A stretch of 64,000 nucleotides of DNA, taken from NCBI GenBank assembly GCA_030697175.1, contig JAUYQR010000022.1, forward strand, positions 1 to 64,000, given 5' to 3'. Source of the stretch: Paracoccaceae bacterium. Lineage in GTDB: Bacteria; Pseudomonadota; Alphaproteobacteria; Rhodobacterales; Rhodobacteraceae. Both the position numbers and the translations under genes were made by a program. Below are positions 1 to 64,000 of the stretch, piece by piece. The notes beneath the pieces are model-generated. The model saw only the letters and a program-made list of their open reading frames with translations. It was not told where the DNA came from and did no database searches. Numbering within the stretch: position 1 is the stretch's first letter; every line of letters begins with the position of its first letter.

Positions 1-751
1 TACGCCAAGCCTCCAACTTTTCGGCCGCGTCCGCAAGCGTCAGGAACCAGTGCTGGTTCAGGCACTCGGCTCGGAAGCGGCCATTGAACGCTTCGATAAA
101 CGCATTGTCGGTGGGCTTACCGGGACGCGAGAAGTCGAGCACGACGCCGCGCTGATAGGCCCAGAGGTCCATGTCGCGCGATACGAACTCGCTGCCCTGA
201 TCGACCCTGATCGTCTTGGGATAGCCGGCCGTTCGGCACACCCGGTCGAGCGTCGCGACCACATCTTCGCCGCGGTAACTGTAGCGCACATCGAGCACTG
301 GAACGTAGCGCGAGAAGGTGTCGACGACAGTAAGCACACGGAGCTTCTTGCCCGTCGCGAGCTGGTCATGAACGAAGTCCATTGCCCAGACATCGTTGGG
401 ACCGACGGCCAAAGCGCGGTCATCGCGCAGCTTCGCCTTCACCCGGCGCTTCGGTGTCTTGTGCCTCAGCTGCATCCCCAACGCCTTGCAAATGCGATAG
501 ACCTTCTTGACGTTGATGCCCCAGCCTTCACGATCCAGCAGAACGTGAACGCGCCGGTAGCCATACCTGACCCGCGTCTCACAGATCTCCCTGATCCGCT
601 TCGCCACGGCAGCCTGATCGGTGCGGCGGGATTGGTAGAGGAACGTCGAGCGGTCAAACCCGATGGCCCCACAAGCCGTCCGGATTGACACCGCCCAATC
701 GCTGCACATCCCGCGAACCAGTTCGCGCATGCGACCAGGCTTCAGATCTTT
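1..751 (-). CDS. IS3-family transposase OrfB (DDE integrase), truncated by window edge
   Basis: In the -1 frame relative to orfA the minus strand is open from about 751 to base 1 without a stop. The translation shows an HTH_21-like segment (RYGYRRVHVLLDREG) and an rve integrase core with all three catalytic acids: D in WAMDFVHD, D in RVDQGSEF, and E in DNAFIEAFNGRFRAECL. The first in-frame ATG is at 730-728, but expression is expected as an OrfAB fusion by -1 frameshifting near 745-752, where orfA reads CGA AAG ATC TGA. The C-terminus is missing only because the window ends. The frame looks intact, so the element may be active. Confidence 0.85.
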
Positions 752-1008
752 CGCCGGATCACGTCCTGCAGCATCTCCCGATCCAACGTCAGGTCCGCCA
801 CGATCTTCTTCAGCCGCGCGTTCTCGTCCTCGAGCTGCTTCAGCCGCTTCATCTCGGTCGGCAGCAGCCCGGCATACTTCTTCTTCCAGTTGAAGTAGGT
901 CGCTTGGCTGATCCCGGCCTTGCGGCAGATCTCAGCAACCGGCGTGCCCTCGTCGCCCTGCTTGATGATGAACGCCTTCTGCGCGTCCGAAAATTTGCTC
1001 GCCTTCAT
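742..1008 (-). CDS. IS3-family transposase OrfA (helix-turn-helix)
   Basis: This 88-residue protein begins MKASKFSDAQKAFI and carries the IS3 OrfA pattern: an N-terminal helix-turn-helix (VAEICRKAGISQATYFNWKKKY, roughly residues 22-43), then a leucine-rich coiled coil (LKQLEDENARLKKIVADL) of the kind that drives OrfA dimerisation. I chose the start at 1008 because it gives the usual OrfA N-terminus; the frame stays open further upstream to 1062 with unlike sequence. OrfA binds the terminal repeats, and a -1 slip near its stop yields the OrfAB transposase. It ends with TGA at 742-744, overlapping orfB. Confidence 0.85.
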   Translation of the reverse strand: MKASKFSDAQKAFIIKQGDEGTPVAEICRKAGISQATYFNWKKKYAGLLPTEMKRLKQLEDENARLKKIVADLTLDREMLQDVIRRKI

Positions 1009-1122
1009 GCGATTCCGCTCCTCTCCCAGCCAGGAAAACGTAGCGGAAAACTCCAGCTTCAAACGGTCCAGTTTCCGGGGATCAGATCAGCGGTCCCCGA
1101 CAGGCTCATCTCGAGCGCCGCA

Positions 1123-3519
1123 TCAAGACAAGGCCAGCGTTTCCTCGGCCTGGGCAACATGGCGCTTCACGGCAATGAAGCTGTCCGGAGTGACCGAAAT
1201 GGAATCGATACCAGCATTCACAAGGCGCCGGGCAAAGGAAGGATCGTTGCTGGGCGCCTGGCCGCACAGCCCAACCTTTGAGCCAACCTTGTGGGCGCGG
1301 GTGATAAGGCTTTCGATCATCCATAGGACCGCCGGGTCCGATTCATTGAAAAGGTCGGCCAGATCTTCGCAATCGCGGTCAACGCCCAAGGTAAGCTGCG
1401 TCAGATCATTGGAGCCAATGGAAAAGCCGTCGAAGCGTGTGGCGAAGTCTTCGGCCAGAATGACGTTGGCGGGGATTTCGGCCATCACATAGATTTCAAG
1501 CCCGCTTACCCCGCGTTCAAGCCCATTCGCCTGCATCACCGCCAGAACCTTGTCAGCCTCGACCGGGCTGCGGCAAAACGGGATCATTGCGATAACATTC
1601 TTGAACCCCATCTCGTCGCGAAGTCGTCGGATTGCCTTGCATTCAAGCGCGAATCCCTCTGCATAGCGCGGGGAATAATACCGCGACGCGCCACGGAAGC
1701 CGATCATCGGGTTTTCCTCGGCTGGTTCAAATTCACGCCCACCCAAAAGCTCGGAGTATTCGTTTGTCTTGAAATCGCTCATCCGCACGATCATCGGCCT
1801 GGGGTAAGCGACCGCAGCAATCTGCGACAGGCCGCGGGCGAGCCGATCGACGAAGAAATCGGTCTTGTCTGCGTAGCCCCTGGTCAGTTCGGCGATTTCG
1901 GCCTTGGCCGCTTCGTCCTTCAGCCGGTCGAAATGCACCAAGGCCATCGGATGCACCTTGATTGCGTTGTTGACCACGAATTCCATCCGCGCGAGACCGA
2001 CACCGTCAAAAGGCAGCCGCCACCACCGGAAGGCGGCCGAGGGGTTGGCCATGTTCAGCATGATATGGGTCCGGGTAGAGGGCAGGTCGTCGATCCGCAG
2101 GTCTTGGGTGCCGAAGTCGGCGATGCCATCGTAGACCACGCCCTCGCCGCCGCCGGCGCAGGATACGGTTACCTCCTGTTCGTCATGCAGAAGGTGCGTT
2201 GCGTTGCCGGTGCCGACGATAGCTGGCAGGCCCAGTTCACGGCTGACGATGGCGGCATGGCTGGTGCGGCCGCCGTGATCGGTGACGATGGCCGAGGCTC
2301 GCTTCATGATGGGCACCCAGTCGGGGTCGGTGGTCGAGGTCACAAGGATTGACCCGTCGACGAAGCGGTCGATATCCTTGGCGCTTTCGATGATGCTGAC
2401 GCGGCCCGCAGCAACCGCGCTGCCGACGCTAAGCCCGGTAAGCAGCGTCTTGCCGGCCTTATTGATTGTGTAGGACATGATCGCTCCGGCGTCGGCACGC
2501 GACTGCACGGTTTCGGGTCGGGCCTGCACGATGAACAGTTCGCCGGTGTCGCCGTCACGGGCCCACTCCATGTCCATCGGCTGACCGTAGTGGTCTTCGA
2601 TGGAGACGGCCATGCGGGACAGTTCCAGGATTTCGGCGTCACTCAATACCCAAGCCGAACGCTCGGCCTTCGAGGTCGGCACGTTGCGCGTCTCGCCGCC
2701 TTGCTGGCCTGCGTAGATCATCTTGATCTCTTTCGCGCCCAGCTTCTTCTCGACGATGGGCGTCAGGCCGGGGGTGCCAAGAAATGGCTTGTAGACCTGA
2801 TATTCATCCGGGTTCACCGCCCCCTGCACCACGTTCTCGCCTAACCCCCAGGCGGCGTTGATCAGCGCGATCTTGTCAAACCCGCTTTCGGTGTCGATCG
2901 AGAACATCACACCCGACCCGCCGGTATCGGAGCGGACCATCCGCTGCACGCCAACGGACAGCGCAACCTTCATGTGCCCGAATCCCTGCAACTGACGATA
3001 TGTGATGGCCCTGTCGGTGAACAGCGAGGCGAAGCAGCGCCGGCAGGCTGCCAGAACCGCCTTTTCGCCGCGCACGTTAAGATAGGTTTCCTGCTGTCCG
3101 GCAAAACTGGCGTCGGGCAGGTCTTCGGCTGTTGCGCTTGACCGGACGGCCACGGGCAGGTCCGCCACCCCGGCGCGGCGTGACAGTTCGCGGTAGCTTT
3201 CCAGAATGTCCGCCTCGATATCCCTCGGCCAATCACCACCAAGGATCATGGCGCGAGCTTGGGAACCGGCCTCCTGCAGCGGGATCTTGTGGTCTTGCCA
3301 GCGTCCGATCACATCGTCGATCCGCGCGTCCAGATCGTTGGCGGCAAGGTAGGCGCGATAAGCGTCAGCCGTTGTCGCAAAACCGGACGGCACACGGATA
3401 CCCTTCTTGCCCAGTTGCTGGATCATTTCGCCAAGCGAACTGTTCTTGCCGCCGACAAGCGCGACGTCGCGTCGGGTCAGGGTTTCGAACCACAACACAT
3501 TTACGGACTTTCCCGACAT
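1123..3519 (-). CDS. ppsA: Phosphoenolpyruvate synthase (pyruvate, water dikinase)
   Basis: This cytoplasmic enzyme converts pyruvate, ATP and water to PEP, AMP and phosphate, feeding gluconeogenesis. The 798 residues match the usual PpsA length (about 790-800). The N-terminal ATP-grasp domain starts VLWFETLTRRDVALVGGKNSS. The swivelling phospho-histidine motif GGRTSHAAIV lies around residue 420. The C-terminal TIM barrel carries GSNDLTQLTLGVDRD and the catalytic-cysteine motif GLCGQAPS. The start at 3519 has a GGAGG ribosome site about six bases upstream. A perfect FNR box 64 bases upstream suggests oxygen-responsive control. An IS3 element lies 38 bases beyond the stop, but the coding sequence is complete. 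Confidence 0.95.
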   Translation of the reverse strand: MSGKSVNVLWFETLTRRDVALVGGKNSSLGEMIQQLGKKGIRVPSGFATTADAYRAYLAANDLDARIDDVIGRWQDHKIPLQEAGSQARAMILGGDWPRDIEADILESYRELSRRAGVADLPVAVRSSATAEDLPDASFAGQQETYLNVRGEKAVLAACRRCFASLFTDRAITYRQLQGFGHMKVALSVGVQRMVRSDTGGSGVMFSIDTESGFDKIALINAAWGLGENVVQGAVNPDEYQVYKPFLGTPGLTPIVEKKLGAKEIKMIYAGQQGGETRNVPTSKAERSAWVLSDAEILELSRMAVSIEDHYGQPMDMEWARDGDTGELFIVQARPETVQSRADAGAIMSYTINKAGKTLLTGLSVGSAVAAGRVSIIESAKDIDRFVDGSILVTSTTDPDWVPIMKRASAIVTDHGGRTSHAAIVSRELGLPAIVGTGNATHLLHDEQEVTVSCAGGGEGVVYDGIADFGTQDLRIDDLPSTRTHIMLNMANPSAAFRWWRLPFDGVGLARMEFVVNNAIKVHPMALVHFDRLKDEAAKAEIAELTRGYADKTDFFVDRLARGLSQIAAVAYPRPMIVRMSDFKTNEYSELLGGREFEPAEENPMIGFRGASRYYSPRYAEGFALECKAIRRLRDEMGFKNVIAMIPFCRSPVEADKVLAVMQANGLERGVSGLEIYVMAEIPANVILAEDFATRFDGFSIGSNDLTQLTLGVDRDCEDLADLFNESDPAVLWMIESLITRAHKVGSKVGLCGQAPSNDPSFARRLVNAGIDSISVTPDSFIAVKRHVAQAEETLALS

Positions 3520-3582
3520 CGCAGCCTCCGCGCCAAGGGACCCTTGAAAGGTTCATGCTGCACGTGGTCGGGCATGACCGCA

Positions 3583-3596
3583 TTGATGCCAATCAA
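3583..3596. promoter_or_regulatory. Perfect FNR/FnrL box
   Basis: TTGATGCCAATCAA is an exact match to the FNR consensus TTGAT-N4-ATCAA. It lies between the divergent starts of ppsA (64 bases away) and the small gene at 3651 (55 bases away), so it could serve either promoter. Confidence 0.7.
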
Positions 3597-3650
3597 ACAG
3601 AAGGCCATTCAGCCATGATACGGTGACCATAGCCAAAGGGAGCACGAGAC

Positions 3651-4010
3651 ATGATCAAATCCGACATTGAGCGACTGATCCATGAGGTCGAATCCTCTGC
3701 AACGCTTGACCACGCTTCGTTCAGCCGCAGCGTCGAAGCGTTGCGTCATGTCTTTCCGGACGCGGCGATAGCGCTTGCAGCAACGACGGACTTGGTCGAG
3801 CAGGTATTGCATCTGATCGACGCGATTCTGCCCGCATGGACAATCCAGCTGACCGGCAAGGCGATGGAGCCGGACGGTCATTGGCGGTGTTCGCTGCGCG
3901 AGACACGAGGCCGGGACGAAGACGAGGTCATCGGCCTTGGCTCAGGTGCCGTTGTTGGGCTGGCGCTGCTTGCTGCCCTTTTGCGCGTCGCTCTCGCAAA
4001 GGCGCGTTGA
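3651..4010 (+). CDS. Small hypothetical protein with C-terminal hydrophobic segment
   Basis: I do not recognise this 119-residue protein. The N-terminal two thirds look soluble and helical (MIKSDIERLIHEVESS...LRHVFPDAAIALAATTDLVEQVLHLIDAIL). A Gly/Ala/Leu-rich stretch near the C-terminus (GLGSGAVVGLALLAALLRVALAKA) could be one membrane helix followed by a short positive tail. A ribosome site (AAGGGAG) sits about seven bases before the ATG. It is divergent from ppsA across a perfect FNR box, which suggests expression linked to oxygen limitation. The next gene, at 4204, is on the same strand about 190 bases on. Confidence 0.6.
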   Translation: MIKSDIERLIHEVESSATLDHASFSRSVEALRHVFPDAAIALAATTDLVEQVLHLIDAILPAWTIQLTGKAMEPDGHWRCSLRETRGRDEDEVIGLGSGAVVGLALLAALLRVALAKAR

Positions 4011-4203
4011 CGCCTTGACCTTGGGCAGCGCTGCGGGCGGGGCCGCCGGTCCCGTCGGCCCAGGCGCATAGCGCGAAGCTGGGAGCCTTCGGAAGGACTG
4101 GTGGCGTCAGGGCGAAACCGGAGCCGATGACGCAGATCAATGCAAAGGGCGAAAGCGTCGTGCCAGTCTGACTCAGGGTTTCGGATTGGAGCAATGCAGC
4201 ACC

Positions 4204-4674
4204 ATGAAAACGGATTCGTCGAAGATATGGGCTTTGGTGATCAACGGTGCGCGGTGCAGGATCCTGCGTGGACTCTATGGCCACGGCACGGAGGCACCTG
4301 CAGAATTGGTCCTGCGGTCCGAAGCGCGCAATCTGCGTGACATCATGTCTGACAAACCGGGCCGCTCGTTTGCGTCGCAGGGTGGTGGGCGGAGATCGGC
4401 AATCGAATACGCCAGCGATCCGATCGCAGAAGACCAGCGGGAGTTCATCCGTCAGGTCATCTCACTTCTGGAAAGTCATCGCCGCGCCGGTGATTTTTCC
4501 CGCTTGGCGGTCTTTGCAGAGCACGAGATGCTGGGACGCTTGCGCCAGATGCTTCCGCCGTCACTGGCAGAAATGGTGATCCGTGAGGTGCCGAAAAACC
4601 TGTTGCACCTTTCGGCCCATGATCTTGCAGCGGTGGTAGCGCACGAGTTGCAAGGTGGGTCACCGAATTCCTGA
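4204..4674 (+). CDS. Host-attachment family protein (Host_attach, baeRF-like)
   Basis: The 156-residue product resembles the 'protein required for attachment to host cells' family. It has an N-terminal IWALVINGARCRIL strand, a central RSFASQGGGRRSAIEY segment, then FAEHEMLGRLRQMLPP and a terminal strand/helix ending HLSAHDLAAVVAHEL. The family is small and cytoplasmic and has been likened to archaeal release-factor-like (baeRF) folds; its biochemical role is not settled. I prefer the start at 4204 (MKTDSSKIW) over an in-frame ATG at 4186, since family members begin close to the first strand. A degenerate FNR-like site (TTGACCTTGGGCA at 4015-4027) lies upstream, too poor to call by itself. Confidence 0.75.
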   Translation: MKTDSSKIWALVINGARCRILRGLYGHGTEAPAELVLRSEARNLRDIMSDKPGRSFASQGGGRRSAIEYASDPIAEDQREFIRQVISLLESHRRAGDFSRLAVFAEHEMLGRLRQMLPPSLAEMVIREVPKNLLHLSAHDLAAVVAHELQGGSPNS

Positions 4675-4974
4675 TCGACGACGGAGGCCGCGCCGAATGT
4701 GATCGTGCGTGGACTGGTCATGTGGGCTGCTCCGCCTCGGGTATGCGGGGATAGCCTCGCCCGGGTCGCGGGAACGGGTCCGGTGATGCACGGGCTGCAC
4801 TTCTCAGAATGTGCCCGCCCGGTCGTGTGGACCGGCGGCACGCCGCGCAATTCGCGCGCGCAGCACGTTGCCGAAGATATCGCTGCCAGGGGGCGGGCGT
4901 TGCGCATCGTCAATGCCAGAGGCATCGCGATGCTTATCCTGAAGTGGCCACATCACCTGAATGTGGGCAAGGCA
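4675..4974. other. Intergenic stretch without a supported gene
   Basis: These 300 bases lie between the host-attachment-like gene and cytochrome c. The cytochrome reading frame stays open back to 4699 with coding-like composition, but that extension would bury the signal peptide and matches nothing I recognise. No promoter box or hairpin stands out. Confidence 0.5.
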
Positions 4975-5400
4975 ATGAAGGGGAAGATGATGATCAAATT
5001 CTGGATTCTATCGGCTACCACTGCTCTTCTAGCCACAGCAGCCTTGGCTCAGGACGCAACGCAGGAGTTTGCAGTCGGGCGGGAAGAATATCTGCGCGGC
5101 TGCGCGGCCTGCCATGGCGAGGCCGCCGACGGCAACGGCGAGATTGCGAGCATGTTCAAGACACCAGTTCCCGACTTGACCGGAATAGCCGCGCGCAACG
5201 ACGGTGTCTTTCCGCTTCTGAAGGTGATTCAGGCAATTGACGGGCGCGCAGTGATCAGGGGTCACGGCAACCCGATGCCTGTCTTCGGGAACCGTTTCCG
5301 CTCAGAGGCATCCCGCAATGATGCAGACCTTGGAGCAGAATCCCTGGCGCGCGGACGGGTTCTGGAGCTTGCGCTCTACATTCAGTCGATCCAGAAATAG
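4975..5400 (+). CDS. Exported monohaem c-type cytochrome
   Basis: This is a 141-residue class I cytochrome c. A signal peptide (positively charged start, hydrophobic ILSATTALLATAALA, cleavage before QDATQEF) precedes one haem motif, CAACH, and a distal-ligand candidate Met in GNPMPVFGNRF. It should act in the periplasm as an electron carrier. Starts at 4975, 4987 and 4990 are all possible; GGGG at 4980-4983 is a reasonable ribosome site for 4990, and all three keep the signal peptide. The surrounding FNR-type boxes suggest a role in respiration under low oxygen, but the partner oxidase or reductase is not in this window. Confidence 0.85.
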   Translation: MKGKMMIKFWILSATTALLATAALAQDATQEFAVGREEYLRGCAACHGEAADGNGEIASMFKTPVPDLTGIAARNDGVFPLLKVIQAIDGRAVIRGHGNPMPVFGNRFRSEASRNDADLGAESLARGRVLELALYIQSIQK

Positions 5401-5464
5401 CCTTTTGGCAGCGTATCCGTCGGATTGCCCGGTAGCGGGCAGTCCGGCCATTTCTGATCTGTTG

Positions 5465-7024
5465 TCACAGCGGTTGAGAAGCGACGGTCCCGCTTCCAGC
5501 AGCGCCAAACGCAGTTGAAAGGGCCGCGATTGCGGCGTCCCGTGATTTTTGCTGGCTGCCGCTGGCATCGATTTCCAGCCAGTCTTGACGCTTCGCCTCG
5601 GGCATGGCGGCCTGAGCGGCTACCACCGTGGCGTCGGCATCGGACGCATCGCCGTGTCGCAATGTCACCCTGCGCACAAGAATGGATTGAGGCGCGCTCA
5701 GCCACAGCCCGCAAAAGCCGACGTCGGCACGCTTTGCCAGCGTTTCGGCGGCGACGCGCTGGCTTTCGTTCAAGAACGTGCCGTCCAGAATCACGGTATT
5801 GCCCGCCGCCAGGAGGTTGGCTGCGCGCATGAACATATGGTCATAAATCGCGGCCCGCGCGTCCGGCGAATAGTCCACGTCGCTTGCGCCCTCTTTGCGC
5901 TCGGTGTCGGTGCGCAGATGCACCGCTCCGGGGCAGGGACCAAGGTCCGCTGCCAGCTCGCGTGCCAGAACGGTCTTGCCGGTGCCGGACATTCCGCCCA
6001 CCGCGACAAGCACGGGGCGCGATTGGGCAAGATGGCTGACCGCTTGCGACAGGTACTGCGTTGCCTCTATGGACGACGCGCCGGTCTGCCCCGTGGCATG
6101 GTCTGTCTGCAGCAGCACCATTGCACGAATGGCCGCACGGACGGACATGAACAGCGGCAGAGCTATCAGCCCGCGGTCCTCGGCGCCCTTTGCCGCCAGA
6201 AGATAGGCGGTCATGGCCAGGTTCGCCTGCCGGGAAAGCCCGCGATGGCAAAGGTCCATAAGCAGGAAGGAAAGGTCATAAAGCACGTCGCAGGTGGCCA
6301 GCCGTTCATCAAACTCGAGCGCGTCAAACAGCACCGGCTGGCCGCTGATCAACAGAAGATTGCGCAGATGCAGATCGCCGTGCGCCCGCTTGACGTGACC
6401 GGAACCCGACCGTTCCCGAAGCATTGGCGCAAGCGCCGACAGATGCTGCCGTGACCGGTCAAGAAAAGCGTCAACCAGCCCGCCACCCACCAAGCGGTCG
6501 AGGGGGGTCAGCACGCGGTCCAACTCGTCAAGGATGTCGCGGATCAGGGCATCGCCCTGCTCGATGGACACCGGGCATGTGGCATGGAACCGATGCACGA
6601 CCCGCCCCAGCGCCTCGGCGACAGGATCAGTCAAGCGGCCACTGGCGGCGACAGCGGTCATTTCGCAATCGGCTGCAAAACGGTGCATCCGCAGGGCCCA
6701 TTCCACGGGCGCGCCGGTGCCGTTGAGTTCAAGACGACCGTCAGCGTTTCGTGTCACAGGCACCAGATCGCGATAGATCATTGGAGCGGTCGGTTTGTTC
6801 AGGGCAAGTTCCCGCTCCAGCAGGGCGTGGCGGCGGTCGGGTGTGGACTGATCAAGATAATCGTAGCGCACCGCGCGCTTGATCTTCAGCGCAAGGTCAG
6901 CGCCCAGAAACACATGCGCGCAATGGGTTTGGACATGGTGCACCAGACCGGCAGCAGAAAACGCTGCACCTGATTGCAGGAAGCGGATCACCTCGTCCTG
7001 CGCGTTGGCATCGGTCCCGGACAT
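5465..7024 (-). CDS. Fusion of aminoglycoside-phosphotransferase-like domain and P-loop kinase domain
   Basis: The 519-residue protein joins two modules. Residues about 1-330 form an APH/choline-kinase-like fold with the catalytic-loop pattern AHGDLHLRNLLL and a metal-binding DALEFDERL segment. Residues about 335-519 form a P-loop kinase with Walker A GGMSGTGKT, then HLRTDTERK and VILDGTFLNESQR. This arrangement (COG2187 plus COG0645) is common in proteobacteria, often beside universal-stress or anaerobic genes; the substrate is unknown and antibiotic resistance should not be inferred. It ends 64 bases beyond the convergent cytochrome gene. A TTGACC-N2-GGTCAA palindrome 64 bases upstream of its start suggests FNR/CRP-family control shared with the divergent nuclease gene. 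Confidence 0.85.
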   Translation of the reverse strand: MSGTDANAQDEVIRFLQSGAAFSAAGLVHHVQTHCAHVFLGADLALKIKRAVRYDYLDQSTPDRRHALLERELALNKPTAPMIYRDLVPVTRNADGRLELNGTGAPVEWALRMHRFAADCEMTAVAASGRLTDPVAEALGRVVHRFHATCPVSIEQGDALIRDILDELDRVLTPLDRLVGGGLVDAFLDRSRQHLSALAPMLRERSGSGHVKRAHGDLHLRNLLLISGQPVLFDALEFDERLATCDVLYDLSFLLMDLCHRGLSRQANLAMTAYLLAAKGAEDRGLIALPLFMSVRAAIRAMVLLQTDHATGQTGASSIEATQYLSQAVSHLAQSRPVLVAVGGMSGTGKTVLARELAADLGPCPGAVHLRTDTERKEGASDVDYSPDARAAIYDHMFMRAANLLAAGNTVILDGTFLNESQRVAAETLAKRADVGFCGLWLSAPQSILVRRVTLRHGDASDADATVVAAQAAMPEAKRQDWLEIDASGSQQKSRDAAIAALSTAFGAAGSGTVASQPL

Positions 7025-7087
7025 TCTGGCACTGCCTCAAGCTGACGTACACCAACACAACGTGACCCGTTTTCTCCGACGCCTGCC

Positions 7088-7101
7088 TTGACCTTGGTCA
7101 A
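7088..7101. promoter_or_regulatory. FNR/CRP-superfamily-type box (variant)
   Basis: TTGACCTTGGTCAA is a perfect inverted repeat that fits TTGAC-N4-GTCAA, one base per half away from the FNR consensus. It lies between the divergent genes starting at 7024 and 7355. A weaker match, CTGACGCAAATCAA, lies at 7135-7148. The rest of the interval to 7354 shows no supported gene. Confidence 0.5.
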
Positions 7102-7354
7102 TGGCAGATCTTGCGTAGCTGGCGATAGGCAGGACTGACGCAAATCAACGCCGCCCGAAAAATGTGCGCCCATTGTTCGTCAGCGAAGCGATGAGGAGAC
7201 CGGCCGATGGAAAGGGACTGCGCAAAGCAAGACGATGCTGTTTGTGGCAGATCCGACGCACCAGCGATCGTCGGTGTAAGCAAGTTGCCCACTGGACAGT
7301 GTGCCGCGTTGATCCAGCACAGCACAGCGCCGTGTCTGGTGTCGAGGGCCGCCA

Positions 7355-8725
7355 ATGCGTTTGACATTTCATGGTGCGGCGGAAGGCGTGACCGGGTCTT
7401 GCCATCTTCTGGAGGCGCAGGGTCAGCGCATATTGGTCGATTGCGGCATGTTTCAGGGTGGTCGAGAACTTGACGAGGAGAATGCCCAGGACTTCGGTTT
7501 TGTTCCTGCGACGGTAGACTTCCTGTTGTTGACGCATGCGCATCTTGACCACTGCGGCCGCATCCCGCTTTTGGTCAAACGCGGCTTCACTGGCGAGATC
7601 ATCTGCACTGCAGCGACCAAAGACCTGACCCGTCTTGTGCTGCTCGATTCCGCGCGGTTGCATCAGGAAGAGGCCCGGCGGCGGAGGCGGCATGGCGGCG
7701 GCGCGGAGCCACTTTACGATATGATCGACGTGCTGGACAGCCTCGACCGGTTTGGCCGCGTCGCGCGATACGGCCACAAGATGGACTTGGGTGGTGGCAT
7801 CGTCGCGGAGTGGTTCGATGCCGGTCATATCCTTGGATCGGCCAGCATCTGTGTGACGGTGGGTGCCAACCGACAACGACGGCGCATTCTGTTTTCTGGT
7901 GACATCGGTCCGGTCAACCGGCCGCTGCTGAACAGCCCCGCGCCGCCGTCGGATGTGGATGTTGTGGTCATGGAAAGTACCTATGGCGACCGCAACCACC
8001 GACCACTCGACCGTTCGGTCGACGAATTGCACGAAGCGATCCGCCAGACTTTGGCGCGAGGCGGAAACGTGATCATTCCGACATTTGCGCTGGAGCGCGC
8101 GCAGGAACTGCTGTTCGCGCTGCGCCAGGGGCGCGAAACGGGTGACCTGCCGAGCGCCTTGCAGGTGTTCCTCGACTCGCCCATGGCAATTTCGGCGACA
8201 CAGATCTACCGCCGCCATCCGGATGATCTGAAGCCCGACGTCGCGGCACTGCTGGCGCGCGGGGCCGATCCCTTCGCGCTGCCTGGCCTGCAGTTCGTCG
8301 ATGAGGCGTCGGAGTCTATGGCGCTTAACGCGATCCGGTCGGGTGCCGTGATCATGGCCGGGTCCGGCATGTGCACGGGGGGGCGGGTGCGCCATCACCT
8401 GCGTCACAACCTGGGTCATGCCGATTGCAGCGTGATCTTCGTTGGTTTTGCCGCCGAAGGCACGCTTGCCCGCATCATTATTGACTGGGCGAAATCGGTC
8501 AAACTGTTCGGCGACGATGTTGCAGTTCGCGCGACCATCCACACGATCAATGGCTTTTCGGCCCATGCCGGGCAATCTGACCTGCTCGACTGGCATGGCC
8601 GCACAGGCTCACCTTCCGTGACGTTCCTTGTCCACGGCGAGACAGGAGCGCGTCAGGTGCTTGCAGGTGCGCTGCATGGCGGGCGTGTGGAACAACCGGG
8701 CCTGCACCAGCACTACGACTTGTAA
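7355..8725 (+). CDS. Metallo-beta-lactamase/beta-CASP RNA-processing exonuclease
   Basis: The 456-residue protein has the MBL signature THAHLDHCG (HxHxDH), an early AEGVTGSCHLLE segment, a second metal-ligand region (WFDAGHILGSAS) and FSGDIG. These are followed by a beta-CASP insert and the C-terminal motifs AGSGMCTGGRVRHHL and INGFSAHAGQSDLLDW. This is the COG1236 (YSH1/RNase-J-like) group of zinc-dependent RNA nucleases, cytoplasmic. It is shorter than RNase J (about 550 residues), so it is the small bacterial paralogue rather than the main RNase J. The ATG at 7355 follows GAGGG. Its upstream region carries an FNR-like palindrome about 250 bases away, shared with the divergent kinase fusion. 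Confidence 0.85.
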   Translation: MRLTFHGAAEGVTGSCHLLEAQGQRILVDCGMFQGGRELDEENAQDFGFVPATVDFLLLTHAHLDHCGRIPLLVKRGFTGEIICTAATKDLTRLVLLDSARLHQEEARRRRRHGGGAEPLYDMIDVLDSLDRFGRVARYGHKMDLGGGIVAEWFDAGHILGSASICVTVGANRQRRRILFSGDIGPVNRPLLNSPAPPSDVDVVVMESTYGDRNHRPLDRSVDELHEAIRQTLARGGNVIIPTFALERAQELLFALRQGRETGDLPSALQVFLDSPMAISATQIYRRHPDDLKPDVAALLARGADPFALPGLQFVDEASESMALNAIRSGAVIMAGSGMCTGGRVRHHLRHNLGHADCSVIFVGFAAEGTLARIIIDWAKSVKLFGDDVAVRATIHTINGFSAHAGQSDLLDWHGRTGSPSVTFLVHGETGARQVLAGALHGGRVEQPGLHQHYDL

Positions 8726-8963
8726 GTCTCTGAGGTCGCAATCACTCGGCAGAAAGCAGCGCAGATGGAACCAGAGAACCGTAGGCCGCCACGATGCCTC
8801 TGGTCGGGCATTGACACCAAGAGGGGCAGGCACGAGCGGACAACCGGGTCGCTCGACTGGCAGGGGTTGGGCAGGTTGGTCACGGATCACACGTCGCCCA
8901 CAAAAGTGTTCGGGTGGGAAACGCGCGTCGGACAAGCAGATGTGCCGCAGTCGAGCTGGGCCC

Positions 8964-11501
8964 ATGGCTGACGTTCCGGTCGCCTGGTGGTCTTGCACCG
9001 CCGCCGATCTGTTGGCCGCGCTTGGCACTGGCGCGGCCGGGCTGGACCGGGCCGAAGCCGCGCGACGTTTGGCGCGCGTGGGGCCGAACCGTGTGACAGC
9101 GCGGGCTGAACGCGGCTGGGCAGGCCTGCTGCTACGGCAATACGAAAGCCCGCTGGTCCTGATCCTGATCTTCGCAGCGCTGGTCTCGCTGATCGTGCAG
9201 GAATGGACAGAGGCCGGGATCATTCTGGCGATTGTCGCGAGTAGCACCCTCTTGAGCTTTGCGCAGGAATACCGGGCCGCCAGGGCTGTGCAAGCCCTTC
9301 AGAAGCGGCTGGCACTGACCGTGAGCGTCCTGCGTGGCGGCCAGCCCGCGGTGATCGCGGCAGATGCCGTGGTGCCGGGCGACATCGTGCTGCTTTCGGC
9401 TGGCAACCTCATTCCGGCGGATGGGATGATAATCGAGGCGCGGGATTTCCTTGTAAGCCAAGCTGCCCTGACCGGAGAGTCCTTTCCGGTCGAGAAGCTT
9501 GCCACGCCCTCGCCCGTTGCGGCGACCTTGGTCGATCGCACAAATGTGGTGTTCCTCGGCACTTCGGTGCGCAGCGGAACCGCGCGGATGCTGGTTGTCA
9601 CCGCTGGAAGCGCCACCGCCTATGGCGCGATTGCTGAAAGGATGGGGCAGCGCGACCCGGAGACCGATTTCGAACGGGGGCTGCGCCGCTTTGGCGCGAT
9701 GTTGATGCGGGTCATGATGGTCATCGTGACGCTGGTCCTGACCGCCAACCTGCTGCTGGACCGCCCGGTGATCGACAGCCTGCTCTTTGCCGTGGCGCTG
9801 GCCGTGGGTCTGACGCCGGAACTCTTGCCCGCCATTGTCAGTGTCACGATGGCAACCGGAGCGCGGCGGATGGCGAAGGCGGGTGTTCTTGTTCGCCGTT
9901 CAGCGGCGATCGAGAACCTCGGGACGGCAGATATCCTCTGCACCGACAAGACCGGCACGCTGACCAGCGGCCAGATGGTTCTCAGCGCCGCCACAGACCC
10001 ATTGGGACAGGACTCCGAGGCCGCGTTCCGCTTTGCGCTGATCAATGCGCATTTCGAGACCGGAATCGAGAACCCGCTCGACACGGCGATCATCGCGGCC
10101 GCCGCGCGGCGCGGGGCGGCCTTGCCGAACAAGCCCAAGGTGGACGAGATCCCCTATGACTTTCTTCGCAAGCGTCTGACCATCGTCGTCGATCTGCCAA
10201 ATGAAGAAGCGCATCTTGTGGTGACCAAGGGGTCATTCGACACCGTTCTGACATGCTGCGACACTGTCGATACGCCTGATGGCGTACTGCCGCTTGATCC
10301 TGCTGCGCGCGGGCGTCTGGCCGCCTTTGTTGCCGCAAGAGGCGCGGAAGGGGTCCGTGTGCTTGGGCTTGCTACCCGCCGTATGGCGCCGAGAGCGCGC
10401 TATGAAGTCAGCGACGAAGCGGGCATGACGTTTGCCGGCTTCCTTCTGTTCGTCGATCCGCTCAAACCCGGCATCGACAAGACATTGACGGCCCTGGCAG
10501 TGCTGGGCATTTCGGTGAAGATCATCACCGGCGACAACCGCCATGTCGCCGAACATGTGGCCCGCGCCGTCGGTCTGGAGCCGACCGTGATCACCGGGGC
10601 CGAGCTGATCGCCACGCGGGACGAGGCGCTCTGGCATCTGGCGGAACATTGCAACGTGTTCGCTGAGGCTGACCCGCAGCAGAAGGAACGGATCGTTCGG
10701 GCCTTGCAGACACGCGGGCATTCGGTGGCCTATCTGGGCGACGGCATCAACGACGCCCCGGCGCTGCGGCAAGCAGATGTTGGCATCTCCGTTGAGGATG
10801 CGGTCGACGTGGCGCGGGAAAGCGCCGACATCGTGCTCATGGCCCCTGATTTCGACATCCTGCGGCAAGGGATCGTCGATGGCCGGAAAACCTTTGCAAA
10901 TACGCTGAAATACATCTCCATCACGACGAGTGCGAATTTCGGCAACATGATCAGCATGGCGTTTGGCACCCTGTTCCTGCCGTTCCTGCCCCTGACGGCG
11001 GCGCAGATCCTGCTGAACAACTTCCTGTCCGACATTCCCTCGCTGGCGGTGGCAAGCGACCTGGTCGATGCCGAGGCGGTCGCCCGTGCGCCGCGCTGGG
11101 ATCTGCGCGCGATACGGCAGTATATGGTGGTGTTCGGCCTGGTGAGCACAGGCTTCGACCTTCTGACCTTCGGTATGCTGATCTGGGTGTTCCATGCGGA
11201 CGAAACGCTGTTCCAAAGCACCTGGTTCGTGGTGTCGCTTTTGACGGAGCTTGTAGTGGTCATGGTCCTGCGGACCCGCCGGGTCTTCTGGTCAAGCCAG
11301 CCGGGAACACTGCTTCTGACGGCGACGGTCGCAGTTGGGATGCTGGCGGTCGTGATCCCCTGGCTGTGGCCCGTTGCCGAACTGTTCGGGTTTTCGGCGA
11401 TGCCGATGCCAGTCTTGGCCAGCAGCCTTGCAATCGTGGCCCTCTATGCAATTACCACCGAAGGCGTGAAGCTCTGTGTTCGGTCTGCCGTTGCCCTGTG
11501 A
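8964..11501 (+). CDS. mgtA: P-type ATPase, magnesium-importing type (MgtA-like)
   Basis: This 845-residue inner-membrane pump has the expected order: an N-terminal cation-ATPase domain (AADLLAALGTGAAGLDRAEAARRLARVGPNRV), membrane helices from about residue 55, the dephosphorylation loop LTGESFPVEK, the phosphorylated aspartate in CTDKTGTLTSGQM (near residue 328), the hinge GDGINDAPALRQADVGIS, and C-terminal helices with NFLSDIPSLAVASD. The spacing and sequence fit type IIIB Mg-translocating ATPases, which couple ATP to Mg2+ import. I chose the ATG at 8964; the frame stays open upstream, but family members start near here. The 238 bases before it contain no gene. In FNR-linked clusters these ATPases are often stress-associated, so Mg2+ specificity is likely but unproven. 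Confidence 0.8.
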   Translation: MADVPVAWWSCTAADLLAALGTGAAGLDRAEAARRLARVGPNRVTARAERGWAGLLLRQYESPLVLILIFAALVSLIVQEWTEAGIILAIVASSTLLSFAQEYRAARAVQALQKRLALTVSVLRGGQPAVIAADAVVPGDIVLLSAGNLIPADGMIIEARDFLVSQAALTGESFPVEKLATPSPVAATLVDRTNVVFLGTSVRSGTARMLVVTAGSATAYGAIAERMGQRDPETDFERGLRRFGAMLMRVMMVIVTLVLTANLLLDRPVIDSLLFAVALAVGLTPELLPAIVSVTMATGARRMAKAGVLVRRSAAIENLGTADILCTDKTGTLTSGQMVLSAATDPLGQDSEAAFRFALINAHFETGIENPLDTAIIAAAARRGAALPNKPKVDEIPYDFLRKRLTIVVDLPNEEAHLVVTKGSFDTVLTCCDTVDTPDGVLPLDPAARGRLAAFVAARGAEGVRVLGLATRRMAPRARYEVSDEAGMTFAGFLLFVDPLKPGIDKTLTALAVLGISVKIITGDNRHVAEHVARAVGLEPTVITGAELIATRDEALWHLAEHCNVFAEADPQQKERIVRALQTRGHSVAYLGDGINDAPALRQADVGISVEDAVDVARESADIVLMAPDFDILRQGIVDGRKTFANTLKYISITTSANFGNMISMAFGTLFLPFLPLTAAQILLNNFLSDIPSLAVASDLVDAEAVARAPRWDLRAIRQYMVVFGLVSTGFDLLTFGMLIWVFHADETLFQSTWFVVSLLTELVVVMVLRTRRVFWSSQPGTLLLTATVAVGMLAVVIPWLWPVAELFGFSAMPMPVLASSLAIVALYAITTEGVKLCVRSAVAL

Positions 11502-11539
11502 TCAACTGCGGTTCAGGCTCTTCACCCGCCTGCTTCACC

Positions 11540-12157
11540 TTACCCGGCTGAGTCTTCGCGCCGCCTCGACAATGCCTTGCCGAAGATCGCTGCAACGCGC
11601 GCTTCGGCGGCGCGGTAGGCTGCGAAATCCTTTGATGTGGCCTTGATGCCAAACTTTGTGGCCATGATCGTTGCCGCCACTTCGTCTGCAGTTGCCCCCA
11701 GACCTTCAAGGCTGAGCCGACCTTCCGCCACGCCCGCTTCGATCCAGCGCGCGATATGCCGTGTGATCCGGGTATGGGCCTCTTGCACCGCAGGCTGCGA
11801 GAACGGGGTATCAGCCGAGAGAATTTCGTCTGCATGGGGCGAGTTCATCATCGCTTCCATCGCATCGCCGTCGATGGCGTGAAACGTTGCAAGCAGGATG
11901 GAGACAGTGTCGCCCGGCATTGCCAGCACCCTGACGACGGCCATTTCAGACCGTTCGAAATGAATGCGGACCAGCGCGTTGAAGATATCTTCCTTGCCCG
12001 CATAGTGCAGGTATAGCGCCGGCCGCGACATGCCCGCCCCCTTGGCAATGTCGGCCATCGACGTGCGTCGCAACCCGTATCGCGCGAATGCCGTGAAAGC
12101 GGCGCGCAGAATTGCGGCATCCTTGGGGTCAATGCTGAGGCCAGCCTCGGTGTCCAT
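11540..12157 (-). CDS. TetR-family transcriptional regulator
   Basis: The 205-residue protein has the TetR N-terminal DNA-binding region (ILRAAFTAFARYGLRRTSMADIAKGAGMSRPALYLHYAGKEDIFNALV, residues about 16-60) and a helical ligand domain. It is divergent from the two-gene oxidoreductase starting at 12250, and a 24-base imperfect palindrome lies between them. The natural inference is ligand-responsive repression of both promoters. It ends 38 bases from the convergent P-ATPase stop. Confidence 0.9.
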   Translation of the reverse strand: MDTEAGLSIDPKDAAILRAAFTAFARYGLRRTSMADIAKGAGMSRPALYLHYAGKEDIFNALVRIHFERSEMAVVRVLAMPGDTVSILLATFHAIDGDAMEAMMNSPHADEILSADTPFSQPAVQEAHTRITRHIARWIEAGVAEGRLSLEGLGATADEVAATIMATKFGIKATSKDFAAYRAAEARVAAIFGKALSRRREDSAG

Positions 12158-12208
12158 GGCTTCGTATCGCAGAAAGCCGGTCTTCCGTCAAACGAGCCAT
12201 GGACATAC

Positions 12209-12232
12209 TGACACATATAGTCTAATTTGTCA
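12209..12232. promoter_or_regulatory. Candidate TetR operator (imperfect palindrome)
   Basis: The halves TGACACATA and TAATTTGTCA are near-perfect inverted repeats around a short spacer. The site lies 51 bases from the tetR start and 17 bases from the start of the [2Fe-2S] subunit gene, so a bound dimer would cover that gene's translation start region and probably its promoter. Confidence 0.5.
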
Positions 12233-12249
12233 TAAACGGGAGGCCGAGC

Positions 12250-12714
12250 ATGAGCTATTCACTTTCAATCAACGGCGCCACTCGCCAGATCGACCTGCCG
12301 GGCGATGTCCCGCTTCTCTGGGCACTGCGCGACGGCCTCGCCCTTACCGGGACCAAGTTCGGTTGTGGAATTGCCGCATGCGGCGCCTGCACCGTTTTGA
12401 TCGACGGCCAGGCGGTGCGCTCTTGCCAGATCCCGATCTCTGATGCGAACGGAGAGATCACCACCATCGAGGGCCTCGGTCAACCTGGGGCGCTTGCGCC
12501 GCTTCAGCAGGCCTGGGTCACGCACCAGGTCGCGCAATGCGGGTATTGCCAGTCCGGCCAGATCATGCAGGCCGCCGCCCTCCTGTCCGCCACTCCCGAC
12601 CCCACGGATCAGGACATTGATGACGCGATGCAAGGCAACCTGTGTCGCTGTGGCACCTACCCCCGCATTCGTGCCGCAATCCACGACGCCGCCCAGATGA
12701 TGAAGGCAGGCTGA
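12250..12714 (+). CDS. [2Fe-2S] subunit of molybdenum hydroxylase (isoquinoline 1-oxidoreductase alpha-like)
   Basis: This 154-residue protein is a xanthine-dehydrogenase-family small subunit. A plant-type ferredoxin cluster motif ([22 protein letters not shown]) is followed by a helical second [2Fe-2S] motif ([10 protein letters not shown] and [11 protein letters not shown]). It passes electrons from the molybdenum centre of its partner to an acceptor. It is separated from the large subunit gene by one base, so the two are translationally coupled. No FAD subunit gene follows, which fits the two-subunit Ior-type enzymes that donate to a cytochrome or the quinone pool. Confidence 0.9.
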
Positions 12715-12715
12715 C

Positions 12716-14962
12716 ATGGCATCCTGGAAAACCATCACCCGCCGCTCTTTCATCGTGCTTGGCGCCGCCGTCGTCGGTGGGGCCGCCTTCGGGGCCTACA
12801 AGGTGGCCGAGGTGCCTGCGAACCCGCTGGTCCCTGTCCCCGGCTCTGTCCCCTTGAATCCTTGGGTCATCATCAACGCCGACGGCATCACCGTCATCGC
12901 GCCCCGGGCCGAAATGGGGCAGGGCATCTCAACCACCCTCGCCGCATTGGTCGCAGAAGAACTGGATGTCGACTGGGCCCAGATCCGTGTTCTGCACGGC
13001 CCTCCGGCGCAGGCTTACTACAACGCGGGCTTTGTCGAGCGCATGTCGAATGAGCCCGACTACCGGCTGTCCAAGGCGGACAACACGCCCAACGCTGTTC
13101 TCGCGGCCCTTCCGAAAATTCTGTCCATGCAGATGACCGGCGGGTCCACCGGTGCGATCGGCGGCTTTCTGCAGATGCGTCTTGCAGGCGCCGGCGCGCG
13201 CGAGGCACTGAAAGCCGCCGCTGCCAAGCGCCTTGGCGTCTTGCCCGACACTCTGAAGACCGAAGCTGGCAAGGTTATTGGGGCGCAGACCTTCACCTAT
13301 GCCGAGCTGGCTGAGGAAGCGGCGACGTTGGTCCCTGCGGATGTCGCGCTCCGCGATCCATCCACTTGGCGCTTTGTCGGCAAGTCCATGCCGCGTCTGG
13401 ACATGGTGGCAAAATCCACCGGGACCGAGACCTTCGGCATCGACATGACCCTTCCCGGGATGAAATTCGCCACTGTGCGGATGAACCCCAAGCGCGGCGG
13501 GCCGATGGCCAGCTTCGACCCGGCCGCAGCGCTCGTCCTTCCCGGCGTAGATCAGGTGATCCGCCTTGGATCGGGCATCGCGGTTGTTGCGAACAACACC
13601 TGGACGGCCATGCAAGCCGCTGCATTGGTGGATATCCAGTGGGGTCCGGCCGACTATCCCGCTGACACCGCCGCCATGCTGACCCGTATTGAAGCTGCCT
13701 TCGCCACAGCGCCGGACTCGCGCCTTCGCGATGATGGCGACGTTGAAACCGAGCTTGGCAAAGGCGACGTGATCGAAGCCGAGTATCGCATACCGTTTCT
13801 TGCCCATGCCGCGATGGAACCGCTCAACGCGACCGCCTGGGTCAAACCTGATGGCGCGGTCGAAGTCTGGTGCGGCAATCAGGCCCCGATCCTGACCCGC
13901 GACGCCATTGCGGCTGCGCTTCGGATCGACAGCGCCAAGGTCACGCTGCACACCCCCTCTATGGGCGGCGGCTTCGGTGGCCGCACGGACCCGGTGCCCG
14001 CCGTTCTTGCCGCCCGCATTGCAGCCGCGATGCCCGACACGCCGATCAAGCTGACCTACAGCCGCGAAGAGGATATGACACAGGACTTCTATCGCCCGGC
14101 TGCCATCGCCCGCCTCTCTGGTCGTCTCGAGGGTGGCAAGGCAACGGCCCTGTGGGGACGCACCGCCGCCCCATCGGCCACCCACAGCGCGCTTGGCCGC
14201 CTGATCGGCTTCGCGCCACCAGGTCCGGACCGCGCCACGGTCGAGGGTGGCTTTGACCAGCCCTATGGCTTGCCGAACTATCGCTACGACGGCCACATCG
14301 CAGACCTTACCGTCCCGCTGGGATTCTGGCGGTCAGTTGGCAACTCGATGAACGCCTTCTTTCTGGAAAGTTTCATCGACGAGCTTGCTCATGCCGCCAA
14401 GGCCGATCCCCTGCAATTCCGGCTTGACCTGATGCGGGACACCCACGCGCCATCCGCCACGCTTCTGGAAACCGTCCGCGACATGTCGGGCTGGGACAGG
14501 CTCAAACGCCCCGGCTTCGGGCGCGGCGTTGCCTTCTGCTATTCGTTCGGCACGCCGGTGGCTGAGGTGCTGGAGGTGCAGGACACCCCTGCTGGCATCA
14601 AGCTGACCCGAGCCTGGATCGCTTGCGACCCTGGCCTCGCGATGGATCCGTCGATCATCGAAGCGCAAATGACTGGCGGCATGGTCTATGGCCTTTCGGC
14701 AGCCATTCACGGTGCGATCACCTTTGATGACCAGCAGGTGGTGGAACGGAACTTCCCGGATTACGACCCGCTGCGGATGCACACCACGCCAAGTTTCGAG
14801 GTGAAGATCCTGCAGAACAATGGCACGTTTGGTCACATCGGCGGCGTTGGTGAACCGGGCACACCACCGGCCGCCCCGGCTCTTGCCAACGCACTGTTTG
14901 ACCTGACCGGCACCCGGGCCCGCGAACTTCCGCTAAACCGCACGTTCAATCTGATGACCTGA
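12716..14962 (+). CDS. Molybdopterin-binding subunit of aldehyde/N-heterocycle oxidoreductase (isoquinoline 1-oxidoreductase beta-like)
   Basis: This 748-residue molybdenum subunit begins with a twin-arginine-type signal (ITRRSFIVLGAAVVGGAAFGAY), placing the complex in the periplasm. It contains the duplicated Ald_Xan_dh domains, MGGGFGGRTD, and a C-terminal GGVGEPGTPPAAPALANAL segment that includes the catalytic Glu of the family. Length and the Tat leader fit the IorB/aldehyde dehydrogenase group rather than cytoplasmic xanthine dehydrogenase. Substrates in the family include aldehydes and N-heterocycles such as isoquinoline; the one here cannot be read from sequence. The divergent TetR gene is the likely controller. 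Cofactor-insertion (XdhC-like) genes are not in the window. Confidence 0.88.
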   Translation: MASWKTITRRSFIVLGAAVVGGAAFGAYKVAEVPANPLVPVPGSVPLNPWVIINADGITVIAPRAEMGQGISTTLAALVAEELDVDWAQIRVLHGPPAQAYYNAGFVERMSNEPDYRLSKADNTPNAVLAALPKILSMQMTGGSTGAIGGFLQMRLAGAGAREALKAAAAKRLGVLPDTLKTEAGKVIGAQTFTYAELAEEAATLVPADVALRDPSTWRFVGKSMPRLDMVAKSTGTETFGIDMTLPGMKFATVRMNPKRGGPMASFDPAAALVLPGVDQVIRLGSGIAVVANNTWTAMQAAALVDIQWGPADYPADTAAMLTRIEAAFATAPDSRLRDDGDVETELGKGDVIEAEYRIPFLAHAAMEPLNATAWVKPDGAVEVWCGNQAPILTRDAIAAALRIDSAKVTLHTPSMGGGFGGRTDPVPAVLAARIAAAMPDTPIKLTYSREEDMTQDFYRPAAIARLSGRLEGGKATALWGRTAAPSATHSALGRLIGFAPPGPDRATVEGGFDQPYGLPNYRYDGHIADLTVPLGFWRSVGNSMNAFFLESFIDELAHAAKADPLQFRLDLMRDTHAPSATLLETVRDMSGWDRLKRPGFGRGVAFCYSFGTPVAEVLEVQDTPAGIKLTRAWIACDPGLAMDPSIIEAQMTGGMVYGLSAAIHGAITFDDQQVVERNFPDYDPLRMHTTPSFEVKILQNNGTFGHIGGVGEPGTPPAAPALANALFDLTGTRARELPLNRTFNLMT

Positions 14963-15105
14963 GCCCGCAGGCCTGCTGGACCAACGGTTGAAGGCCTGTC
15001 ACGATGGGAACCGGAAGCATCCGTCGGGTGTTGATCGCCGTCTGGAACCGGACTGTGTTGCGGGCGCTTCCGCACCGGCGGGGCGGATCGGAACCGTGGG
15101 GAAGC

Positions 15106-17073
15106 ATGTTCGACACCGAAGCCTCGGCAGGCAACGCCAGCGCAGCGCGCACCGGCCTGACGCGCCGCATCACCTTGCCCACCCTTGCCACGATTGCCGT
15201 CGTTGCAGGCGTGCTGCATTTCGGTGCGGCGGTGTTTCTGCCGCTGGCCATCGCGACATTGATCAGCTTCGCGCTGTCGCCGCTGGTGTCGGTGTTTCGA
15301 AGGCGCGGCATCGGGCGCACACTTTCGGTGCTGCTGGCGGTCACTATCGCGTTCGGGATTCTGGGCGCGATCCTGTTCTTCATGGGCGGACAGTTGACCC
15401 TTGTCATCGAACAACTGCCGACCTTCCAATCCAACATCATCGCCAAACTGGAGGCGCTGCAAGCAGCTGACGGCCCGTCCGGCGTTCTGGGCCGCTTTGT
15501 CGACATGCTTGCGCGGATCAACGAAGAGATAAGCAGTGCGCTGCCGGCAACGGACGGCAGCACAGGCGCAGCGGGCAACGCTGAACCGATGCAGGTCGCG
15601 GTCGTCGAAACGCAGGATATCTGGCAGGTCATCAACGACATCATCCTGCCGATTATCGCCCCGATCGTGACGGCGGGTCTGGTTGTGGTGGTGGTCATCT
15701 TCATGCTGATCGAACGCGATGACCTGCGGGACCGGTTCATCCGGCTGGTCGGATCGAACGACCTGCACCGGACCACCGAAATCCTGGAAGACGCGGGGTC
15801 ACGGGTGGCGAAGTATCTGCTGATCCAACTGCTTGTGAACACCATTTATGCCATCCCGGTCGGGCTTGGCTTGTGGTTTATCGGCGTTCCGAACCCGGGC
15901 CTCTGGGCGATGATGACACTGGTTCTGCGCTTCGTGCCTTATCTCGGCAGCATCATGGCCGCCGCAATTCCGCTGTTCCTTGCTTTTGCGGTATCGCCGG
16001 ACTGGTCGATGGTGCTGTGGACGGTGGCGCTGTTTGCGACCGTTGAACTGGTGACATCGAATGTCGTGGAGCCGTGGATTTACGGTTCGCGCACCGGGCT
16101 TTCCCCGCTTGCCATCATCATAGCGGCAATCGTGTGGACGTCGATATGGGGTCCGATGGGGCTGATCCTGTCGACGCCGTTGACGGTGTGCCTTGTGGTG
16201 CTGGGCCGCTATCTGCCGCAGTTCGAAGTGTTCGACATCCTCTTTGGCGATGAACCGGTGCTGCGTGCGCATACCCGTTTGTATCAATGGCTGCTGATCG
16301 GCGATGTCGTGGAAGCCACGTCGCGGGCCGAGGAGGAGCTGGAGGAAAGCCACCTGTCTGATTACTACCGTGATGTGGGGATTCCGGCCTTGCTGCTTGC
16401 TCAGGCCGACTACGACCGCGGTGTTCTGTCGGAGGTGCAAGAGGAACGCATCGCCCTTTCGGCGCGAGAGTTTATCGCGGCGCTGGAGCCGGTCGTCGCT
16501 GACCAGTTGCTGCTGGCTGATGCAGAGGGAGAGGTTGAGCCGTCCCCGCAAACGGCGGTGAAGGCGCTGGTTTCGGGCGGGCGCAGTCGGCTGGACGACG
16601 TGGCGGCCGGGATGTTCGGTCAGGCGCTGGCAGTTGATGGAGCCGACGTGACCATAGTTGCCCGCGGCAAACTGAACCACATCGTCCAGAGCGTCCCCGA
16701 GGCGGCCACCGCCAAGGTTGTGATCCTCAATTTTCTTGACCCAACTCCGGCACGGGCGTCCTTGTTGATTGTCCGACGGCTGAAGCGAGCGCTGCCGCAG
16801 CTGCGGGTGGGTGTGGTGATCTGGCAGATGCCCACCGGAATGACCGACGATGGATCAGAGCAGCCGCGCCATCCAAGTGTCGATGCCGCCCTGCGATCCG
16901 CCGAGGAAATCGGAGCCGATTTCGTCGCAACATCGATGGACGACGCGCTGCGGATGGCGCTGGCCGACGATCCGCCCCGCCTTTTGGAAGATGACGGTCG
17001 GCCACGGGCGCGCCGGCGCACCGCGCTGCGGGCGGCTGCCCCGGTCAGGAAGGAACCTCTGGCCGCATCCTGA
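15106..17073 (+). CDS. AI-2E family transporter (PerM-like) with long cytoplasmic C-terminal domain
   Basis: The 655-residue protein has a multi-helix permease core: an N-terminal hydrophobic pair, helices around LIVVVVIFMLIERDDL, then GLWFIGVPNPGLWAMMTLVLRFVPYLGSIMAAAIPLFLAF and IWGPMGLILSTPLTVCLVVLGRY. An unusually long soluble C-terminus of about 250 residues follows (EEELEESHLSDYYRD...). AI-2E exporters are normally about 350 residues, so this is the extended variant; autoinducer-2 transport should not be assumed. I chose ATG 15106 because GGGGAA lies just before it; the frame is open to 15004. The DUF2383 gene follows after 44 bases and is probably co-transcribed. Confidence 0.8.
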   Translation: MFDTEASAGNASAARTGLTRRITLPTLATIAVVAGVLHFGAAVFLPLAIATLISFALSPLVSVFRRRGIGRTLSVLLAVTIAFGILGAILFFMGGQLTLVIEQLPTFQSNIIAKLEALQAADGPSGVLGRFVDMLARINEEISSALPATDGSTGAAGNAEPMQVAVVETQDIWQVINDIILPIIAPIVTAGLVVVVVIFMLIERDDLRDRFIRLVGSNDLHRTTEILEDAGSRVAKYLLIQLLVNTIYAIPVGLGLWFIGVPNPGLWAMMTLVLRFVPYLGSIMAAAIPLFLAFAVSPDWSMVLWTVALFATVELVTSNVVEPWIYGSRTGLSPLAIIIAAIVWTSIWGPMGLILSTPLTVCLVVLGRYLPQFEVFDILFGDEPVLRAHTRLYQWLLIGDVVEATSRAEEELEESHLSDYYRDVGIPALLLAQADYDRGVLSEVQEERIALSAREFIAALEPVVADQLLLADAEGEVEPSPQTAVKALVSGGRSRLDDVAAGMFGQALAVDGADVTIVARGKLNHIVQSVPEAATAKVVILNFLDPTPARASLLIVRRLKRALPQLRVGVVIWQMPTGMTDDGSEQPRHPSVDAALRSAEEIGADFVATSMDDALRMALADDPPRLLEDDGRPRARRRTALRAAAPVRKEPLAAS

Positions 17074-17117
17074 CGTTGTTCCTTCGTGCGCGGTCAACGC
17101 GATCGAAAGGACGAAAG

Positions 17118-17588
17118 ATGCAGACAATTCCCACCCCTACCCCTGACGAAGTGCGCGACGACGAGCCTAGCGAATCGGTCGAGGATGCGCTGGTCGCGCT
17201 GCATCGTCGGTCGGTCGACAATGCCGCCGGTTTCGCCGCAATGATTTCTCGCGCTGAACCGGACTTTCGGGTCGTGGCGCAACGCTTCCATGATCTGCAC
17301 CAGCGCCATGTCGGCACCCTCGCGCAAATGTTGCGCGACCGTGGGCTGCAACCCGATTCCGATGGCTCCTTCATGGCGACGGTCAACCGGGTCGTGGTCG
17401 GCATTCGCAGCCTGTTTGACGACATTGACGCAGATTTGATGCGCCAGATCCACACCGGCGAGGAATGGACGCTGGATGCCTTTGACCGCGCAATCGCCTC
17501 GCTGCACGACGCGCCAGAGGTGGCCCGCCTGCACGAGATGCGCGCCGAGTTGACGGAGCTTCTGGCCAAGTCACCTGATCCTGCGTGA
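17118..17588 (+). CDS. DUF2383 ferritin-like four-helix protein
   Basis: The 156-residue protein has a DUF2383-type helical pattern: VEDALVALHRRSVDNAAGFAAMISRAEPDFRVVAQRFHDLHQRHVGTLAQML near the N-terminus, then FMATVNRVVVGIRSLFDDIDADLMRQIHTGEEWTLDAFDRAI and a final helix. Members (PA2169 family) are ferritin-like bundles often found with stress-response genes; metal binding is not certain here. GAAAGGA stands before the ATG at 17118. It follows the AI-2E-type permease and ends before a strong terminator shared with the convergent PRC-barrel gene. Confidence 0.75.
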   Translation: MQTIPTPTPDEVRDDEPSESVEDALVALHRRSVDNAAGFAAMISRAEPDFRVVAQRFHDLHQRHVGTLAQMLRDRGLQPDSDGSFMATVNRVVVGIRSLFDDIDADLMRQIHTGEEWTLDAFDRAIASLHDAPEVARLHEMRAELTELLAKSPDPA

Positions 17589-17682
17589 AGGGTTGCCAAG
17601 GCAGCGGCCAGACGGCGTGTCATAGCGCTGGATGTGGCATGCGCCCTGCGCGGCAAGCGCCACGTCGAAGGTCCGCAAAACG

Positions 17683-17713
17683 AAGAAGGCCCGCGTTTTG
17701 CGCGGGCCTTCTT
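17683..17713. terminator. Bidirectional intrinsic terminator
   Basis: A 12-bp perfect stem (17683-17694 with 17702-17713, AAGAAGGCCCGC and its complement) closes a seven-base loop. It lies between the convergent DUF2383 and PRC-barrel genes; the A/T-rich outer stem can act as a U-tract in either direction. Confidence 0.85.
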
Positions 17714-17729
17714 GTGTCTGGCTGGCCGC

Positions 17730-18650
17730 TTATTGCTGCGGCAGCCCTTCCAGTTCATCTTCCGTCATCTGGACATAGGCCCGCAGCGCACCGCCTTCGG
17801 TTTCCTGAACGATCCGCATCTGCGAAAGGTCCAGTGCAACCGGTTTTTCACCGATCCCAAGGAAACCACCGACATCGACAATGACCTGTGTCGCCTTGCC
17901 GTTGGCATCAAGGACGATGTCCGAGATCTCGCCAACGTCCTCGTCGTTCTGGCCGTAAACGCGAACCCCCATCAACTGGTCGGCGGTCAGGCTGGACGCG
18001 TCCATCTCGGTGCCTGGATTGGCGGCGCCTTCGGTCTCGGCGGCGGTGACATCGTTGGTTGCCGCTGCCGTGTCGTCGGTTGCACCTTCGGTTGCAGCCG
18101 TGGTGGAGCCATCTGTCGCTGCTGCATCGGCACCTTCGGCAGCCATGTCGTCTGCACCTTCGGCTGCGTCAGTCGCAGTGGCGTCGGTCGCGTCGCCGGT
18201 GGTCGAGTCCGTGGCCTCGGTTGCGGCCGCGTCGGTACGCACATACTCCGGTGCGCCTTCAAGAACGGTCCTGTCCGCATTGATGACAAGGAAGAAGTCG
18301 TTCATGTCGTCAGGCGTGGCGCTGTCCGAAACGAAGCGGATGCTTTCCATCGACAAGGCAACCTGGCGTTCGCCGATCCCCAGAAACCCGCCGATGTCGA
18401 TGAGCACTGAATCAACACGCCCGTCACGAGTAAGGATCACATCGTTGATCTCGCCGATATCGTTCCAATCCTGCTGGACACCTTCGATTTCTTCAGCGTC
18501 GACCTGGGCTTCGGCTGCATAGACGCGCTTTCCGATAAAGTCCGAGGCGGTGATAGCGGCCGGATCAATTTCGGTCCGGAACAGATCCTGAGCCGAGGCC
18601 GAGGCGCCAAGCACGAGGGCAACGGCTGTTCCAAGCAAAAGGCTTTTCAT
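17730..18650 (-). CDS. Exported protein with two PRC-barrel domains
   Basis: This 306-residue protein has a Sec signal (MKSLLLGTAVALVLGASASAQ), a first PRC-barrel (VYAAEAQVDAEEIEGVQQDWNDIGEINDVILTRDGRVDSVLIDIGGFLGIGERQVAL), a low-complexity Ala/Thr/Asp/Glu-rich linker of about 90 residues, and a second PRC-barrel (GVRVYGQNDEDVGEISDIVLDANGKATQVIVDVGGFLGIGEKPVAL). The two barrels are clearly a duplication: both hold D-GGFLGIGE. The protein should be periplasmic or surface-associated. A sigma-EcfG-type promoter (18705-18729) lies 55 bases upstream, placing it in the general stress regulon. Its ligand is unknown. Confidence 0.85.
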   Translation of the reverse strand: MKSLLLGTAVALVLGASASAQDLFRTEIDPAAITASDFIGKRVYAAEAQVDAEEIEGVQQDWNDIGEINDVILTRDGRVDSVLIDIGGFLGIGERQVALSMESIRFVSDSATPDDMNDFFLVINADRTVLEGAPEYVRTDAAATEATDSTTGDATDATATDAAEGADDMAAEGADAAATDGSTTAATEGATDDTAAATNDVTAAETEGAANPGTEMDASSLTADQLMGVRVYGQNDEDVGEISDIVLDANGKATQVIVDVGGFLGIGEKPVALDLSQMRIVQETEGGALRAYVQMTEDELEGLPQQ

Positions 18651-18704
18651 GGCTTTCTCCTAGCAAAGAGGCTGAATGCGCCCGCTCGGGGCGCTTGAAA
18701 ATCC

Positions 18705-18729
18705 AACGTGCAATCGGTCGGCCGGTTCC
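18705..18729 (-). promoter_or_regulatory. Sigma-EcfG-type promoter for the PRC-barrel gene
   Basis: On the minus strand GGAAC (18729-18725) and CGTT (18708-18705) are separated by exactly 16 bases, an exact match to the alphaproteobacterial EcfG consensus GGAAC-N16/17-CGTT. The -10 lies 55 bases before the start codon. The remaining gap to 18960 shows no gene. Confidence 0.8.
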
Positions 18730-18967
18730 GAATTTTTCAGATCTCGCTCTCTGTCGGCGACCTGTTGCGCAGTGCAGAAAATCTGTTTCTGGCGGGAACC
18801 GAATGAGCGGTCGGGTGTTTATATCGAGCCTGATCGCAAGGATGTCCCTCCCTGGCGATCAAAAGCGGATCTTCCCTGTCCGCGCTGGGCGTTTGCCGCC
18901 GATGATCCTGTTTCCCTTGCAGAGATCGTCGGCGGCGTTTTCTTTCCTGCCGTTGCGCGCAAATGCA

Positions 18968-18995
18968 AAGGCCCCGGGCTTTCACCCGAGGCCTT
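18968..18995 (-). terminator. Intrinsic terminator hairpin
   Basis: AAGGCCCCGGG and CCCGAGGCCTT pair over 11 positions with one mismatch around a six-base loop. It stands 21 bases beyond the stop of the exported protein gene at 19016-19495. Confidence 0.7.
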
Positions 18996-19015
18996 CAGCA
19001 ATTATGGCAGATGCC

Positions 19016-19495
19016 TTACTTCAGGCGGTCGACAACGCCTTGGGCAAAGGCCGCAATCATCGCGTCATAGTAGACGCGGCTGTCGGCCGGAAGGACGGTC
19101 ACATCGACATCAGCCGGAATGAGTGGCAGCGCGGTGTTCACGTCGACGGTCAACTGATAGCTGCCGAACCGCGAATTGTCGGAGGCGTGCGTCATCGACA
19201 CATCGCCAACCAGACGGGTATCCGCAAGTCCGAGTTTCTCCTCGAAACCGTTCGACAGCCAAACCTCTTCGAGGTCGATCTTCAGGTCGATGCCGTCGTC
19301 GGCTATCTGGTCCTCGATCTTGGCAACGATCGCATTTTCAAGATCGTCAGCGATCGAGGTCCAGTATTCAGCGGCGCGGGGGTTTTCGATGGCCGAGAGC
19401 TCGACCGCCACGTCAACGCTTTTGACGGTGGCGGCGGTGCCGGCAGTGGTGAAGGTAAGCGCGGCAAGGCTGCCAAGGGCCAGTGTGCGGAACAT
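19016..19495 (-). CDS. Small exported protein of unknown function, stress-promoter driven
   Basis: I do not recognise the family of this 159-residue protein. It has a clear signal peptide (MFRTLALGSLAALTFTTAGTAA) and a mature part of about 137 residues without cysteines or membrane helices. The mature part opens with VKSVDVAVELSAIENPRAAEYW, contains two acidic helices (LENAIVAKIEDQIADDGIDLKIDLEEV), and ends in a strand-rich region (YQLTVDVNTALPL...DVTVLPADSRVYYDAMIAAFAQGVVDRLK). It is probably periplasmic. An exact EcfG-type promoter (19551-19575) lies 56 bases upstream and an intrinsic terminator follows, so it is a stand-alone member of the general stress regulon beside phyR. Confidence 0.75.
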   Translation of the reverse strand: MFRTLALGSLAALTFTTAGTAATVKSVDVAVELSAIENPRAAEYWTSIADDLENAIVAKIEDQIADDGIDLKIDLEEVWLSNGFEEKLGLADTRLVGDVSMTHASDNSRFGSYQLTVDVNTALPLIPADVDVTVLPADSRVYYDAMIAAFAQGVVDRLK

Positions 19496-19550
19496 AAGTC
19501 GTCTCCTGGATAAGGTGTGCGCAGCGAACAGTTGCTGCCAGCCCTTGGAG

Positions 19551-19575
19551 AACGCGCCCGCATCATTCCGGTTCC
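19551..19575 (-). promoter_or_regulatory. Sigma-EcfG-type promoter for the small exported protein
   Basis: Minus-strand GGAAC (19575-19571) and CGTT (19554-19551) are spaced by 16 bases, an exact consensus match, 56 bases before the start codon at 19495. Confidence 0.8.
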
Positions 19576-19589
19576 CCGGAACGGAATTC

Positions 19590-19614
19590 GCCTGCCCGGT
19601 TTGCCCGGGCAGGC
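19590..19614 (-). terminator. Strong hairpin downstream of phyR
   Basis: GCCTGCCCGG (19590-19599) pairs perfectly with 19605-19614 around a five-base loop, 14 bases past the phyR stop. It lacks a clear U-tract, so termination strength is uncertain. Confidence 0.5.
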
Positions 19615-19627
19615 AAGTCAGCCATCC

Positions 19628-20437
19628 TCAGGCATTCAGCGTTTCGGTGCTGGCGAAGAACATTGCCTGCGACACCGCCGAGCGTACCTGATCTTCCGCG
19701 TAGGGCTTGGTAATGAGAAATGCAGGCTCTGGCCGCTCACCGGTGAGCAGGCGTTCGGGGAAGGCGGTGATGAAGATCACCGGCGTGTCACCCGTCATCT
19801 TCAAAATGTCATTGACCGCGTCGATCCCCGACGAGCGATCGGCAAGCTGAATATCGGCCAGAATCAGATCGGGGCGTTCACGTCGTGCAAGTTCCACCGC
19901 TTCGCTGCGCGTGGCTGCGATACCGGTCACGTCATGTCCCATTTCCCGAACGATGGCAGCGATGTCCATCGAGATGATCGCCTCATCCTCGATGATCATC
20001 ACCCGGCCCGAGACCGAGGAATGCATCTCCCGCACGGCCGTCTCGATCAGATGCACGACATCATCCTGATCGGTTTGCATGATCTGAGCAATCTCGCCCA
20101 CGTCGAAACCTTCGATGGCATGCAACAGCATCGCCTCGCGGGTGTTCGGCGTCAGGTGGGCCATGTGAGCCTGTGCTGTCGCGGACAGCCGGGTATCGGC
20201 TTCGCCAACGGGCGCCCCGGCGCTGGACCAGACAAGATGAAACGCATGGAACAGGCCGACCTTGGGTTCCAGGTCTGGCGCCAGCGCGGCGCTGTCGGCC
20301 AGAATAGCCTCCAGTGTGGCGGCGGCGTAGCTGTCGCCAGTGGTTTGGCTTCCCGTCAAGGCGCGGGCGTACCGGCGCAAATAGGGCAGGTTGTGCGTGA
20401 TTGCCGTGACAGACGGCTGCAGAGCCCGGGCTTGCAT
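19628..20437 (-). CDS. phyR: General stress response anti-anti-sigma regulator PhyR
   Basis: The 269-residue protein has the PhyR layout. The N-terminal sigma-factor-like domain (residues about 1-137) includes an SL4-like region, LTPNTREAMLLHAIEGFDVGEIAQIMQTDQDDVVHLI. The C-terminal receiver (about 143-260) includes VMIIEDEAIISMDI, the phospho-acceptor Asp in PDLILADIQLAD, and the conserved FITAFPE and TKPY positions. When phosphorylated, PhyR sequesters NepR and frees the EcfG sigma factor. A GGGAG ribosome site lies about 11 bases before the ATG. It is transcribed away from nepR through an interleaved EcfG-type promoter, giving positive feedback. Confidence 0.95.
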   Translation of the reverse strand: MQARALQPSVTAITHNLPYLRRYARALTGSQTTGDSYAAATLEAILADSAALAPDLEPKVGLFHAFHLVWSSAGAPVGEADTRLSATAQAHMAHLTPNTREAMLLHAIEGFDVGEIAQIMQTDQDDVVHLIETAVREMHSSVSGRVMIIEDEAIISMDIAAIVREMGHDVTGIAATRSEAVELARRERPDLILADIQLADRSSGIDAVNDILKMTGDTPVIFITAFPERLLTGERPEPAFLITKPYAEDQVRSAVSQAMFFASTETLNA

Positions 20438-20467
20438 CGATTATTTTACTCCCAATCAAACTGTCCC

Positions 20468-20493
20468 GGAACCAAACGCATTGGTGCGACGTT
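20468..20493 (+). promoter_or_regulatory. Sigma-EcfG-type promoter for nepR (interleaved)
   Basis: Plus-strand GGAAC (20468-20472) and CGTT (20490-20493) with exactly 17 bases between. Transcription should start close to 20500, which favours the nepR start at 20528 over the in-frame ATG at 20501. Confidence 0.85.
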
Positions 20494-20500
20494 TGGTTCC
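20475..20500 (-). promoter_or_regulatory. Sigma-EcfG-type promoter for phyR (interleaved)
   Basis: Minus-strand GGAAC (20500-20496) and CGTT (20478-20475) with exactly 17 bases between. It interleaves with the nepR promoter on the opposite strand: GGAACCAAACG and its complement form an 11-bp inverted repeat at 20468-20500, so each strand's -35 overlaps the other's -10 region. Confidence 0.85.
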
Positions 20501-20527
20501 ATGATAAAGAGGCGGGCAGAAACAAAG

Positions 20528-20713
20528 ATGTATGCGGACGTGGTGGACAGCAATCCCAAAAACCGGATGCGTCTTCAGATCGACGAGAACCTGAAACGCA
20601 TTTATGGTGAGACCCTGAGCGAGCCTGTCCCTGACAGACTTATGTCTTTGCTTGAAGAATTGCGCAAGAAGGCGGCGGCCACAGATGCCGATGACCCTGC
20701 GGATCTTCCGTGA
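20528..20713 (+). CDS. nepR: Anti-sigma factor NepR
   Basis: This 61-residue protein has the NepR core RMRLQIDENLKRIYGETLSEPVPDRLMSLLEELR, the two-helix segment that binds either EcfG or phosphorylated PhyR, with short disordered ends. I chose the ATG at 20528; an in-frame ATG at 20501 would add nine residues but lies almost at the predicted transcription start. In most alphaproteobacteria nepR is followed by ecfG. Here the next gene, 45 bases on, is a HisKA_2 histidine kinase, so the cognate sigma factor must be encoded elsewhere. Confidence 0.93.
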   Translation: MYADVVDSNPKNRMRLQIDENLKRIYGETLSEPVPDRLMSLLEELRKKAAATDADDPADLP

Positions 20714-20758
20714 AGAAAGCCGCCGCTGATGGCGTGATCTCGCCCGGAGTAGGCGCGC

Positions 20759-22546
20759 ATGACCGGCGGTGAGCGCAGGCCAGTTGCCTCGCGCCTGGCC
20801 ATCCGCTTTGCAATTATCCTGGCCCTGGCGCTGCTTCCGGCAGGCGTCATAGCATTCATCAAGACTGATGCCCTGGAAAGCGAGGTCGAAGCGCGCAACG
20901 AGGCAGCGTTGATGGGGGCCACGGTGCAGGCCGCGATGGCCGAGACGGGCCTGATACGGCGCGTCCGCGGCATGGTGGCCAGCCTGTCGCATCTGACGCC
21001 GACTGTGATCAACGACCCGGCAGCCTGTAGCGAGTTGATGCGGGGTGTAGCCGAGGAAGAACCTACCGCGTCCCTGGTTGCGTTCGTACCTGTATCGGGG
21101 GTTATGACCTGCTCTTCGGCGGGGCGCACCTACGCCTTTTCCGGCAACCCGCTCTTTGAAAAGGTGGTCCGGCTGCGCGAACCGGGCTTCGTGGTGAACC
21201 CCCGCGGGCCGGTATCGGGCACGTCGGTCCTTGGTATCTCGCATCCCGTGCTGGGCGCAGCCGGCGATTTTATGGGCTATGTTGTGGTGTCGCTGTCGCA
21301 CAACGCCCTCAACGAGCTTCGGCTGGATACCTTCGACAGCACCCACGGCAGCACGGCCGCACCAGTAGAATTCTGGACCTTCGACCGGGACGGAACCTTG
21401 CTTACCTCGAACCTTGACCTCGCTGCCGCCGCAAAGCGGGTTCCCGCCTCACGACCGTTGGCGGAGTTTGTCGGAACGGGATCGACGGTGGTTCAGGATA
21501 CGTCACGCGATGGGCAGAAGATGAGCTATGCCATCGTGCCGATCGTTCCCGGCGACCTTTACCTGATGAGCGCATTTCGGCGTGAACTGACCGACGTCGG
21601 TGGCGGCCTTTCCGCCTATATGCCCACTCTTCTGATGTGGCTGATCGGGTTGGTTGCCGCCGGTCTGGCGGCCGAGTTTCTGGTGACACGGCATGTCCGC
21701 ACGCTGAACCGCGCCATTGTGAGCTTTGCGCGTGGCGACCGCCGCCTGCAGGCCATCGACCTTGATAATGCCCCGGTGGAACTGCAAGAACTGGCCTCGG
21801 CCTATACCGCGATGACCGAAAGCATCACGCGAAGCGAAGCCGAACTGGAAGATTCGGTGCATCAGAAAGAAGTGTTGCTGCGCGAGGTGCATCATCGCGT
21901 GAAGAACAACCTTCAGCTGATTTCGTCGATCATGAACATCCAGTTGCGCAGCGCCGAAAGCGCCGAGGCCAAGACGCTGCTGCGCAACCTGCAAGAGCGG
22001 ATCATGTCACTGGCCACAGTGCATCGCGGGCTTTACCAGACCAGCGGGCTTGCCGATGTCAGGGCGCGCGAGTTGATCCCGGATATCCTTCGCCAGATCA
22101 CCTCGATCTCCTCCGGGCCGGAAAAACCCTTCGTCACCGAAACCGACATCGACGATCTGCGGTTGGTTCCGGATCAGGCCATCCCGCTGTCCTTATTGCT
22201 GGCCGAGGCGTTGACCAACGCGATGAAGCACGCCGGTGCCACGCGAGACAGGCCCGGCAAGCTGCGAGTGCGCCTGAAACGGTCTGGCGGCAGTGAAGCG
22301 ATATTGCAGGTCAGCAACAGCCGCCCCGATGTATCCATGCGTGCGCGTATCCCCGCCTCCAGCACCGGGATCGGCACGCAACTGATCATGGCCTTCGTCC
22401 AGCAACTGGGCGGCCGCACCGACTCGGGCGAGGATGACGCCGAATATCACATGCGCGTCACGTTCCCCGTCTCGCCCCTCGTAACGGCCGAGAACCGGGA
22501 ACGAAACGAGGCTTCCTCCGATAAGCTTGGGAACGATCCGGTGTGA
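20759..22546 (+). CDS. Membrane histidine kinase, HisKA_2 (HWE-related) type, likely PhyR kinase
   Basis: The 595-residue protein has an N-terminal membrane helix (about 15-33), a periplasmic sensory domain (about 34-280), and a second helix (about 285-305, TLLMWLIGLVAAGLAAEFLV). A HAMP-like linker, the phosphorylation motif LLREVHHRVKNNLQLISSIMN (near residue 375) and a C-terminal ATPase domain (LLAEALTNAMKHA; STGIGTQLIMAF) follow. HisKA_2/HWE kinases are the usual phosphodonors for PhyR, and the position next to nepR makes this the likely input of the local general stress response. The periplasmic region looks like a Cache-type sensor; its signal is unknown. Confidence 0.88.
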   Translation: MTGGERRPVASRLAIRFAIILALALLPAGVIAFIKTDALESEVEARNEAALMGATVQAAMAETGLIRRVRGMVASLSHLTPTVINDPAACSELMRGVAEEEPTASLVAFVPVSGVMTCSSAGRTYAFSGNPLFEKVVRLREPGFVVNPRGPVSGTSVLGISHPVLGAAGDFMGYVVVSLSHNALNELRLDTFDSTHGSTAAPVEFWTFDRDGTLLTSNLDLAAAAKRVPASRPLAEFVGTGSTVVQDTSRDGQKMSYAIVPIVPGDLYLMSAFRRELTDVGGGLSAYMPTLLMWLIGLVAAGLAAEFLVTRHVRTLNRAIVSFARGDRRLQAIDLDNAPVELQELASAYTAMTESITRSEAELEDSVHQKEVLLREVHHRVKNNLQLISSIMNIQLRSAESAEAKTLLRNLQERIMSLATVHRGLYQTSGLADVRARELIPDILRQITSISSGPEKPFVTETDIDDLRLVPDQAIPLSLLLAEALTNAMKHAGATRDRPGKLRVRLKRSGGSEAILQVSNSRPDVSMRARIPASSTGIGTQLIMAFVQQLGGRTDSGEDDAEYHMRVTFPVSPLVTAENRERNEASSDKLGNDPV

Positions 22547-22591
22547 TCAGGCGTTTGCCCCATGTGCCTGAAACCAGATCGAGAGTGCGAA

Positions 22592-24154
22592 ATGCCGGGC
22601 GCCACGCGGTCAGTCAAAATACTGCTGACAGCAGCCGAAGCCTACCCGGCGCTGGAACGTGCGTTTCTGGCGGCCAAGACGGAAATCTGGGCCAGTTTCA
22701 TGATCTTCGATCTGTCGACGCGGCTGCGATCCGACGAAGGCCGCGCCATTGGCAAGACTTGGTTCGATCTGGTGGTCCACACGCTCAATCGCGGTGTGGC
22801 GCTGCACATCTCCATCAGTGATGTCGATCCGATTGCGCGGGCCGCCATGCACCGCGCTGCATGTCGCCACCAGCGCATGTTCTTTGCGGCCGCTGGTGTG
22901 GCGGAACCGGGGGCGAAATTACACGTCAGGCGGCTGCGCCATTCGGCTGAAACCGGCGTGCTGATCCGGCTGCTGATCTGGCCTTACATCATGCAGAAGG
23001 TGTTTCGCACCGCACGCTGGCTGAACCGCCAGACGCCCGCAATCCGGCAAGCCGCTTTGCGCGACATGGAAGGGGCCGTGCGCAACCTGCATGTCCGCAA
23101 GGATGGCACGGTCCGGCCCAAATTCCGCGCGCTGCCGCGCTTGTTTCCGTCGCTGCACCACCAAAAGCTCGCGGTGATCGACCGCAAGCTTCTTTACATC
23201 GGCGGTCTTGATCTGGACGAGCGCCGCTATGACACCCCGTTCCACCGTCGGCCGGGCGACGAGACGTGGCATGACGTGCAACTGATGATCGAGGGCGCGG
23301 TGGTGGCCGAGGCGCAGGCGCACCTTGAGACGTTCAGCGACGTGATCGACGGTCGCATTGCCCCGGCCCGAACAAGGCGCCTGTTGCGCACCTTGTCACG
23401 CCCGCGTCGGCACAGCCTCTGGCACTTTGGGCCTGAACCGCTGGTCACAGAATTCTATTCGGCTCATGGTGTTCTGGCCCGCCGCGCCAAAGACCTCATT
23501 TACATCGAGACGCAGTATTTTCGCGACCCGTCGCTCGCCAAGGTTCTGGCCGAGCAGGCACGGCGCAAACCGTCGCTGAAGTTGATCCTTATCTTGCCGG
23601 CAGCCCCTGATGATGTCGCCTTCGATGGTCGGCGCGGGCTGGACGCTCGCTTTGGCGAAGCGATGCAAGCCCGCGCGCTGCGAATTCTGCGAGGCGGCTT
23701 TGGGGCCAGGCTGTTCGTAGGGTCGCCCGCCCAGCCGCGCCCGGCCCTACCCGATGGCAGGGCCGATCCGGCTGACCGTCGTGACCGGCATTTTGGTGCA
23801 CCCATGGTTTATGTACATGCGAAGGTATCGGTTTTCGACGACTTCGCGGCAGTGGTGTCCTCGGCCAACCTGAACGGGCGCAGTCTTCGGTGGGATACCG
23901 AGGCGGGCGTTTATCTGAACGCGCCGAACGACGTTCTGGAATTGCGCCACCGGGTCATGGCACATTGGTTGCCGCCCGATACCGGCCCGGAAGCATATGA
24001 TATGCAGACCGCACTGGCGTTCTGGAAGACCCATGCCTGGCGCAACGCCGCGCGGCATCCGCGCGACCGCCAAGGCTATCTTCTGCCGCATGATTTCGCC
24101 GCAGCTGAAGCGTTTGGCCGAAAACCGCCGATCTTGCCAGGCGAATTCGTCTGA
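22592..24154 (+). CDS. Phospholipase D-like (cardiolipin synthase-type) protein
   Basis: This 520-residue protein has two HKD motifs: HHQKLAVIDRKLLYIGGLDLDERRYD (near residue 190) and YVHAKVSVFDDFAAVVSSANLNGRSLRWDTE (near residue 410). The pair defines the PLD superfamily, so phosphatidyl transfer or phosphodiester hydrolysis at the membrane is likely. No signal peptide is evident, though a hydrophobic segment occurs near residue 130. The start at 22592 (MPGATRSVKILL) is preferred over 22562. It lies 45 bases after the kinase and may be part of the nepR operon, tying membrane remodelling to the stress response. Confidence 0.85.
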   Translation: MPGATRSVKILLTAAEAYPALERAFLAAKTEIWASFMIFDLSTRLRSDEGRAIGKTWFDLVVHTLNRGVALHISISDVDPIARAAMHRAACRHQRMFFAAAGVAEPGAKLHVRRLRHSAETGVLIRLLIWPYIMQKVFRTARWLNRQTPAIRQAALRDMEGAVRNLHVRKDGTVRPKFRALPRLFPSLHHQKLAVIDRKLLYIGGLDLDERRYDTPFHRRPGDETWHDVQLMIEGAVVAEAQAHLETFSDVIDGRIAPARTRRLLRTLSRPRRHSLWHFGPEPLVTEFYSAHGVLARRAKDLIYIETQYFRDPSLAKVLAEQARRKPSLKLILILPAAPDDVAFDGRRGLDARFGEAMQARALRILRGGFGARLFVGSPAQPRPALPDGRADPADRRDRHFGAPMVYVHAKVSVFDDFAAVVSSANLNGRSLRWDTEAGVYLNAPNDVLELRHRVMAHWLPPDTGPEAYDMQTALAFWKTHAWRNAARHPRDRQGYLLPHDFAAAEAFGRKPPILPGEFV

Positions 24155-24166
24155 TCATCGCTGGAT

Positions 24167-24192
24167 GGAACCCGATACCCAAGCGCGGGGTT
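24167..24192 (+). promoter_or_regulatory. Probable sigma-EcfG promoter for the CsbD gene
   Basis: GGAAC (24167-24171), 17 bases, then GGTT (24189-24192): one mismatch to the CGTT -10. The -10 lies 42 bases before the CsbD start. CsbD genes are classic general-stress targets, which supports the call. Confidence 0.6.
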
Positions 24193-24233
24193 TTGACTGC
24201 AGTAGGCATGTCCGCCCGAACAAGGAGAAAACC

Positions 24234-24431
24234 ATGAATTGGGATCAGATCGAAGGCAAGTGGAAGCAGTACGCCGGCAAGGCAAAGGAAGCCTGGGGCG
24301 ACCTTACTGATGACGACCTTGACCGCGCTGCCGGCAAGCGTGACCAGATGATCGGCCTCGTGCAGGAAAAGTACGGCAAGACCAAAAATGATGCCGAGCG
24401 CGAGGTCGACGACTGGTTCCGCCGGCTCTGA
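24234..24431 (+). CDS. CsbD-family stress protein
   Basis: The 65-residue protein matches the CsbD family along its length: MNWDQIEGKWKQYAGKAKEAWGDLTDDDL, a GKRDQMIGLVQEKYGKTK segment, and the end DAEREVDDWFRRL. These are small, acidic, helical cytoplasmic proteins strongly induced by general stress in many bacteria; the molecular role is unknown. AAGGAG lies seven bases before the ATG. A near-consensus EcfG promoter precedes it. Confidence 0.92.
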   Translation: MNWDQIEGKWKQYAGKAKEAWGDLTDDDLDRAAGKRDQMIGLVQEKYGKTKNDAEREVDDWFRRL

Positions 24432-24477
24432 CACATCCGTCCATGCTAGCTCGGGCGCGCTTTCGGGCGCGCCTGTT

Positions 24478-25135
24478 TCAGGGTGGCTCGTCGGGTTCGA
24501 TGGCCGCCGCCGCAAAAGTCCGGTTCGCACACTGCGTGCAGATCGTTTCGTCCAGATCCGCCGGGCTGCCGCACGCGCTGCAAAACCGCGAGGCAAGGCG
24601 GAGCGGGGTCGGCGAATGGGCGGTGTGGGGCGGCAACAGGGCAAGGCCGCATACCGTCCCCCGGTTGCGAAACACGCTGGACGTGCCACTGGTTTCCAGT
24701 CGGGCATGTGCGACCCGCCCGAGGTTTCGGATGCCATGCTCGCGCAGCCCTTCGAACAGTTCCTCCCGGCTGACCTTCAGCGCACGCAGCGCCTTCAGGT
24801 TGATCCTTCCGTTGTCCGCAACCGTGACGCTTCGGCCTGAAAACACCCGTCGCACCAGCGGGCTTTCCACCATGCCAATGTCCATCAGCTTGTTGATGAT
24901 CACGAGCAGAGTGACCAACATCATCGCGTCAACAGCGGCACGTCCCCGTAGAACATCGCATCCCCGACAGCCGAGCCGAGTGCCACGACCAGAAGGAACT
25001 CCACCACCGACATCTGCGCGACGCCTCGCCCGCCGATCCAGCGGATGAGCAGCAGCGAGTAGGCGTAGATGATCAGCGTCCGGATCACGATTTCCAGCAG
25101 AAAACCGATCGGTTGGTCGCCAATGAAGCCGCGCG
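24478..25135 (-). pseudogene. DUF421 (YetF-like) membrane protein, frameshifted
   Basis: Two minus-strand frames together spell a DUF421 protein. The upstream frame reads RTLIIYAYSLLLIRWIGGRGVAQMSVVEFLLVVALGSAVGDAMFYGDVPLLT and stops at 24921-24923. The downstream frame continues AMMLVTLLVIINKLMDIGMVESPLVRRVFSG to 24478. One missing base near 24927-24930 separates them: restoring it would give the family's expected LLTAMML join. No good start codon is visible for the upstream frame, which runs into the ABC ATPase gene. The C-terminus carries a zinc-ribbon-like pair (CSACG, CTQC) not usual for the family. It is either a decaying gene or has a sequencing error; the missing start argues for decay. 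Confidence 0.7.
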
Positions 25136-25939
25136 TCAGGTTTGCCAGTCCGCGCCCACCTCTGGCAGCAGGATCGAAGCCAGAAGTTCGCGCGTCGCGG
25201 CGGCCTTCGGGGTGTCGAACACCTCGGCGCTGGGGGCGTTTTCAACGATCACGCCCTTGTCGAGAACGATGATCCGGTTGCACAGCCGCCGGATCACCGA
25301 AAGATCATGGCTGATGAAGGCCAGTGTCAGGCCAAGGTCTGCCACCAGCCGTTCCAAAAGCGACAACACCTGCGCTTGCGACGAGACGTCGAGGCCTGAC
25401 ACGATCTCGTCGGCCACGATGAAATCTGGGCGCAGGGCAATGGCTCGGGCGATGCCGACACGCTGGCGTTGGCCGCCCGACATCTGATGTGGATGCCGGG
25501 TGGCAAAGCGTTGGCCAAGGCCCACGGCATCCAGCGCCTCTCGCATCCGGTCGGACGGATTGGCGACGTCGTGCAGGGCAAGCGGCCCCTCGATGATCTG
25601 CGCGACCGTGTGGCGCGGGTTCAGCGAGGACATCGGATCCTGAAAGATCATCTGGAAGCGGCGGCGCAGCGGGCGCAGCGCGGCTTCTGACAGGTGGCTG
25701 ATATCCTGTCCGTCGAAGTGGATCGTGCCGGCGCTTGGCTCCAACAGCCGCACAAGGGTGCGCGCCAGCGTGGACTTCCCCGAACCGGAGCCACCGACGA
25801 TACCGACGATCTCGCCCTTGGCGATGGCGAAATCGACCCCCTTCAGGATGTGGATGCGCGGCGCGGCACCGATCAGCGGCTTGCGGTTCAGATCAGGCAG
25901 CGACAGGTGCAGGCCGGTGATGCGCAGAAGATCGGTCAC
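25136..25939 (-). CDS. ABC transporter ATP-binding protein (oligopeptide/dipeptide type, DppF-like)
   Basis: The 267-residue ATPase has Walker A GGSGSGKST, signature MSGGQRQRVGIARA, Walker B FIVADEIVSGLD (the usual DEPVSALD is altered but keeps the catalytic Glu) and the switch His in FISHDLSV. It lacks the longer C-terminal oligo_HPY tail of some DppF proteins. It is the last intact gene of a five-gene transporter, its start overlapping the stop of the previous ATPase by four bases. Together with 25936-30207 it should energise uptake of the solute bound by the protein at 28690. Confidence 0.93.
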   Translation of the reverse strand: MTDLLRITGLHLSLPDLNRKPLIGAAPRIHILKGVDFAIAKGEIVGIVGGSGSGKSTLARTLVRLLEPSAGTIHFDGQDISHLSEAALRPLRRRFQMIFQDPMSSLNPRHTVAQIIEGPLALHDVANPSDRMREALDAVGLGQRFATRHPHQMSGGQRQRVGIARAIALRPDFIVADEIVSGLDVSSQAQVLSLLERLVADLGLTLAFISHDLSVIRRLCNRIIVLDKGVIVENAPSAEVFDTPKAAATRELLASILLPEVGADWQT

Positions 25940-26802
25940 GGCACCCTCCGGTCATAGGCATCGACATCCGCCTGGACCGCCGCGATCACGGCGTCAGGGA
26001 TCGGCAGCAGACTTGCCTCGGGGTTGGTATACTTGGGCGTCGCGGCAAGAAGTGCGCGAGAATAGGCATGCGCCGGGCCGGTGAAATAGGCCTCGGCAGT
26101 AGTATCCTCGACCACAAGGCCACCGTAGAGGACAGATATCTTCTGGCACACCTTGGCAACCACCCCAAGGTCATGCGTCACGAACAACAACGCCGTGCCG
26201 TGCCGCGCCTGCATTGTGGCGATCAGTTTCAGGATCTGCTTTTGCACTGTCACATCAAGCGCGGTCGTCGGTTCATCGGCGATGATCAGTTTCGGTTCGG
26301 CGGCAAACGCCGAGGCGATCAGGATGCGCTGACGCATTCCGCCCGAAAGCTCGTGCGGATAGGCGCGCAGAACGCGGGTGGGGTCGGTGATCTGGACCTC
26401 GTCCAGAAGCTCCGTCGCGCGGGCGTCCGCAGCGCTGCGCGACCAGCCGAGGATATCCACCAGCCGGTCGGTGATCTGTGGCCCGATGCGGCGCGAGGGG
26501 TTCAGCGCGGTAAGCGGGTCTTGCGGGATGAGAGCGGTGCTGGCACCGATCAGGCGGCGACGCTCGGCCGGTGAAAGGGTCAAGAGCTCGGTGCCATTGA
26601 GGAGGATCGACCCGCCGGTGATCTCGATCGCCCGGGGCAGGATGCCCAGAATCGCCTTTCCTATCATGGATTTGCCCGCGCCGCTTTCGCCGACAAGCCC
26701 CCGCACCTCGCCCGCTTCGACGGTCAGTGACACGCCGCGCAGCAGGCGGTGGTCGGAGCCCTTGATGCGGGCCGAAAGATTGGTGACCTGAAGAAAGCTC
26801 AT
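25936..26802 (-). CDS. ABC transporter ATP-binding protein (oligopeptide/dipeptide type, DppD-like)
   Basis: This 288-residue ATPase has Walker A GESGAGKS, the Q-loop LIPQDPLTALNPSR, signature LSGGMRQR, Walker B LIIADEPTTALD and the switch FVTHDLGV. The C-terminal KYTNPEASLLPIPD region is oligopeptide-transporter-like. I chose the start at 26802 (MSFLQVTNLS), whose ATG overlaps the permease stop as ATGA, the standard coupling in this operon; an upstream extension in the same frame reads through the permease gene. It should form the nucleotide-binding heterodimer with the neighbouring ATPase. Confidence 0.93.
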   Translation of the reverse strand: MSFLQVTNLSARIKGSDHRLLRGVSLTVEAGEVRGLVGESGAGKSMIGKAILGILPRAIEITGGSILLNGTELLTLSPAERRRLIGASTALIPQDPLTALNPSRRIGPQITDRLVDILGWSRSAADARATELLDEVQITDPTRVLRAYPHELSGGMRQRILIASAFAAEPKLIIADEPTTALDVTVQKQILKLIATMQARHGTALLFVTHDLGVVAKVCQKISVLYGGLVVEDTTAEAYFTGPAHAYSRALLAATPKYTNPEASLLPIPDAVIAAVQADVDAYDRRVP

Positions 26803-27650
26803 TGCAGCACCGGATCGTAGCGGTCTTTCAGCCCTTCGCCCAATTGGCTGAAGGCGAGGACCGTGAGGAACAGGGTGACCAGCGGGAACACCAGCACCCA
26901 CCACGCCTGATGCACCGAGGTGCGGCCTTCGGCGATCATCCCGCCCCAGGTGGGATCGTCGGTGGAGATCGACAGGTTCACGAACGACAGGATCGCCTCG
27001 ACGATCACCGCTATGCCCATCTCCAGGGTGAGCAGGACAACGATGGTCGGCAGCACGTTCGGCAGGATTTCCCGCAACATCGTGCCGATGCGCGTGCGGC
27101 CTGCCACGCGGGCGGAAGCCACGTAATCCATAGCGCCCTGTGCCATTGCCTCGGCGCGCACGACGCGGGCAAAGCGCGTCCAGTCGATCACGACGATGGC
27201 GATGATGATCGAGGTAAGGCCGGGGCCAAGGACGGCGATCAGGAGGATCGAGAACAGGACCGGGGGAAACGCCATCCAGATGTCGATCAGGCGCGAGATC
27301 ACCAGATCGACCCAGCCGCGCAGGAACCCGGCCAGCAAGCCCAATGTCGCGCCGATCAGGCAGGTGAGGGTGCCGGCAATGACTGCCACGATCAGTGCGA
27401 TGCGCGCCCCGTGCAGGATACGGCTAAGCACGTCACGGCCAAGGCTGTCGGTGCCAAGCCAGTAACCGGGTTCGGTGCCTTCCATCCAGAATGGTGGCAA
27501 GCGGCCCAGGAACAGGTCTTGCGCCAATGGATCGTGCGGCGCGATCCACGGGGCGAGGAGGGCTGCAGCCGCGACCAGCGCAATCCATCCGGCGGACAGC
27601 CACAGGCGCAGGCCGGCGCGGCGGTGGACCAGGGCGCGCGCATCAGCCAT
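26799..27650 (-). CDS. ABC transporter permease (DppC-like)
   Basis: The 283-residue inner-membrane protein has an N-terminal helix (LSAGWIALVAAAALLAPWIAP), an extracytoplasmic DPLAQDLFLGRLPPFW...GTDSLGRDVLSRILHGARIAL segment typical of DppC, and an EAA loop (YVASARVAGRTRIGTMLREILPNVLPTIVV). Its start overlaps the upstream permease gene by eight bases. It pairs with the DppB-like protein to form the translocation channel. Confidence 0.93.
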   Translation of the reverse strand: MADARALVHRRAGLRLWLSAGWIALVAAAALLAPWIAPHDPLAQDLFLGRLPPFWMEGTEPGYWLGTDSLGRDVLSRILHGARIALIVAVIAGTLTCLIGATLGLLAGFLRGWVDLVISRLIDIWMAFPPVLFSILLIAVLGPGLTSIIIAIVVIDWTRFARVVRAEAMAQGAMDYVASARVAGRTRIGTMLREILPNVLPTIVVLLTLEMGIAVIVEAILSFVNLSISTDDPTWGGMIAEGRTSVHQAWWVLVFPLVTLFLTVLAFSQLGEGLKDRYDPVLQ

Positions 27651-28653
27651 GCCGGAGCCTCGGGTTCAGGACGGCGTAGAGAAGGTCGACAACCAGGTTC
27701 ACGGCGGTGAATATGACTGCGAACAGGATCACGATACCCTGGATCAGCGGCAGGTCGCGGTTGATGACCGCGTCGATCGCCATGTTGCCAAGGCCCTCGT
27801 AGCTGAACAGCCGCTCGATGATGACCGTGCCGCCGATGAGAAAGGTGAACTGCACGCCTACGAGCGTCAGCGTCGGTAGAATTGCGTTCGGCAACGCCTC
27901 GCGCAGGATCACGTGATTTTCGCCGTAGCCCTTGGTGCGGGCAAGCGTGACGTAATCAAGGTGCATGGTTTCTTTGAGCGACTGCTTCAGAAGCTGCCCG
28001 ATGATTGCGGCCAGCGGGATGGCGAGGGCAAGCGCGGGCAGAAACATGTGGCTGACGATGTCGAGCCAGAGGTCGAAGCGCAGGCGCACAAGGCTTTCAA
28101 CAAGGTAGAAGTCGGTGGTGAACGGCAGCTCCAGCGACGGGGTGACGCGGCCCGAGATGTGGAATATTGGGACCAGCACACCAAAGGCGAGGATCAGCAG
28201 CAATCCCCACAGGAAATCGGGGATCGACAGAGCCATGCCGTTGGTGATGTCGATGCCCGCCTCGGTCAGTGTGTCACGCTTGCGGGTGCCGGTGAGTGCC
28301 GCGATACCGCCGAGAATGACCGCAATGACCAGCGCCATGAGCGACAGTTCCAGCGTGGCGGGCAGCCGGCCAAGGACAAGGTCCAGCACCGGTTGGCGGG
28401 CGGTGATCGAGGTGCCGAAATCGCCATGCAAGACCCCGCGGGCCCAGATCAGGAATTGTTCGGGGATGGTCTTGTCCAGCCCGTATTGCGCCGTCAGGCG
28501 GGCAATGTCTTCGTCTGTGGCACCGGGGGGCAGCATCATGGCGATAGGGTTGCCCGGCACGACGCGGACAACGACAAACACGATGACCGCCACGCCGATC
28601 AGGGTGATCGCCGTGGTCAGAAGTCGCTGAAGGATGGCGCGGAGGAGCTGCAT
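27643..28653 (-). CDS. ABC transporter permease (DppB-like)
   Basis: The 336-residue permease starts MQLLRAILQRLLTTAITLIGVAVIVFVVVRVVPGNPIAMMLPPGATDEDI, the family's standard opening, and carries the EAA loop YVTLARTKGYGENHVILREALPNAILPT. Six membrane helices are readable. It lies 36 bases after the solute-binding protein gene and overlaps the next permease. Confidence 0.94.
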   Translation of the reverse strand: MQLLRAILQRLLTTAITLIGVAVIVFVVVRVVPGNPIAMMLPPGATDEDIARLTAQYGLDKTIPEQFLIWARGVLHGDFGTSITARQPVLDLVLGRLPATLELSLMALVIAVILGGIAALTGTRKRDTLTEAGIDITNGMALSIPDFLWGLLLILAFGVLVPIFHISGRVTPSLELPFTTDFYLVESLVRLRFDLWLDIVSHMFLPALALAIPLAAIIGQLLKQSLKETMHLDYVTLARTKGYGENHVILREALPNAILPTLTLVGVQFTFLIGGTVIIERLFSYEGLGNMAIDAVINRDLPLIQGIVILFAVIFTAVNLVVDLLYAVLNPRLRHG

Positions 28654-28689
28654 GGTAATCGGCCGCCCCGAAAGGCGGCCCGACTGTCC

Positions 28690-30207
28690 TCAAGCGCGCT
28701 TCATCAGGTGCGGTAGCAGCGCCCCCGAAGCATGCGGCGTCACCGTGACGCCGGTCGCGGAGAGGATCGGCTGCACATACTGCAAAAGCGGGATCACCAG
28801 CGCGTTTTCAGCGATGTAACGGTCCACGGCCTTCCAGCCCTCGATGCGCTTGGCCTCGTCCGCCTCGCCCCAGAGGGGACCGATCATGTTGATCAGATCT
28901 TCGCCGTCCCACACCGAATGCGGGCTGGGGCCGAACATCGCAAAACCGGTCGACGTGGTTGGGTCAGCGACAGAATTGCCCCAGTTGTAGAAGGCGGCGG
29001 GGGCAAGCTGGTCGGCAGCGCGAAGTTCGTAGTGCTTGGCGATCTCGTAGACCTCGATCTCGGCCTCGATCCCGATCTTGCGCCACAGGCCGACGATGGC
29101 CTGCACCATTTCGTAGTCCTTCGGCTTGAAGCCCTTGGTGGTCTGGATCTTGAATTTCACCGGATTGTCCGGGCCATAGCCCGACGCTGCCAGCGCGGCA
29201 ATCGCAGCCGCCTCATCGTAAGGCACGGTGATCGAGGGATCGTAAGCCTCGTATTCCGGCGTTTGCAGCGTGTCGATCCTGACGCCGTAGCCGGACAAGA
29301 GCCGGTCGATGATCGTCTGCTTGTCGATCGCCCAGACGGCAGCCTTCCGCACGTTGGGGTCTGTCATCACTTCGATATCATTCAGGAAAATCATCCCGAT
29401 ATCCGAGATCGGCGCAGCAATGCCGTTCAGCGTGCCCTTCAGGCGGTCGTATTCCTCGTAGGGCATTTCCAGCGTGACATGGCTGTTGCCGGATTCCACC
29501 TCGGCCACCCGGGCGGCGGCGTCGGTCACGAACTTGATCGTCACGGTGTCGAAATCAGGCTTGCCGCCCCAGTAGTTGGCGTTGGCCTTCAGCCGGACGA
29601 AGGCGTTGCGTTCGTATTTTTCGACCATGTAGGGGCCGGTGCCGATGGGGGCGGCCTCGAACCCTTCCGGGCCAACCTTTTCGAAGTAGGCTTTCGGCAG
29701 GACATAGCCGGTCAGGAAATACATCCACTTGAAGATTGTAGGGTCGAACTGCTTGACGTCCGCCGTCACGGTGTTGCCTTCAGCCTTGATATTGGCCAGC
29801 GTCGACCAGACGAAGTTGATCGGGTTGCCAGTGGCCGGATCGGCCGCGCGGGTCAGGCTCCACGCCACATCCTCGGCGGTGAAGGGGCTGCCGTCATGCC
29901 AGGTGACGCCGTCCCGCACTGTCATCGTGACCTTGGTGCGATCCTCGTTCCAGCCCCATTCGGTCAGCAGGCCGGGCGCGGGCTTCAGATCGGGCTGTTG
30001 CAGGATGAACTGGTCGAAGACCGACAGGTAAAGACCCTGGATCGTCGGGTTCACCGCGGAGGGGCCGACCGTCGGGTCCCATGACGGCAGGTTCACGTTG
30101 TAGGCGATGACCAGCTCGTCGATGGCGGCGTGGGCAGGCAGGCCGGTGACCGACAGGGCCGCCAGCGCGGCGGAGGATTGCAGAAGTGAGCGTCTGTTGA
30201 GGTTCAT
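28690..30207 (-). CDS. ABC transporter solute-binding protein, SBP_bac_5 (oligopeptide/dipeptide type)
   Basis: The 505-residue protein begins NRRSLLQSSAALAALSVTGLPAHA, a twin-arginine-like signal with cleavage after AHA, and continues with SBP_bac_5 hallmarks (LKPAPGLLTEWGWNEDRTKVTMTVRDGVTWHDGSPFTAEDVAWSL). It binds a solute in the periplasm and delivers it to the downstream permeases. This family carries peptides but also opines, aromatic conjugates and other small molecules. Its position directly after a flavoprotein gene, in an operon divergent from a catabolic one, suggests it imports a substrate of that pathway. Confidence 0.92.
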   Translation of the reverse strand: MNLNRRSLLQSSAALAALSVTGLPAHAAIDELVIAYNVNLPSWDPTVGPSAVNPTIQGLYLSVFDQFILQQPDLKPAPGLLTEWGWNEDRTKVTMTVRDGVTWHDGSPFTAEDVAWSLTRAADPATGNPINFVWSTLANIKAEGNTVTADVKQFDPTIFKWMYFLTGYVLPKAYFEKVGPEGFEAAPIGTGPYMVEKYERNAFVRLKANANYWGGKPDFDTVTIKFVTDAAARVAEVESGNSHVTLEMPYEEYDRLKGTLNGIAAPISDIGMIFLNDIEVMTDPNVRKAAVWAIDKQTIIDRLLSGYGVRIDTLQTPEYEAYDPSITVPYDEAAAIAALAASGYGPDNPVKFKIQTTKGFKPKDYEMVQAIVGLWRKIGIEAEIEVYEIAKHYELRAADQLAPAAFYNWGNSVADPTTSTGFAMFGPSPHSVWDGEDLINMIGPLWGEADEAKRIEGWKAVDRYIAENALVIPLLQYVQPILSATGVTVTPHASGALLPHLMKRA

Positions 30208-30231
30208 GAGATTCTCCCTGTTATCGTTGGT

Positions 30232-31800
30232 TCAGTTTCCGGCCAGACGGCGGGCAAGCAAGAAACCCGATCCCGCACCCGTACCGGCGCCGGGCCAGAC
30301 GGCAGCCCCGGTCAGGTGCAGGTTGCGAAGCGGGGTAGACCCGTCGGCATGGCCGCGGGCGGGGCGGAAAAGGAAGTTCTGCGCCAGATGATGCGAGCCG
30401 CAGACCTGATCGCCGCCGACGAGGTTGGGGTTGTCAGCCTCCAGGTCCAGCGGTGTAACTATACGCTTCCCAAGGATTTTCGCTCGGGTACCCGGCGCAT
30501 GACGCTCAAGGATCGCAAGCGCGCGGTCGGCGAAGGGCTCGGTCGCTTGCGCCCAGTCAGTCGTGGTGATGGTGCCGCCCGCATCGCCCTTGATCGTTCC
30601 GGGGGCCATGCGGACCTGTAGCCAAAGTACGTGCTTTCCGTCCGGGGCGCGGGTCGGGTCGATGGCTGTCGGTTGGCCGACGACGAGGATCGGTTCATCT
30701 GGCAAAAGCCCGGCTTGAGCCTGCGCATAGGTGCGCGCCATCTGATCGAGGCTGGCGGCGAGATGGACATAGGCGAACTGCTTCAGATCGTCGCCCGCAG
30801 CCCAATCGGGCAGGCTATCCATCGCCAGGTGGATCATCAACGTGCCCGGAGCATGGGTGAAACTGTTCATGGCACGGTCAAAGGCGGGAGCGGTCGGGCC
30901 GGTGAGAGCGGTCAGCGCGCCCGGGGCGGTGCCTGCAATGACCGCGCGGGTGGCCGTAATTTCGCGCCCGCCGGCGAGGCGGATACCGTGGGCCTTGCCA
31001 TCGCGGTGCAGGATTTCCGTGACCCTGGCGTTGCAGGTGATCGTGGCGCCGCGTGCTGCAAGGGCGGCTGTCAGGGCGCGGGTTACGGTATCGGCCCCGC
31101 CTTGGCCGAGGACCATTCCGAACGCCTGCCCGGCCATGCCTTCGAGGTAAGGAAACAGCCCACCCCCCGCGATATCCGGCGCAAAATCAAGGTGCATTCC
31201 CCACGCGCCTAGCAGCGCTTGCAGGGGTTCGGCTTCGAAAGTTTGGGTTAACCATTGCCGGGGCGAGAGGGTCAGGAAGCGGGCGAGGTCCAATGTGCCG
31301 GCAACGCCACGCTTCCGCAGTGTTTTGAACATGAAATATGCAAGCGCACGTAAATTCATCGGGCTGCCCAAAAGCCCGAAGATCGCCTCGGCCTCACCGG
31401 GAAACGCACTGACGAGGGCCTTCCACGTTTCCGCATCGCGGGTGGAAAAGGCGGCGATGCGGGCGGTGGTGGCCGCGAGGTCTGTCGAGACACCCAGCCA
31501 GCGGCCATCCGGGAACGCCGAGGCGAAGGGGTTCAAGACGGGCGCGAAGGCAAGGCCATGGCGCACAAGTTCCGGCCCGTAGACCTTGAAAAACGGGCTA
31601 CCGGCGAACAGGGACAGGTTCATCGCGGCCCAGTCGTGCCGGAAACCGGGCAGGGTATATTCACCCGTCTTGATTGCGCCGCCCGGTTCTGCCGCCTGTT
31701 CAAAGATGCCGACGCGCCAGCCCTTTGCGGCCAGATGCAAACCGCAGGCAAGGGCATTATGCCCCGCCCCGATCAGGATTGCATCGAAGGTATCCGTCAT
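30232..31800 (-). CDS. FAD-dependent oxidoreductase, phytoene-desaturase/COG1233 type (first of two)
   Basis: The 522-residue flavoprotein opens with a Rossmann dinucleotide motif (AILIGAGHNALACGLHLAAKGWRVGIFEQAAEPGGA) and closes with the family's LHLTGAAVWPGAGTGAGSGFLLARRL. Those features define the COG1233 amine-oxidase-like group, which includes carotenoid desaturases, but the context contains no carotenoid genes, so a small-molecule dehydrogenase is more likely. I chose 31800 (MTDTFDAILIGAGHN) as the start. It is the first gene of the ABC transporter operon (24-base gap to the binding protein) and is a paralogue of the flavoprotein at 32796 across the divergent promoter. Confidence 0.85.
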   Translation of the reverse strand: MTDTFDAILIGAGHNALACGLHLAAKGWRVGIFEQAAEPGGAIKTGEYTLPGFRHDWAAMNLSLFAGSPFFKVYGPELVRHGLAFAPVLNPFASAFPDGRWLGVSTDLAATTARIAAFSTRDAETWKALVSAFPGEAEAIFGLLGSPMNLRALAYFMFKTLRKRGVAGTLDLARFLTLSPRQWLTQTFEAEPLQALLGAWGMHLDFAPDIAGGGLFPYLEGMAGQAFGMVLGQGGADTVTRALTAALAARGATITCNARVTEILHRDGKAHGIRLAGGREITATRAVIAGTAPGALTALTGPTAPAFDRAMNSFTHAPGTLMIHLAMDSLPDWAAGDDLKQFAYVHLAASLDQMARTYAQAQAGLLPDEPILVVGQPTAIDPTRAPDGKHVLWLQVRMAPGTIKGDAGGTITTTDWAQATEPFADRALAILERHAPGTRAKILGKRIVTPLDLEADNPNLVGGDQVCGSHHLAQNFLFRPARGHADGSTPLRNLHLTGAAVWPGAGTGAGSGFLLARRLAGN

Positions 31801-31886
31801 TCCGCGCCCCGCTTGACGCCAGGATATTTGCAAACGCATCTAATTCTGTCTAGCATGATTCGACGGAGGGCGACGGAATTGCCTTG

Positions 31887-31938
31887 GGTTTGCACCGGTC
31901 TGCAAAGCGTCTGGCAGGCGTATGGCAAACGTATGGCA
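31887..31938. promoter_or_regulatory. Helically phased direct-repeat array between divergent operons
   Basis: CGTCTGGCA (31908), CGTATGGCA (31919) and CGTATGGCA (31930) recur with an exact 11-base period. Two degenerate units (GGTTTGCA at 31887, GGTCTGCA at 31897) extend the array leftward. It lies between the flavoprotein/transporter operon (start 31800) and the cyclase operon (start 32001). The period of one helical turn suggests cooperative binding of a regulator, possibly the MarR protein at 34346. Confidence 0.5.
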
Positions 31939-32000
31939 TCCGGCCCGACAAGACACGCACAAAACGGCCCCGAACGGCTGCAACACAAAGGGAGAGTGAC

Positions 32001-32792
32001 ATGACTTCGGCAACGGTTTTGGCGGACTTCGCCGGGATGCTGGCCTCGGGCGGCATCGAGGTGGTGGATTGCACGGGCGTGCTTGGCCCGGAGACGCCGC
32101 TTTTGAAACTGCCGCCGGATTTCGCCAAGGACACCCCGCCGATCAAGATTCACCGGATCAGCGAATACGACAAGGACGGTCCGTTCTGGGCATGGAACTG
32201 GCTGGAACTGGGCGAACATTCCGGCACGCATTTCGACGCGCCGCACCATTGGATCACCGGCAAGGATTACGCCGACGGCTACACCGATACGCTGCCGGTG
32301 CAGCGGTTGGTGGCACCGGTGAACGTGCTGGACTTTTCGGCGGAGTGCAACGCGAACCCCGATTTTCTGCTGACCATCGACCATGTGAAAGCCTGGGAAG
32401 CCAGGCACGGCGCAATCAATGCAGGCGAATGGGTGGTGCTGCGGTCGGACTGGGACGCGCGGGCGCATGACGAGGCGCTGTTCCTGAACGCAGACGAGAC
32501 CGGGCCGCACACCCCGGGGCCGACCGCCGAGGTGATCGAGTATCTTCTGTCGAAGGGCATCGTCGGCTGGGGCAGCCAGTGCATCGGCACGGATGCGGGG
32601 CAGGCAGGGGGCATGACGCCGCCGTTCCCGGCGCACAACCTTTTGCACAAGCACAACTGCTATGGGCTGGCGAGCCTTGCCAACCTGTCGAAGCTGCCGC
32701 CGAAGGGCGCGATCCTGATCGCGGCGCCGTTGAAGATCAAGAACGGCACCGGCTCACCGATCCGGGCGCTGGCCTTGGTGCCGCGGGGCTGA
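32001..32792 (+). CDS. Cyclase-family metal-dependent hydrolase (KynB/isatin-hydrolase-like)
   Basis: The 263-residue protein belongs to the PF04199 cyclase family. It carries the metal-binding motif HSGTHFDAPHH (HxGTHxDxPxH) near residue 75 and QCIGTDAGQ later. Family members include kynurenine formamidase (KynB, about 210 residues) and isatin hydrolase (about 260); the length favours the latter-like subgroup, but substrate assignment is inference. Both reactions lead toward anthranilate, which the genes at 46-54 kb are predicted to degrade. GGGAG precedes the ATG at 32001. It is the first gene of an operon, four bases before the second flavoprotein. Confidence 0.85.
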   Translation: MTSATVLADFAGMLASGGIEVVDCTGVLGPETPLLKLPPDFAKDTPPIKIHRISEYDKDGPFWAWNWLELGEHSGTHFDAPHHWITGKDYADGYTDTLPVQRLVAPVNVLDFSAECNANPDFLLTIDHVKAWEARHGAINAGEWVVLRSDWDARAHDEALFLNADETGPHTPGPTAEVIEYLLSKGIVGWGSQCIGTDAGQAGGMTPPFPAHNLLHKHNCYGLASLANLSKLPPKGAILIAAPLKIKNGTGSPIRALALVPRG

Positions 32793-32795
32793 GGC

Positions 32796-34349
32796 ATGGC
32801 CGATCACATCATCATCGGGTCCGGGATCAACGGCCTGGTCGCGGCGGCGCTGCTGGCGCTGAAGGGCGACCGGGTTACGGTCCTGGAGCGGGAGGATGTG
32901 ATCGGCGGCTGTCTGCGGACCGAGGAGCTGCATCCTGGGTTTCAGCACGACGTGATGGCGGCGACCTGGGTGTTGTTCATGACCTCGCCCGCCGGGGCTG
33001 CGCTGGGGCCGCATCTGGCGCGACACGGGTTCGAGTATTGCCACACGCCGCATCCGACCGCCGTGCTGCGGCCGGGCGGCGAGGCGGTGGTGTTGACGAT
33101 GGATAGGGCGCGGAATGCAAGCGCGCTCAATGCCTTGGCGGCTGGGGATGGCGACAGGTTCGCCGCGGATGTGGGAGCGGTGGCGGCGGATGCGCCGTTT
33201 CTGTTCGCGCTGCTCGGTGGGTCGCTGTGGTCTTGGCCAACGGCAAGACTGATGATCGGGCAGGTGCGCAGGCGGGGCTTGCGCGGGTTGGCGGCGTGGT
33301 TCGGCCGGGCGCTTGATCCGGCGCGGGGCTGGCTGGAGGCGACGTATCAAAGTGCGGGCGCGCAGGCGTTGCTGGCGCCCTGGGTGCTGCACACCGGGCT
33401 GACGCCGGAAAGCAGCTACTCGGGGCAGATGGGGCGCGTGATTGCCTTTGCGCTGGAAGCGGCGGGCGCGCCGATCGTCAAGGGCGGATCGGGGGCTGCG
33501 GCGCAGGCGTTCCGGCGGCTGATCGAGGCGAAGGGTGGCACGTTTGTCACCGGAGCGGACGTTGAGCGAATAAACGTTCACAATGGGCGCGTGACGGGTG
33601 TGACTTTGGTGGACGGTGAAGTGATTGCAGCGCCGTCCGTGCTGGCATCGGTCGCTCCGGGGCAATTATATGAACGGTTGCTTGGAAACGTGAACCTGCC
33701 GGAGGACAAGACTGCAGCGCGGCGGTTCCGGCATGGGCGGGGGAATTTCCAGTTGCACTACGCGCTGGATGCGGTGCCGGAGTGGCTGGCGCCAGGGCTG
33801 GGACAGGTGGCGCTGATCCATCTGGCGGATGGCATTGATTCTGTGTCGAAATCCTCGAACGAGGCGGAGCGGGGGATGCTGCCGGTGACGCCGACGATCT
33901 GCGTGGGTCAGCCCTCGGCGCTGGACCCGACGCGCTGCCCGGAAGGGAAGGCGGTGCTGTGGTTGCAGATTCCGGACGCGCCGCGCGTGATCAAGGGCGA
34001 TGCGGCGGGCGAGATCGAGGGCGCGGATTGGGATGCGGTGCGCGAAGCATTTGCCGACCGGATCGAGCGGATATTGGCGCGCCATATCAAGGGGTTCGAC
34101 AAGCTGGTGCTGGCGCGGAAGGCCTGTTCGCCGAAGGATCTGGAGCGGATGAACGTCAACCTTGTTGGCGGCGACCCCTACGGCGGGGCGTGCAGCATCG
34201 ACCAGTTTTTCATTTGGCGGCCGTTTGCGCACAGCACCAATGGCGATACCGCGATCCGGGGGCTTTTGCACATCGGCGCGTCGACCCATCCGGGACCGGG
34301 GCTGGGCGGCGGGTCTGGCTTCAACGCGGCAAAGAGGCTGGGGGCATGA
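32796..34349 (+). CDS. FAD-dependent oxidoreductase, phytoene-desaturase/COG1233 type (second of two)
   Basis: This 517-residue flavoprotein has the FAD-binding HIIIGSGINGLVAAALLALKGDRVTVLEREDVIGGCLRTEE at the N-terminus and GLLHIGASTHPGPGLGGGSGFNAAKRL at the end. It is a paralogue of the protein at 30232: both share the VGQP..(A/S)(I/L)DPTR, KAVLWLQ-like and NP/VNLVGGD segments, so they may be alternative isozymes or subunits of one complex. It sits between the cyclase (4-base gap) and a MarR gene (4-base overlap). The reaction is unknown; oxidation of an indolic or amine substrate would fit the context. Confidence 0.85.
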   Translation: MADHIIIGSGINGLVAAALLALKGDRVTVLEREDVIGGCLRTEELHPGFQHDVMAATWVLFMTSPAGAALGPHLARHGFEYCHTPHPTAVLRPGGEAVVLTMDRARNASALNALAAGDGDRFAADVGAVAADAPFLFALLGGSLWSWPTARLMIGQVRRRGLRGLAAWFGRALDPARGWLEATYQSAGAQALLAPWVLHTGLTPESSYSGQMGRVIAFALEAAGAPIVKGGSGAAAQAFRRLIEAKGGTFVTGADVERINVHNGRVTGVTLVDGEVIAAPSVLASVAPGQLYERLLGNVNLPEDKTAARRFRHGRGNFQLHYALDAVPEWLAPGLGQVALIHLADGIDSVSKSSNEAERGMLPVTPTICVGQPSALDPTRCPEGKAVLWLQIPDAPRVIKGDAAGEIEGADWDAVREAFADRIERILARHIKGFDKLVLARKACSPKDLERMNVNLVGGDPYGGACSIDQFFIWRPFAHSTNGDTAIRGLLHIGASTHPGPGLGGGSGFNAAKRLGA

Positions 34350-34819
34350 ACGACGAAACCCCCATACCTGCGCTGCGGCTGGGCGAGATCGGGCTGTGGA
34401 ACTATGCGCCCTATCTGATGAACCGCATCATGGGGCGGTATAATGCCAGCTTGCGTGAAGAGATGGTCGGGCTTGGGCTATCGACCCCGAAGATGCGGGC
34501 GCTGGCGGTGCTGTCGGTGGTGGAGACGCCGCTGATCCGGGAATTGGCGGTTTATACCGTGACCGACCCTTCGACGCTCAGCCGGGCGCTGGACCAGTTG
34601 CAGGCCGAAGGGCTGATCCGGCGCGAGGCGGATGCGACCGACAGCCGCGCGGTGCGGGTGGTGATCACCGAAGCGGGGCGCGCCGCGTTCGACGCGCTTT
34701 GGCCGCAGATGGCGCAGGCCAACGCGCGGATGTTTCGCGGCATACCCGAGGATGAGCGGCGCGCCTTTGTCGGCACGCTGCAGAAGATGCTGACCAACAT
34801 CAGAAAGCATGAGATCTGA
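34346..34819 (+). CDS. MarR-family transcriptional regulator
   Basis: The 157-residue protein has a MarR winged-helix core: STPKMRALAVLSVVETPLIRELAVYTVTDPSTLSRALDQLQAEGLIRREADATDSRAVRVVITEAG. Flanking helices (NYAPYLMNRIMGRYN and the C-terminal LQKMLTNI) form the dimer interface. The start is the ATG at 34346, whose ATGA overlaps the flavoprotein stop. It probably regulates its own operon, with the phased repeats at 31887-31938 as candidate operator; MarR proteins usually bind palindromes, so that link is tentative. Confidence 0.9.
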   Translation: MNDETPIPALRLGEIGLWNYAPYLMNRIMGRYNASLREEMVGLGLSTPKMRALAVLSVVETPLIRELAVYTVTDPSTLSRALDQLQAEGLIRREADATDSRAVRVVITEAGRAAFDALWPQMAQANARMFRGIPEDERRAFVGTLQKMLTNIRKHEI

Positions 34820-34820
34820 C

Positions 34821-36959
34821 ATGGCGGAACGCAGTTTCAAGGCCGAAGTCCAGGACCTGCGCAAGGGCGCGGGTGATACCTTCACCGGCGAGGGGATATT
34901 GGCGATCACCAAGGCGCTTTTGGAAAACGGCGTCGGGTATGTCGGCGGCTATCAGGGCGCGCCGATCAGCCATCTGATGGATGTGCTGGCCGATGCCGAG
35001 GAGCTTTTGGGCGAATTGGGTGTGCGGTTCGAGGCCAACGCCAACGAGGCGGCGGCTGCGGCGATGCTGGCGGCAAGCGTGCATTATCCGATCCGGGGGG
35101 CGGTGACGTTCAAGGGGCCGGTCGGGGTGAACGTGGCCTCGGACGCGCTGGCGAACCTTTCGTCCTCGGGGGTGACGGGCGGTGCGCTGGTGATCCTTGG
35201 CGAGGATTACGGCGAGGGGTCTTCGATCATGCAGGAACGCAGCCACGCCTTTGCGATGAAGTCGCAGTTCTGGCTCTTGGACCCCAGACCGAACCTGCCG
35301 TCGATCGTGAAGGCGGTGGGGGATGGGTTTGCCTTGAGCGAGGCGTCGAACAGCCCGGTGATGCTGACGATGCGGATCCGGTCCTGCCATGTGACGGGGA
35401 CGTTCGAGACCAGGGACAACCAGCGCCCGCCGCTATCGGTGCGGGAGGCGCTGAGCAATCCGCGCAGCGATTTCAACCGCGTGGTGCTGCCGCCGATGTC
35501 TTATGTGCATGAACAGGACAAGGTGAAGAACCGCTGGCCGGCGGCGGAGAAGTTCATCATCGAGCACAAGCTGAACGAGGTGTTCGGCGGGGAAGGCTCG
35601 GTCGGCATCGTCTGTCAGGGGGGCATGTACAACGGTGTCATCCGCGCGTTGCAGCGATTGGGGCTGGCGGACATCTACGGCGCGACCGAGGTGCCGGTTT
35701 ACTGCCTGAACGTGACCTACCCGTTGATTTCCAGCGAGTTTCTGGCGTTTGCGCAGAACAAGCATTCAGTGCTGGTGATCGAGGAAGGCCAGCCGGAGTT
35801 CATCGAGACCCAGCTTGGGTCGTTCCTCTACCGCGCGGGCAGCCATGTGCGGCTGCACGGCAAGGGCATGTTCCCGATGGCGGGGGAGTATACCGGGCAG
35901 GTGATGCTGGACGGGATCAGCGCCTTTCTGAAGGCGGCGGCCCCGGACCTGTTGCCTGCCACCGTGCGCGCGCCGAACATGGACCGGCCTGCCATCCCGG
36001 ACCTGTCAAAGACCGTGCCGATCCGCCCGCCGGGTTTCTGCACCGGCTGCCCGGAGCGGCCGATCTTTGCTGCGATGAAGCTGGTCGAGAAGGAGCTGGG
36101 CAAGCACCAGATCGCCGCCGATATCGGCTGCCATCTGTTCGGCAGCCTGCCGCCGTTCGAGATTGGTGGGGCGACGATGGGCTACGGGCTGGGTCCGGCG
36201 GCCAACGGCGCGTTTGATGGTGGAGGCGAGAAGCGGCCGATTGCGATCATCGGGGATGGTGGGTTCTGGCACAACGGGTTGAACTCCTCGATCACCAACA
36301 TGGTGTTCAACAAGTCGGACGGCGTGGTGATGGTGGTGGACAACTTCTATTCCGCCGCAACGGGTGGGCAGGACGTGATGTCGAGCCGTGCCGACAACGC
36401 GACGAAGGCGACGCAGAACCCGATATCGAAGGCGCTGAAAGGCGTGGGGGTGGAGTGGGTGCGGCAGATCGACCACACCTATGACGTGAAGAAGATGCGC
36501 GACACCCTGCGCGAGGCCCTGACAACCGATGCCAAGGGGCCGAAGGTGATCGTGGCCTCCAGCGAGTGCATGTTGAACAAGCAGCGGCGGGAAAAGCCGT
36601 TGAAGGCGGCGGCGATCAAGGAAGGTCGGCGGGTCGAGGCGCCGCGCTTTGGAGTTGATGAGGAGGTCTGCACCGGGGATCACGCCTGCATCCGCCTGTC
36701 GGGCTGCCCGTCGCTGTCGTTGAAGCGGTTGGACGATCCGCTCAGGGATGATCCGGTGGCGTCGATCGACCAATCCTGCGTCGGCTGCGGCAACTGTGGC
36801 GAGGTGGCGGATGCGGCCGTTCTTTGCCCCAGCTTCTACCGGGCGGATGTGGTGCATAACCCGTCGCCGATGGAGGCGCGGCTGGCGCGGTGGCGGGCAC
36901 GGGTGATCGGCTGGTTGCAGGCGCGCCGCAGTGCCGGGCGGTTGGAGTTCACGGCATGA
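34821..36959 (+). CDS. 2-oxoacid:ferredoxin oxidoreductase, TPP/Fe-S subunit (indolepyruvate ferredoxin oxidoreductase IorA type)
   Basis: The 712-residue protein combines a pyrimidine-binding domain (GEGILAITKALLENGVGYVGGYQGAPISHLMDVL), a TPP-binding domain with GDGGFWHNGLNSSITNMVFNKSDGVVMVVDN, and C-terminal iron-sulfur motifs: CTGDHACIRLSGCPSL and CVGCGNC...CPSF. The first is the CX5CX5CP form seen in fused aerobic IorAB enzymes. Such enzymes decarboxylate an aryl 2-oxoacid to an acyl-CoA. Indolepyruvate is the classic substrate; 2-aminophenylglyoxylate (isatinate) giving 2-aminobenzoyl-CoA would link directly to the 46-54 kb pathway. The start at 34821 follows the MarR stop by one base; the stop overlaps the partner gene. 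Confidence 0.88.
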   Translation: MAERSFKAEVQDLRKGAGDTFTGEGILAITKALLENGVGYVGGYQGAPISHLMDVLADAEELLGELGVRFEANANEAAAAAMLAASVHYPIRGAVTFKGPVGVNVASDALANLSSSGVTGGALVILGEDYGEGSSIMQERSHAFAMKSQFWLLDPRPNLPSIVKAVGDGFALSEASNSPVMLTMRIRSCHVTGTFETRDNQRPPLSVREALSNPRSDFNRVVLPPMSYVHEQDKVKNRWPAAEKFIIEHKLNEVFGGEGSVGIVCQGGMYNGVIRALQRLGLADIYGATEVPVYCLNVTYPLISSEFLAFAQNKHSVLVIEEGQPEFIETQLGSFLYRAGSHVRLHGKGMFPMAGEYTGQVMLDGISAFLKAAAPDLLPATVRAPNMDRPAIPDLSKTVPIRPPGFCTGCPERPIFAAMKLVEKELGKHQIAADIGCHLFGSLPPFEIGGATMGYGLGPAANGAFDGGGEKRPIAIIGDGGFWHNGLNSSITNMVFNKSDGVVMVVDNFYSAATGGQDVMSSRADNATKATQNPISKALKGVGVEWVRQIDHTYDVKKMRDTLREALTTDAKGPKVIVASSECMLNKQRREKPLKAAAIKEGRRVEAPRFGVDEEVCTGDHACIRLSGCPSLSLKRLDDPLRDDPVASIDQSCVGCGNCGEVADAAVLCPSFYRADVVHNPSPMEARLARWRARVIGWLQARRSAGRLEFTA

Positions 36960-38497
36960 CGCTGCAATCGCCGATGCTGCCGGTGCCTGCCGGGACGGAT
37001 GGGATGATCAAGCTCGCGGTGTTGGCGGTGGGTGGTCAGGGCGGCGGCGTGCTGACCGGCTGGATCGAGACTCTGGCGCGGGCAAATGGCTATGTCTGCC
37101 AGGCGACGTCCGTGGCGGGGGTGGCGCAGCGGACGGGGGCCACGGTCTATTACGTGGAGATGGCACCTGCGACGGGGCGGGTGCCGGTGTTCAGCCTGAT
37201 GCCGGCGGCGGGTGATGTGGACGTGATGATCACCGCCGAGATGATGGAGGCGGGGCGGTCGATCATTCGCGGCTTCGTGACGCCGGACCGCACGGTGCTG
37301 ATCACCTCGACCCACCGGGCGCTGGCGGTGAGCGAGAAGATGGTGCCGGGGGATGGGATCGCGTCGAGCGAGGAGGTGATCGCGGCGGCGGAGGTCGCGG
37401 CGCGGCGGTTCATCGCGGCGGATTTCGATGCGGTGGCGGTGAAGAACGGGTCGGTGATTTCGGCGACGCTCTTTGGGGCGCTGGCGGCTTCGGGGGCGCT
37501 GCCGTTTGCGCGCGAGGCGTTCGAGGCGGCGATCCGGGCGGGGGGCAGGGGCGTGGAAGCCTCGGTCCGGGCGTTTGGCGCGGGGTATGAGGCGGCGCTG
37601 GCGGGGGTGCCCGAGGCGGCGGTGCCCGAGGCGGCGGCGCCGATGGCCAAGGTGTCGGCGGTCAGGGGCCCGGCAAGGAAGCTGGCCGAGTGGGAGCGGC
37701 TGATGGCGCGGGTGGCGGCTTTGCCTGCGGCGGTGGCGGAACTGGCGGCGCCGGGCTTGCGCAAGGTCGTGGACTTTCAGGACCTGGCCTATGGGGCGGA
37801 GTATCTGGCGCGGATCGAGGGGCTGGTGGCGCGGGATGCGGCGCCCTTCGAGTTTGCGCGCGAGGCGGCGAAGTATGTGGCCAATGCGATGGCCTATGAC
37901 GATGTGATCCGGGTCGCGGATCTGAAGACGCGGGGGCGGCGGTTCGAGCGGATCCGGGGCGAGATGGGGGTGAGGGAGGCGCAGGTGATGCAGCTGACCG
38001 AGTTCTTCCATCCGAGGGCGGAGGAGATTGCGGGGCTGTTGTCGGCGGGGCTGGGGGCAAAGGTGCAGGCGAGCCCGGTGTGGATGGCGCGGCTGGACCG
38101 GTGGTTCGGCAAGGGGCGGCGGCTCAGGACGGACAGTCTGGCGGCTTACCTGACCTTGTATGCAATCGGCGGCCTCAGGGGGTGGCGGCGGCGGACGCTG
38201 CGGCACGCGCAGGAGGTGGCGCATCTGGAGGGGTGGCTTGCGGTGGCGCTGGGCTATCTGGAGAGCGACCGGGCGCTGGCGGTGGAGGTGGTGCGCTGTC
38301 GGCGGCTGGTGAAGGGCTATTCGGACACCCATGCGCGGGGGCTGTCGAAGTTTGACCGGGTGCTGGCCGGGATCGAGATGGTGGCCGGGCGGGCGGATGC
38401 GGGGCCTTGGGCGGCACGGCTGCGGGAGGCGGCGCTGAAGGATGAAGAGGGCCGCGCGCTGGAGGGGGCGCTGGCGACGATCCGCAGTTTTGTCTGA
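36956..38497 (+). CDS. 2-oxoacid:ferredoxin oxidoreductase gamma/beta subunit with DUF6537-like extension (IorB type)
   Basis: Residues about 17-205 of this 513-residue protein form the POR gamma-type domain (IKLAVLAVGGQGGGVLTGWIETLARANGYVCQATSVAGVAQRTGATVYYVEM). The remaining 300 residues are an extension (RKLAEWERLMARVAAL...GLRKVVDFQDLAYGAEYLARIEGL) of the kind seen at the C-terminus of fused aerobic indolepyruvate oxidoreductases. Here the long polypeptide is split into two genes coupled by an ATGA overlap. An interdomain Ala/Pro-rich repeat (VPEAAVPEAAAP) marks the junction. It ends in a hairpin at its stop codon. Confidence 0.85.
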   Translation: MTLQSPMLPVPAGTDGMIKLAVLAVGGQGGGVLTGWIETLARANGYVCQATSVAGVAQRTGATVYYVEMAPATGRVPVFSLMPAAGDVDVMITAEMMEAGRSIIRGFVTPDRTVLITSTHRALAVSEKMVPGDGIASSEEVIAAAEVAARRFIAADFDAVAVKNGSVISATLFGALAASGALPFAREAFEAAIRAGGRGVEASVRAFGAGYEAALAGVPEAAVPEAAAPMAKVSAVRGPARKLAEWERLMARVAALPAAVAELAAPGLRKVVDFQDLAYGAEYLARIEGLVARDAAPFEFAREAAKYVANAMAYDDVIRVADLKTRGRRFERIRGEMGVREAQVMQLTEFFHPRAEEIAGLLSAGLGAKVQASPVWMARLDRWFGKGRRLRTDSLAAYLTLYAIGGLRGWRRRTLRHAQEVAHLEGWLAVALGYLESDRALAVEVVRCRRLVKGYSDTHARGLSKFDRVLAGIEMVAGRADAGPWAARLREAALKDEEGRALEGALATIRSFV

Positions 38498-38515
38498 TGT
38501 CCCACGGTGGGACAT
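38497..38515 (+). terminator. Hairpin at the end of the IorB-type gene
   Basis: ATGTCCCAC and GTGGGACAT form a perfect inverted repeat around one central base, beginning at the last base of the stop codon. With no U-tract it may be an operator or mRNA 3' stem rather than an intrinsic terminator. Confidence 0.4.
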
Positions 38516-38596
38516 TGGGTCTTGCCAAATGATTTCAACAGGTTGGCGTGGCGCGTTAGGGGGAGGTTAAGGTTTGGCGGGTGCCCCCCACCCTCT

Positions 38597-38619
38597 CCCT
38601 CCCCCACGAGGGGGGAGGG
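38597..38619. terminator. GC hairpin between convergent operons
   Basis: CCCTCCCCC (38597-38605) and GGGGGAGGG (38611-38619) form a nine-pair stem with a five-base loop, 49 bases from the flavin reductase stop. It probably ends both converging transcripts. Confidence 0.6.
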
Positions 38620-38668
38620 AAGCGCCCTTGGGGAAAGGGTGATTTCCTTGTCCGGCAAGCCGGGCCGT

Positions 38669-39175
38669 TCAGGCGGTGAGGCTGCGGTAGGCGCCGTTCC
38701 AGTAGATCAGGGCGCCCGCGCCCGGTGTCTTGCGGATCGCCTGGACACGGCCGATCAGGATGGTGTGGGTGGCACGGTCGATCATCTCCTCGACCGTGCA
38801 GTCGAAGGCGGTGGGCGCGCCTTTCAGCAGACGCGCGCCGGTGACGGCGGTTTCCCAATCTGCCCCTTCATACCGCGCGGCCCCCTTGACCCCGCCAAAG
38901 CCGGAGAAGCGTTCGGCAACGGCCTGATGCGCCGCGCCGAGCGAGGACCAGCCGAAGCGGCCCTCGCTGCGAAGGATCGGAATCGAGGAGGAGGTGAGGT
39001 TGACGCAGGCCAGGAGCAGCGGTGGTTCGGCGGAAAGCGAGATCGCCGAGGTCACGACGAGGCCTGAGGAGGCTTCGCCGCTGCCCACGGTGATGACGCT
39101 GACGTTGCCGACGAAGGCGCGCATCGCGTCGCGGAACTCCTTGGCGGGCAGGTCGTTGGGCAAACGGTTCGGCAT
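38669..39175 (-). CDS. Flavin reductase (FMN-binding, RutF/HpaC-like)
   Basis: The 168-residue protein matches the flavin_reduct family: FRDAMRAFVGNVSVITVGSGEASSGLVVTSAISLSAEPPLLLACVNLTSSSIPILRSEGRFGWSSL, with a middle AVAERFSGFGGVKGAARYEGADW and a terminal HTILIGRVQAI. It supplies reduced FMN using NAD(P)H to the monooxygenase encoded nine bases upstream in the same operon, making a two-component system. Confidence 0.9.
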   Translation of the reverse strand: MPNRLPNDLPAKEFRDAMRAFVGNVSVITVGSGEASSGLVVTSAISLSAEPPLLLACVNLTSSSIPILRSEGRFGWSSLGAAHQAVAERFSGFGGVKGAARYEGADWETAVTGARLLKGAPTAFDCTVEEMIDRATHTILIGRVQAIRKTPGAGALIYWNGAYRSLTA

Positions 39176-39184
39176 GGTGGCTCC

Positions 39185-40279
39185 CTATCGGATTCCGGCC
39201 CGTTTCAGGCGCGGCAGCACTTCCTCGGCGAAATAGGGGAACTCCTTGAGATAATCCACAAAAGACAGCGTGGTGCCGGCAAATCCGGTCTCGTGCAGGG
39301 AAATTATGCCTGCAGCAACCTGATCCGGCGTGCCGATCAGGGGGAAACCACCGTGGCCGAGCGCAAAGCCGTAGCGGATCTGCGTCAGAAGATCATGCGG
39401 GAACGACAGCGCATGGGCAAGTTGCAGGCGGATCAGGTTGTCGGTGGCAACCCAGTCGGCGTTTTCGTCGACGATGTAGTGGACGTAATCGCGCGCCTCC
39501 TTTTCGGTCGGGCGGCAGACGACATGGGCAAAGGTGAGGACGCCGACCTTGCGGTTCTTGGCGGCGGCTTGGGCCTTCAGCGCGGCGATCTCGGCCTTGG
39601 AGCGGGCGAGGTCGATGGCGGGGGTGAAGAGATAGTTGGCGTTGTCGGTGGCAAACTCGCGCCCCTGCGGGCTGCCGGCGGCGTTGATGACGGGAACCGA
39701 GCCGTTGACGGGCGCGGGGTCGCCCTTCAGGCCACGGATGTTGTTGAAATAGGTGCCGTCCCAATCGAAATGGGTGTCCGAGGCCCAGATCTTGCGCACA
39801 AGGTCGAACCATTCCTGCGCGTAAGCGTAGCGGGTTTCGTGGTCGGTTGGCAGATCGAGGCCGAGCGCCTGATATTCCGGCTGGTTCCAGCCCGCGACGA
39901 TGTTGAGCCCGGCGCGGCCGTGGCTGATCTGGTCGATGGTGGCGATCTGCTTGGCGACGACGACCGGGTGGTTCGCGGCGCAGTGGATGGTGGCGAAGAC
40001 CGAGATGTTCTGCGTCGAGGCGAGGAGGCCTGCGGCCCAGGTCATCGTCTCCAAGACACCGCCGTGAAAATCGGTCGGGCCGCCATAGCCGATCCAGCGC
40101 GCGATCGGCAGCATGAAGTCGATGCCGGCGGCGTCGAGAAGTTTCGCCAGCGCAAGGTTGTTGTCCCACGAGTTCACCCAGCGGTCGGGTGCCTGCGTCG
40201 GCGTCATGCCGGAGGAGCAGTTGGTGGAGAAGGTGCCCAGACGAAAGTGGTCGCCTGATGCCATCAGGTTCTGTGTCAT
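39185..40279 (-). CDS. Two-component flavin-dependent monooxygenase, RutA-like LLM family
   Basis: The 364-residue TIM-barrel flavoenzyme belongs to the bacterial luciferase-like family and resembles RutA: LLDAAGIDFMLPIARWIGYGGPTDFHGGVLETMTWAAGLLASTQNISVFATIH, ISHGRAGLNIVAGWNQPEYQALGL and TYFNNIRGLKGDPAPVNGSVPVINAAGSPQGREFA. RutA opens the uracil ring at an amide bond through a flavin-N5-peroxide, so lactam cleavage of a heterocycle is a reasonable hypothesis here. It is not the Rut pathway: rutB, rutD and rutE are absent. The flavin reductase follows after nine bases. Its promoter faces the divergent regulator gene at 40397. Confidence 0.82.
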   Translation of the reverse strand: MTQNLMASGDHFRLGTFSTNCSSGMTPTQAPDRWVNSWDNNLALAKLLDAAGIDFMLPIARWIGYGGPTDFHGGVLETMTWAAGLLASTQNISVFATIHCAANHPVVVAKQIATIDQISHGRAGLNIVAGWNQPEYQALGLDLPTDHETRYAYAQEWFDLVRKIWASDTHFDWDGTYFNNIRGLKGDPAPVNGSVPVINAAGSPQGREFATDNANYLFTPAIDLARSKAEIAALKAQAAAKNRKVGVLTFAHVVCRPTEKEARDYVHYIVDENADWVATDNLIRLQLAHALSFPHDLLTQIRYGFALGHGGFPLIGTPDQVAAGIISLHETGFAGTTLSFVDYLKEFPYFAEEVLPRLKRAGIR

Positions 40280-40304
40280 GCTGATTTCCCTGTCAGGTGG
40301 ATTA

Positions 40305-40329
40305 TTGAAAGTATTTTATGTTTGAAAGT
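40305..40329. promoter_or_regulatory. Direct repeat in divergent promoter of monooxygenase and regulator
   Basis: TTGAAAGT occurs at 40305-40312 and again at 40322-40329, 17 bases apart, in an unusually AT-rich 117-base gap. It is a candidate binding site for the winged-helix regulator at 40397. The complement, ACTTTCAA, shares TTTCAA with the palindrome at 45955. Confidence 0.4.
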
Positions 40330-40396
40330 CTATCGTAAATTCCATTTGCGTCAACAGGGTTGAAGCGGCAGTTTTGGCATTGATCTTGAGGTGTGC

Positions 40397-40921
40397 ATGG
40401 AACGGGACGAGAAGCTGGACTACCGCTGGCATCTGGCGGAAAGCGCGGTCGAGGTGGACACGACGGAGCTGGAGTTCGCATTGATGCGGACCTTCGAGGG
40501 CTTTGGCCGCTGGCAGTCGGAATGTCTGGCGAGCGTCTGCGACCTGGCGGCGACCGGGCCGGAGAACGCGCTGTTGCACATCATCCGGATGAACGAGCGG
40601 CCGAAGTCGATCAAGGATCTGGCGCGGCTGACGAACCGGGACGATGTGCCGAACATCCAGTATTCGCTGCGAAAGCTGATCGGTGCCGGGCTGGTCGTGC
40701 GGCAGGGCGCGGGGCGGTCGGGCGTGACCTATCAGGTGACGGACGAGGGGCGGCGGGTGACCGACGATTACGGAGCCTTGCGGCGGCGGTTGCTGATCGC
40801 CGCGATTGCCGGGGTGCCGGGGTTCTCCGATCGGCTGGCGGAGGCGACGAAGGCGCTGAACCTGTTGTCGGGGATCTATGAGGAGATCGCGCGGGTCGCG
40901 GCGACGCATCGGCGGGGATGA
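40397..40921 (+). CDS. Winged-helix (MarR-like) transcriptional regulator
   Basis: The 174-residue protein starts MERDEKLDYRWHLAESAVEVDTTELEFALMRTFEGFGRWQSECLASV and has a winged-helix core: ENALLHIIRMNERPKSIKDLARLTNRDDVPNIQYSLRKLIGAGLVVRQGAGRSGVTYQVTDEGRRV. This pattern fits a MarR-like group that regulates aromatic catabolism. A start six bases upstream (40391) is possible. It is divergent from the RutA-like monooxygenase across an AT-rich gap with a TTGAAAGT direct repeat, and ends at a GC-hairpin repeat before the convergent kynureninase-like gene. Confidence 0.82.
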   Translation: MERDEKLDYRWHLAESAVEVDTTELEFALMRTFEGFGRWQSECLASVCDLAATGPENALLHIIRMNERPKSIKDLARLTNRDDVPNIQYSLRKLIGAGLVVRQGAGRSGVTYQVTDEGRRVTDDYGALRRRLLIAAIAGVPGFSDRLAEATKALNLLSGIYEEIARVAATHRRG

Positions 40922-40935
40922 GATTGGCGGAGGAA

Positions 40936-40980
40936 GCGGGGGCCCGCCCCCGCACCCCGGGGATATTTGGAGAAGAGGAA
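40936..40980 (+). repeat. Intergenic hairpin-plus-TATTT element, copy 1
   Basis: GCGGGGG and its complement form a hairpin at 40936-40953, followed by CCCCGGGGATATTTGG and AGAAGAGGAA. It lies between convergent genes and can serve as a terminator. The same layout recurs at 50270, 58691, 58876 (reverse) and 62799 (reverse). Confidence 0.65.
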
Positions 40981-40983
40981 GCG

Positions 40984-42105
40984 CTAGAGGAGGAGGCTGG
41001 CCAGTGCCGTGTGGAGGCGCTGGACGCCTGTGTCGGTGGTCAGCGTGCCGGGGGAGAGGCGGAGGGTTTGGCTGCGCGCGTCGGTCGTGATCGACTGGGC
41101 GCGGAGGGCCGCGACAATCTGGGGCGCGGGGTGGGTTTCGGGGAGACGGAGCATGATGGAACCGCCGCGTTGGGACTCGGGTCTGGGGGTGAGGAGGGGA
41201 AGGTTCAGGGCGTCGGCCATGTCTATGAGGTGCGCCGTGAGCGTGCGGTTGTGGGCGAGGATCGCGGCGTGGTCCTGGGCGGCGTGCCAGTCGAGCGCGG
41301 GGAGCGAGGCGAGGGCGGCCATGCAGCCGGGGGTGCCTGAATCGAAGCGGCGGATGTCTGGCGCGTAGGCGAAGCGGGTGATGTCCCAATTGAACGGGTT
41401 GGGTTGGGAGAACCAGCCGCGGAGTTGCGGGTGGCAGTGCGGGATGAGGCGGGGGGAGAGGTAGAGGATGCCCGCGCCGGGGGTGCCGCACATCCATTTG
41501 AGCGAGGTGGAGATGGCGAAATCGACCTCGGGCGCGTTAACGTCGAAGGGCAGGAGGCCGGCGGCCTGGGTAATGTCGACGCCGATGAGGCTGCCCATGC
41601 GGCGGCCGTGGGCGACCATTGCGGGGAGGTTCATGCGGTGGGAGGAGGTGGAGGACACCCAGGTGAGGAGGGCGAGGCCGACATCTGGGGTCCAGGCGTC
41701 GAGGAAGTCTTCGTCCTCGACGAAAGCGGCACCCTGGCGAAGCGGGACGGTCTTGAGGGTGAAGCCGCAGGCCGTTGCCATGCCGTTCAGGAGGAAGTGG
41801 TTGGAGGGGAAGCAGTCGGCGGCGGCGAGGACGGTGCGACCGTTGAGGTGGCCGGGCGGAAGGGATTGCACGAGCGAGTGGAAGGCTTGCGTCACGGACT
41901 CGAAGGTGGTGACCGTGTCGGGGCCTGCGTTCAGGATGGCACGCCAGCGGTCGATGAAGCGCTGGCGGAGCGGCAGGACGGTGGCCCATTGCGCATCGTC
42001 AGGGGTGCCCCAGGTGACGGCGAAATCGGCCATTGCGGCGGCGATGTCGCGGGCCTTGCCGGGATACATGCCGATGGAGTGGTAGAGGAAATAGGCGTCG
42101 GACAT
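40984..42105 (-). CDS. PLP-dependent class V enzyme, kynureninase-like
   Basis: The 373-residue protein has a class V aminotransferase fold with the PLP lysine in STSLKWMCGTPGAGILYLSP and the preceding Asp in GVDITQAAGLLPFDV. The segments FNWDITRFAYAPDIRRFDSGTPGCMAALASL and the N-terminal YFLYHSIGMYPG fit the kynureninase-like branch better than cysteine desulfurase. Kynureninase releases anthranilate and alanine from kynurenine, which would feed the anthranilate pathway at 46-54 kb; the assignment rests on branch resemblance and context. The start at 42105 is preferred over 42180. It is the last gene of the beta-oxidation operon. Confidence 0.7.
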   Translation of the reverse strand: MSDAYFLYHSIGMYPGKARDIAAAMADFAVTWGTPDDAQWATVLPLRQRFIDRWRAILNAGPDTVTTFESVTQAFHSLVQSLPPGHLNGRTVLAAADCFPSNHFLLNGMATACGFTLKTVPLRQGAAFVEDEDFLDAWTPDVGLALLTWVSSTSSHRMNLPAMVAHGRRMGSLIGVDITQAAGLLPFDVNAPEVDFAISTSLKWMCGTPGAGILYLSPRLIPHCHPQLRGWFSQPNPFNWDITRFAYAPDIRRFDSGTPGCMAALASLPALDWHAAQDHAAILAHNRTLTAHLIDMADALNLPLLTPRPESQRGGSIMLRLPETHPAPQIVAALRAQSITTDARSQTLRLSPGTLTTDTGVQRLHTALASLLL

Positions 42106-42183
42106 TTGTGTTCCTAAGGGCTCGGCGTTTGCTTGTCGCGTGATTGAGGCGGAAGACCGGTTCCCACTTTTCCGCTTCACGCT

Positions 42184-42903
42184 TCAGCGCATCAGCACGC
42201 CGCCGTTGATATCCTGTGTGGTGCCGGTGATGAAGGCGGCGGCGTCGGAGGCGAGGAAGGCAGCGAGGGCGCCAACCTCATCCGCCTGGCCGATGCGGCC
42301 GAGGGGGATCTGGCCGACGACGAGGGCGACCTTTTCCGGCGGGGCGAGGGCGGTCTGTTCGGTGAGGATGGTGCCGGGGGCGATGGTGTTGACGGTGATG
42401 CCGTGCGGCGCGAGGCCGTGGGCCAAGTAGCGGGTGAGGCCGATGATCCCGGCCTTCGACGCGGCGTAATGCGCGCCTTGCACCTGCGGGCCGCCGCGTT
42501 GGCCGGCGATCGAGGCGAGGTTAAGGATGCGGCCCCATTTGGCGGTGGTCATCGCTGGCGCGAAGGTTTGCGTGGCGAAGAGGATGGAGCGGAGGTTGGT
42601 CGACAGGACGTCGTCCCATTCCTCGGCCGTGATGTCGTAGAGGTCGCGGGCCTGGGTGCGGGCGGCGTTGTTCACGAGGATTTCGACGGGGCCGATGGCG
42701 GCCAGCGCCTCGGCGAAGCTGTCCTTGCGGCGGTCGTCGAGGGGGATGGCGAGGGCGCCGGGGAGGGTGGCGGCGGCGGCCTCGGCCTTCTCAAGGTTCA
42801 GGTCGGCGATGGTGACGGAGTGGCCAGAGGCATGGAGCGCGCGGGCGATGGCGAGGCCGAGGCCTTGGGCGGCACCGGTGACGAGTGCGGTTCTAGACGG
42901 CAT
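42184..42903 (-). CDS. Short-chain dehydrogenase/reductase
   Basis: The 239-residue classical SDR has the cofactor motif TGAAQGLGLAIA, DLN after the second strand (suggesting NAD(H) preference), NNAA, the catalytic Ser in NLASIAGQ and the YAASK pair, and ends INGGVLMR. It is encoded 78 bases before the kynureninase-like gene and overlaps the thiolase gene by 11 bases. A role in reducing or oxidising an alicyclic hydroxy/keto CoA intermediate of the anthranilate pathway is inferred from the operon. Confidence 0.88.
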   Translation of the reverse strand: MPSRTALVTGAAQGLGLAIARALHASGHSVTIADLNLEKAEAAAATLPGALAIPLDDRRKDSFAEALAAIGPVEILVNNAARTQARDLYDITAEEWDDVLSTNLRSILFATQTFAPAMTTAKWGRILNLASIAGQRGGPQVQGAHYAASKAGIIGLTRYLAHGLAPHGITVNTIAPGTILTEQTALAPPEKVALVVGQIPLGRIGQADEVGALAAFLASDAAAFITGTTQDINGGVLMR

Positions 42904-44053
42904 GGAGCACCAGTGCGACGCCTTGGCCGACGCCGACGCAAAGGGTGGCGAGGGCCGACTGGCCGCCTGTGGTGAGGCGGCGTGCGGCGGCGGCGGCGAG
43001 GCGGGTGCCGGACATGCCCAAGGGGTGGCCCATCGCGATGCCGCCCGAGTGGGCGTTGACGCGGGGATCGTCGTCGGCAAGTCCCCAGGCCCGGGTGCAG
43101 GCGAGGACCTGGGCGGCGAAGGCTTCGTTCAGTTCGATGTGGTCGAAATCGTTGGCGGTGAGCCCCAGTCTGGCGAGGGCGGCGACCGGGCCGATGCCCA
43201 TTGTGCGCGGCGCGACACCGGCCGAGGCGGCGCGGCCGATGCGGGCGAGGGGGCGCAGGTTGTGGCGCCTGACGCCCTCGGCGGAGGCGAGGATCAGGGC
43301 GGCGGCGGCGTCGTTGATGCCGGCGGCATTGCCTGCGGTGACGGTGCCGCCCGCGCGGAACGGGGCGGAGAGTTTCGCCAGCGCCTCAAGGCTGGTGGCG
43401 CGGGGGTGTTCGTCAAGGCTGACCACGGTGTCGCCTTTGCGCGACGGGATGGTGACGGGCAGGATATCGGCGGCGTGCCACGCGGCATCGTAGCGCGATT
43501 GCGAGCGGAGCGCGTAGCCGTCCTGGGCGGCGCGGGAAATGTGGTGGTCGGCGGCGAGGTTTTCGGCGGTTTCGGGCATCGAGTCGGTGCCGTAGGTGGC
43601 GGCGAGCCGTTTGTTGATGAAGCGCCAGCCGATGGTGGTGTCGTGGATTTCGGGCTGCCTTGCGAAGGCGGTGTCGGCCTTGGCCATGACGAAGGGGGCG
43701 CGGGACATGCTCTCCACGCCGCCGGCGATCACCACGTCGGCACCGTCGCGGATGGCGCGGGCGCCTGCGATCACGGCGTCGATGCCGGAGGCGCAGAGGC
43801 GGTTGACGGTGAGCGCTGGCACGGTTTCGGGCAGGCGCGACAGGAGGACGGCCATGCGGGCGACGTTGCGGTTGTCTTCGCCGGACTGGTTGGCGCAGCC
43901 GAAGATCACCTCGTCCGGGACGAGGCCGGGGTGGAGGTCGAGCAGGCCGTCGATGACATGCGCGGCCATGTCGTCGGGGCGGACCTGCGACAGGGCGCCC
44001 GCGTAGCGACCGATGGGCGTGCGGCGGTGGGCGCAGAGGAAGACCTCGGTCAT
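42893..44053 (-). CDS. Acetyl-CoA acyltransferase (thiolase), beta-ketoadipyl-CoA thiolase-like
   Basis: The 386-residue thiolase has the acyl-accepting Cys in VNRLCASGIDAVIAGARAI, GGVESMSRAPFVM, the His motif HSGGIAMGHPLGMSGTR and the second Cys in ATLCVGVGQGVALVL. The sequence around ESMSRAPFVMAKAD is typical of PcaF/PaaJ-type thiolases that split 3-oxoadipyl-CoA to succinyl- and acetyl-CoA. It would perform the last step after ring cleavage. The ATG at 44053 overlaps the upstream stop by four bases. Confidence 0.92.
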   Translation of the reverse strand: MTEVFLCAHRRTPIGRYAGALSQVRPDDMAAHVIDGLLDLHPGLVPDEVIFGCANQSGEDNRNVARMAVLLSRLPETVPALTVNRLCASGIDAVIAGARAIRDGADVVIAGGVESMSRAPFVMAKADTAFARQPEIHDTTIGWRFINKRLAATYGTDSMPETAENLAADHHISRAAQDGYALRSQSRYDAAWHAADILPVTIPSRKGDTVVSLDEHPRATSLEALAKLSAPFRAGGTVTAGNAAGINDAAAALILASAEGVRRHNLRPLARIGRAASAGVAPRTMGIGPVAALARLGLTANDFDHIELNEAFAAQVLACTRAWGLADDDPRVNAHSGGIAMGHPLGMSGTRLAAAAARRLTTGGQSALATLCVGVGQGVALVLHAV

Positions 44054-45162
44054 GCCGTTTCCAGACAAGGGGCGGGAAGGTAGCGGGTCTTGAGCGCGGT
44101 GCGGGATTCGAGGGCGGCGAGTTTGGCGCGGATTCTCGCGGCGCCGTGGAGGGCGAGCATCTCGAACGGGCCGCGCGGGAAGTTGAGACCGAGTTTCATC
44201 GCGGTGTCGATGCCTTGGGGCGTGGTGCCGCCTTCGGAGAGGAGCCATGCGGCCTCGTTCACGAGGGTGGCCTCGATGCGCAGGGCGATGGCGGCGGCGT
44301 CGTGGGGGGCGGGGCCGGGGTCGCTGGGGAAGAGGAAGCCCTCGCCCGTCTTGCGCCCCAGGCGACCGAGTTCGACCTGTTGGCGAAGGGGCAGGAACGG
44401 GTGGTAGCGCGGGTGGTGACCCATCGCGGCATGGAGGCCTTCGGTGGCGGCAAGGTTGATGTCGGCACCGATCAGGTCGATGAGCTGGAAGGGGCCGAGG
44501 CGGTAACCGGCGGCGAGCATGGCGGCGTCGATGTCACTGGCGGTGCGGCCTTCGTCGAGCATGGCCAGCGCCTCGCCGTAGTAGGGGCGGGCGCAGCGGT
44601 TGACGATGAAACCGGGGCAGTCGGGGGCGCTGATCACGGTCTTGCCGGCGGCTTCGGTGATCTGGCGGGCGCGGGCGAGGGCGGCGGGCGCGGTGCTGGC
44701 GTGGGGGACAAGTTCGACCAGTTTCATCACCGGGGCGGGGTTGAAGAAATGCAGGCCGAGGCAGCGCTCGGGGTGTTCGAGGGTTGCGGCGATGGAGGCG
44801 ACGGACAGCGAGGACGTGTTGGTGGCGAGGATCGCGTCGGGGGCAAGGAGGGTTTCGAGATCGCGGAAAAGGGATTGTTTGGCGTCGAGCCTTTCGACGA
44901 TGGCTTCGATCGCGAGGGTGGCGGGGGCGAGGGCGGCGAGGTCGCGGGTGACGGTGAGGTTGGCGAGGAGGGCGTCGCGGGCCTCGGGCGTCAGTTTGCC
45001 GGAAGCGACGCGGGGGGCGAGGCTGGCGGTCAGGCGGGCGAGCGCGGTGTCGCGGCTGGGGGCGTGGGCGTCGGTGGCGATGACCGGGAAACCGGCGGCG
45101 GCGTAGACCTGGGCGATGCCGAGGCCCATCGTGCCGAGGCCGATGATCGCGACGGTGGTCAT
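44050..45162 (-). CDS. 3-hydroxyacyl-CoA dehydrogenase
   Basis: The 370-residue enzyme opens VAIIGLGTMGLGIAQVYAAAGFPVIATDAH (NAD-binding), carries NTSSLSV and the catalytic His in LGLHFFNPAPVMKLVELV, then PGFIVNRCARPYYGEALAMLDEG and a second C-terminal domain with KLGLNFPRGPFEML. It oxidises an L-3-hydroxyacyl-CoA to the 3-oxo form with NAD+. The fused paralogous C-terminal region makes it longer than FadB2-type enzymes (about 285) but shorter than PaaH types (about 500). It is coupled by ATGA overlaps to genes on both sides. Confidence 0.92.
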   Translation of the reverse strand: MTTVAIIGLGTMGLGIAQVYAAAGFPVIATDAHAPSRDTALARLTASLAPRVASGKLTPEARDALLANLTVTRDLAALAPATLAIEAIVERLDAKQSLFRDLETLLAPDAILATNTSSLSVASIAATLEHPERCLGLHFFNPAPVMKLVELVPHASTAPAALARARQITEAAGKTVISAPDCPGFIVNRCARPYYGEALAMLDEGRTASDIDAAMLAAGYRLGPFQLIDLIGADINLAATEGLHAAMGHHPRYHPFLPLRQQVELGRLGRKTGEGFLFPSDPGPAPHDAAAIALRIEATLVNEAAWLLSEGGTTPQGIDTAMKLGLNFPRGPFEMLALHGAARIRAKLAALESRTALKTRYLPAPCLETA

Positions 45163-45914
45163 CGCCCGATGAACCCCGGACGGCGCTTGGCGCGAAAGGC
45201 GGCCAAGCCTTCGGCCTTGTCGGCGGTATCCAGAAGTGCCTCGAACCCGGCGCGTTCGGTGGCGAAGGCGAGGGGGGATTCCGCGCCCTCGACAAGGGCG
45301 CGTTTGGCGGCGGCGAGGGCCAAGGGCGCGCGTTGGGCGATGCGGTCGGCGAGGGCGGCGGCGGCAGGGAAGGCGGGGCCGTCGGCGACGTGGCTGGCGA
45401 TGCCCCATTCGTAGGCGGTGGCGGCGTCGATGATCTCGCCGGTCAGCACGAGGCGTGTGGCGCGCATCCGGCCTGCCAGCGACAGGAGCCGCTGGCCGCC
45501 GCCCGCGCCGGGGATGAGACCGAGGCTGGTTTCGGGCAACCCAAGCTGCGCCGTGGCGCCGAGGACGATGAGATCCGCCATCAAGGCCAGTTCGAACCCG
45601 CCGCCAAGCGCATAGCCTTCGACTGCGGCGATCAGGGGTTTGGGGAAGGCGCGGATCGCGGCCCAGTGATCTTTTCGGGGGTCTGTCACCGCCTGGGCAG
45701 TGGTCTTGTGTTCGATCTCGGCAATATCGGCACCAGCAGCGAAGTTGCCTTCGGCCCCGGTCAGCACCACGGCACGGCATGAGTCGTTGTGGGCAAGGCT
45801 GCCCAGGGTCTGCGCAATATGCGCCAGAAGCGCTGTATTCAGCGCATTGCGGGCCTCGGGGCGGTTCAGCGTCAGCCTCACCCAGCCGGATCGTTGTTCG
45901 ATGAGCAGGTCCAT
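45159..45914 (-). CDS. Enoyl-CoA hydratase/isomerase (crotonase family), first gene of the operon
   Basis: The 251-residue crotonase has the oxyanion segment LTGAEGNFAAGADIAEIEHK, the second PLIAAVEGYALGGGFELALMADLIV, and the catalytic-Glu region LGLPETSLGLIPGAGGGQRL. It hydrates a 2-enoyl-CoA or opens a ring by hydration. It leads a five-gene operon (hydratase, dehydrogenase, thiolase, SDR, kynureninase-like). Its start at 45914 lies 41 bases from an 18-bp palindrome shared with the divergent monooxygenase operon. Confidence 0.92.
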   Translation of the reverse strand: MDLLIEQRSGWVRLTLNRPEARNALNTALLAHIAQTLGSLAHNDSCRAVVLTGAEGNFAAGADIAEIEHKTTAQAVTDPRKDHWAAIRAFPKPLIAAVEGYALGGGFELALMADLIVLGATAQLGLPETSLGLIPGAGGGQRLLSLAGRMRATRLVLTGEIIDAATAYEWGIASHVADGPAFPAAAALADRIAQRAPLALAAAKRALVEGAESPLAFATERAGFEALLDTADKAEGLAAFRAKRRPGFIGR

Positions 45915-45954
45915 GTCGGCATCATGCGATGCTGGGCGGGAATTTCAAGGGAGA

Positions 45955-45972
45955 AATTTCAAGCTTGAAATT
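45955..45972. promoter_or_regulatory. 18-bp perfect palindrome, candidate operator of the anthranilate genes
   Basis: AATTTCAAGCTTGAAATT is perfectly self-complementary. An extra half-site, AATTTCAAG, lies at 45941-45949. Both are in the 102-base divergent gap between the hydratase operon and the 2-aminobenzoyl-CoA monooxygenase operon. The size and symmetry suit a MarR dimer, and a MarR gene is third in the rightward operon. Confidence 0.65.
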
Positions 45973-46016
45973 GTTTGGGTCCGGTGGCAGGCTTCGCGGC
46001 AATGCAGGAGCGAACG

Positions 46017-48302
46017 ATGAACATTCTCTGCCTTGGCGGCGGGCCGGCCGGACTTTACTTTGCCATCTCGATGAAGCTGCGCGATCCGTCGCACCGGGTG
46101 ACGGTGCTGGAGCGCAACCGGGCGAATGATACGTTCGGCTGGGGGGTGGTGCTGTCGGACGACGCGCTGGGCAAGATGGAGAAGAACGATCCGGTCAGCA
46201 CGGCGGCGATCCGGGGTGAGTTCGCCTATTGGGACGACATCGCCGTTGTGCATAACGGGGTGCGGACGGTGTCGGGCGGGCATGGCTTTGCCGGGATCGG
46301 GCGCAAGACGCTGCTGATCCTGTTGCAGGCGCGGGCGCGGGAGCTGGGCGTCGATCTGCGGTTCGAGACGGAGTTCAGGACGGCCGAGGACTACCGGAAG
46401 GAATACGATCTGGTGGTGGCGACGGATGGCCTCAACTCCGTGGTGCGGCGGGAATACGAGAGCGTTTTCCAGCCCGACATCGACACGCGGAAGTGCAAGT
46501 TCGTCTGGCTTGGCACCCATGCGAAGTTCGACGATGCCTTCACCTTCATTTTTGAAAAGACCGAACATGGCTGGGTCTGGGCGCATGTCTACCAGTTCGA
46601 CCGCGACACCGCGACGTTCATCGTGGAGTGCCTGCCGCAGACGTGGGAGGCATGGGGTTTCCCCGACATGACCAAGGAGGAAACCGTCGAGACCTGCCGC
46701 AAGATATTCGCGGCGCATCTTGGCGGGCATGACCTGATGTCGAACGCGGCGCATCTGCGCGGCTCGGCGGTCTGGATGCAGTTTCCGCGGGTGATCTGCC
46801 AGAAATGGTATCACGAGAATGTCGTCCTGATGGGCGATGCGGCGGCGACGGGGCATTTCTCGATCGGGTCCGGCACGCGGCTGGCGCTGGATTCGGCGAT
46901 TGCGCTGGCGGATTTCCTGCACAGCGAGCCGACGCTGGAAGCGGCCTTCGAGCGGTATCAGGAGGAGCGGCGGGTCGAGGTCTTGCGGCTGCAATCGGCG
47001 GCGAGGAACAGCCTTGAGTGGTTCGAGGAGGTGGAGCGGTATCTGGACATGCCGCCCGTGCAGTTCGCCTATTCGCTGCTGACCCGCAGCCAGCGGATCG
47101 GGCATGAAAACCTGCGGCTGCGCGACCCGAAGTGGCTGGCCGAGGCGGAGGACTGGTTTCAGGAACAGGCGGGCGGCGAACCGGGGCGCAAGCCGATGTT
47201 CGCGCCGTTCCGGCTGCGCGACATGGCGTTGAAGAACCGCGTCGTCGTCAGCCCGATGGCGCAATACAAGGCGGTCGACGGCTGCCCGACCGACTGGCAT
47301 TTCGTGCATTACGCCGAACGCGCCAAGGGCGGTGCGGGGCTGGTCTACACCGAGATGACCTGCGTTTCCGCCAATGGCCGGATCACACCCGGTTGCCCCG
47401 GCCTTTACACGCCAAAGCATGAGGCGGCGTGGAAGCGGCTGGTCGATTTCGTGCATGAGGAGACGGAGGCGAAGATCTGCTGCCAGATCGGCCACGCGGG
47501 GCGCAAGGCATCGACCAAGCTGGGGTGGGAGGAGGACAACGCGCCTCTGCACCGTGGCAACTGGCCGGTGATGAGTGCCTCGGCGATTGCGTGGTCGCCG
47601 GCCAATCAGGTGCCGAAGGAGATGGACCAGGGCGACATGGACAAGGTGTTGTTGCAGTTCGTCAAGGCGACCGAGATGGCCAGGAAGTGCGGGTTTGACA
47701 TGATCGAACTTCATGCGGCGCATGGCTATCTGATCTCGAGCTTTCTCAGCCCGAAATCGAACACGAGGGACGATGAGTATGGCGGCAGTCTGGAGAACCG
47801 CCTGCGCTATCCGTTGGAAGTTTTCGCGGCGATGCGGGCGGAATGGCCGGGGGCAAAGCCGATGTCGGTCAGGATTTCCGCGACCGATTGGGTTGGGACG
47901 GACGGTGTGACGCCGGACGAGGCGGTGGAGGTCGCGCAGGCCTTTGCCGCCGCCGGGGCGGATATCATCGACGTCAGTGCGGGGCAGACCTCGACCGACG
48001 CGAAGCCGATCTACGGGCGGATGTTCCAGACGCCGTTCAGCGACCGCATCCGCAACGAGGCGGGGCTGGCGACGATGGCGGTGGGCAACATCACCGAAGC
48101 CGATCAGGTGAACCAGATCTTGCTGGCCGGGCGGGCCGATCTGGTGTGTCTGGCGCGGCCACATCTGGCGGACCCCTACTGGACGCTGCACGCGGCGATT
48201 GCGGCGGGGGATGCGGGGACGGCGTGGCCGCTGCCCTATCTGCCGGGCCGTGATCAGGCGCGGCGTTTGGTGGCGAAAGCTGCGGAGGTGATCCGTGCTT
48301 GA
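46017..48302 (+). CDS. 2-aminobenzoyl-CoA monooxygenase/reductase (bifunctional)
   Basis: This 761-residue flavoprotein fuses two enzymes. Residues about 1-390 are an FAD monooxygenase ([64 protein letters not shown]) of the salicylyl-/2-aminobenzoyl-CoA 5-hydroxylase type. Residues about 395-761 are an old-yellow-enzyme barrel ([62 protein letters not shown]). In Azoarcus evansii this fusion hydroxylates and reduces 2-aminobenzoyl-CoA to a non-aromatic 2-amino-5-oxocyclohexene carbonyl-CoA. GCAGGAG stands before the ATG at 46017. The matching CoA ligase closes the same operon, which makes the anthranilate assignment strong. Confidence 0.93.
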
Positions 48303-49029
48303 GGGCCGCCGCGTCCTGATCACCGGCGGCGGATCGGGCGCCGGGGCCGACCTTGCGCGCGGCTTTGCGGCGGCGGCGGCGAAGGTGGTGATCGCAGGGC
48401 GGCGGCGCGAGGCGCTGGAGGCGGTGGCGGCGGGCATCGGCGCGCAGGTTGTCGTGGCCGATGTGACGGACGAGGCTTCGGTCGCGGCGATGTTTGCGGC
48501 GGCGGGGTCGTGCGACATCGTGATCGCCAACGCCGGGGCGGCGGATTCGGCGCCGTTCCTGCGCACCACGCTGGAGCAATGGAACGCGATGCTGGCGGTG
48601 AACCTGACGGGGGTGTTTCTGACGCTTCAGGCGGGGCTGCGGCAGATGCCGGGCTGGGGGCGGCTGATCTCGGTCGCCTCGACGGCGGGGCTGAAAGGCT
48701 ATGCGAAGATTGCGCCCTATGCTGCGGCCAAGCACGGGGTGGTCGGGCTGACGCGGTCCTTGGCGCTGGAGGTGGCGAAGGGGCCGGTGACGGTGAATGC
48801 GCTGTGTCCGGGGTTTCTGGACACGCCGATGACGGACCGGTCGGTGGCGGTGATCATGGAAAAGACCGGGCGGAGCGAGGCCGAGGCGCGGGCGGCGTTG
48901 GAGGGGATGAACCCGCAGGGGCGGCTGATCCAGCCGGCGGAGGTGACGGCGGCGGCGTTGTGGCTGTGCGGGCCGGGGTCGGAGGGGATCAACGGGCAGG
49001 CGATTTCCATCGCGGGGGGCGAGGTGTGA
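48295..49029 (+). CDS. Short-chain dehydrogenase/reductase, GTG start
   Basis: This 244-residue SDR has the [12 protein letters not shown] cofactor motif, NAGAAD, the catalytic Ser in [11 protein letters not shown] and Tyr/Lys in [14 protein letters not shown]. It starts at GTG 48295, eight bases inside the monooxygenase gene, and ends overlapping the MarR start (GTGTGA). It probably interconverts a ring hydroxyl and ketone of the alicyclic intermediate made by the upstream enzyme. Confidence 0.88.
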
Positions 49030-49457
49030 GCGAGCTGTCGAAGCGCCGGTTGAAGATGTGGATCAGGCTTCTGGGTGTGACGCGGGCGGCAGAGAGCCAT
49101 CTGCGCGAACATCTGCGGGTGAACCATGGCACAACCTTGCCGCGCTTTGACGTGATGGCGGCGCTGTGGCGGCGGCGCGAGGGCGTGACGATGAGTGAAT
49201 TGTCGCGGATGCTGCTGGTATCGAACGGCAACGCGACGACGGTGGTGGACCGGCTGGAAGCGGACGGCTTCGTGCGGCGCACGCCATCCGAAACCGACCG
49301 GCGCACGGTCTTCGTCGCGCTGACGCCGGAGGGGCTGGCCGAGTTCGAAGGGCTGGCGGCGGGGCATGAGGCGGAGGTGTCGAAGCTGTTTTCCGGCATC
49401 AGCGAGGCGGATCTGGAGGCGATGACCGAGATCCTGAAACGGATGGGGGCACGATGA
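49026..49457 (+). CDS. MarR-family transcriptional regulator, GTG start
   Basis: The 143-residue protein holds a MarR winged helix: [67 protein letters not shown]- and C-terminal helices surround it. The GTG at 49026 overlaps the SDR stop. As part of the operon it likely binds the 18-bp palindrome at 45955 and responds to anthranilate or its CoA ester, like other MarR regulators of hybrid aromatic pathways. Confidence 0.9.
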
Positions 49458-50266
49458 CGATGATGGCGGGTTTGAAGCCGGCGCATTTCCTGTGGGAGAT
49501 GCGGGGTAGGGTGGCGGTGATCCGGCTGAACCGGCCGGAACGGAAGAACCCGCTGACCTTCGAGAGCTATGCCGAGTTGCGCGATTGCTTTCGCCGTTTG
49601 GCGGGGGCGTCGGATGTGGATGTGGTGGTGCTGGCGTCGAACGGGGGGAATTTCTGTTCGGGCGGCGATGTGCATGACATCATCGGGCCGCTCATTGGCA
49701 AGCCGATGGCGGAGTTGTTGGCGTTCACCCGGATGACCGGGGATCTGGTGAAGGCGATGCTGACCTGCGGCAAGCCGGTGATCGCGGCGGTGGACGGGGT
49801 GGCGGTGGGCGCGGGGGCGATCCTTGCGATGGCGGCGGATTTGCGGTTGGCGACGCCCGAGGCGAAATGTGCGTTCCTGTTCACGCGGGTGGGATTGGCG
49901 GGCTGTGACATGGGGGCTTGTGCCATGCTGCCGCGGATCATCGGGCAGGGGCGGGCGGCGGAGCTGTTGTATACCGGGCGGGTGATGACGGCGGCGGAGG
50001 GCGAGCGCTGGGGCTTTTGGAACGCGCTGCACGGGGCGGAGGCGCTGGAGGCGGAGGCGATGGTTCTGGCGGAGCGGCTGGCCTCGGGGCCCACGTTCGC
50101 GCATGGCGTGACCAAGACGCAGTTGTTGCAGGAGTGGGACATGGGCGTCTTGGCCGCGATCGAGGCGGAGGCGCAGGCGCAGGCGATCTGCATGCAGACC
50201 GAGGATTTCGAGCGGGCGTATCTTGCGTTCGTGGCCAAGGAAAAGCCGGTGTTTCGGGGGAACTGA
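49454..50266 (+). CDS. Enoyl-CoA hydratase/isomerase (crotonase family)
   Basis: The 270-residue crotonase shows [23 protein letters not shown], the oxyanion segment [47 protein letters not shown] and, in place of the usual PGx[30 protein letters not shown]. Loss of the conserved catalytic Glu pattern seen in simple hydratases suggests a special hydrolase or isomerase, possibly ring-opening of the alicyclic CoA ester. It overlaps the MarR stop by four bases. Confidence 0.88.
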
Positions 50267-50269
50267 CCG

Positions 50270-50320
50270 CCGGGGGCTTCGCGCCCCCGGACCCCCGCGG
50301 GATATTTTGGAACGGAAGAA
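50270..50320 (+). repeat. Intergenic hairpin-plus-TATTT element, copy 2
   Basis: CCGGGGGC (50270-50277) pairs with 50283-50290; CCCGCGGGATATTTTGG and AACGGAAGAA follow. The next base is the acyl-CoA dehydrogenase ATG, so the purine-rich tail of the element apparently doubles as its ribosome-binding site. Confidence 0.65.
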
Positions 50321-51463
50321 ATGAGTGACGCGACTTTCCTGAACTGGCCGTTCTTCGAGGATCGGCATCGTGCCTTGGCCGAAGGGCTGGAGGCGTGGGC
50401 GTCGGCGCATCTGCCGGTGGATCATGGCGATGTCGATCAGGCGTGCCGGGGGCTGGTGGCGGCTTTGGGTGCCGGGGGGTGGTTGCGGCATTCGGGGGGC
50501 GAGGGCCTTGACGTGCGGACGCTGTGCCTGATCCGCGAGACGCTGGCGCGCCATGACGGGTTGGCGGATTTCGCCTTTGCGATGCAGGGCTTGGGGATGG
50601 GGGCGGTGTCGCTGTTCGGGACAGCGGAGCAGCGGGCGTGGCTGGAGCGGACGCGGGCGGGGACGGCGATTGCGGGGTTTGCGCTGACCGAGCCCGGCTC
50701 GGGGTCTGATGTGGCGGCGACGGCGACGATGGCCGAACGGGTGCCCGACCAAGACGGTGGCGGCTGGATGCTGAACGGCGAGAAGACCTGGATATCGAAC
50801 GGCGGGATTGCGGATGTTTACGTCATCATCGCGCGAACCGGCGAGGCGCCGGGGGCGAAGGGCTTGTCGGCCTTTCTGATGCCGGCGGATGTGGCGGGGC
50901 TGGGGGTGGAGGAGCGGCTGGAGGTGATCGCGCCGCATCCTTTGGCGCGGTTGTCGTTGCGGGATGTGCATCTGCCGCAGGGGGCGCTGATCGGGCAGCC
51001 GGGGGCGGGGTTCAAGGTGGCGATGTCGGTCTTGGATGTGTTCCGCTCGACCGTTGGGGCGGCGGCTTTGGGCTTTGCGCGGCGGGCGCTGGATGAGGCT
51101 TTGGCGCGCGTCAAGGCGCGGAAGATCCAGGGACAGGCGCTGGCCGAGATGCAGATGGTGCAGGGGCATCTTGCGGATATGGCGCTGAAGATCGATGCGG
51201 CGGCGCTGCTGGTCTACCGGGCGGCCTGGGTGAAGGATCAGGGCGCGGCGCGGGTCAGCCGGGAGGCGGCGATGGCGAAGCTCTATGCCACCGAGGCCGC
51301 GCAGGAGGTGATCGACATGGCGGTGCAACTGCATGGCGGCGACGGGGTGCGCGCGGGGTCGGCGGTCGAAAGCCTTTACCGCGAGATCAGGGCGCTTCGG
51401 ATTTATGAAGGCGCGTCGGACGTGCAACGGATCGTGATCGCCCGCGCGGTGCTGGGCGGCTGA
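50321..51463 (+). CDS. Acyl-CoA dehydrogenase
   Basis: The 380-residue flavoenzyme has the FAD/substrate motif [38 protein letters not shown], and a C-terminal end [43 protein letters not shown] carrying the usual catalytic-base Glu (YEGAS). It would introduce a double bond into an alicyclic or opened CoA intermediate, passing electrons to ETF. The gene begins directly after the repeat at 50270-50320, the only gap over 50 bases in the operon. Confidence 0.92.
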
Positions 51464-51477
51464 CAAGGGAGGGTGAG

Positions 51478-51924
51478 ATGAAGCTGGACGGTGGCATCAC
51501 GCGGAACGGCGCGGCCTATCACGGGCGCGAGTTGAACATCCTAGGCCAGCGGTATTTCCCGAAGGCCAGTTGCGAAGCGAGCTTTGCCTTCGAGACCAAT
51601 TCGGAGCCGGGGCAGTTCGTGCCGGTGCATATCCACCCGCATCAGGACGAGTTCATTCTGGTGCAGGAGGGGCAGTTGGAGGTGAAGCTGGACGGGGTCT
51701 GGCAGACGGCGAAGGCGGGCGATCTGGTGCGGATGCCGCGCGGCGTGCCGCATGGGTATTTCAACAAGTCGGAAAGCCCATGCCGGGCGCTGTTCTGGGT
51801 GTCGCCGGCTGGCAGGCTGGAGGCGTTGTTCGACGTCTTGCACAACATGACGGATGTGCCGGCGGTGATCGCGGCCTCGGCCGCGCATGACGTGGAGTTT
51901 CTGCCGCCCGAGGCCAACGAATGA
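51478..51924 (+). CDS. Cupin-domain protein
   Basis: This 148-residue single cupin shows motif 1 (VPVHIHPHQDEFILVQEGQLEVKLDG, with two His and Glu metal ligands) and motif 2 (GDLVRMPRGVPHGYFNKSE, with the last His). Such proteins include dioxygenases and isomerases acting on small polar molecules. In this operon it could act on the amino/keto ring intermediate or a ring-opened product; the reaction is not known. It starts 15 bases after the dehydrogenase, with AGGGAGG as ribosome site, and overlaps the thioesterase gene. Confidence 0.82.
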   Translation: MKLDGGITRNGAAYHGRELNILGQRYFPKASCEASFAFETNSEPGQFVPVHIHPHQDEFILVQEGQLEVKLDGVWQTAKAGDLVRMPRGVPHGYFNKSESPCRALFWVSPAGRLEALFDVLHNMTDVPAVIAASAAHDVEFLPPEANE

Positions 51925-52334
51925 TCTACCGGCGTGTGATCCCTGTCGAGTTCAACCACTGCGATCCGGCGGGGATCATGTTCTATCCGCGCTATTTCGA
52001 GATGACCAATTCGGTCGTCGAGAACTTTTTCCGCGAGGTGGCGGGGCGGTCGTATGCGGCGATGATGGATGCCGGCGAAGGCGTGCCGACGGCGCGGCTG
52101 GAGACCGAGTTTCACGCGCCGACACGGCTGGGGGAGGTGCTGGAATGGCGGCTTCATGTGACGCGGCTGGGCGGCAGTTCGGTGGGGTTTACGGTCGAGG
52201 CCTGGTGTGGGGGCAGCCACCGGGTGACGGCGAAACTGGTGCTGGTTTGGGTCGAGGCGGGGGGGCGACCGAAACCCTGGCCCGAGGCGGTCAGGGCGCG
52301 GATAGCCGCGTTTCAGGAGGCGGATGATGCATGA
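51921..52334 (+). CDS. Acyl-CoA thioesterase, 4-hydroxybenzoyl-CoA thioesterase type
   Basis: The 137-residue hot-dog protein starts MIYRRVIPVEFNHCDPAGIMFYPRYFEMTNSVVENFFREV, with the catalytic Asp of 4HBT enzymes in the CDPAGI motif. It likely hydrolyses stalled aromatic CoA esters, releasing CoA when the pathway backs up. It is joined by overlaps to the cupin (ATGA) and RidA genes. A. evansii-type aromatic CoA pathways often encode such a relief thioesterase. Confidence 0.9.
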   Translation: MIYRRVIPVEFNHCDPAGIMFYPRYFEMTNSVVENFFREVAGRSYAAMMDAGEGVPTARLETEFHAPTRLGEVLEWRLHVTRLGGSSVGFTVEAWCGGSHRVTAKLVLVWVEAGGRPKPWPEAVRARIAAFQEADDA

Positions 52335-52731
52335 GTTCCTGCACCCCAAGGGGTGGAAGCCGGCGATCGGCTATTCCAACGGCGTCGCCGCGACCGGGCG
52401 GATGGTGTTCACCGGCGGCATGGTCGGCTGGAACGGCGACTGCGAGTTCGAGACGGATGCGTTCGTTGGGCAGGTTCGGCAGGCCCTGGCCAACATCGTG
52501 GCGGTGCTGGCTGAAGCGGGGGCGCGGCCCGAGCATATCGTGCGGCTGACGTGGTATGTGACGTCGAAGGCGGAATATCTGGCCGACCTCAAGGCGCTGG
52601 GCGCGGCCTACAAGGCGACGATCGGGCGGCACTATCCGGCGATGGCGCTGGTGCAGGTGGTGGCGCTGGTCGAGGACCGGGCCAAGGTCGAGATCGAGGC
52701 GACGGCGGTGATACCGGAGGGTGAGGCATGA
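52324..52731 (+). CDS. RidA-family enamine/imine deaminase
   Basis: The 135-residue protein matches RidA: YSNGVAATGRMVFTGGMVGWNGDCEFETDAFVGQVRQALANIVAVLAEAGARPEHIVRLTWYVTS and the terminal AMALVQVVALVEDRAKVEIEATAVIP, with the Arg that holds the substrate carboxylate replaced in part by neutral residues. RidA proteins hydrolyse enamines/imines to ketones and ammonia. The predicted ring product of the monooxygenase is an enamine, so release of the amino nitrogen is a natural role. ATGs at 52324 and 52327 are both usable after GGAGG. It overlaps both neighbours. Confidence 0.9.
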   Translation: MMHEFLHPKGWKPAIGYSNGVAATGRMVFTGGMVGWNGDCEFETDAFVGQVRQALANIVAVLAEAGARPEHIVRLTWYVTSKAEYLADLKALGAAYKATIGRHYPAMALVQVVALVEDRAKVEIEATAVIPEGEA

Positions 52732-54368
52732 AACTGGGGCCGACGAGACTTGGGCCGACGGGGCATCTCGACAGCTTTACCCGCGACCGATTGCCTGCGG
52801 CGGAGGATTGGCCGGAGATCAATACGAGCGCGTTCCCCTACCCTGAATGGATGAACGCGGCGGTAGAACTGACCGATGCGATGGTGGCCAAGGGGTTCGG
52901 CGACCATACCGCGCTGATCGGCAACGGGCGGCAGCGGACCTACAAGGAACTGGCCGACTGGACCAACCGGATCGCGCATGCGCTGGTCGAGGATTACGGG
53001 GTGAAGCCGGGGAACCGGGTGCTGATCCGGTCTGCGAACAACCCGGCGATGGTGGCGGCGTGGTTGGCGGCGACCAAGGCGGGGGCTGTGGTGGTGAACA
53101 CCATGCCGATGCTGCGGGCGGGCGAGTTGACCGCGATCATCGACAAGGCCGAGGTCAGCCACGCGCTGTGCGATACGCGGTTGATGGAAGATCTGGTGGC
53201 GGCGGCGAAGGGCTCGGCTTTTCTGAAGACAGTTGTCGGGTTTGACGGGACGGCGAACCACGATGCGGAACTGGACCGGGTGGCCCTGCGCAAATCGGTG
53301 CGGTTTCAGGGGCCGAAGGTCGGGCGGGACGATGTGGCGCTGCTGGGGTTCACCAGCGGCACGACGGGTGAGCCGAAAGCGACGATGCATTTTCACCGCG
53401 ATCTTCTGATCATCGCAGACGGCTACGCGCGGGAGGTGTTGCAGGTGGTGCCGGAGGACGTGTTCGTAGGCTCGCCTCCGTTGGCGTTTACCTTCGGGCT
53501 GGGCGGGCTGGCGGTATTTCCGCTGCGGTTCGGCGCGGCGGCGGCGTTGTTGGAACAGGCGAGCCCGCCGAACATGATTTCGATCATTCAGGAGCATAGG
53601 GCGACGGTGTGCTTTACCGCGCCGACCGCCTACCGGGTGATGCTGAAGGCGATGGAGGAAGGGGCGGACCTGTCCAGTTTGCGGGCGGCGGTGAGTGCGG
53701 GGGAAACCCTGCCCGCGCCGGTGTATGACGAGTGGATCGCCAGAACCGGCAAGCCGATGCTGGACGGGATCGGCGCGACCGAGATGCTGCACATCTTTCT
53801 GACCAACCGGTTCAGCGACCATCGGCCCGCCTGCACGGGGCGGCCCGTGGCGGGGTATGAGGCGAAGATCGTCGGCGAGGACATGAAAGAATTGCCGCGC
53901 GGCGAGGTGGGACGGCTGGCTGTGCGGGGTCCGACGGGGTGCCGGTATCTGGCAGACGACCGGCAGCGGAGATATGTGCGGGATGGCTGGAACCTGACGG
54001 GCGACAGTTTCTGGCAGGACGACGAGGGCCGCTTCCACTTTGCCGCACGGTCGGACGACATGATCATTTCGGCGGGCTACAACATCGCGGGGCCGGAGGT
54101 GGAGGCGGCACTTCTGTCGCATCCGGCGGTGCTGGAGTGCGCGGTGGTCGGGGTGAAGGACGAGGATCGCGGCCAGATCGTCGAGGCGCATGTGGTGCTG
54201 GCGGCGGGGTTTGCGGGTGACGCGCTGATGGTCAAGCTGCTGCAGGATCACGCGAAATCGGTGATTGCCCCTTACAAATATCCGCGCCGTGTGGTTTTTG
54301 TGGACGCGTTGCCGAAAACCCAGACCGGCAAGATTCAGCGGTTCAGGCTTTCCGAAGGGCGCCGTTAG
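52728..54368 (+). CDS. 2-aminobenzoate (anthranilate)-CoA ligase
   Basis: The 546-residue adenylate-forming enzyme has the P-loop LLGFTSGTTGEPKATMHFH, the GATEMLHIFLTN motif, DGWNLTGDSFWQDDEGRFHFAARSDDMI and the C-terminal lysine motif PKTQTGKIQRF. The N-terminal DRLPAAEDWPEI and FPYPEWMNAAVELTDAMV resemble 2-aminobenzoate/benzoate CoA ligases. It would activate anthranilate with ATP and CoA, the entry step to the enzyme at 46017. The ATG overlaps the RidA stop. A start a few codons later is possible because of a repeated LGPT at the N-terminus. Confidence 0.9.
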   Translation: MKLGPTRLGPTGHLDSFTRDRLPAAEDWPEINTSAFPYPEWMNAAVELTDAMVAKGFGDHTALIGNGRQRTYKELADWTNRIAHALVEDYGVKPGNRVLIRSANNPAMVAAWLAATKAGAVVVNTMPMLRAGELTAIIDKAEVSHALCDTRLMEDLVAAAKGSAFLKTVVGFDGTANHDAELDRVALRKSVRFQGPKVGRDDVALLGFTSGTTGEPKATMHFHRDLLIIADGYAREVLQVVPEDVFVGSPPLAFTFGLGGLAVFPLRFGAAAALLEQASPPNMISIIQEHRATVCFTAPTAYRVMLKAMEEGADLSSLRAAVSAGETLPAPVYDEWIARTGKPMLDGIGATEMLHIFLTNRFSDHRPACTGRPVAGYEAKIVGEDMKELPRGEVGRLAVRGPTGCRYLADDRQRRYVRDGWNLTGDSFWQDDEGRFHFAARSDDMIISAGYNIAGPEVEAALLSHPAVLECAVVGVKDEDRGQIVEAHVVLAAGFAGDALMVKLLQDHAKSVIAPYKYPRRVVFVDALPKTQTGKIQRFRLSEGRR

Positions 54369-54456
54369 CGCGACGCGGTTCGGGCGCCGGGTGCGATTAG
54401 CCCTTGCCTCGGCGGGCGAGTTGCCGCTTTGTCCCTTGGTCGGAAAAGGAAGACCC

Positions 54457-55278
54457 ATGCCTCCCCAACGCCTGCGATTGAACGATGGCCACATGATCCC
54501 GCAGATCGGGCTTGGGATCTGGCAGGTGCCGGAGGCGACAACGGCGGACACCGTCGCTGCGGCGTTGCGCATCGGGTATCGGCTGATCGACGGCGCGGCG
54601 ATATACGGCAACGAGGCAGGTCTGGGCGAAGGCGTGCGCGCCAGTGGCGTGCCGCGCGACGAGATCTTCGTGACGACGAAGGTGTGGAACAGCGAACAAG
54701 GCCATGATGCGACCTTGCGTGCGGTGGAAGCCAGCCTGAAGCGGCTGGACATGGACAGCGTGGAGTTGTGCCTGATCCACTGGCCGGTGCCGGAGCGAAA
54801 CCTTTACGTCGACACATGGCGCGCGCTGATCCGTCTGAAAGAGGAAGGGCGCGTGCGGTCGATCGGGGTTTCCAACTTCATGGGTGACCATCTGGAACGG
54901 ATCATCGGCGAGACCGGGACGGTGCCGGTGGTCAACCAGATCGAGCTGAATCCGCGTTTGCAGCAGGCGGAATTGCGCGATTTGCATGATCGGCTGGGCG
55001 TGGTGACGCAAAGCTGGACGCCCCTGGGGCAAGGCCGCAGTTTCGATGCGGCCCCGGTGCGCGAGGCGGCAGAGCGGACCGGGAAAAGCCCGGCGCAGGT
55101 GATCTTGCGCTGGCATGTGCAACTGGGGGCATCGGTGATCCCAAGGTCGACGCGGGTGGAAGGGTTGGCGGAAAACCTTGATGTCCTTGATTTCACGCTG
55201 ACCGCCGAAGAGATGGCCGCGATGGCCGCGCTGAACGAAAACCAGCGCTGCGGACCTGATCCGCTGACCTTCGCGTGA
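54457..55278 (+). CDS. Aldo/keto reductase
   Basis: The 273-residue (alpha/beta)8 enzyme carries the AKR tetrad: Asp in LIDGAAIYGNE, Tyr in the same motif, Lys in VTTKVWN and His in LIHWPVPERN. NADPH binding is indicated by VIPRSTRVEGLAENLDVLDF. Such enzymes reduce aldehydes and keto acids; 2,5-diketo-D-gluconate reductase-like annotation is common for this group. AAAGGAAG precedes the ATG at 54457. It lies 88 bases after the CoA ligase and is probably not part of the anthranilate operon. Confidence 0.9.
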   Translation: MPPQRLRLNDGHMIPQIGLGIWQVPEATTADTVAAALRIGYRLIDGAAIYGNEAGLGEGVRASGVPRDEIFVTTKVWNSEQGHDATLRAVEASLKRLDMDSVELCLIHWPVPERNLYVDTWRALIRLKEEGRVRSIGVSNFMGDHLERIIGETGTVPVVNQIELNPRLQQAELRDLHDRLGVVTQSWTPLGQGRSFDAAPVREAAERTGKSPAQVILRWHVQLGASVIPRSTRVEGLAENLDVLDFTLTAEEMAAMAALNENQRCGPDPLTFA

Positions 55279-55286
55279 GGCACGGG

Positions 55287-55940
55287 ATGGCGCTGGTTCC
55301 CGAACTTTGCCTGACAGACCCGGAGGCCGGGATTGCAATGTTGCATCGCGTGTTCGGCTTTGCTGTCCACGGCAGCACCCTGACCTTGGACTCACAGACC
55401 CTGCGGGTCCGAAAGGCCGACACGGCACTGGCGCACGGGCGTATCGACCATGTGGCCCTTGCGGTGCCGGATATCGACGCAGCCCTTGCGCGGATGCTGG
55501 CTGCGGGTGCGACCCTGGACCCTGCGGTCACGCCGGACGGTGTGGGCAGGATCGCGGAGTTCTGGGGCGAGGGCATCCGCTACGTCTATCTGCAGGGCCC
55601 CGAGGTCGCGCGGATCGAGCTTTGCCAGCGCAACGCAGGCGCTGTGACCGAGGCGGGGCATGACCACATCGGGATTCCGTGCCGCGACCTTGTGTCGACA
55701 CAGCGGTTCTTTGAAGATCAGGGTGCAAGGCTGATTGCCTCGGTCGATCTGCAGCGGGCGGGCGGCACGGTGCCGGTGCGGTTTCTGGACTATGCCGGCG
55801 CGATGATCGAGCTTTACGCCCCACCGGGTGCGGAGCCGCGCGAGCCGGGCCTGTGGTCGCGGCTGCTGGTAGGGGGGCCGGACGGGGGGCTGGACGGCGA
55901 GCGGATCGGCCCGGACGGCCTGATCCTCGCGCCGCTCTGA
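55287..55940 (+). CDS. VOC-superfamily (glyoxalase/bleomycin-resistance fold) protein
   Basis: The 217-residue protein has two vicinal-oxygen-chelate repeats: IDHVALAVPDIDAALARMLAAGA...GRIAEFWGEGIRYVYLQGPEVARIELCQR and HDHIGIPCRDLVSTQRFFEDQGARL...VPVRFLDYAGAMIELYAPPG. Metal-ligand His and Glu positions are present (HVAL, HIGI, ELYA). It may be a lactoylglutathione-lyase relative or a ring-cleavage-type enzyme; I cannot choose. The ATG at 55287 follows GAGGCACGG, nine bases after the aldo/keto reductase stop, so the two form a pair. Confidence 0.8.
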   Translation: MALVPELCLTDPEAGIAMLHRVFGFAVHGSTLTLDSQTLRVRKADTALAHGRIDHVALAVPDIDAALARMLAAGATLDPAVTPDGVGRIAEFWGEGIRYVYLQGPEVARIELCQRNAGAVTEAGHDHIGIPCRDLVSTQRFFEDQGARLIASVDLQRAGGTVPVRFLDYAGAMIELYAPPGAEPREPGLWSRLLVGGPDGGLDGERIGPDGLILAPL

Positions 55941-55985
55941 CCGCGGCGCGCTTTTCACAGACCCTGCGGCAGGCAAAGCCAGATC

Positions 55986-57065
55986 ATGCGTGAGACGCTG
56001 ACCGAGATCTACGAGGCACGAGTGGCGGCGGGGGTGTTGCAGCCCGATCCGGCACAACATGCGGTGATGGCGCGGCTGGAACCCCTGCGCGCGTGGCTGG
56101 AGGCGAACACGACGCGCAAGGTCGGTCTTTTTGCCGGGCTGTTCGCCAAGCCCCTGACGCCACCGAAGGGCATGTATCTGTGGGGCGGGGTCGGGCGCGG
56201 CAAGTCGATGCTGATGGACCTGTTCACCGAAGCGACGGTCTCGTCGCAAAAACGGCGGGTGCATTTCCATGCCTTCATGCAGGAGGTGCATCGGGGGATG
56301 CACGCGGCCCGGCAGCGGGGTGTCGAAGACCCGCTGGGGCCGGTGGCAGACCAGGTGATCCGCGAGGTTCGGCTTCTGGCGTTCGACGAGATGCAGATCA
56401 CCGACATCACCGATGCGATGATCGTGGGCCGGCTGTTTGAAAAGCTGTTCGCCGCCGGGATCGTCATTGTCACCACGTCAAACCGCCCACCGCAGGATCT
56501 GTACAAGGACGGGCTGAACCGGGGGATCTTTCTGCCGTTCATCGCCATGCTTGAGGATCGGCTGGAGGTGGTGGAACTGGAAAGCCCGACCGACTACCGC
56601 CAGCACCGGCTGGAAGGCGCGCAGGTCTATTTCCACCCGGCGCGCACGGCGGGCGACAGGATTTCCGCGATCTGGACCGATCTGACCGGGGGCGCGGGCG
56701 GCGAGCCCTTGGTGCTGACGGTGAATGGCCGGAAGGTGGAACTGGCGCGTTTTGCCAATGGCGTGGCGCGGGCAAGTTTCTGGGAGCTGTGCGCCAAACC
56801 CTTGGGTCCGGCCGATTTTCTGGCGATTGCTGCGGCAGTGCGGGTGCTGATCCTTGAGGATATCCCGCATCTGTCGGCCACCAACTACAACGAGGCGAAG
56901 CGTTTCGTGACCCTGATCGACGCGCTGTACGAGGCGAAGGTGAGGCTTGTCGCCTCGGCCGCCGATGTGCCGGAGCGACTGTATATCGAAGGCGAAGGCT
57001 CGTTCGAGTTCGAGCGCACCGCCAGCCGCCTGCGCGAGATGCAGGCGGCGGACTGGGGTGGCTAG
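55986..57065 (+). CDS. zapE: Cell division protein ZapE (AFG1-like ATPase)
   Basis: The 359-residue ATPase has Walker [18 protein letters not shown], Walker [18 protein letters not shown], the sensor ITTSNRPP, and [22 protein letters not shown], all typical of ZapE/LACE1. ZapE binds FtsZ at the constricting division ring and is also linked to membrane-protein quality control. The stop TAG shares the CTAG at 57062-57065 with the stop of the convergent alternative oxidase gene. Confidence 0.94.
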
Positions 57066-57730
57066 TCGAGCGCGCGGCCTGCGGCGACCTGCCGCTTTGG
57101 CGCGCCTGCGGCCAGCACATCGGCAAAGCCGTGGTTCACGTCGCGGTGCTTGGCCTCATCGGCGCGCACGGCGATGATGACGTCACGCAGGCGGGCATCG
57201 GGGGCGAGGTGCCAGTAGTCGATCGCGATCCTTGGCGCAGGGACGTTCTCGACGGTGCCGTTGTCGACCTGTGCAAGGTAACCGGTGTAGCTGGCCACGG
57301 CCTCCTCCTCCAGATAGCCGACGACACGGTGTGCGGTCTTCGGGGCGAAGAGGTAGAGGAAGAAGTAGGTGTTGAAGAACACCGCCTGCCCGCCCATGAT
57401 CAGCGCCCGCTCAAACAGCGACGGCTTGGCGATGTTGATGAAGGTCATCAGGTGCATCCGCTCGTTCTCGGCCTCGTCCAGAAGCTCGCGGATCCAGCCT
57501 TCGTCCTCGCGGATGTGACGCAGGGATTTCAGGTGCTGAAGCAGGCCACCAACCATGCCAGGCACGGCGGCCACGGTTTCCAGCACGACGGCGCGGTGGC
57601 CGTAGCGTTTGGAAAAGAAGGCGTCGGCAAAGACGCGCATGAACTTGACGATGCCAAGGGCGATGCGGTCGGAAAGCCCGTCGGGGGCCTTGTGGCGATC
57701 AAGCGGGCTGGCGTGTGAAGTGTCGGACAT
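57062..57730 (-). CDS. Alternative oxidase (cyanide-insensitive ubiquinol oxidase)
   Basis: This 222-residue protein has the complete diiron set of alternative oxidases: [34 protein letters not shown] and [16 protein letters not shown], which supply four Glu and two His ligands. AOX is an interfacial inner-membrane enzyme that oxidises ubiquinol and reduces oxygen to water without proton pumping. The start at 57730 ([16 protein letters not shown]) is preferred to the in-frame 57790. It ends overlapping zapE tail-to-tail. AOX is common in plants and fungi but patchy in bacteria, mostly in alphaproteobacteria. Confidence 0.94.
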
Positions 57731-57805
57731 GTGGTTTCCTTTCCCGTCTGAGATAGGCAAGCGGGCCGGGCCTGCAATCGGGTGCGACACTTTGCATGTG
57801 CAGCG

Positions 57806-58567
57806 TCAGGCCAGCGCCTGCCACAACAGCCGCGCCGCCATCAGCGACGAGACGACAACCAGCAGCGGCTTGATCAGCCGCGCGCCGATGCGCACCGCCA
57901 GCCGCGCGCCAAGCGCCGCCCCGGCGATCTGGGCGGCAGCCATCGCAAGACCTGTGGCCCACCACGTTGCGCCGGAAAACACGAACACCATCAGGCTGCC
58001 GAGGTTCGACGCGAAGTTGAGGAATTTGGTGTGGGCCGTGGCCTTCAGGACGCCGTAGCCCGCCAGAAGCACGAAGCCCATCATGAAGAACGATCCGGTG
58101 CCGGGGCCGAAGAACCCGTCATAGGCGGCGATCAGGGGGACAGCGGTGAAGGTGAATGTGGCGGGCCGCATCCGGGCGGCGCGGCTGTCGTCACTGAGAC
58201 CGGGCTTCAGCGCGAAGAACAGCGCGACGCCGATCAGGATGACGGGCATGGCAAGGCGCAGCACCTCGACCGGGATCAGATGCGCGACGAGCGCGCCGCA
58301 GGCACCGGCTGCTGCGCTGACCGCGGCCATGCCAAGCTGTTCGCGCGGGCGGACGTGACCGGCGCGGGCGTAGGCCAGGGTGGCAGTTGCCGAGCCGAAG
58401 GTGCCTTGCAGCTTGTTGGTGGCAAGCGCTTCGACCGGGGAGGCCCCGGCCAGAAGGAGCGCCGGCACCGTTATCAGCCCGCCCCCGCCGGCGATGCTGT
58501 CGACAAGACCGGCAATGAACGCGGCCAGGATCAGGAGGAAGGCGAGGGATGTGGCGATTTCGAACAT
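57806..58567 (-). CDS. TauE/SafE family sulfite/sulfonate-type permease
   Basis: The 253-residue integral membrane protein opens MFEIATSLAFLLILAAFIAGLVDSIAGGGGLITVPALLLAGASPVEALATNKLQGTFGS, the TauE/SafE signature, and repeats the pattern in YDGFFGPGTGSFFMMGF. About eight helices are expected. The family exports sulfite, sulfoacetate and other anions; the cargo here is unknown. The start at 58567 replaces longer in-frame options that lack similarity. It lies 75 bases upstream of the alternative oxidase gene on the same strand, so co-transcription is possible. Confidence 0.88.
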   Translation of the reverse strand: MFEIATSLAFLLILAAFIAGLVDSIAGGGGLITVPALLLAGASPVEALATNKLQGTFGSATATLAYARAGHVRPREQLGMAAVSAAAGACGALVAHLIPVEVLRLAMPVILIGVALFFALKPGLSDDSRAARMRPATFTFTAVPLIAAYDGFFGPGTGSFFMMGFVLLAGYGVLKATAHTKFLNFASNLGSLMVFVFSGATWWATGLAMAAAQIAGAALGARLAVRIGARLIKPLLVVVSSLMAARLLWQALA

Positions 58568-58690
58568 GCAGCGCTTCTCGCTGCTTCCGCAATCATCGGC
58601 AAGAGGAGGAGCCGCCTCGGGGGGCATCGAGCCCCCGCTTGGCGGCGCTGCCGGGGCGGCCATTTGTGGCCGCAGTGCCGCGGACGAGGC

Positions 58691-58730
58691 AGGACGCTCC
58701 GCGGGGAGTATTTCAGAAAAGAGCAACCTG
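58691..58730 (+). repeat. Intergenic TATTT element, copy 3
   Basis: Core CTCCGCGGGGAGTATTT followed by CAGAAAAGAGCAA, the same order as the other copies, with the GC hairpin replaced by CTCCGCGGGGAG. Confidence 0.6.
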
Positions 58731-58875
58731 CTTAACCGTTTGGCAATACCTCGAGGTCAATCTGGCCGGGCGGTACAGGGAGGAGTCCCGATGACCGCAA
58801 AAGGGCAAGTCGCCCCGGCTGCGTGGGAAACCCTCCCTTCGCCCCCGCAAAGGGGCCGTCAGCCGGGGTGCGCCT

Positions 58876-58910
58876 GCATTTGCTCTTTTCAAAAATACTC
58901 CCGCCGGAGG
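58876..58910 (-). repeat. Intergenic TATTT element, copy 4 (reverse orientation)
   Basis: On the minus strand CCTCCGGCGGGAGTATTTTT is followed by GAAAAGAGCAAATG. It lies 47 bases beyond the serB stop and could end that transcript. Confidence 0.6.
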
Positions 58911-58956
58911 CTCCGCCGCCAGCGGCAAGTGCGGCGGTGGTCAGGGGGCGCGGTGG

Positions 58957-59832
58957 TCAGGGGGCGAAGTCGTCGCGCGCGTAGCCTTGCAGGTAAAGCA
59001 GGGCCGTCAGGTCGCCGTGGTTCACCCTTATGGCACATTGGGCCTGGACGGCGGGTTTGGCATGCAGCGCAACTCCGGTGCCGGCAGCCTGCAGCATCGG
59101 GAGGTCGTTTGCGCCGTCACCGACCGCGATCACATCAGCCGCGGTGATGCCGAGCCGGGCGGAGATTTCCTGCAACGCCTGCACCTTCGCCGCCTTGCCG
59201 AGGATCGGTTCCACCACCGTTCCGGTCAAGGCACCGTCCTGCACATGCAGGGTATTCGCCCGGTTTTCGTCAAACCCGAGGCGCGCGGCCACCGCCTGGG
59301 TAAAGGCGGTGAAGCCGCCTGACACCAGCGCTGCGTGACCGCCCCGCGCCTGCATCGTGGCCACAAGCACGGGGCCACCGGGCATCAGGGTGATCCGGTC
59401 GCGAAGCACCTGGGCGATCACGCTTTCGGGCAAGCCTTTCAAAAGCCCGACCCGCTCGCGCAGGGCGGCCTCGAAATCCAGTTCGCCATTCATCGCGCGG
59501 GCGGTGATGCCGGCGACATGCGCGCCGACGCCCGCCTCGTCGGCCAACTCGTCGATGCATTCCTCGCGGATCATCGTGCTGTCCATATCGGCGAGCAAAA
59601 GCCGCTTGCGGCGCCCTTCGGCGGGCTGCATCGCAAGGTCCACCCCGATGGTTTGCAAATCCAGCCACACCTGCCAGAACGTGTCGGGCCGGGCGTCAAG
59701 CTCGAACTCCGCCGCGATGCCTGGATCAAGCCAGCGCGCCGCGCCACCACCCCAGGCATTGCGCAGGTTTTCGACCAGCGCGCGGTCGAGGATTGGTCGA
59801 TCCGGGTTGGTCAGCAGTGTGGCCACAAGCAT
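58957..59832 (-). CDS. serB: Phosphoserine phosphatase
   Basis: The 291-residue enzyme has an N-terminal regulatory-type region (residues about 1-75) and a HAD phosphatase core: LLLADMDSTMIREECIDELADEAG with the DMDST nucleophile, VSGGFTAFTQAVAARLG, and GDGANDLPMLQAAGTGVALHAKPAVQ. It hydrolyses phosphoserine to serine, the last step of serine synthesis. It is divergent from serC-serA, so the whole pathway is local. The start at 59832 (MLVATLLTNPDRPIL) is preferred to 59880. Confidence 0.95.
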   Translation of the reverse strand: MLVATLLTNPDRPILDRALVENLRNAWGGGAARWLDPGIAAEFELDARPDTFWQVWLDLQTIGVDLAMQPAEGRRKRLLLADMDSTMIREECIDELADEAGVGAHVAGITARAMNGELDFEAALRERVGLLKGLPESVIAQVLRDRITLMPGGPVLVATMQARGGHAALVSGGFTAFTQAVAARLGFDENRANTLHVQDGALTGTVVEPILGKAAKVQALQEISARLGITAADVIAVGDGANDLPMLQAAGTGVALHAKPAVQAQCAIRVNHGDLTALLYLQGYARDDFAP

Positions 59833-59948
59833 TGAAACGGTCCCATCCCAGGCTGGCCCGCGTCGCAAATGCGCGGTCAAGCGGCGCTTTACGACGAAAT
59901 TTCCGCTTGTGCCACCCCCGGCGAGCCGTTAAACGCGGCCTTGGGACA

Positions 59949-59971
59949 CCCTTCCCCAACGAAGGGCTTTT
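59949..59971 (+). terminator. Terminator-like hairpin in the serC leader (possible attenuator)
   Basis: CCCTTC, a six-base loop, GAAGGG and CTTTT stand 16 bases before the serC start, an unusual place for a terminator unless transcription is attenuated. A serC leader motif is catalogued in alphaproteobacteria; whether this is that RNA cannot be decided by eye. Confidence 0.5.
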
Positions 59972-59986
59972 AGCTGGAAGGCTACC

Positions 59987-61144
59987 ATGACAGACCTGAC
60001 CCCACCGGCCAAGCGCCCGGCAAATCCGCGCTTCTCATCTGGCCCTTGCGCCAAGATCCCCGGTTTTTCGCTTGATCACCTTGCCGACGCGCCCCTTGGG
60101 CGGTCGCATCGTGCCGCCATCGGCAAGGCCAAGCTGCGCGAGGCGATCGACCTTACCCGTGAAATTCTGGGTGTGCCTGCGGATTACCGCATCGGCATTG
60201 TCCCCGCCTCGGACACCGGCGCGGTCGAGATGGCGATGTGGTCGCTTCTGGGTGCCCGCCCGGTCGAGATGCTGGCCTGGGAAAGCTTTGGCGAAGGCTG
60301 GGTCACGGATGTGGTCAAGCAGTTGAAGCTGGACGCCAAGGTGCAGCTCGCGCCCTATGGCCAGATCGTCGATTTCGCCACCGTCGATTTCGCCCGCGAC
60401 GTGGTGTTCACCTGGAACGGCACCACCTCGGGCTGCCGCTTGCCGAACGGCGATGCGATTCCGGCCAGCCGCGCTGGTCTGACGATCTGTGACGCCACCA
60501 GCGCCGCGTTTGCGATGGAACTGCCCTGGGACAAGCTGGATGTGACCACCTTCTCCTGGCAGAAGGTGCTGGGCGGCGAGGGCGCGCACGGGATGCTGAT
60601 CCTGTCGCCCCGCGCGGTGGAACGGCTGGAAAGCCATACCCCGGCCTGGCCGCTGCCGAAGATCTTCCGGCTGACCTCGAAGGGCAAGCTGATCGAGGGG
60701 ATCTTCCTCGGTGAGACGATCAACACGCCGTCGATGCTGGCGGTTGAAGATTACCTCGTCGCGCTGAAATGGGCGAAATCGGTGGGCGGACTGCACGGGT
60801 TGGTCAACCGTGCCACGGCCAATGCCAGGGTGGTCTGGGAGTTCTGCGCCGCGAACCCGTGGATCGCCAACCTGGCCGAGACGCCGGATATCGCATCGAC
60901 CACCAGCGTCTGCCTGAAGTTCACCGATCCGCGCATCACCGATGGCGAAGCGTTCGCCAAGGCTGTGGCGAAGCGGCTGGAAAAGGCGGGCGTGGCCTAT
61001 GACGTGGGCGCCTATCGTGACGCGCCCCCCGGCTTGCGGATCTGGTGCGGATCGACCGTGGAAACGGCCGACGTACAGGCGCTGATGCCCTGGATCGCCC
61101 ACGCCTTTGACGCTGAAATCGCGAGCCTGGCCGCGGCCGCCTGA
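59987..61144 (+). CDS. serC: Phosphoserine aminotransferase
   Basis: The 385-residue PLP enzyme opens with the SerC pattern [20 protein letters not shown] and carries [46 protein letters not shown], where the Lys of WQK forms the Schiff base. Length and sequence match the alphaproteobacterial SerC group. It converts 3-phosphohydroxypyruvate and glutamate to phosphoserine and 2-oxoglutarate. GGAAGG lies eight bases before the ATG. serA follows after 44 bases. Confidence 0.96.
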
Positions 61145-61188
61145 CGCGGCCCGCCATTCCTGACCACTCATTCATAAAGGAGCCCAAG

Positions 61189-62784
61189 ATGGCCCCCAAG
61201 GTTCTCGTTTCCGACGAACTCTCTGAAACCGCCGTGCAGATCTTCCGCGACCGCGGGGTCGAGGTGGACTACATGCCGAAGCTGGGCAAGGACAAGGATG
61301 CGCTGGCCGCCGTCATCGACCAGTATGACGGGCTGGCGATCCGGTCGGCCACCAAGGTCACGGAAAAGCTGCTGGCAAACGCCACCCGGCTGAAGGTCGT
61401 GGGCCGTGCCGGGATCGGGGTCGACAACGTCGACATTCCGGCGGCGTCGAAAAAGGGCGTGATCGTGATGAACACGCCGTTCGGCAATTCGATCACCACC
61501 GCCGAACACGCTATTGCGATGATGTTCGCCGTGGCCCGGCAACTGCCCGAGGCGAATGCGTCGACCCAGGCGGGCAAGTGGGAAAAGTCCCGCTTCATGG
61601 GGGTGGAGTTGTTCAACAAGACCCTCGGCGTGATCGGCGCAGGCAACATCGGCGGCATCGTCTGCGACCGCGCGGTGGGGCTGCACATGAAGGTGGTGGC
61701 CTATGACCCCTTCCTGTCGGACGAACGTGCCAAGCACCTTGGTGTCACCAAGGTGGACCTTGACGACCTTTTGCACCGCGCCGATTTCATCACCCTGCAT
61801 GTGCCGCTCACCGACAAGACGCGCAACATCCTGTCGGCGGAGAATCTGGCGAAGACCAAGAAGGGCGTGCGCATCATCAACTGCGCGCGGGGCGGGCTGA
61901 TCGACGAGGCGGCCTTGGCAGAAGCGCTGAAATCCGGCCATGTCGCAGGGGCGGCGCTGGACGTGTTCGAAACCGAACCGGCGACCGAGTCCCCGCTGTT
62001 CAACCTGCCCAACGTGGTCTGCACGCCCCACCTTGGCGCATCGACCACCGAAGCGCAGGAAAACGTCGCCTTGCAGGTGGCCGAACAGATGGCCGATTAC
62101 CTGTTGACCGGTGCGGTGCAGAACGCGCTGAACATGCCCAACGTCACGGCGGAAGAAGCGGCGGTGATGGGGCCCTGGATCAAGCTGGCCAGCCACCTTG
62201 GCAGCTTCATCGGCCAGATGACGGACGAACCGATCAAGGCGATCAACATCCTTTATGACGGCACGGTCGCGGACATGAACCTTGCCGCGCTGAACCAGGC
62301 GGTGATCGCGGGCGTGCTGAAGGCGCATAACCCCGACGTCAACCTTGTCTCGGCCCCCGTGGTCGCCAAGGACAAGGGCATCCAGATCTCCACCACCCGG
62401 CAGGAAAAGACCGGGGTGTTCGACGCCTACATCAAGGTCACCATGGTCACGGACAAGCGCGAACGGTCGGTGGCGGGCACCTGCTTTTCGGATGGCAAGC
62501 CGCGCTTCATCCAGATCAAGGGCATCAACATCGACGCCGAAATCGGCGCCCACATGCTCTACACCACCAACGAGGACGTGCCGGGGATCATCGGCCTTCT
62601 GGGCATGACGATGGGCAAGAACAACGTCAACATCGCCAACTTTACCCTTGGCCGGTCGGGCGTCGGGCAGGATGCGATCGCAATCCTGTACCTTGACCAG
62701 CAGATCGATCCCAAGGTGATCGAGACGCTGGAAGGCACCGGCATGTTCAGCCAGGTCAAGGCGCTGCAGTTCGAGGTTGCCTGA
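61189..62784 (+). CDS. serA: D-3-phosphoglycerate dehydrogenase
   Basis: The 531-residue enzyme has the catalytic/NAD domain pair: LGVIGAGNIGGIVCDRAV, MVKVVAYDPF-like, INCARGGLIDEAAL and the catalytic His in NVVCTPHLGASTTEAQ. A long ASB-type insert and a C-terminal ACT domain (HMLYTTNEDVPGIIGLLGMTMGKNNVNIANFTLGR) follow, making it the long three-domain form. The ACT domain suggests feedback by serine. It catalyses the first step of serine synthesis. AAGGAG precedes the ATG. Confidence 0.97.
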   Translation: MAPKVLVSDELSETAVQIFRDRGVEVDYMPKLGKDKDALAAVIDQYDGLAIRSATKVTEKLLANATRLKVVGRAGIGVDNVDIPAASKKGVIVMNTPFGNSITTAEHAIAMMFAVARQLPEANASTQAGKWEKSRFMGVELFNKTLGVIGAGNIGGIVCDRAVGLHMKVVAYDPFLSDERAKHLGVTKVDLDDLLHRADFITLHVPLTDKTRNILSAENLAKTKKGVRIINCARGGLIDEAALAEALKSGHVAGAALDVFETEPATESPLFNLPNVVCTPHLGASTTEAQENVALQVAEQMADYLLTGAVQNALNMPNVTAEEAAVMGPWIKLASHLGSFIGQMTDEPIKAINILYDGTVADMNLAALNQAVIAGVLKAHNPDVNLVSAPVVAKDKGIQISTTRQEKTGVFDAYIKVTMVTDKRERSVAGTCFSDGKPRFIQIKGINIDAEIGAHMLYTTNEDVPGIIGLLGMTMGKNNVNIANFTLGRSGVGQDAIAILYLDQQIDPKVIETLEGTGMFSQVKALQFEVA

Positions 62785-62798
62785 CCCCGGCCTTGCAG

Positions 62799-62857
62799 CT
62801 TGCTCTTTTCCCAAATACTCCACGGGAGGTCCGGAGGGTGTGAAACCCTCCGGGCGC
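62799..62857 (-). repeat. Intergenic hairpin-plus-TATTT element, copy 5 (reverse orientation)
   Basis: On the minus strand a hairpin (CCGGAGGGT, 62831-62839, paired with 62845-62853) leads into CCCGTGGAGTATTTGG and GAAAAGAGCAAGC. It follows the serA stop by 14 bases and probably acts as its terminator, read in the complementary direction. Confidence 0.65.
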
Positions 62858-62882
62858 GTCCCAAAGGCGCAAGGCGGATCAG

Positions 62883-63617
62883 ATGCACCTTTACGCAATC
62901 GGCGATATCCACGGCCATATCGACCTGTTGAAGGCCGCGCATGACCGCATCAGCGGGGACATGGCGCGCCACGGGCCGGGGCCGGTGATCCATCTCGGCG
63001 ATCTTGTCGACCGCGGTCCGAATTCGGCGGGCGTGATCGACTACCTCGCGCGCGGCGTTGCGGCGGGCGAGGACTGGGTGGTGCTGAAGGGCAACCACGA
63101 CCGGATGTTCAGCCGCTTTCTGCGCGATCCGCTCGATCCAGAGCCGGGCCTGCGCGCTGACTTTGCGTGGCTGCATCCAAAGCTCGGTGGAGCGGATACG
63201 CTGGCCTCCTACGGGGTGCGCAGCCCGGCGGACCGTCCGGTCGCCAAGGTCCATGCCGATGCGATCCTTGCCGTGCCCGAGGCGCACCGTGCCTTTCTGG
63301 ACGCCCGACCGACCCTGCACCGCGCGGGTGAGGCGGTGTTTGTCCATGCCGGCATCCGCCCCGGCGTGGCGCTGGACGCGCAGGTCGAGACCGACCTTGT
63401 CTGGATCCGCGAGCCCTTCTTGTCGGACACCTCCAGTTTCGGCCCGCTGATCGTGCACGGCCACACGGCGATCAATCAGGCAACGCATTACGGCAACCGG
63501 CTGAACCTCGATTCAGGCGCTGCCTATGGTGGACCCTTGTCGGCTGTGGTGATCGAAGGGCGCGAGGCGTGGCTTCTGACCGGGCAGGGCCGCGTTCCGG
63601 TGCATTTGCCCGCTTAA
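62883..63617 (+). CDS. Serine/threonine-type metallophosphoesterase
   Basis: The 244-residue protein has the calcineurin-like motifs in order: AIGDIHGHIDLL (DxH), LGDLVDRGPNSAGVIDYL (GDxxDRG), LKGNHDRMF (GNHD), FVHAGIRPG and IVHGHTAINQ. It is a cytoplasmic phosphatase of the bacterial Ser/Thr (or Ap4A-like) group; the substrate is not evident. Its TAA stop shares the TTAA at 63614-63617 with the stop of the convergent small gene. Confidence 0.9.
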   Translation: MHLYAIGDIHGHIDLLKAAHDRISGDMARHGPGPVIHLGDLVDRGPNSAGVIDYLARGVAAGEDWVVLKGNHDRMFSRFLRDPLDPEPGLRADFAWLHPKLGGADTLASYGVRSPADRPVAKVHADAILAVPEAHRAFLDARPTLHRAGEAVFVHAGIRPGVALDAQVETDLVWIREPFLSDTSSFGPLIVHGHTAINQATHYGNRLNLDSGAAYGGPLSAVVIEGREAWLLTGQGRVPVHLPA

Positions 63618-63835
63618 GGGTGCTCGCGGCGGATCAGCCGTTTGATCGACCGCCCGCCAAGGTAGCCGAACACCACGCCGGCGATGCCCACCAGCTCGGC
63701 AATCGCCGGACCCTCGGGCACGCCGCGCAGCCAGAGCGCGAGACCCATGAAGGCCAGCCCCGCCGCGCTGACCGCAAGCCAGAACCAAAGTTCGCCCCGA
63801 GTCGGGCCGAAGCGGAATCTGTTCGATGCGGTCAT
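63614..63835 (-). CDS. Small two-helix membrane protein
   Basis: The 73-residue protein has a positively charged N-terminus (MTASNRFRFGPTRGE), two hydrophobic segments (LWFWLAVSAAGLAFMGLALWL and IAELVGIAGVVFGYLGG), and a basic C-terminal tail (RSIKRLIRREHP), consistent with an inner-membrane hairpin with both ends in the cytoplasm. I do not recognise a family. It is convergent with the phosphoesterase, the two stops sharing TTAA. The 134 bases upstream hold no gene. Confidence 0.65.
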   Translation of the reverse strand: MTASNRFRFGPTRGELWFWLAVSAAGLAFMGLALWLRGVPEGPAIAELVGIAGVVFGYLGGRSIKRLIRREHP

Positions 63836-63969
63836 TCAGCGCCTCCCTCTTGCGAAGATAGGCAGGACGGCCCGCTTGTCCATGCCCGAAGGCCACGGTC
63901 GGGAATCCCTTCTCGCAAGGAATGCCATTTTGCTGGACGGGTGTGGGAACCCGTGATTCCCTGCCGCGC

Positions 63970-64000
63970 ATGACAAAGCGCATCTCTCCCCTTCTGGTCG
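63970..64000 (+). CDS. Possible start of a gene running off the window
   Basis: An ATG at 63970 opens MTKRISPLLV with no stop before the window ends. No ribosome site is visible, and ten residues cannot identify a product. It is listed only so that the edge is not read as empty. Confidence 0.2.
   Translation, partial: MTKRISPLLV

Follow-up and report, generated by a model that had tools for sequence, protein, structure and literature searches.

A candidate interleaved bidirectional EcfG-type promoter between phyR and nepR in Rhodobacteraceae

The most frequent arrangement in Alphaproteobacteria is divergent transcription of phyR and nepR-ecfG, dependent on EcfG in both directions (PMC4814048). 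For rsiA1 and rsiB1 of S. meliloti, transcription starts have been mapped, each of them behind an RpoE2 promoter (PMC3616915). The locus described here resembles these divergent promoters in its genes, its sigma class, the GGAAC-N16-17-CGTT motif and two-way autoregulation (PMC4814048, PMC3616915). It differs from them in layout: outside the family the divergent promoters mostly lie back to back (15 of 41 loci), whereas here they face each other and are interleaved. Literature searches of open-licence papers found no prior report of overlapping, palindromic or interleaved phyR/nepR promoters.

In the bidirectional promoters that Warman and colleagues described from E. coli and other prokaryotes (PMC12825309), a short, pseudo-symmetric stretch likewise fires outward in both directions. 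At these E. coli promoters, opposing polymerases exclude each other. Basal activity is too weak for competition, which sets in only once one of the directions has been strongly activated (PMC12825309). The promoters of that study are sigma-70 promoters with one shared -10, and the distance between their starts is commonly 10, 18 or 23 bp. The element described here has two complete ECF promoters with no shared element, predicted starts ~33 bp apart, and each -10 placed between the boxes of the other promoter. Its two -10 boxes lie apart, at 20475-20478 and 20490-20493, and do not form a shared -10 in the sense of PMC12825309. The element would work like a bidirectional promoter but is outside the shared -10 class.

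The R. sphaeroides locus RSP_1274-RSP_1271 is a further relative, known here from passages of PMC5830050. Its order, phyR / nepR-ecfG-kinase, holds in Cereibacter loci, and the exact element was present in five of five genomes searched from a Cereibacter-like genus. We infer that this is the genus of R. sphaeroides from the presence of the same elements in Cereibacter loci L003, L004 and L007. In the R. sphaeroides locus given by those passages ecfG follows nepR, whereas the locus studied here is without ecfG. The passages of PMC5830050 on the R. sphaeroides locus contain no description of promoter overlap.

The 33-base element and its genes

The window is the whole 64,000-nucleotide stretch of DNA that was analysed. 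Direct reading of the gap between phyR (- strand) and nepR (+ strand) gave GGAACCAAACG-N11-CGTTTGGTTCC at positions 20468-20500. The left arm, GGAACCAAACG (20468-20478), and the right arm, CGTTTGGTTCC (20490-20500), form a perfect inverted repeat of 11 bp around an 11-base centre, CATTGGTGCGA (20479-20489). Pattern searching located exact GGAAC-N17-CGTT matches on both strands, at 20468-20493 (+) and 20500-20475 (-). The first-pass annotation had described an 11-bp inverted repeat with an 11-base spacer and an exact GGAAC-N17-CGTT promoter on each strand within the same 33 bases; direct reading bore out the former and the pattern search the latter.

The promoter directed at nepR has its -35 box, GGAAC, at 20468-20472 (+) and its -10 box, CGTT, at 20490-20493 (+). 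The promoter directed at phyR has its GGAAC -35 box at 20496-20500 (-) and its CGTT -10 box at 20475-20478 (-). All four boxes were assigned by pattern search and family conservation. The two promoters are head-on and interleaved with a stagger of 7 bp, and both their symmetry and their full overlap were seen in the sequence read and the pattern search. On each strand the elements are those of an EcfG (ECF15) promoter, namely a GGAAC -35 box, a CGTT (or GGTT) -10 box and a spacer of 16-17, here 17. Positions 20468-20500 were annotated, without a strand, as an interleaved bidirectional EcfG-type promoter on the basis of the exact pair and its conservation in the family. Promoter elements (GGAAC and AACG, the complement of CGTT) make up 9 of the 11 arm bases, and 2 bp (CA) are extra. 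The inverted repeat is therefore mostly a consequence of head-on promoters with a 7-bp stagger, and it is no independent evidence for a dyad.

The phyR gene (19628-20437, - strand) encodes a response regulator and anti-anti-sigma factor of 269 aa. Its product matched PF22029 (4.9e-25), NF006623 (358.6 bits against a cut-off of 240), PF22233 and PF00072. The anti-sigma factor gene nepR (20528-20713, + strand) was identified by PF18557 (1.6e-13). When in-frame starts were compared, a nepR start near 20528-20540, with a leader of about 27-40 nt, agreed with most relatives. A further in-frame ATG at 20501 would leave nepR nearly leaderless; this start is possible but was not adopted, as most relatives begin 24-44 nt downstream of the repeat. 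A PhyK-like HisKA_2/HWE sensor kinase gene (20759-22546, + strand; PF07568 2e-22, PF07536) scored 224.9 bits against NF051872, under the cut-off of 750, and is probably co-transcribed with nepR.

Wherever the flanking sequence of a relative was long enough to tell, ecfG was in the nepR operon position. It is absent from the phyR locus of the window (20713-20759), unlike in all relatives examined, and for this reason the kinase gene lies directly 3' of nepR. EcfG is encoded elsewhere in the genome, on contig C14 (locus L094, 186000-204000) at about 190.8-193.4 kb, with a second NepR in front and an HWE/HisKA_2 kinase behind. This EcfG has 187 aa and 60-63% identity to EcfG of relatives, and its gene has its own GGAAC-N17-CGTT site. 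A second ecfG-like gene lies ~9 kb beyond the nepR2-ecfG-kinase group, and an exact EcfG-type site was found upstream of each. The genome encodes EcfG and a NepR/PhyR partner switch, with EcfG and NepR on C14 and PhyR and NepR in the window. The interleaved promoter is retained in this genome though it no longer drives ecfG.

The window contains 7 single GGAAC-N15-19-CGTT sites, where 2.7 would be expected. Further such sites lie at 17052-17077 (+), 18705-18729 (-), 19551-19575 (-) and 22530-22555 (+). The genes just behind them are a DUF2383 gene (17118), a PRC-barrel gene (17730-18650), the gene at 19016-19495 and a phospholipase-D-like gene (22562). Having such sites upstream of these genes gives the area the look of a cluster of general-stress genes. 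A small ORF at about 24234-24431 (+), reading MNWDQIEGKWKQYAGKAKEAWGD..., resembles by eye CsbD, a frequent general stress protein.

Conservation and distribution of the promoter pair

Eighty phyR loci and 56 family loci from genome searches were examined; the one-per-genus set includes a few second phyR copies of the same genome. With at most one mismatch per promoter, the interleaved pair was found at 48 of the 56 one-per-genus phyR loci of the family and, among 130 non-redundant loci, at 112, of which 63 have it in exact form. In a first-order Markov control the count was 0 of 2600. Across 114 family loci, one of 228 -35 boxes deviated from GGAAC. The -10 box read CGTT in 87 of the 114 loci in the phyR direction and in 82 in the nepR direction, where most others read A/T/GGTT, and departures in this set fell mostly at the first base. 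Constraint was about equal in both directions (28 vs 32 loci with one mismatch). The centre of the repeat was unconserved in the same 114 loci. Spacers were 16-17 in both directions in 109 of the 114 pairs, with 12-22 allowed, and the combinations observed were 16/16, 17/17 and 16/17. Offset-2 'pairs' from a looser scan were discarded, because GGAAC and CGTT share AAC/GTT and any promoter thus has a weak mirror image at offset 2.

Judged from the sequence and its conservation, both promoters exist, and are under constraint, on the same DNA. A bidirectional EcfG promoter for phyR and nepR, as first proposed for this gap, is well supported at the sequence level, since both -35/-10 sets are conserved in the family with 16-17 spacing on both strands.

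Common as single GGAAC-N15-19-CGTT sites are (143 in the 3.67-Mb genome), the exact interleaved pair occurs in that genome at one place. A reversed-pattern control gave 0 matches in the genome and 0 in 120 family genomes. Among these 120 genomes, taken one per genus, 22 have the exact pair, each at a single place and always in the phyR-nepR gap. For 21 of the 22 places, phyR coordinates showed that phyR is adjacent; the last one is on a contig that is broken, again with nepR on one side and the start of phyR on the other. Class-wide, among 385 genomes, the exact pair was found in this genome and one other only. That other genome (G205; locus L095, 3621-4160) is outside the family, and its EcfG pair, interleaved and exact, sits where a response-regulator gene with a receiver domain begins; this gene is not phyR, and the match was set aside.

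The 41 phyR loci of other families comprised 15 back-to-back loci, with -35 boxes 6-47 bp apart, and four interleaved loci; the rest had one promoter, none or a distant pair. Three of the four interleaved loci belong to one genus and have a CATT -10 box for phyR. Loci L178, L182 and L185 of family f42 are interleaved with a 6-bp stagger, a CATT phyR -10 and a G-rich/C-rich centre, and the f42 pair is possibly of independent origin.

On a PhyR tree, which is a quick tree with weak deep branches, the Rhodobacteraceae-type clade is interleaved throughout except for some losses, and the layout changes state eight times in all. The losses fall in the second Rubellimicrobium copy, in the Oceanicola/Histidinibacterium group and in single species. 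The simplest reading is a single gain of the layout at the base of the family. In Rubellimicrobium, the second PhyR lineage (L043, L048, L052, L056, L061, L071 and L073) has mostly lost the interleaved pair, and the other (L057, L059 and L070) retains it. The two lineages are a natural comparison, in some species inside one genome.

Shared use of the site and competing readings

We consider it likely that the element is a compact bidirectional promoter, whose interleaved EcfG promoters give co-induction and, at high activity, competition with a fixed ratio and capped output. One EcfG (ECF15-type) promoter would fire phyR, and the other would fire nepR and the kinase gene behind it. RNA polymerase-EcfG would bind 20468-20500 in one orientation at a time. 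Starts ~7 bases past each -10 box would lie near 20467 for phyR and near 20500 for nepR, ~33 bp apart, and each predicted start would fall on the -35 box of the opposite promoter. Upon EcfG release, phyR and nepR would be induced together. While EcfG activity is low, the directions would barely interfere. At high activity, competition for one site would make phyR and nepR initiate in proportion to the two association rates; this ratio would be constant whatever the EcfG level, and total output would be capped.

The two arrangements were compared in a minimal model with arbitrary parameters, of which the qualitative result alone counts: over a 10,000-fold range of sigma the P/N (phyR:nepR) ratio was constant at 0.50 with a shared site and drifted from 0.50 to 0.33 with independent promoters. 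A fixed ratio would suit partner proteins that bind one another; the arrangement would not act as an either/or switch.

Transcript data from R. sphaeroides conflict with simple co-induction. As reported in the passages of PMC5830050 on that species, phyR mRNA rises 2-3 fold with singlet oxygen, superoxide and diamide and not with membrane stress; ecfG mRNA rises with membrane stress only, and PhyR is required. This stress pattern, as far as those passages give it, implies an additional promoter for phyR, control at the mRNA level or genuine competition.

It is quite possible, if somewhat short of probable, that the EcfG promoters happen to overlap and are too low in activity for interference, so that there is no functional competition. 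E. coli bidirectional promoters do not compete at basal activity (PMC12825309), and the layout appears to go back to a single gain in the ancestry of the family. The stagger is also self-locking, because any central indel alters both spacers together, and the variants observed (16/16, 17/17 and 16/17) are exactly the ones in which neither spacer leaves the permitted length. The fixed stagger may thus be a frozen accident. However, the back-to-back layout works elsewhere in the class (15 of 41 loci), yet the family kept interleaving with few losses, and -35 boxes near invariant on both strands suggest strong promoters.

The first-pass annotation went further and suggested that phyR and nepR transcription may be mutually exclusive. 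Its premise, that two polymerases cannot sit there together, agrees with the geometry of two promoters on 33 bp and with the same steric rule in E. coli (PMC12825309). A switch in which the two genes are transcribed alternately and cells are biased to either would build on this steric impossibility, and the different stresses to which phyR and ecfG mRNAs answer in the R. sphaeroides passages (PMC5830050) would fit it. Such a switch is nevertheless improbable. The same sigma factor is needed in both directions, the promoter itself is without a bistable element, and the mRNA correlation in the model was weakly negative at constant sigma (at most about -0.15) and positive with pulsing sigma (+0.34 to +0.80). 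Mutual exclusion is valid only in the sense that one DNA copy cannot be occupied by both polymerases at once; as a regulatory outcome it is opposed by the common sigma factor, the E. coli data and the model. The annotation's built-in balance survives as a constant initiation ratio with a capped total, and falls as mutual exclusion.

An operator for a dimeric regulator, with the promoter match secondary, is very unlikely. It would account for the perfect 11-bp inverted repeat and for agreement of the arms at non-promoter positions in 37 of 80 loci, against 29.7 under shuffled pairing (p 0.02, uncorrected for relatedness). The two arm positions that neither promoter needs, however, differ between the arms in the other 43 of the 80 loci. 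Across family loci repeat length varies over 31-33 and arm length over 10-12 while the EcfG spacers stay at 16-17. Dyad symmetry and half-site spacing are therefore not conserved across relatives as in a dimeric operator, and the conserved quantity is promoter spacing and not dyad geometry.

An RNA hairpin (attenuator or terminator) is extremely unlikely: the arms could pair if transcribed through, but the predicted starts are the outer repeat ends in both directions, so neither mRNA would contain both arms, and the sequence has no T run. Chance coincidence of two common motifs has a negligible probability despite the abundance of single sites, and is already refuted by conservation of the pair at most family loci against none in the control and by its one place per genome.

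A shared polymerase site for a partner switch

The preferred reading remains the compact bidirectional promoter, in which phyR and nepR probably share one polymerase landing site. The family would thereby offer a clean, family-wide natural case of a sigma factor's brake and its brake-release being expressed from a single binding site for polymerase. In sister groups, the same genes and motifs occur without overlap of the promoters, so steric competition as a means of setting stoichiometry can be tested by comparing or swapping layouts. More tentatively, and with some doubt, head-on interleaving in Rhodobacteraceae may be a ratio lock, which would fix the anti-sigma:anti-anti-sigma transcription ratio, cap the total and keep the partner switch responsive. 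If this is true, Alphaproteobacteria with back-to-back promoters would be without such a lock.

Follow-up and report, generated by a model that had tools for sequence, protein, structure and literature searches.

2-Aminobenzoyl-CoA degradation is represented by the abm cluster of Azoarcus evansii, for which Schuehle et al. reportedly described in 2001 a ligase, a fused monooxygenase/reductase, genes of the β-oxidation type and a MarR regulator. A 'putative translation inhibitor', i.e. a protein of the Rid family, is said to have been noted in the same cluster without a role being given to it. The formation of 2-amino-5-oxocyclohex-1-enecarbonyl-CoA is the known chemistry of enzymes of the 2-aminobenzoyl-CoA monooxygenase/reductase (ACMR) type. 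An earlier note on the DNA analysed here called the steps after this amino-oxo CoA product poorly described, which is a fair statement. Searches of the open-licence literature found no enzyme to which the release of nitrogen after ACMR has been ascribed in the aerobic degradation of anthraniloyl-CoA, and no paper that ties a Rid protein, or a cupin of the type discussed below, to this pathway (weak evidence of absence).

The Rid family itself is better characterized. RidA proteins require Arg105, replacement of which abolishes the activity, and the subfamilies Rid4 to Rid7, which are devoid of this residue, are regarded as lacking imine hydrolase activity (PMC4433059, PMC8113886). Every Rid protein without the arginine reported so far is without deaminase activity, and RutC, an arginine-bearing Rid protein that deaminates the β-enamine 3-aminoacrylate, is inactive on a β-enamine as the R104A variant (PMC8113886, PMC4433059). 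Y3550, a Rid5/6-like protein from Yersinia that has no arginine, does not complement a ridA mutant (PMC7221256). Further Rid-like deaminases have ring-cleaved aromatic amines as their substrates (PMC6449761).

The locus to be compared with these systems lies in a stretch of 64,000 nucleotides from a Paracoccaceae bacterium (the window), in which nine genes on the + strand form one operon. The first gene encodes ACMR (46017..48302), a FAD monooxygenase fused to an old-yellow-enzyme domain (Pfam FAD_binding_3 and Oxidored_FMN; NCBIfam NF006101), and is followed by genes for an SDR oxidoreductase (48295..49029; Pfam adh_short_C2), which is a recurring neighbour in other genomes, a MarR-type regulator (49026..49457; Pfam MarR, 7.4e-15), a crotonase that is a candidate ring-opening hydrolase (CRO, 49454..50266; NCBIfam NF006107, 460.7 bits) and an acyl-CoA dehydrogenase (ACD, 50321..51463; Pfam Acyl-CoA_dh_1/M/N). 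The 3' end of the operon comprises genes for a small single-domain cupin of 148 aa with a His51-His53-Glu58-His92 metal site (51478..51924; Pfam Cupin_2, 5.6e-20), a 4HBT-type thioesterase (TE, 51921..52334; Pfam 4HBT_2/4HBT), in which Asp15 is kept in 94 of 94 distinct sequences, an arginine-less Rid protein of 135 aa, the proposed enamine hydrolase (52324..52731; Pfam Ribonuc_L-PSP), and a predicted 2-aminobenzoate-CoA (aryl-CoA) ligase of the benzoate-CoA-ligase family (LIG, 52728..54368), which scores just below the cut-off of TIGR02262 (353.9 vs. 375 bits). The junctions from ACMR to LIG measure, in order, -8, -4, -4, +54, +14, -4, -11 and -4 nt. The one of +14 nt, between ACD and the cupin gene, contains a purine-rich leader, and the last three are overlaps of 4–11 nt (cupin/TE -4, TE/Rid -11, Rid/LIG -4), which bears out the tight coupling of the cupin and Rid genes with the thioesterase and the ligase that had been pointed out before.

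As in an abm cluster, the FAD monooxygenase and the OYE reductase are fused (both domains are found within 46017-48302) and a ligase, here of predicted specificity, adjoins genes of the β-oxidation type (SDR, CRO and ACD, in one operon with LIG). Read from its genes, the operon is a complete 2-aminobenzoyl-CoA (anthraniloyl-CoA) set. The first search for ACMR in 398 Pseudomonadota genomes (213 genera) located 70 places, that of the window among them, in 68 genomes, and the neighbourhoods of the remaining 69 places were mapped by similarity to the proteins of the window. An ACMR-SDR-MarR-CRO-ACD arrangement that has LIG, TE and Rid close by is widespread, the cupin is present in a subset of loci, and the same genes come together again in unrelated genomes, which indicates that their grouping goes beyond chance. 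At a threshold of 1e-120, LIG was identified in 66 of the 71 genomes finally found to have ACMR.

The ACMR sequence matches NF006101 with 1263.8 bits (cut-off 1078), and both this model and the RefSeq-style annotation carry the name salicylyl-CoA 5-hydroxylase/oxidoreductase. If the name is taken literally, the operon would degrade salicylate, no amine would be involved, and the Rid protein would be incidental. We regard this as very unlikely: the window encodes a kynureninase-like PLP enzyme (40984..42180, - strand; Pfam Aminotran_5 and KYNU_C), genes for tryptophan 2,3-dioxygenase and/or kynureninase adjoin ACMR clusters in three named records (Ruegeria pomeroyi, Arthrobacter and Rhodococcus), and the Rid protein is tied to ACMR yet missing from a gentisate-type gene set of Natrinema (see below). 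Because of the kynureninase-like gene and the tryptophan-catabolic genes beside other ACMR clusters, we infer that the substrate of the operon is anthranilate, a product of tryptophan, degraded via CoA thioesters. The salicylyl-CoA name is given also to clusters next to tryptophan dioxygenase, e.g. in R. pomeroyi DSS-3, and probably misleads for many members of the family.

Upstream of the operon (30232-38497), the window contains a cyclase-family (isatin-hydrolase-like) gene, two FAD amine-oxidase-like genes and the genes of an IorA/IorB-type 2-oxoacid:ferredoxin oxidoreductase. The iad loci end at anthranilate (PMC9613470); IorAB may catalyse a direct conversion of isatinate into anthraniloyl-CoA, the ligase then being dispensable on indole-acetate. 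The IorA gene (IORA) was found in 27 of the 71 ACMR genomes, and among the five genomes from which LIG is absent at 1e-120, four have IORA. A gene for a luciferase-like monooxygenase (38669-40279, - strand), accompanied by a flavin reductase, adjoins the kynureninase-like gene; this pair may open a flavin-dependent way into an indole-type compound, unlike the iad loci with their Rieske oxygenase (PMC9613470). A second class of ACMR loci (L045 and L046) exhibits the arrangement IORA-IORB-TE-ACMR without SDR, CRO and ACD, the Rid subfamily also being absent from the genome G296, and may release a free hydroxylated acid rather than follow the ring-opening route.

The Rid protein of the window is confidently assigned to the Rid superfamily by its match to PF01042 (1.5e-21; 77 bits, cut-off 27.3), and its structural model (pLDDT 96) exhibits the Rid fold, with Rid-family structures making up all of the best 50 Foldseek matches. 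The earlier designation 'RidA' holds as far as the family is concerned, but the defining arginine of RidA proteins (Arg105 of the Salmonella protein) is absent, with Met107 at the aligned place. Among 148 distinct sequences scoring at least 100 bits to the window Rid, residue 107 is Met in 145, Ser in three, which are unlinked Bradyrhizobium paralogs, and Arg in none. The other residues typical of RidA, Tyr17 and Glu120, are retained: Tyr17 in 145 of the 148 sequences (Phe in three), and the glutamate, here residue 123, in all of them. A scan of one genome per species, limited to the best 80 loci by similarity to the window Rid, among which close relatives are over-represented, revealed Met at this site in 80/80 and ACMR, CRO or ACD in the flank of 75/80. 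The first structural match of the model is 5v4f from Yersinia (33% identity), perhaps Y3550, which is also without the arginine in the sequence alignment. The source genome has six places matching PF01042, of which the window Rid and three others were aligned, two being below the profile cut-off. The three paralogs were considered as an arginine-bearing comparison and rejected, as none has arginine at the site (Cys, Ser or Ala are found near that place), and the contrast between arginine and Met rests on the literature and on alignments with YabJ. Since these paralogs are devoid of arginine too, its loss alone is not a mark of the pathway; the invariant Met is.

The distribution of this Rid subfamily was analysed with a profile built from 27 cluster Rids (E <= 1e-25) in the 398 Pseudomonadota genomes. 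It was identified in 69 of them, comprising 69 of the 71 ACMR genomes and 0 of the 327 others. The first ACMR search was incomplete in its recovery: in three genomes (G019, G338 and G394) an ACMR gene that it had missed was found beside Rid, which raised the ACMR total from 68 to 71, and this correction leans towards agreement, as it was possible only where Rid is present. Without it, 66 genomes have both, two ACMR only, three Rid only, and 327 neither. By genus, Rid is present in 44 of the 46 ACMR genera and in none of the remaining genera. The counted genomes are related rather than independent, and the Fisher values computed for these tables ignore kinship, as do the hypergeometric values obtained in the comparison of loci. 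CRO, too, is absent from both ACMR genomes that have no Rid (G296 and G349). No more than 16 kb separates Rid from ACMR or CRO in 66 of 69 genomes, in a count confined to Rid places above 158 bits (the 10 lowest-scoring places belong to genomes each of which also has a high-scoring Rid), and at L253, L255 and L256 Rid accompanies ACMR with no CRO or ACD nearby. Could Rid and the cupin nevertheless be housekeeping genes whose presence in the operon is due to drift? Both families are common, as the six PF01042 genes of the source genome illustrate; yet such an origin is scarcely credible, given a subfamily found with ACMR in 69/71 genomes, vs. 0/327 of those without, and in several phyla. On this co-occurrence profile a housekeeping Rid was rejected, and the profile lends strong support to the pathway role that the earlier note had proposed for it. 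Thus, the Rid subfamily is a near-obligate part of the ACMR pathway; the co-occurrence marks membership of the pathway, not the step.

Outside Pseudomonadota, the stretches around ACMR were read in 12 plasmid records. Rid was found near ACMR in nine of them, from Actinomycetota, Deinococcota and haloarchaea (Arthrobacter, Tsukamurella, Rhodococcus, Streptantibioticus, Deinococcus and four haloarchaea), and the residue at the arginine site of these nine proteins is Met in six, Leu in one and Val in one, with the site cut off in one and Arg in none. No Rid was detected in the stretch read around ACMR in Streptomyces BHT-5-2, Gemmatirosa (at the end of the record) and Natrinema. The Natrinema set consists of a monooxygenase (33% identical), a ligase, a 360-aa cupin, a FAH hydrolase and a thioesterase, from which we infer, for this single case, a gentisate-type, nitrogen-free route; such a route, its substrate being deduced from the genes, would explain the missing Rid. 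Three of the haloarchaeal clusters (L265, L269 and L271) adjoin genes annotated as trpB and an extra LLM-type flavin gene, and also contain Rid, SDR, acyl-CoA dehydrogenase and MaoC.

In the scheme that we favour, and that seems to us probable to a modest degree, the Rid protein is an enamine hydrolase acting after ACMR, CRO opens the ring, and the cupin is facultative. LIG would make 2-aminobenzoyl-CoA, ACMR would make 2-amino-5-oxocyclohex-1-enecarbonyl-CoA, and Rid would hydrolyse this enamine to 2,5-dioxocyclohexanecarbonyl-CoA and ammonia. The latter thioester would be C7H8O4-CoA; in Arthrobacter Rue61a, a compound of this composition was reported only in anthranilate-grown cells and was tentatively named 2,5-dioxocyclohexanecarbonyl-CoA, and it may be a product of the extraction, since the ACMR product hydrolyses by itself in acid (PMC3534580). 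RutC, with its arginine in place, offers a precedent for a Rid protein hydrolysing a β-enamine, a class to which the ACMR product belongs as well. Met107 would make the pocket apolar, and the arginine, whose known partner is the free carboxylate of imino acids, may be expendable because this carboxylate is masked here as a CoA thioester, which could account for the apolar residues (Met, Leu or Val) found in its place. We give about an even chance to the more general proposal that the arginine-less subfamily comprises acyl-CoA enamine hydrolases, in which the carboxylate-binding arginine has been swapped for an apolar Met, Leu or Val. The published arginine rule predicts no deaminase activity for the window Rid.

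Or perhaps the Rid protein belongs to the pathway without being a deaminase? The nitrogen could then be lost spontaneously or by the action of the crotonase, while Rid would tautomerise the ACMR product or guard against a reactive intermediate. Arginine-less Rids are without demonstrated deaminase activity, the closest solved relative, 5v4f, is one of them, and RidA modified by HOCl is reported to be a chaperone (PMC4284807). On the other hand, nearly all sequences retain the Glu and the Tyr of the Rid site, the nitrogen-free Natrinema set is without Rid, and no other conserved gene suits the hydrolysis of a C-N bond. On balance we consider a non-deaminase role unlikely, if still to be reckoned with, and return to Rid as the enamine hydrolase.

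Its proposed product, 2,5-dioxocyclohexanecarbonyl-CoA, is a β-keto thioester and hence ready for retro-Claisen opening. CRO was identified in 67 genomes, every one of which also has Rid (67 of the 69 Rid genomes). The two catalytic glutamates of enoyl-CoA hydratases are missing from this protein: in 134 distinct sequences aligned by eye, the positions that we take to correspond to Glu144 and Glu164 of the rat enzyme are occupied by I/M/V/A (position 123) and R/K/Q (position 145), while Asp152 is present in 134/134. In having an invariant Asp and no Glu pair, the protein is like MenB/BadI-like enzymes. CRO would thus be a retro-Claisen hydrolase of this kind rather than a hydratase and would open the ring of the β-keto thioester, and SDR and ACD would feed the ring-opened product to β-oxidation. 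The two steps, with Rid releasing the nitrogen and CRO opening the ring, would make a coherent pair, and the MenB/BadI-like crotonase is a better candidate for ring opening than the cupin.

The latter had been proposed in the earlier note to act on the diketone, and a stronger form of this model would have it cleave or rearrange the diketone as the obligate next step. The metal site of the protein is indeed intact: the HxHx4E motif and the His of motif 2 (H51, H53, E58 and H92) are present in 56 of 56 distinct sequences, and the model (pLDDT 95) has a quercetinase-like fold over the whole chain, quercetinases, i.e. dioxygenases of enol-ketone substrates, being the best among the structural matches listed (Z 17.4, 143 residues aligned, rmsd 2.1). 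However, at E <= 1e-20 the cupin was found in only 24 of the 398 genomes (13 genera), and although all of these are ACMR genomes (24/71, vs. 0/327 of the others), it is absent from 47 of the 71 and in several genomes unlinked to ACMR or far from it, whereas 67 of the 69 Rid genomes encode CRO. Since it is absent from so many ACMR genomes, the cupin is not a universal step: its profile rules it out as an obligate one, the cleavage model is quite improbable, and action on the diketone finds no support as a general step. A cupin step might yet be general if the strains without this cupin turned out to employ a different one. The claim that it serves the pathway rather than housekeeping is upheld in a restricted form, the cupin being an accessory, facultative metal enzyme.

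What could such an enzyme do? Among the best 80 Rid loci, the cupin is found in 17, in 10 of which it is followed by TE, and this frequent pairing suggests that it handles a CoA-free side product. In a possible side branch, which would concern the cupin only and is compatible with the main scheme, TE would free 5-hydroxyanthranilate from a shunt product of ACMR and the cupin would oxidise it. We prefer this version, if weakly, because a shortage of NADH can lead ACMR to form 5-hydroxyanthraniloyl-CoA (PMC3534580). Cupins related to that of the window are found elsewhere beside flavin monooxygenases, and the ACMR clusters of Arthrobacter, Tsukamurella and Rhodococcus have a cupin gene of a different family, situated between those for a FAH hydrolase and a thioesterase, an arrangement that suggests independent recruitment. 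Against this stand the 4 of 17 loci in which SDR and CRO flank the cupin instead, and the circumstance that the cupin has no known activity. Most known gentisate-type dioxygenases, moreover, are larger bicupins. The side branch is a tentative proposal, on the doubtful side. Relatives of the window cupin at L160, L161, L162 and L261 lie outside ACMR clusters, where their neighbours are AraC regulators and monooxygenases of FMO-like or FAD_binding_3 type; a scan of 10 neighbours of unlinked cupins, with rough gene calling, revealed AraC regulators, flavin monooxygenases, a transporter and others. Phaeobacter accounts for 57 of the 69 plasmid records with a cupin match, and Paracoccus denitrificans for none of them, while in R. 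pomeroyi DSS-3 the cupin is linked to the ACMR cluster. A tie of the cupin to the indole-acetate/isatin genes was considered and dropped: IORA is present in 7 of 24 ACMR genomes with the cupin and in 20 of 47 without it, by eye no link.

The near-perfect co-occurrence and the clear sequence signature make the Rid protein a candidate for the release of nitrogen. If the prediction is true, an arginine-less Rid would for the first time have a function assigned to it, and the rule by which the arginine predicts deaminase activity in this family would be broken; the protein thus sets up a sharp test of the claim that Rids without arginine are not deaminases. Either outcome will be informative, pointing to the deamination step that is missing or to a new task of the Rid family. 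Dropping the cupin as a universal step, in turn, avoids a wrong reconstruction of the pathway.

Compared with the abm cluster of A. evansii as reported, the operon agrees in the ligase, the ACMR-type fusion, the β-oxidation genes, MarR and Rid; the cupin and the 4HBT thioesterase, present in the window, are not known to belong to that cluster. The window cupin shares its fold over the whole chain with the quercetin dioxygenases 5flh and 2h0v (Z about 17), at a sequence identity of 16–25%. The window Rid shares its fold with RutC, which also belongs to a catabolic operon and acts on a β-enamine, speeding up a step that runs by itself as well; RutC, however, needs its arginine, whereas the window protein has Met and its proposed role would be on a CoA thioester (PMC8113886). 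2-Aminomuconate deaminase and 2-amino-5-carboxymuconic-6-semialdehyde deaminase are Rid-like and act in aromatic-amine catabolism, as proposed here; their substrates are free-acid products of ring cleavage, while that of the window Rid would be a CoA thioester with the ring intact, and the likeness is one of pathway context rather than of compared site residues (PMC6449761). Finally, Rid5/Rid6 proteins, e.g. Y. pestis Y3550, resemble the window Rid in being devoid of the catalytic arginine, a likeness in the missing residue and not a subfamily assignment; no pathway was known for them (PMC4433059, PMC7221256), whereas the group represented by the window Rid is bound to ACMR.
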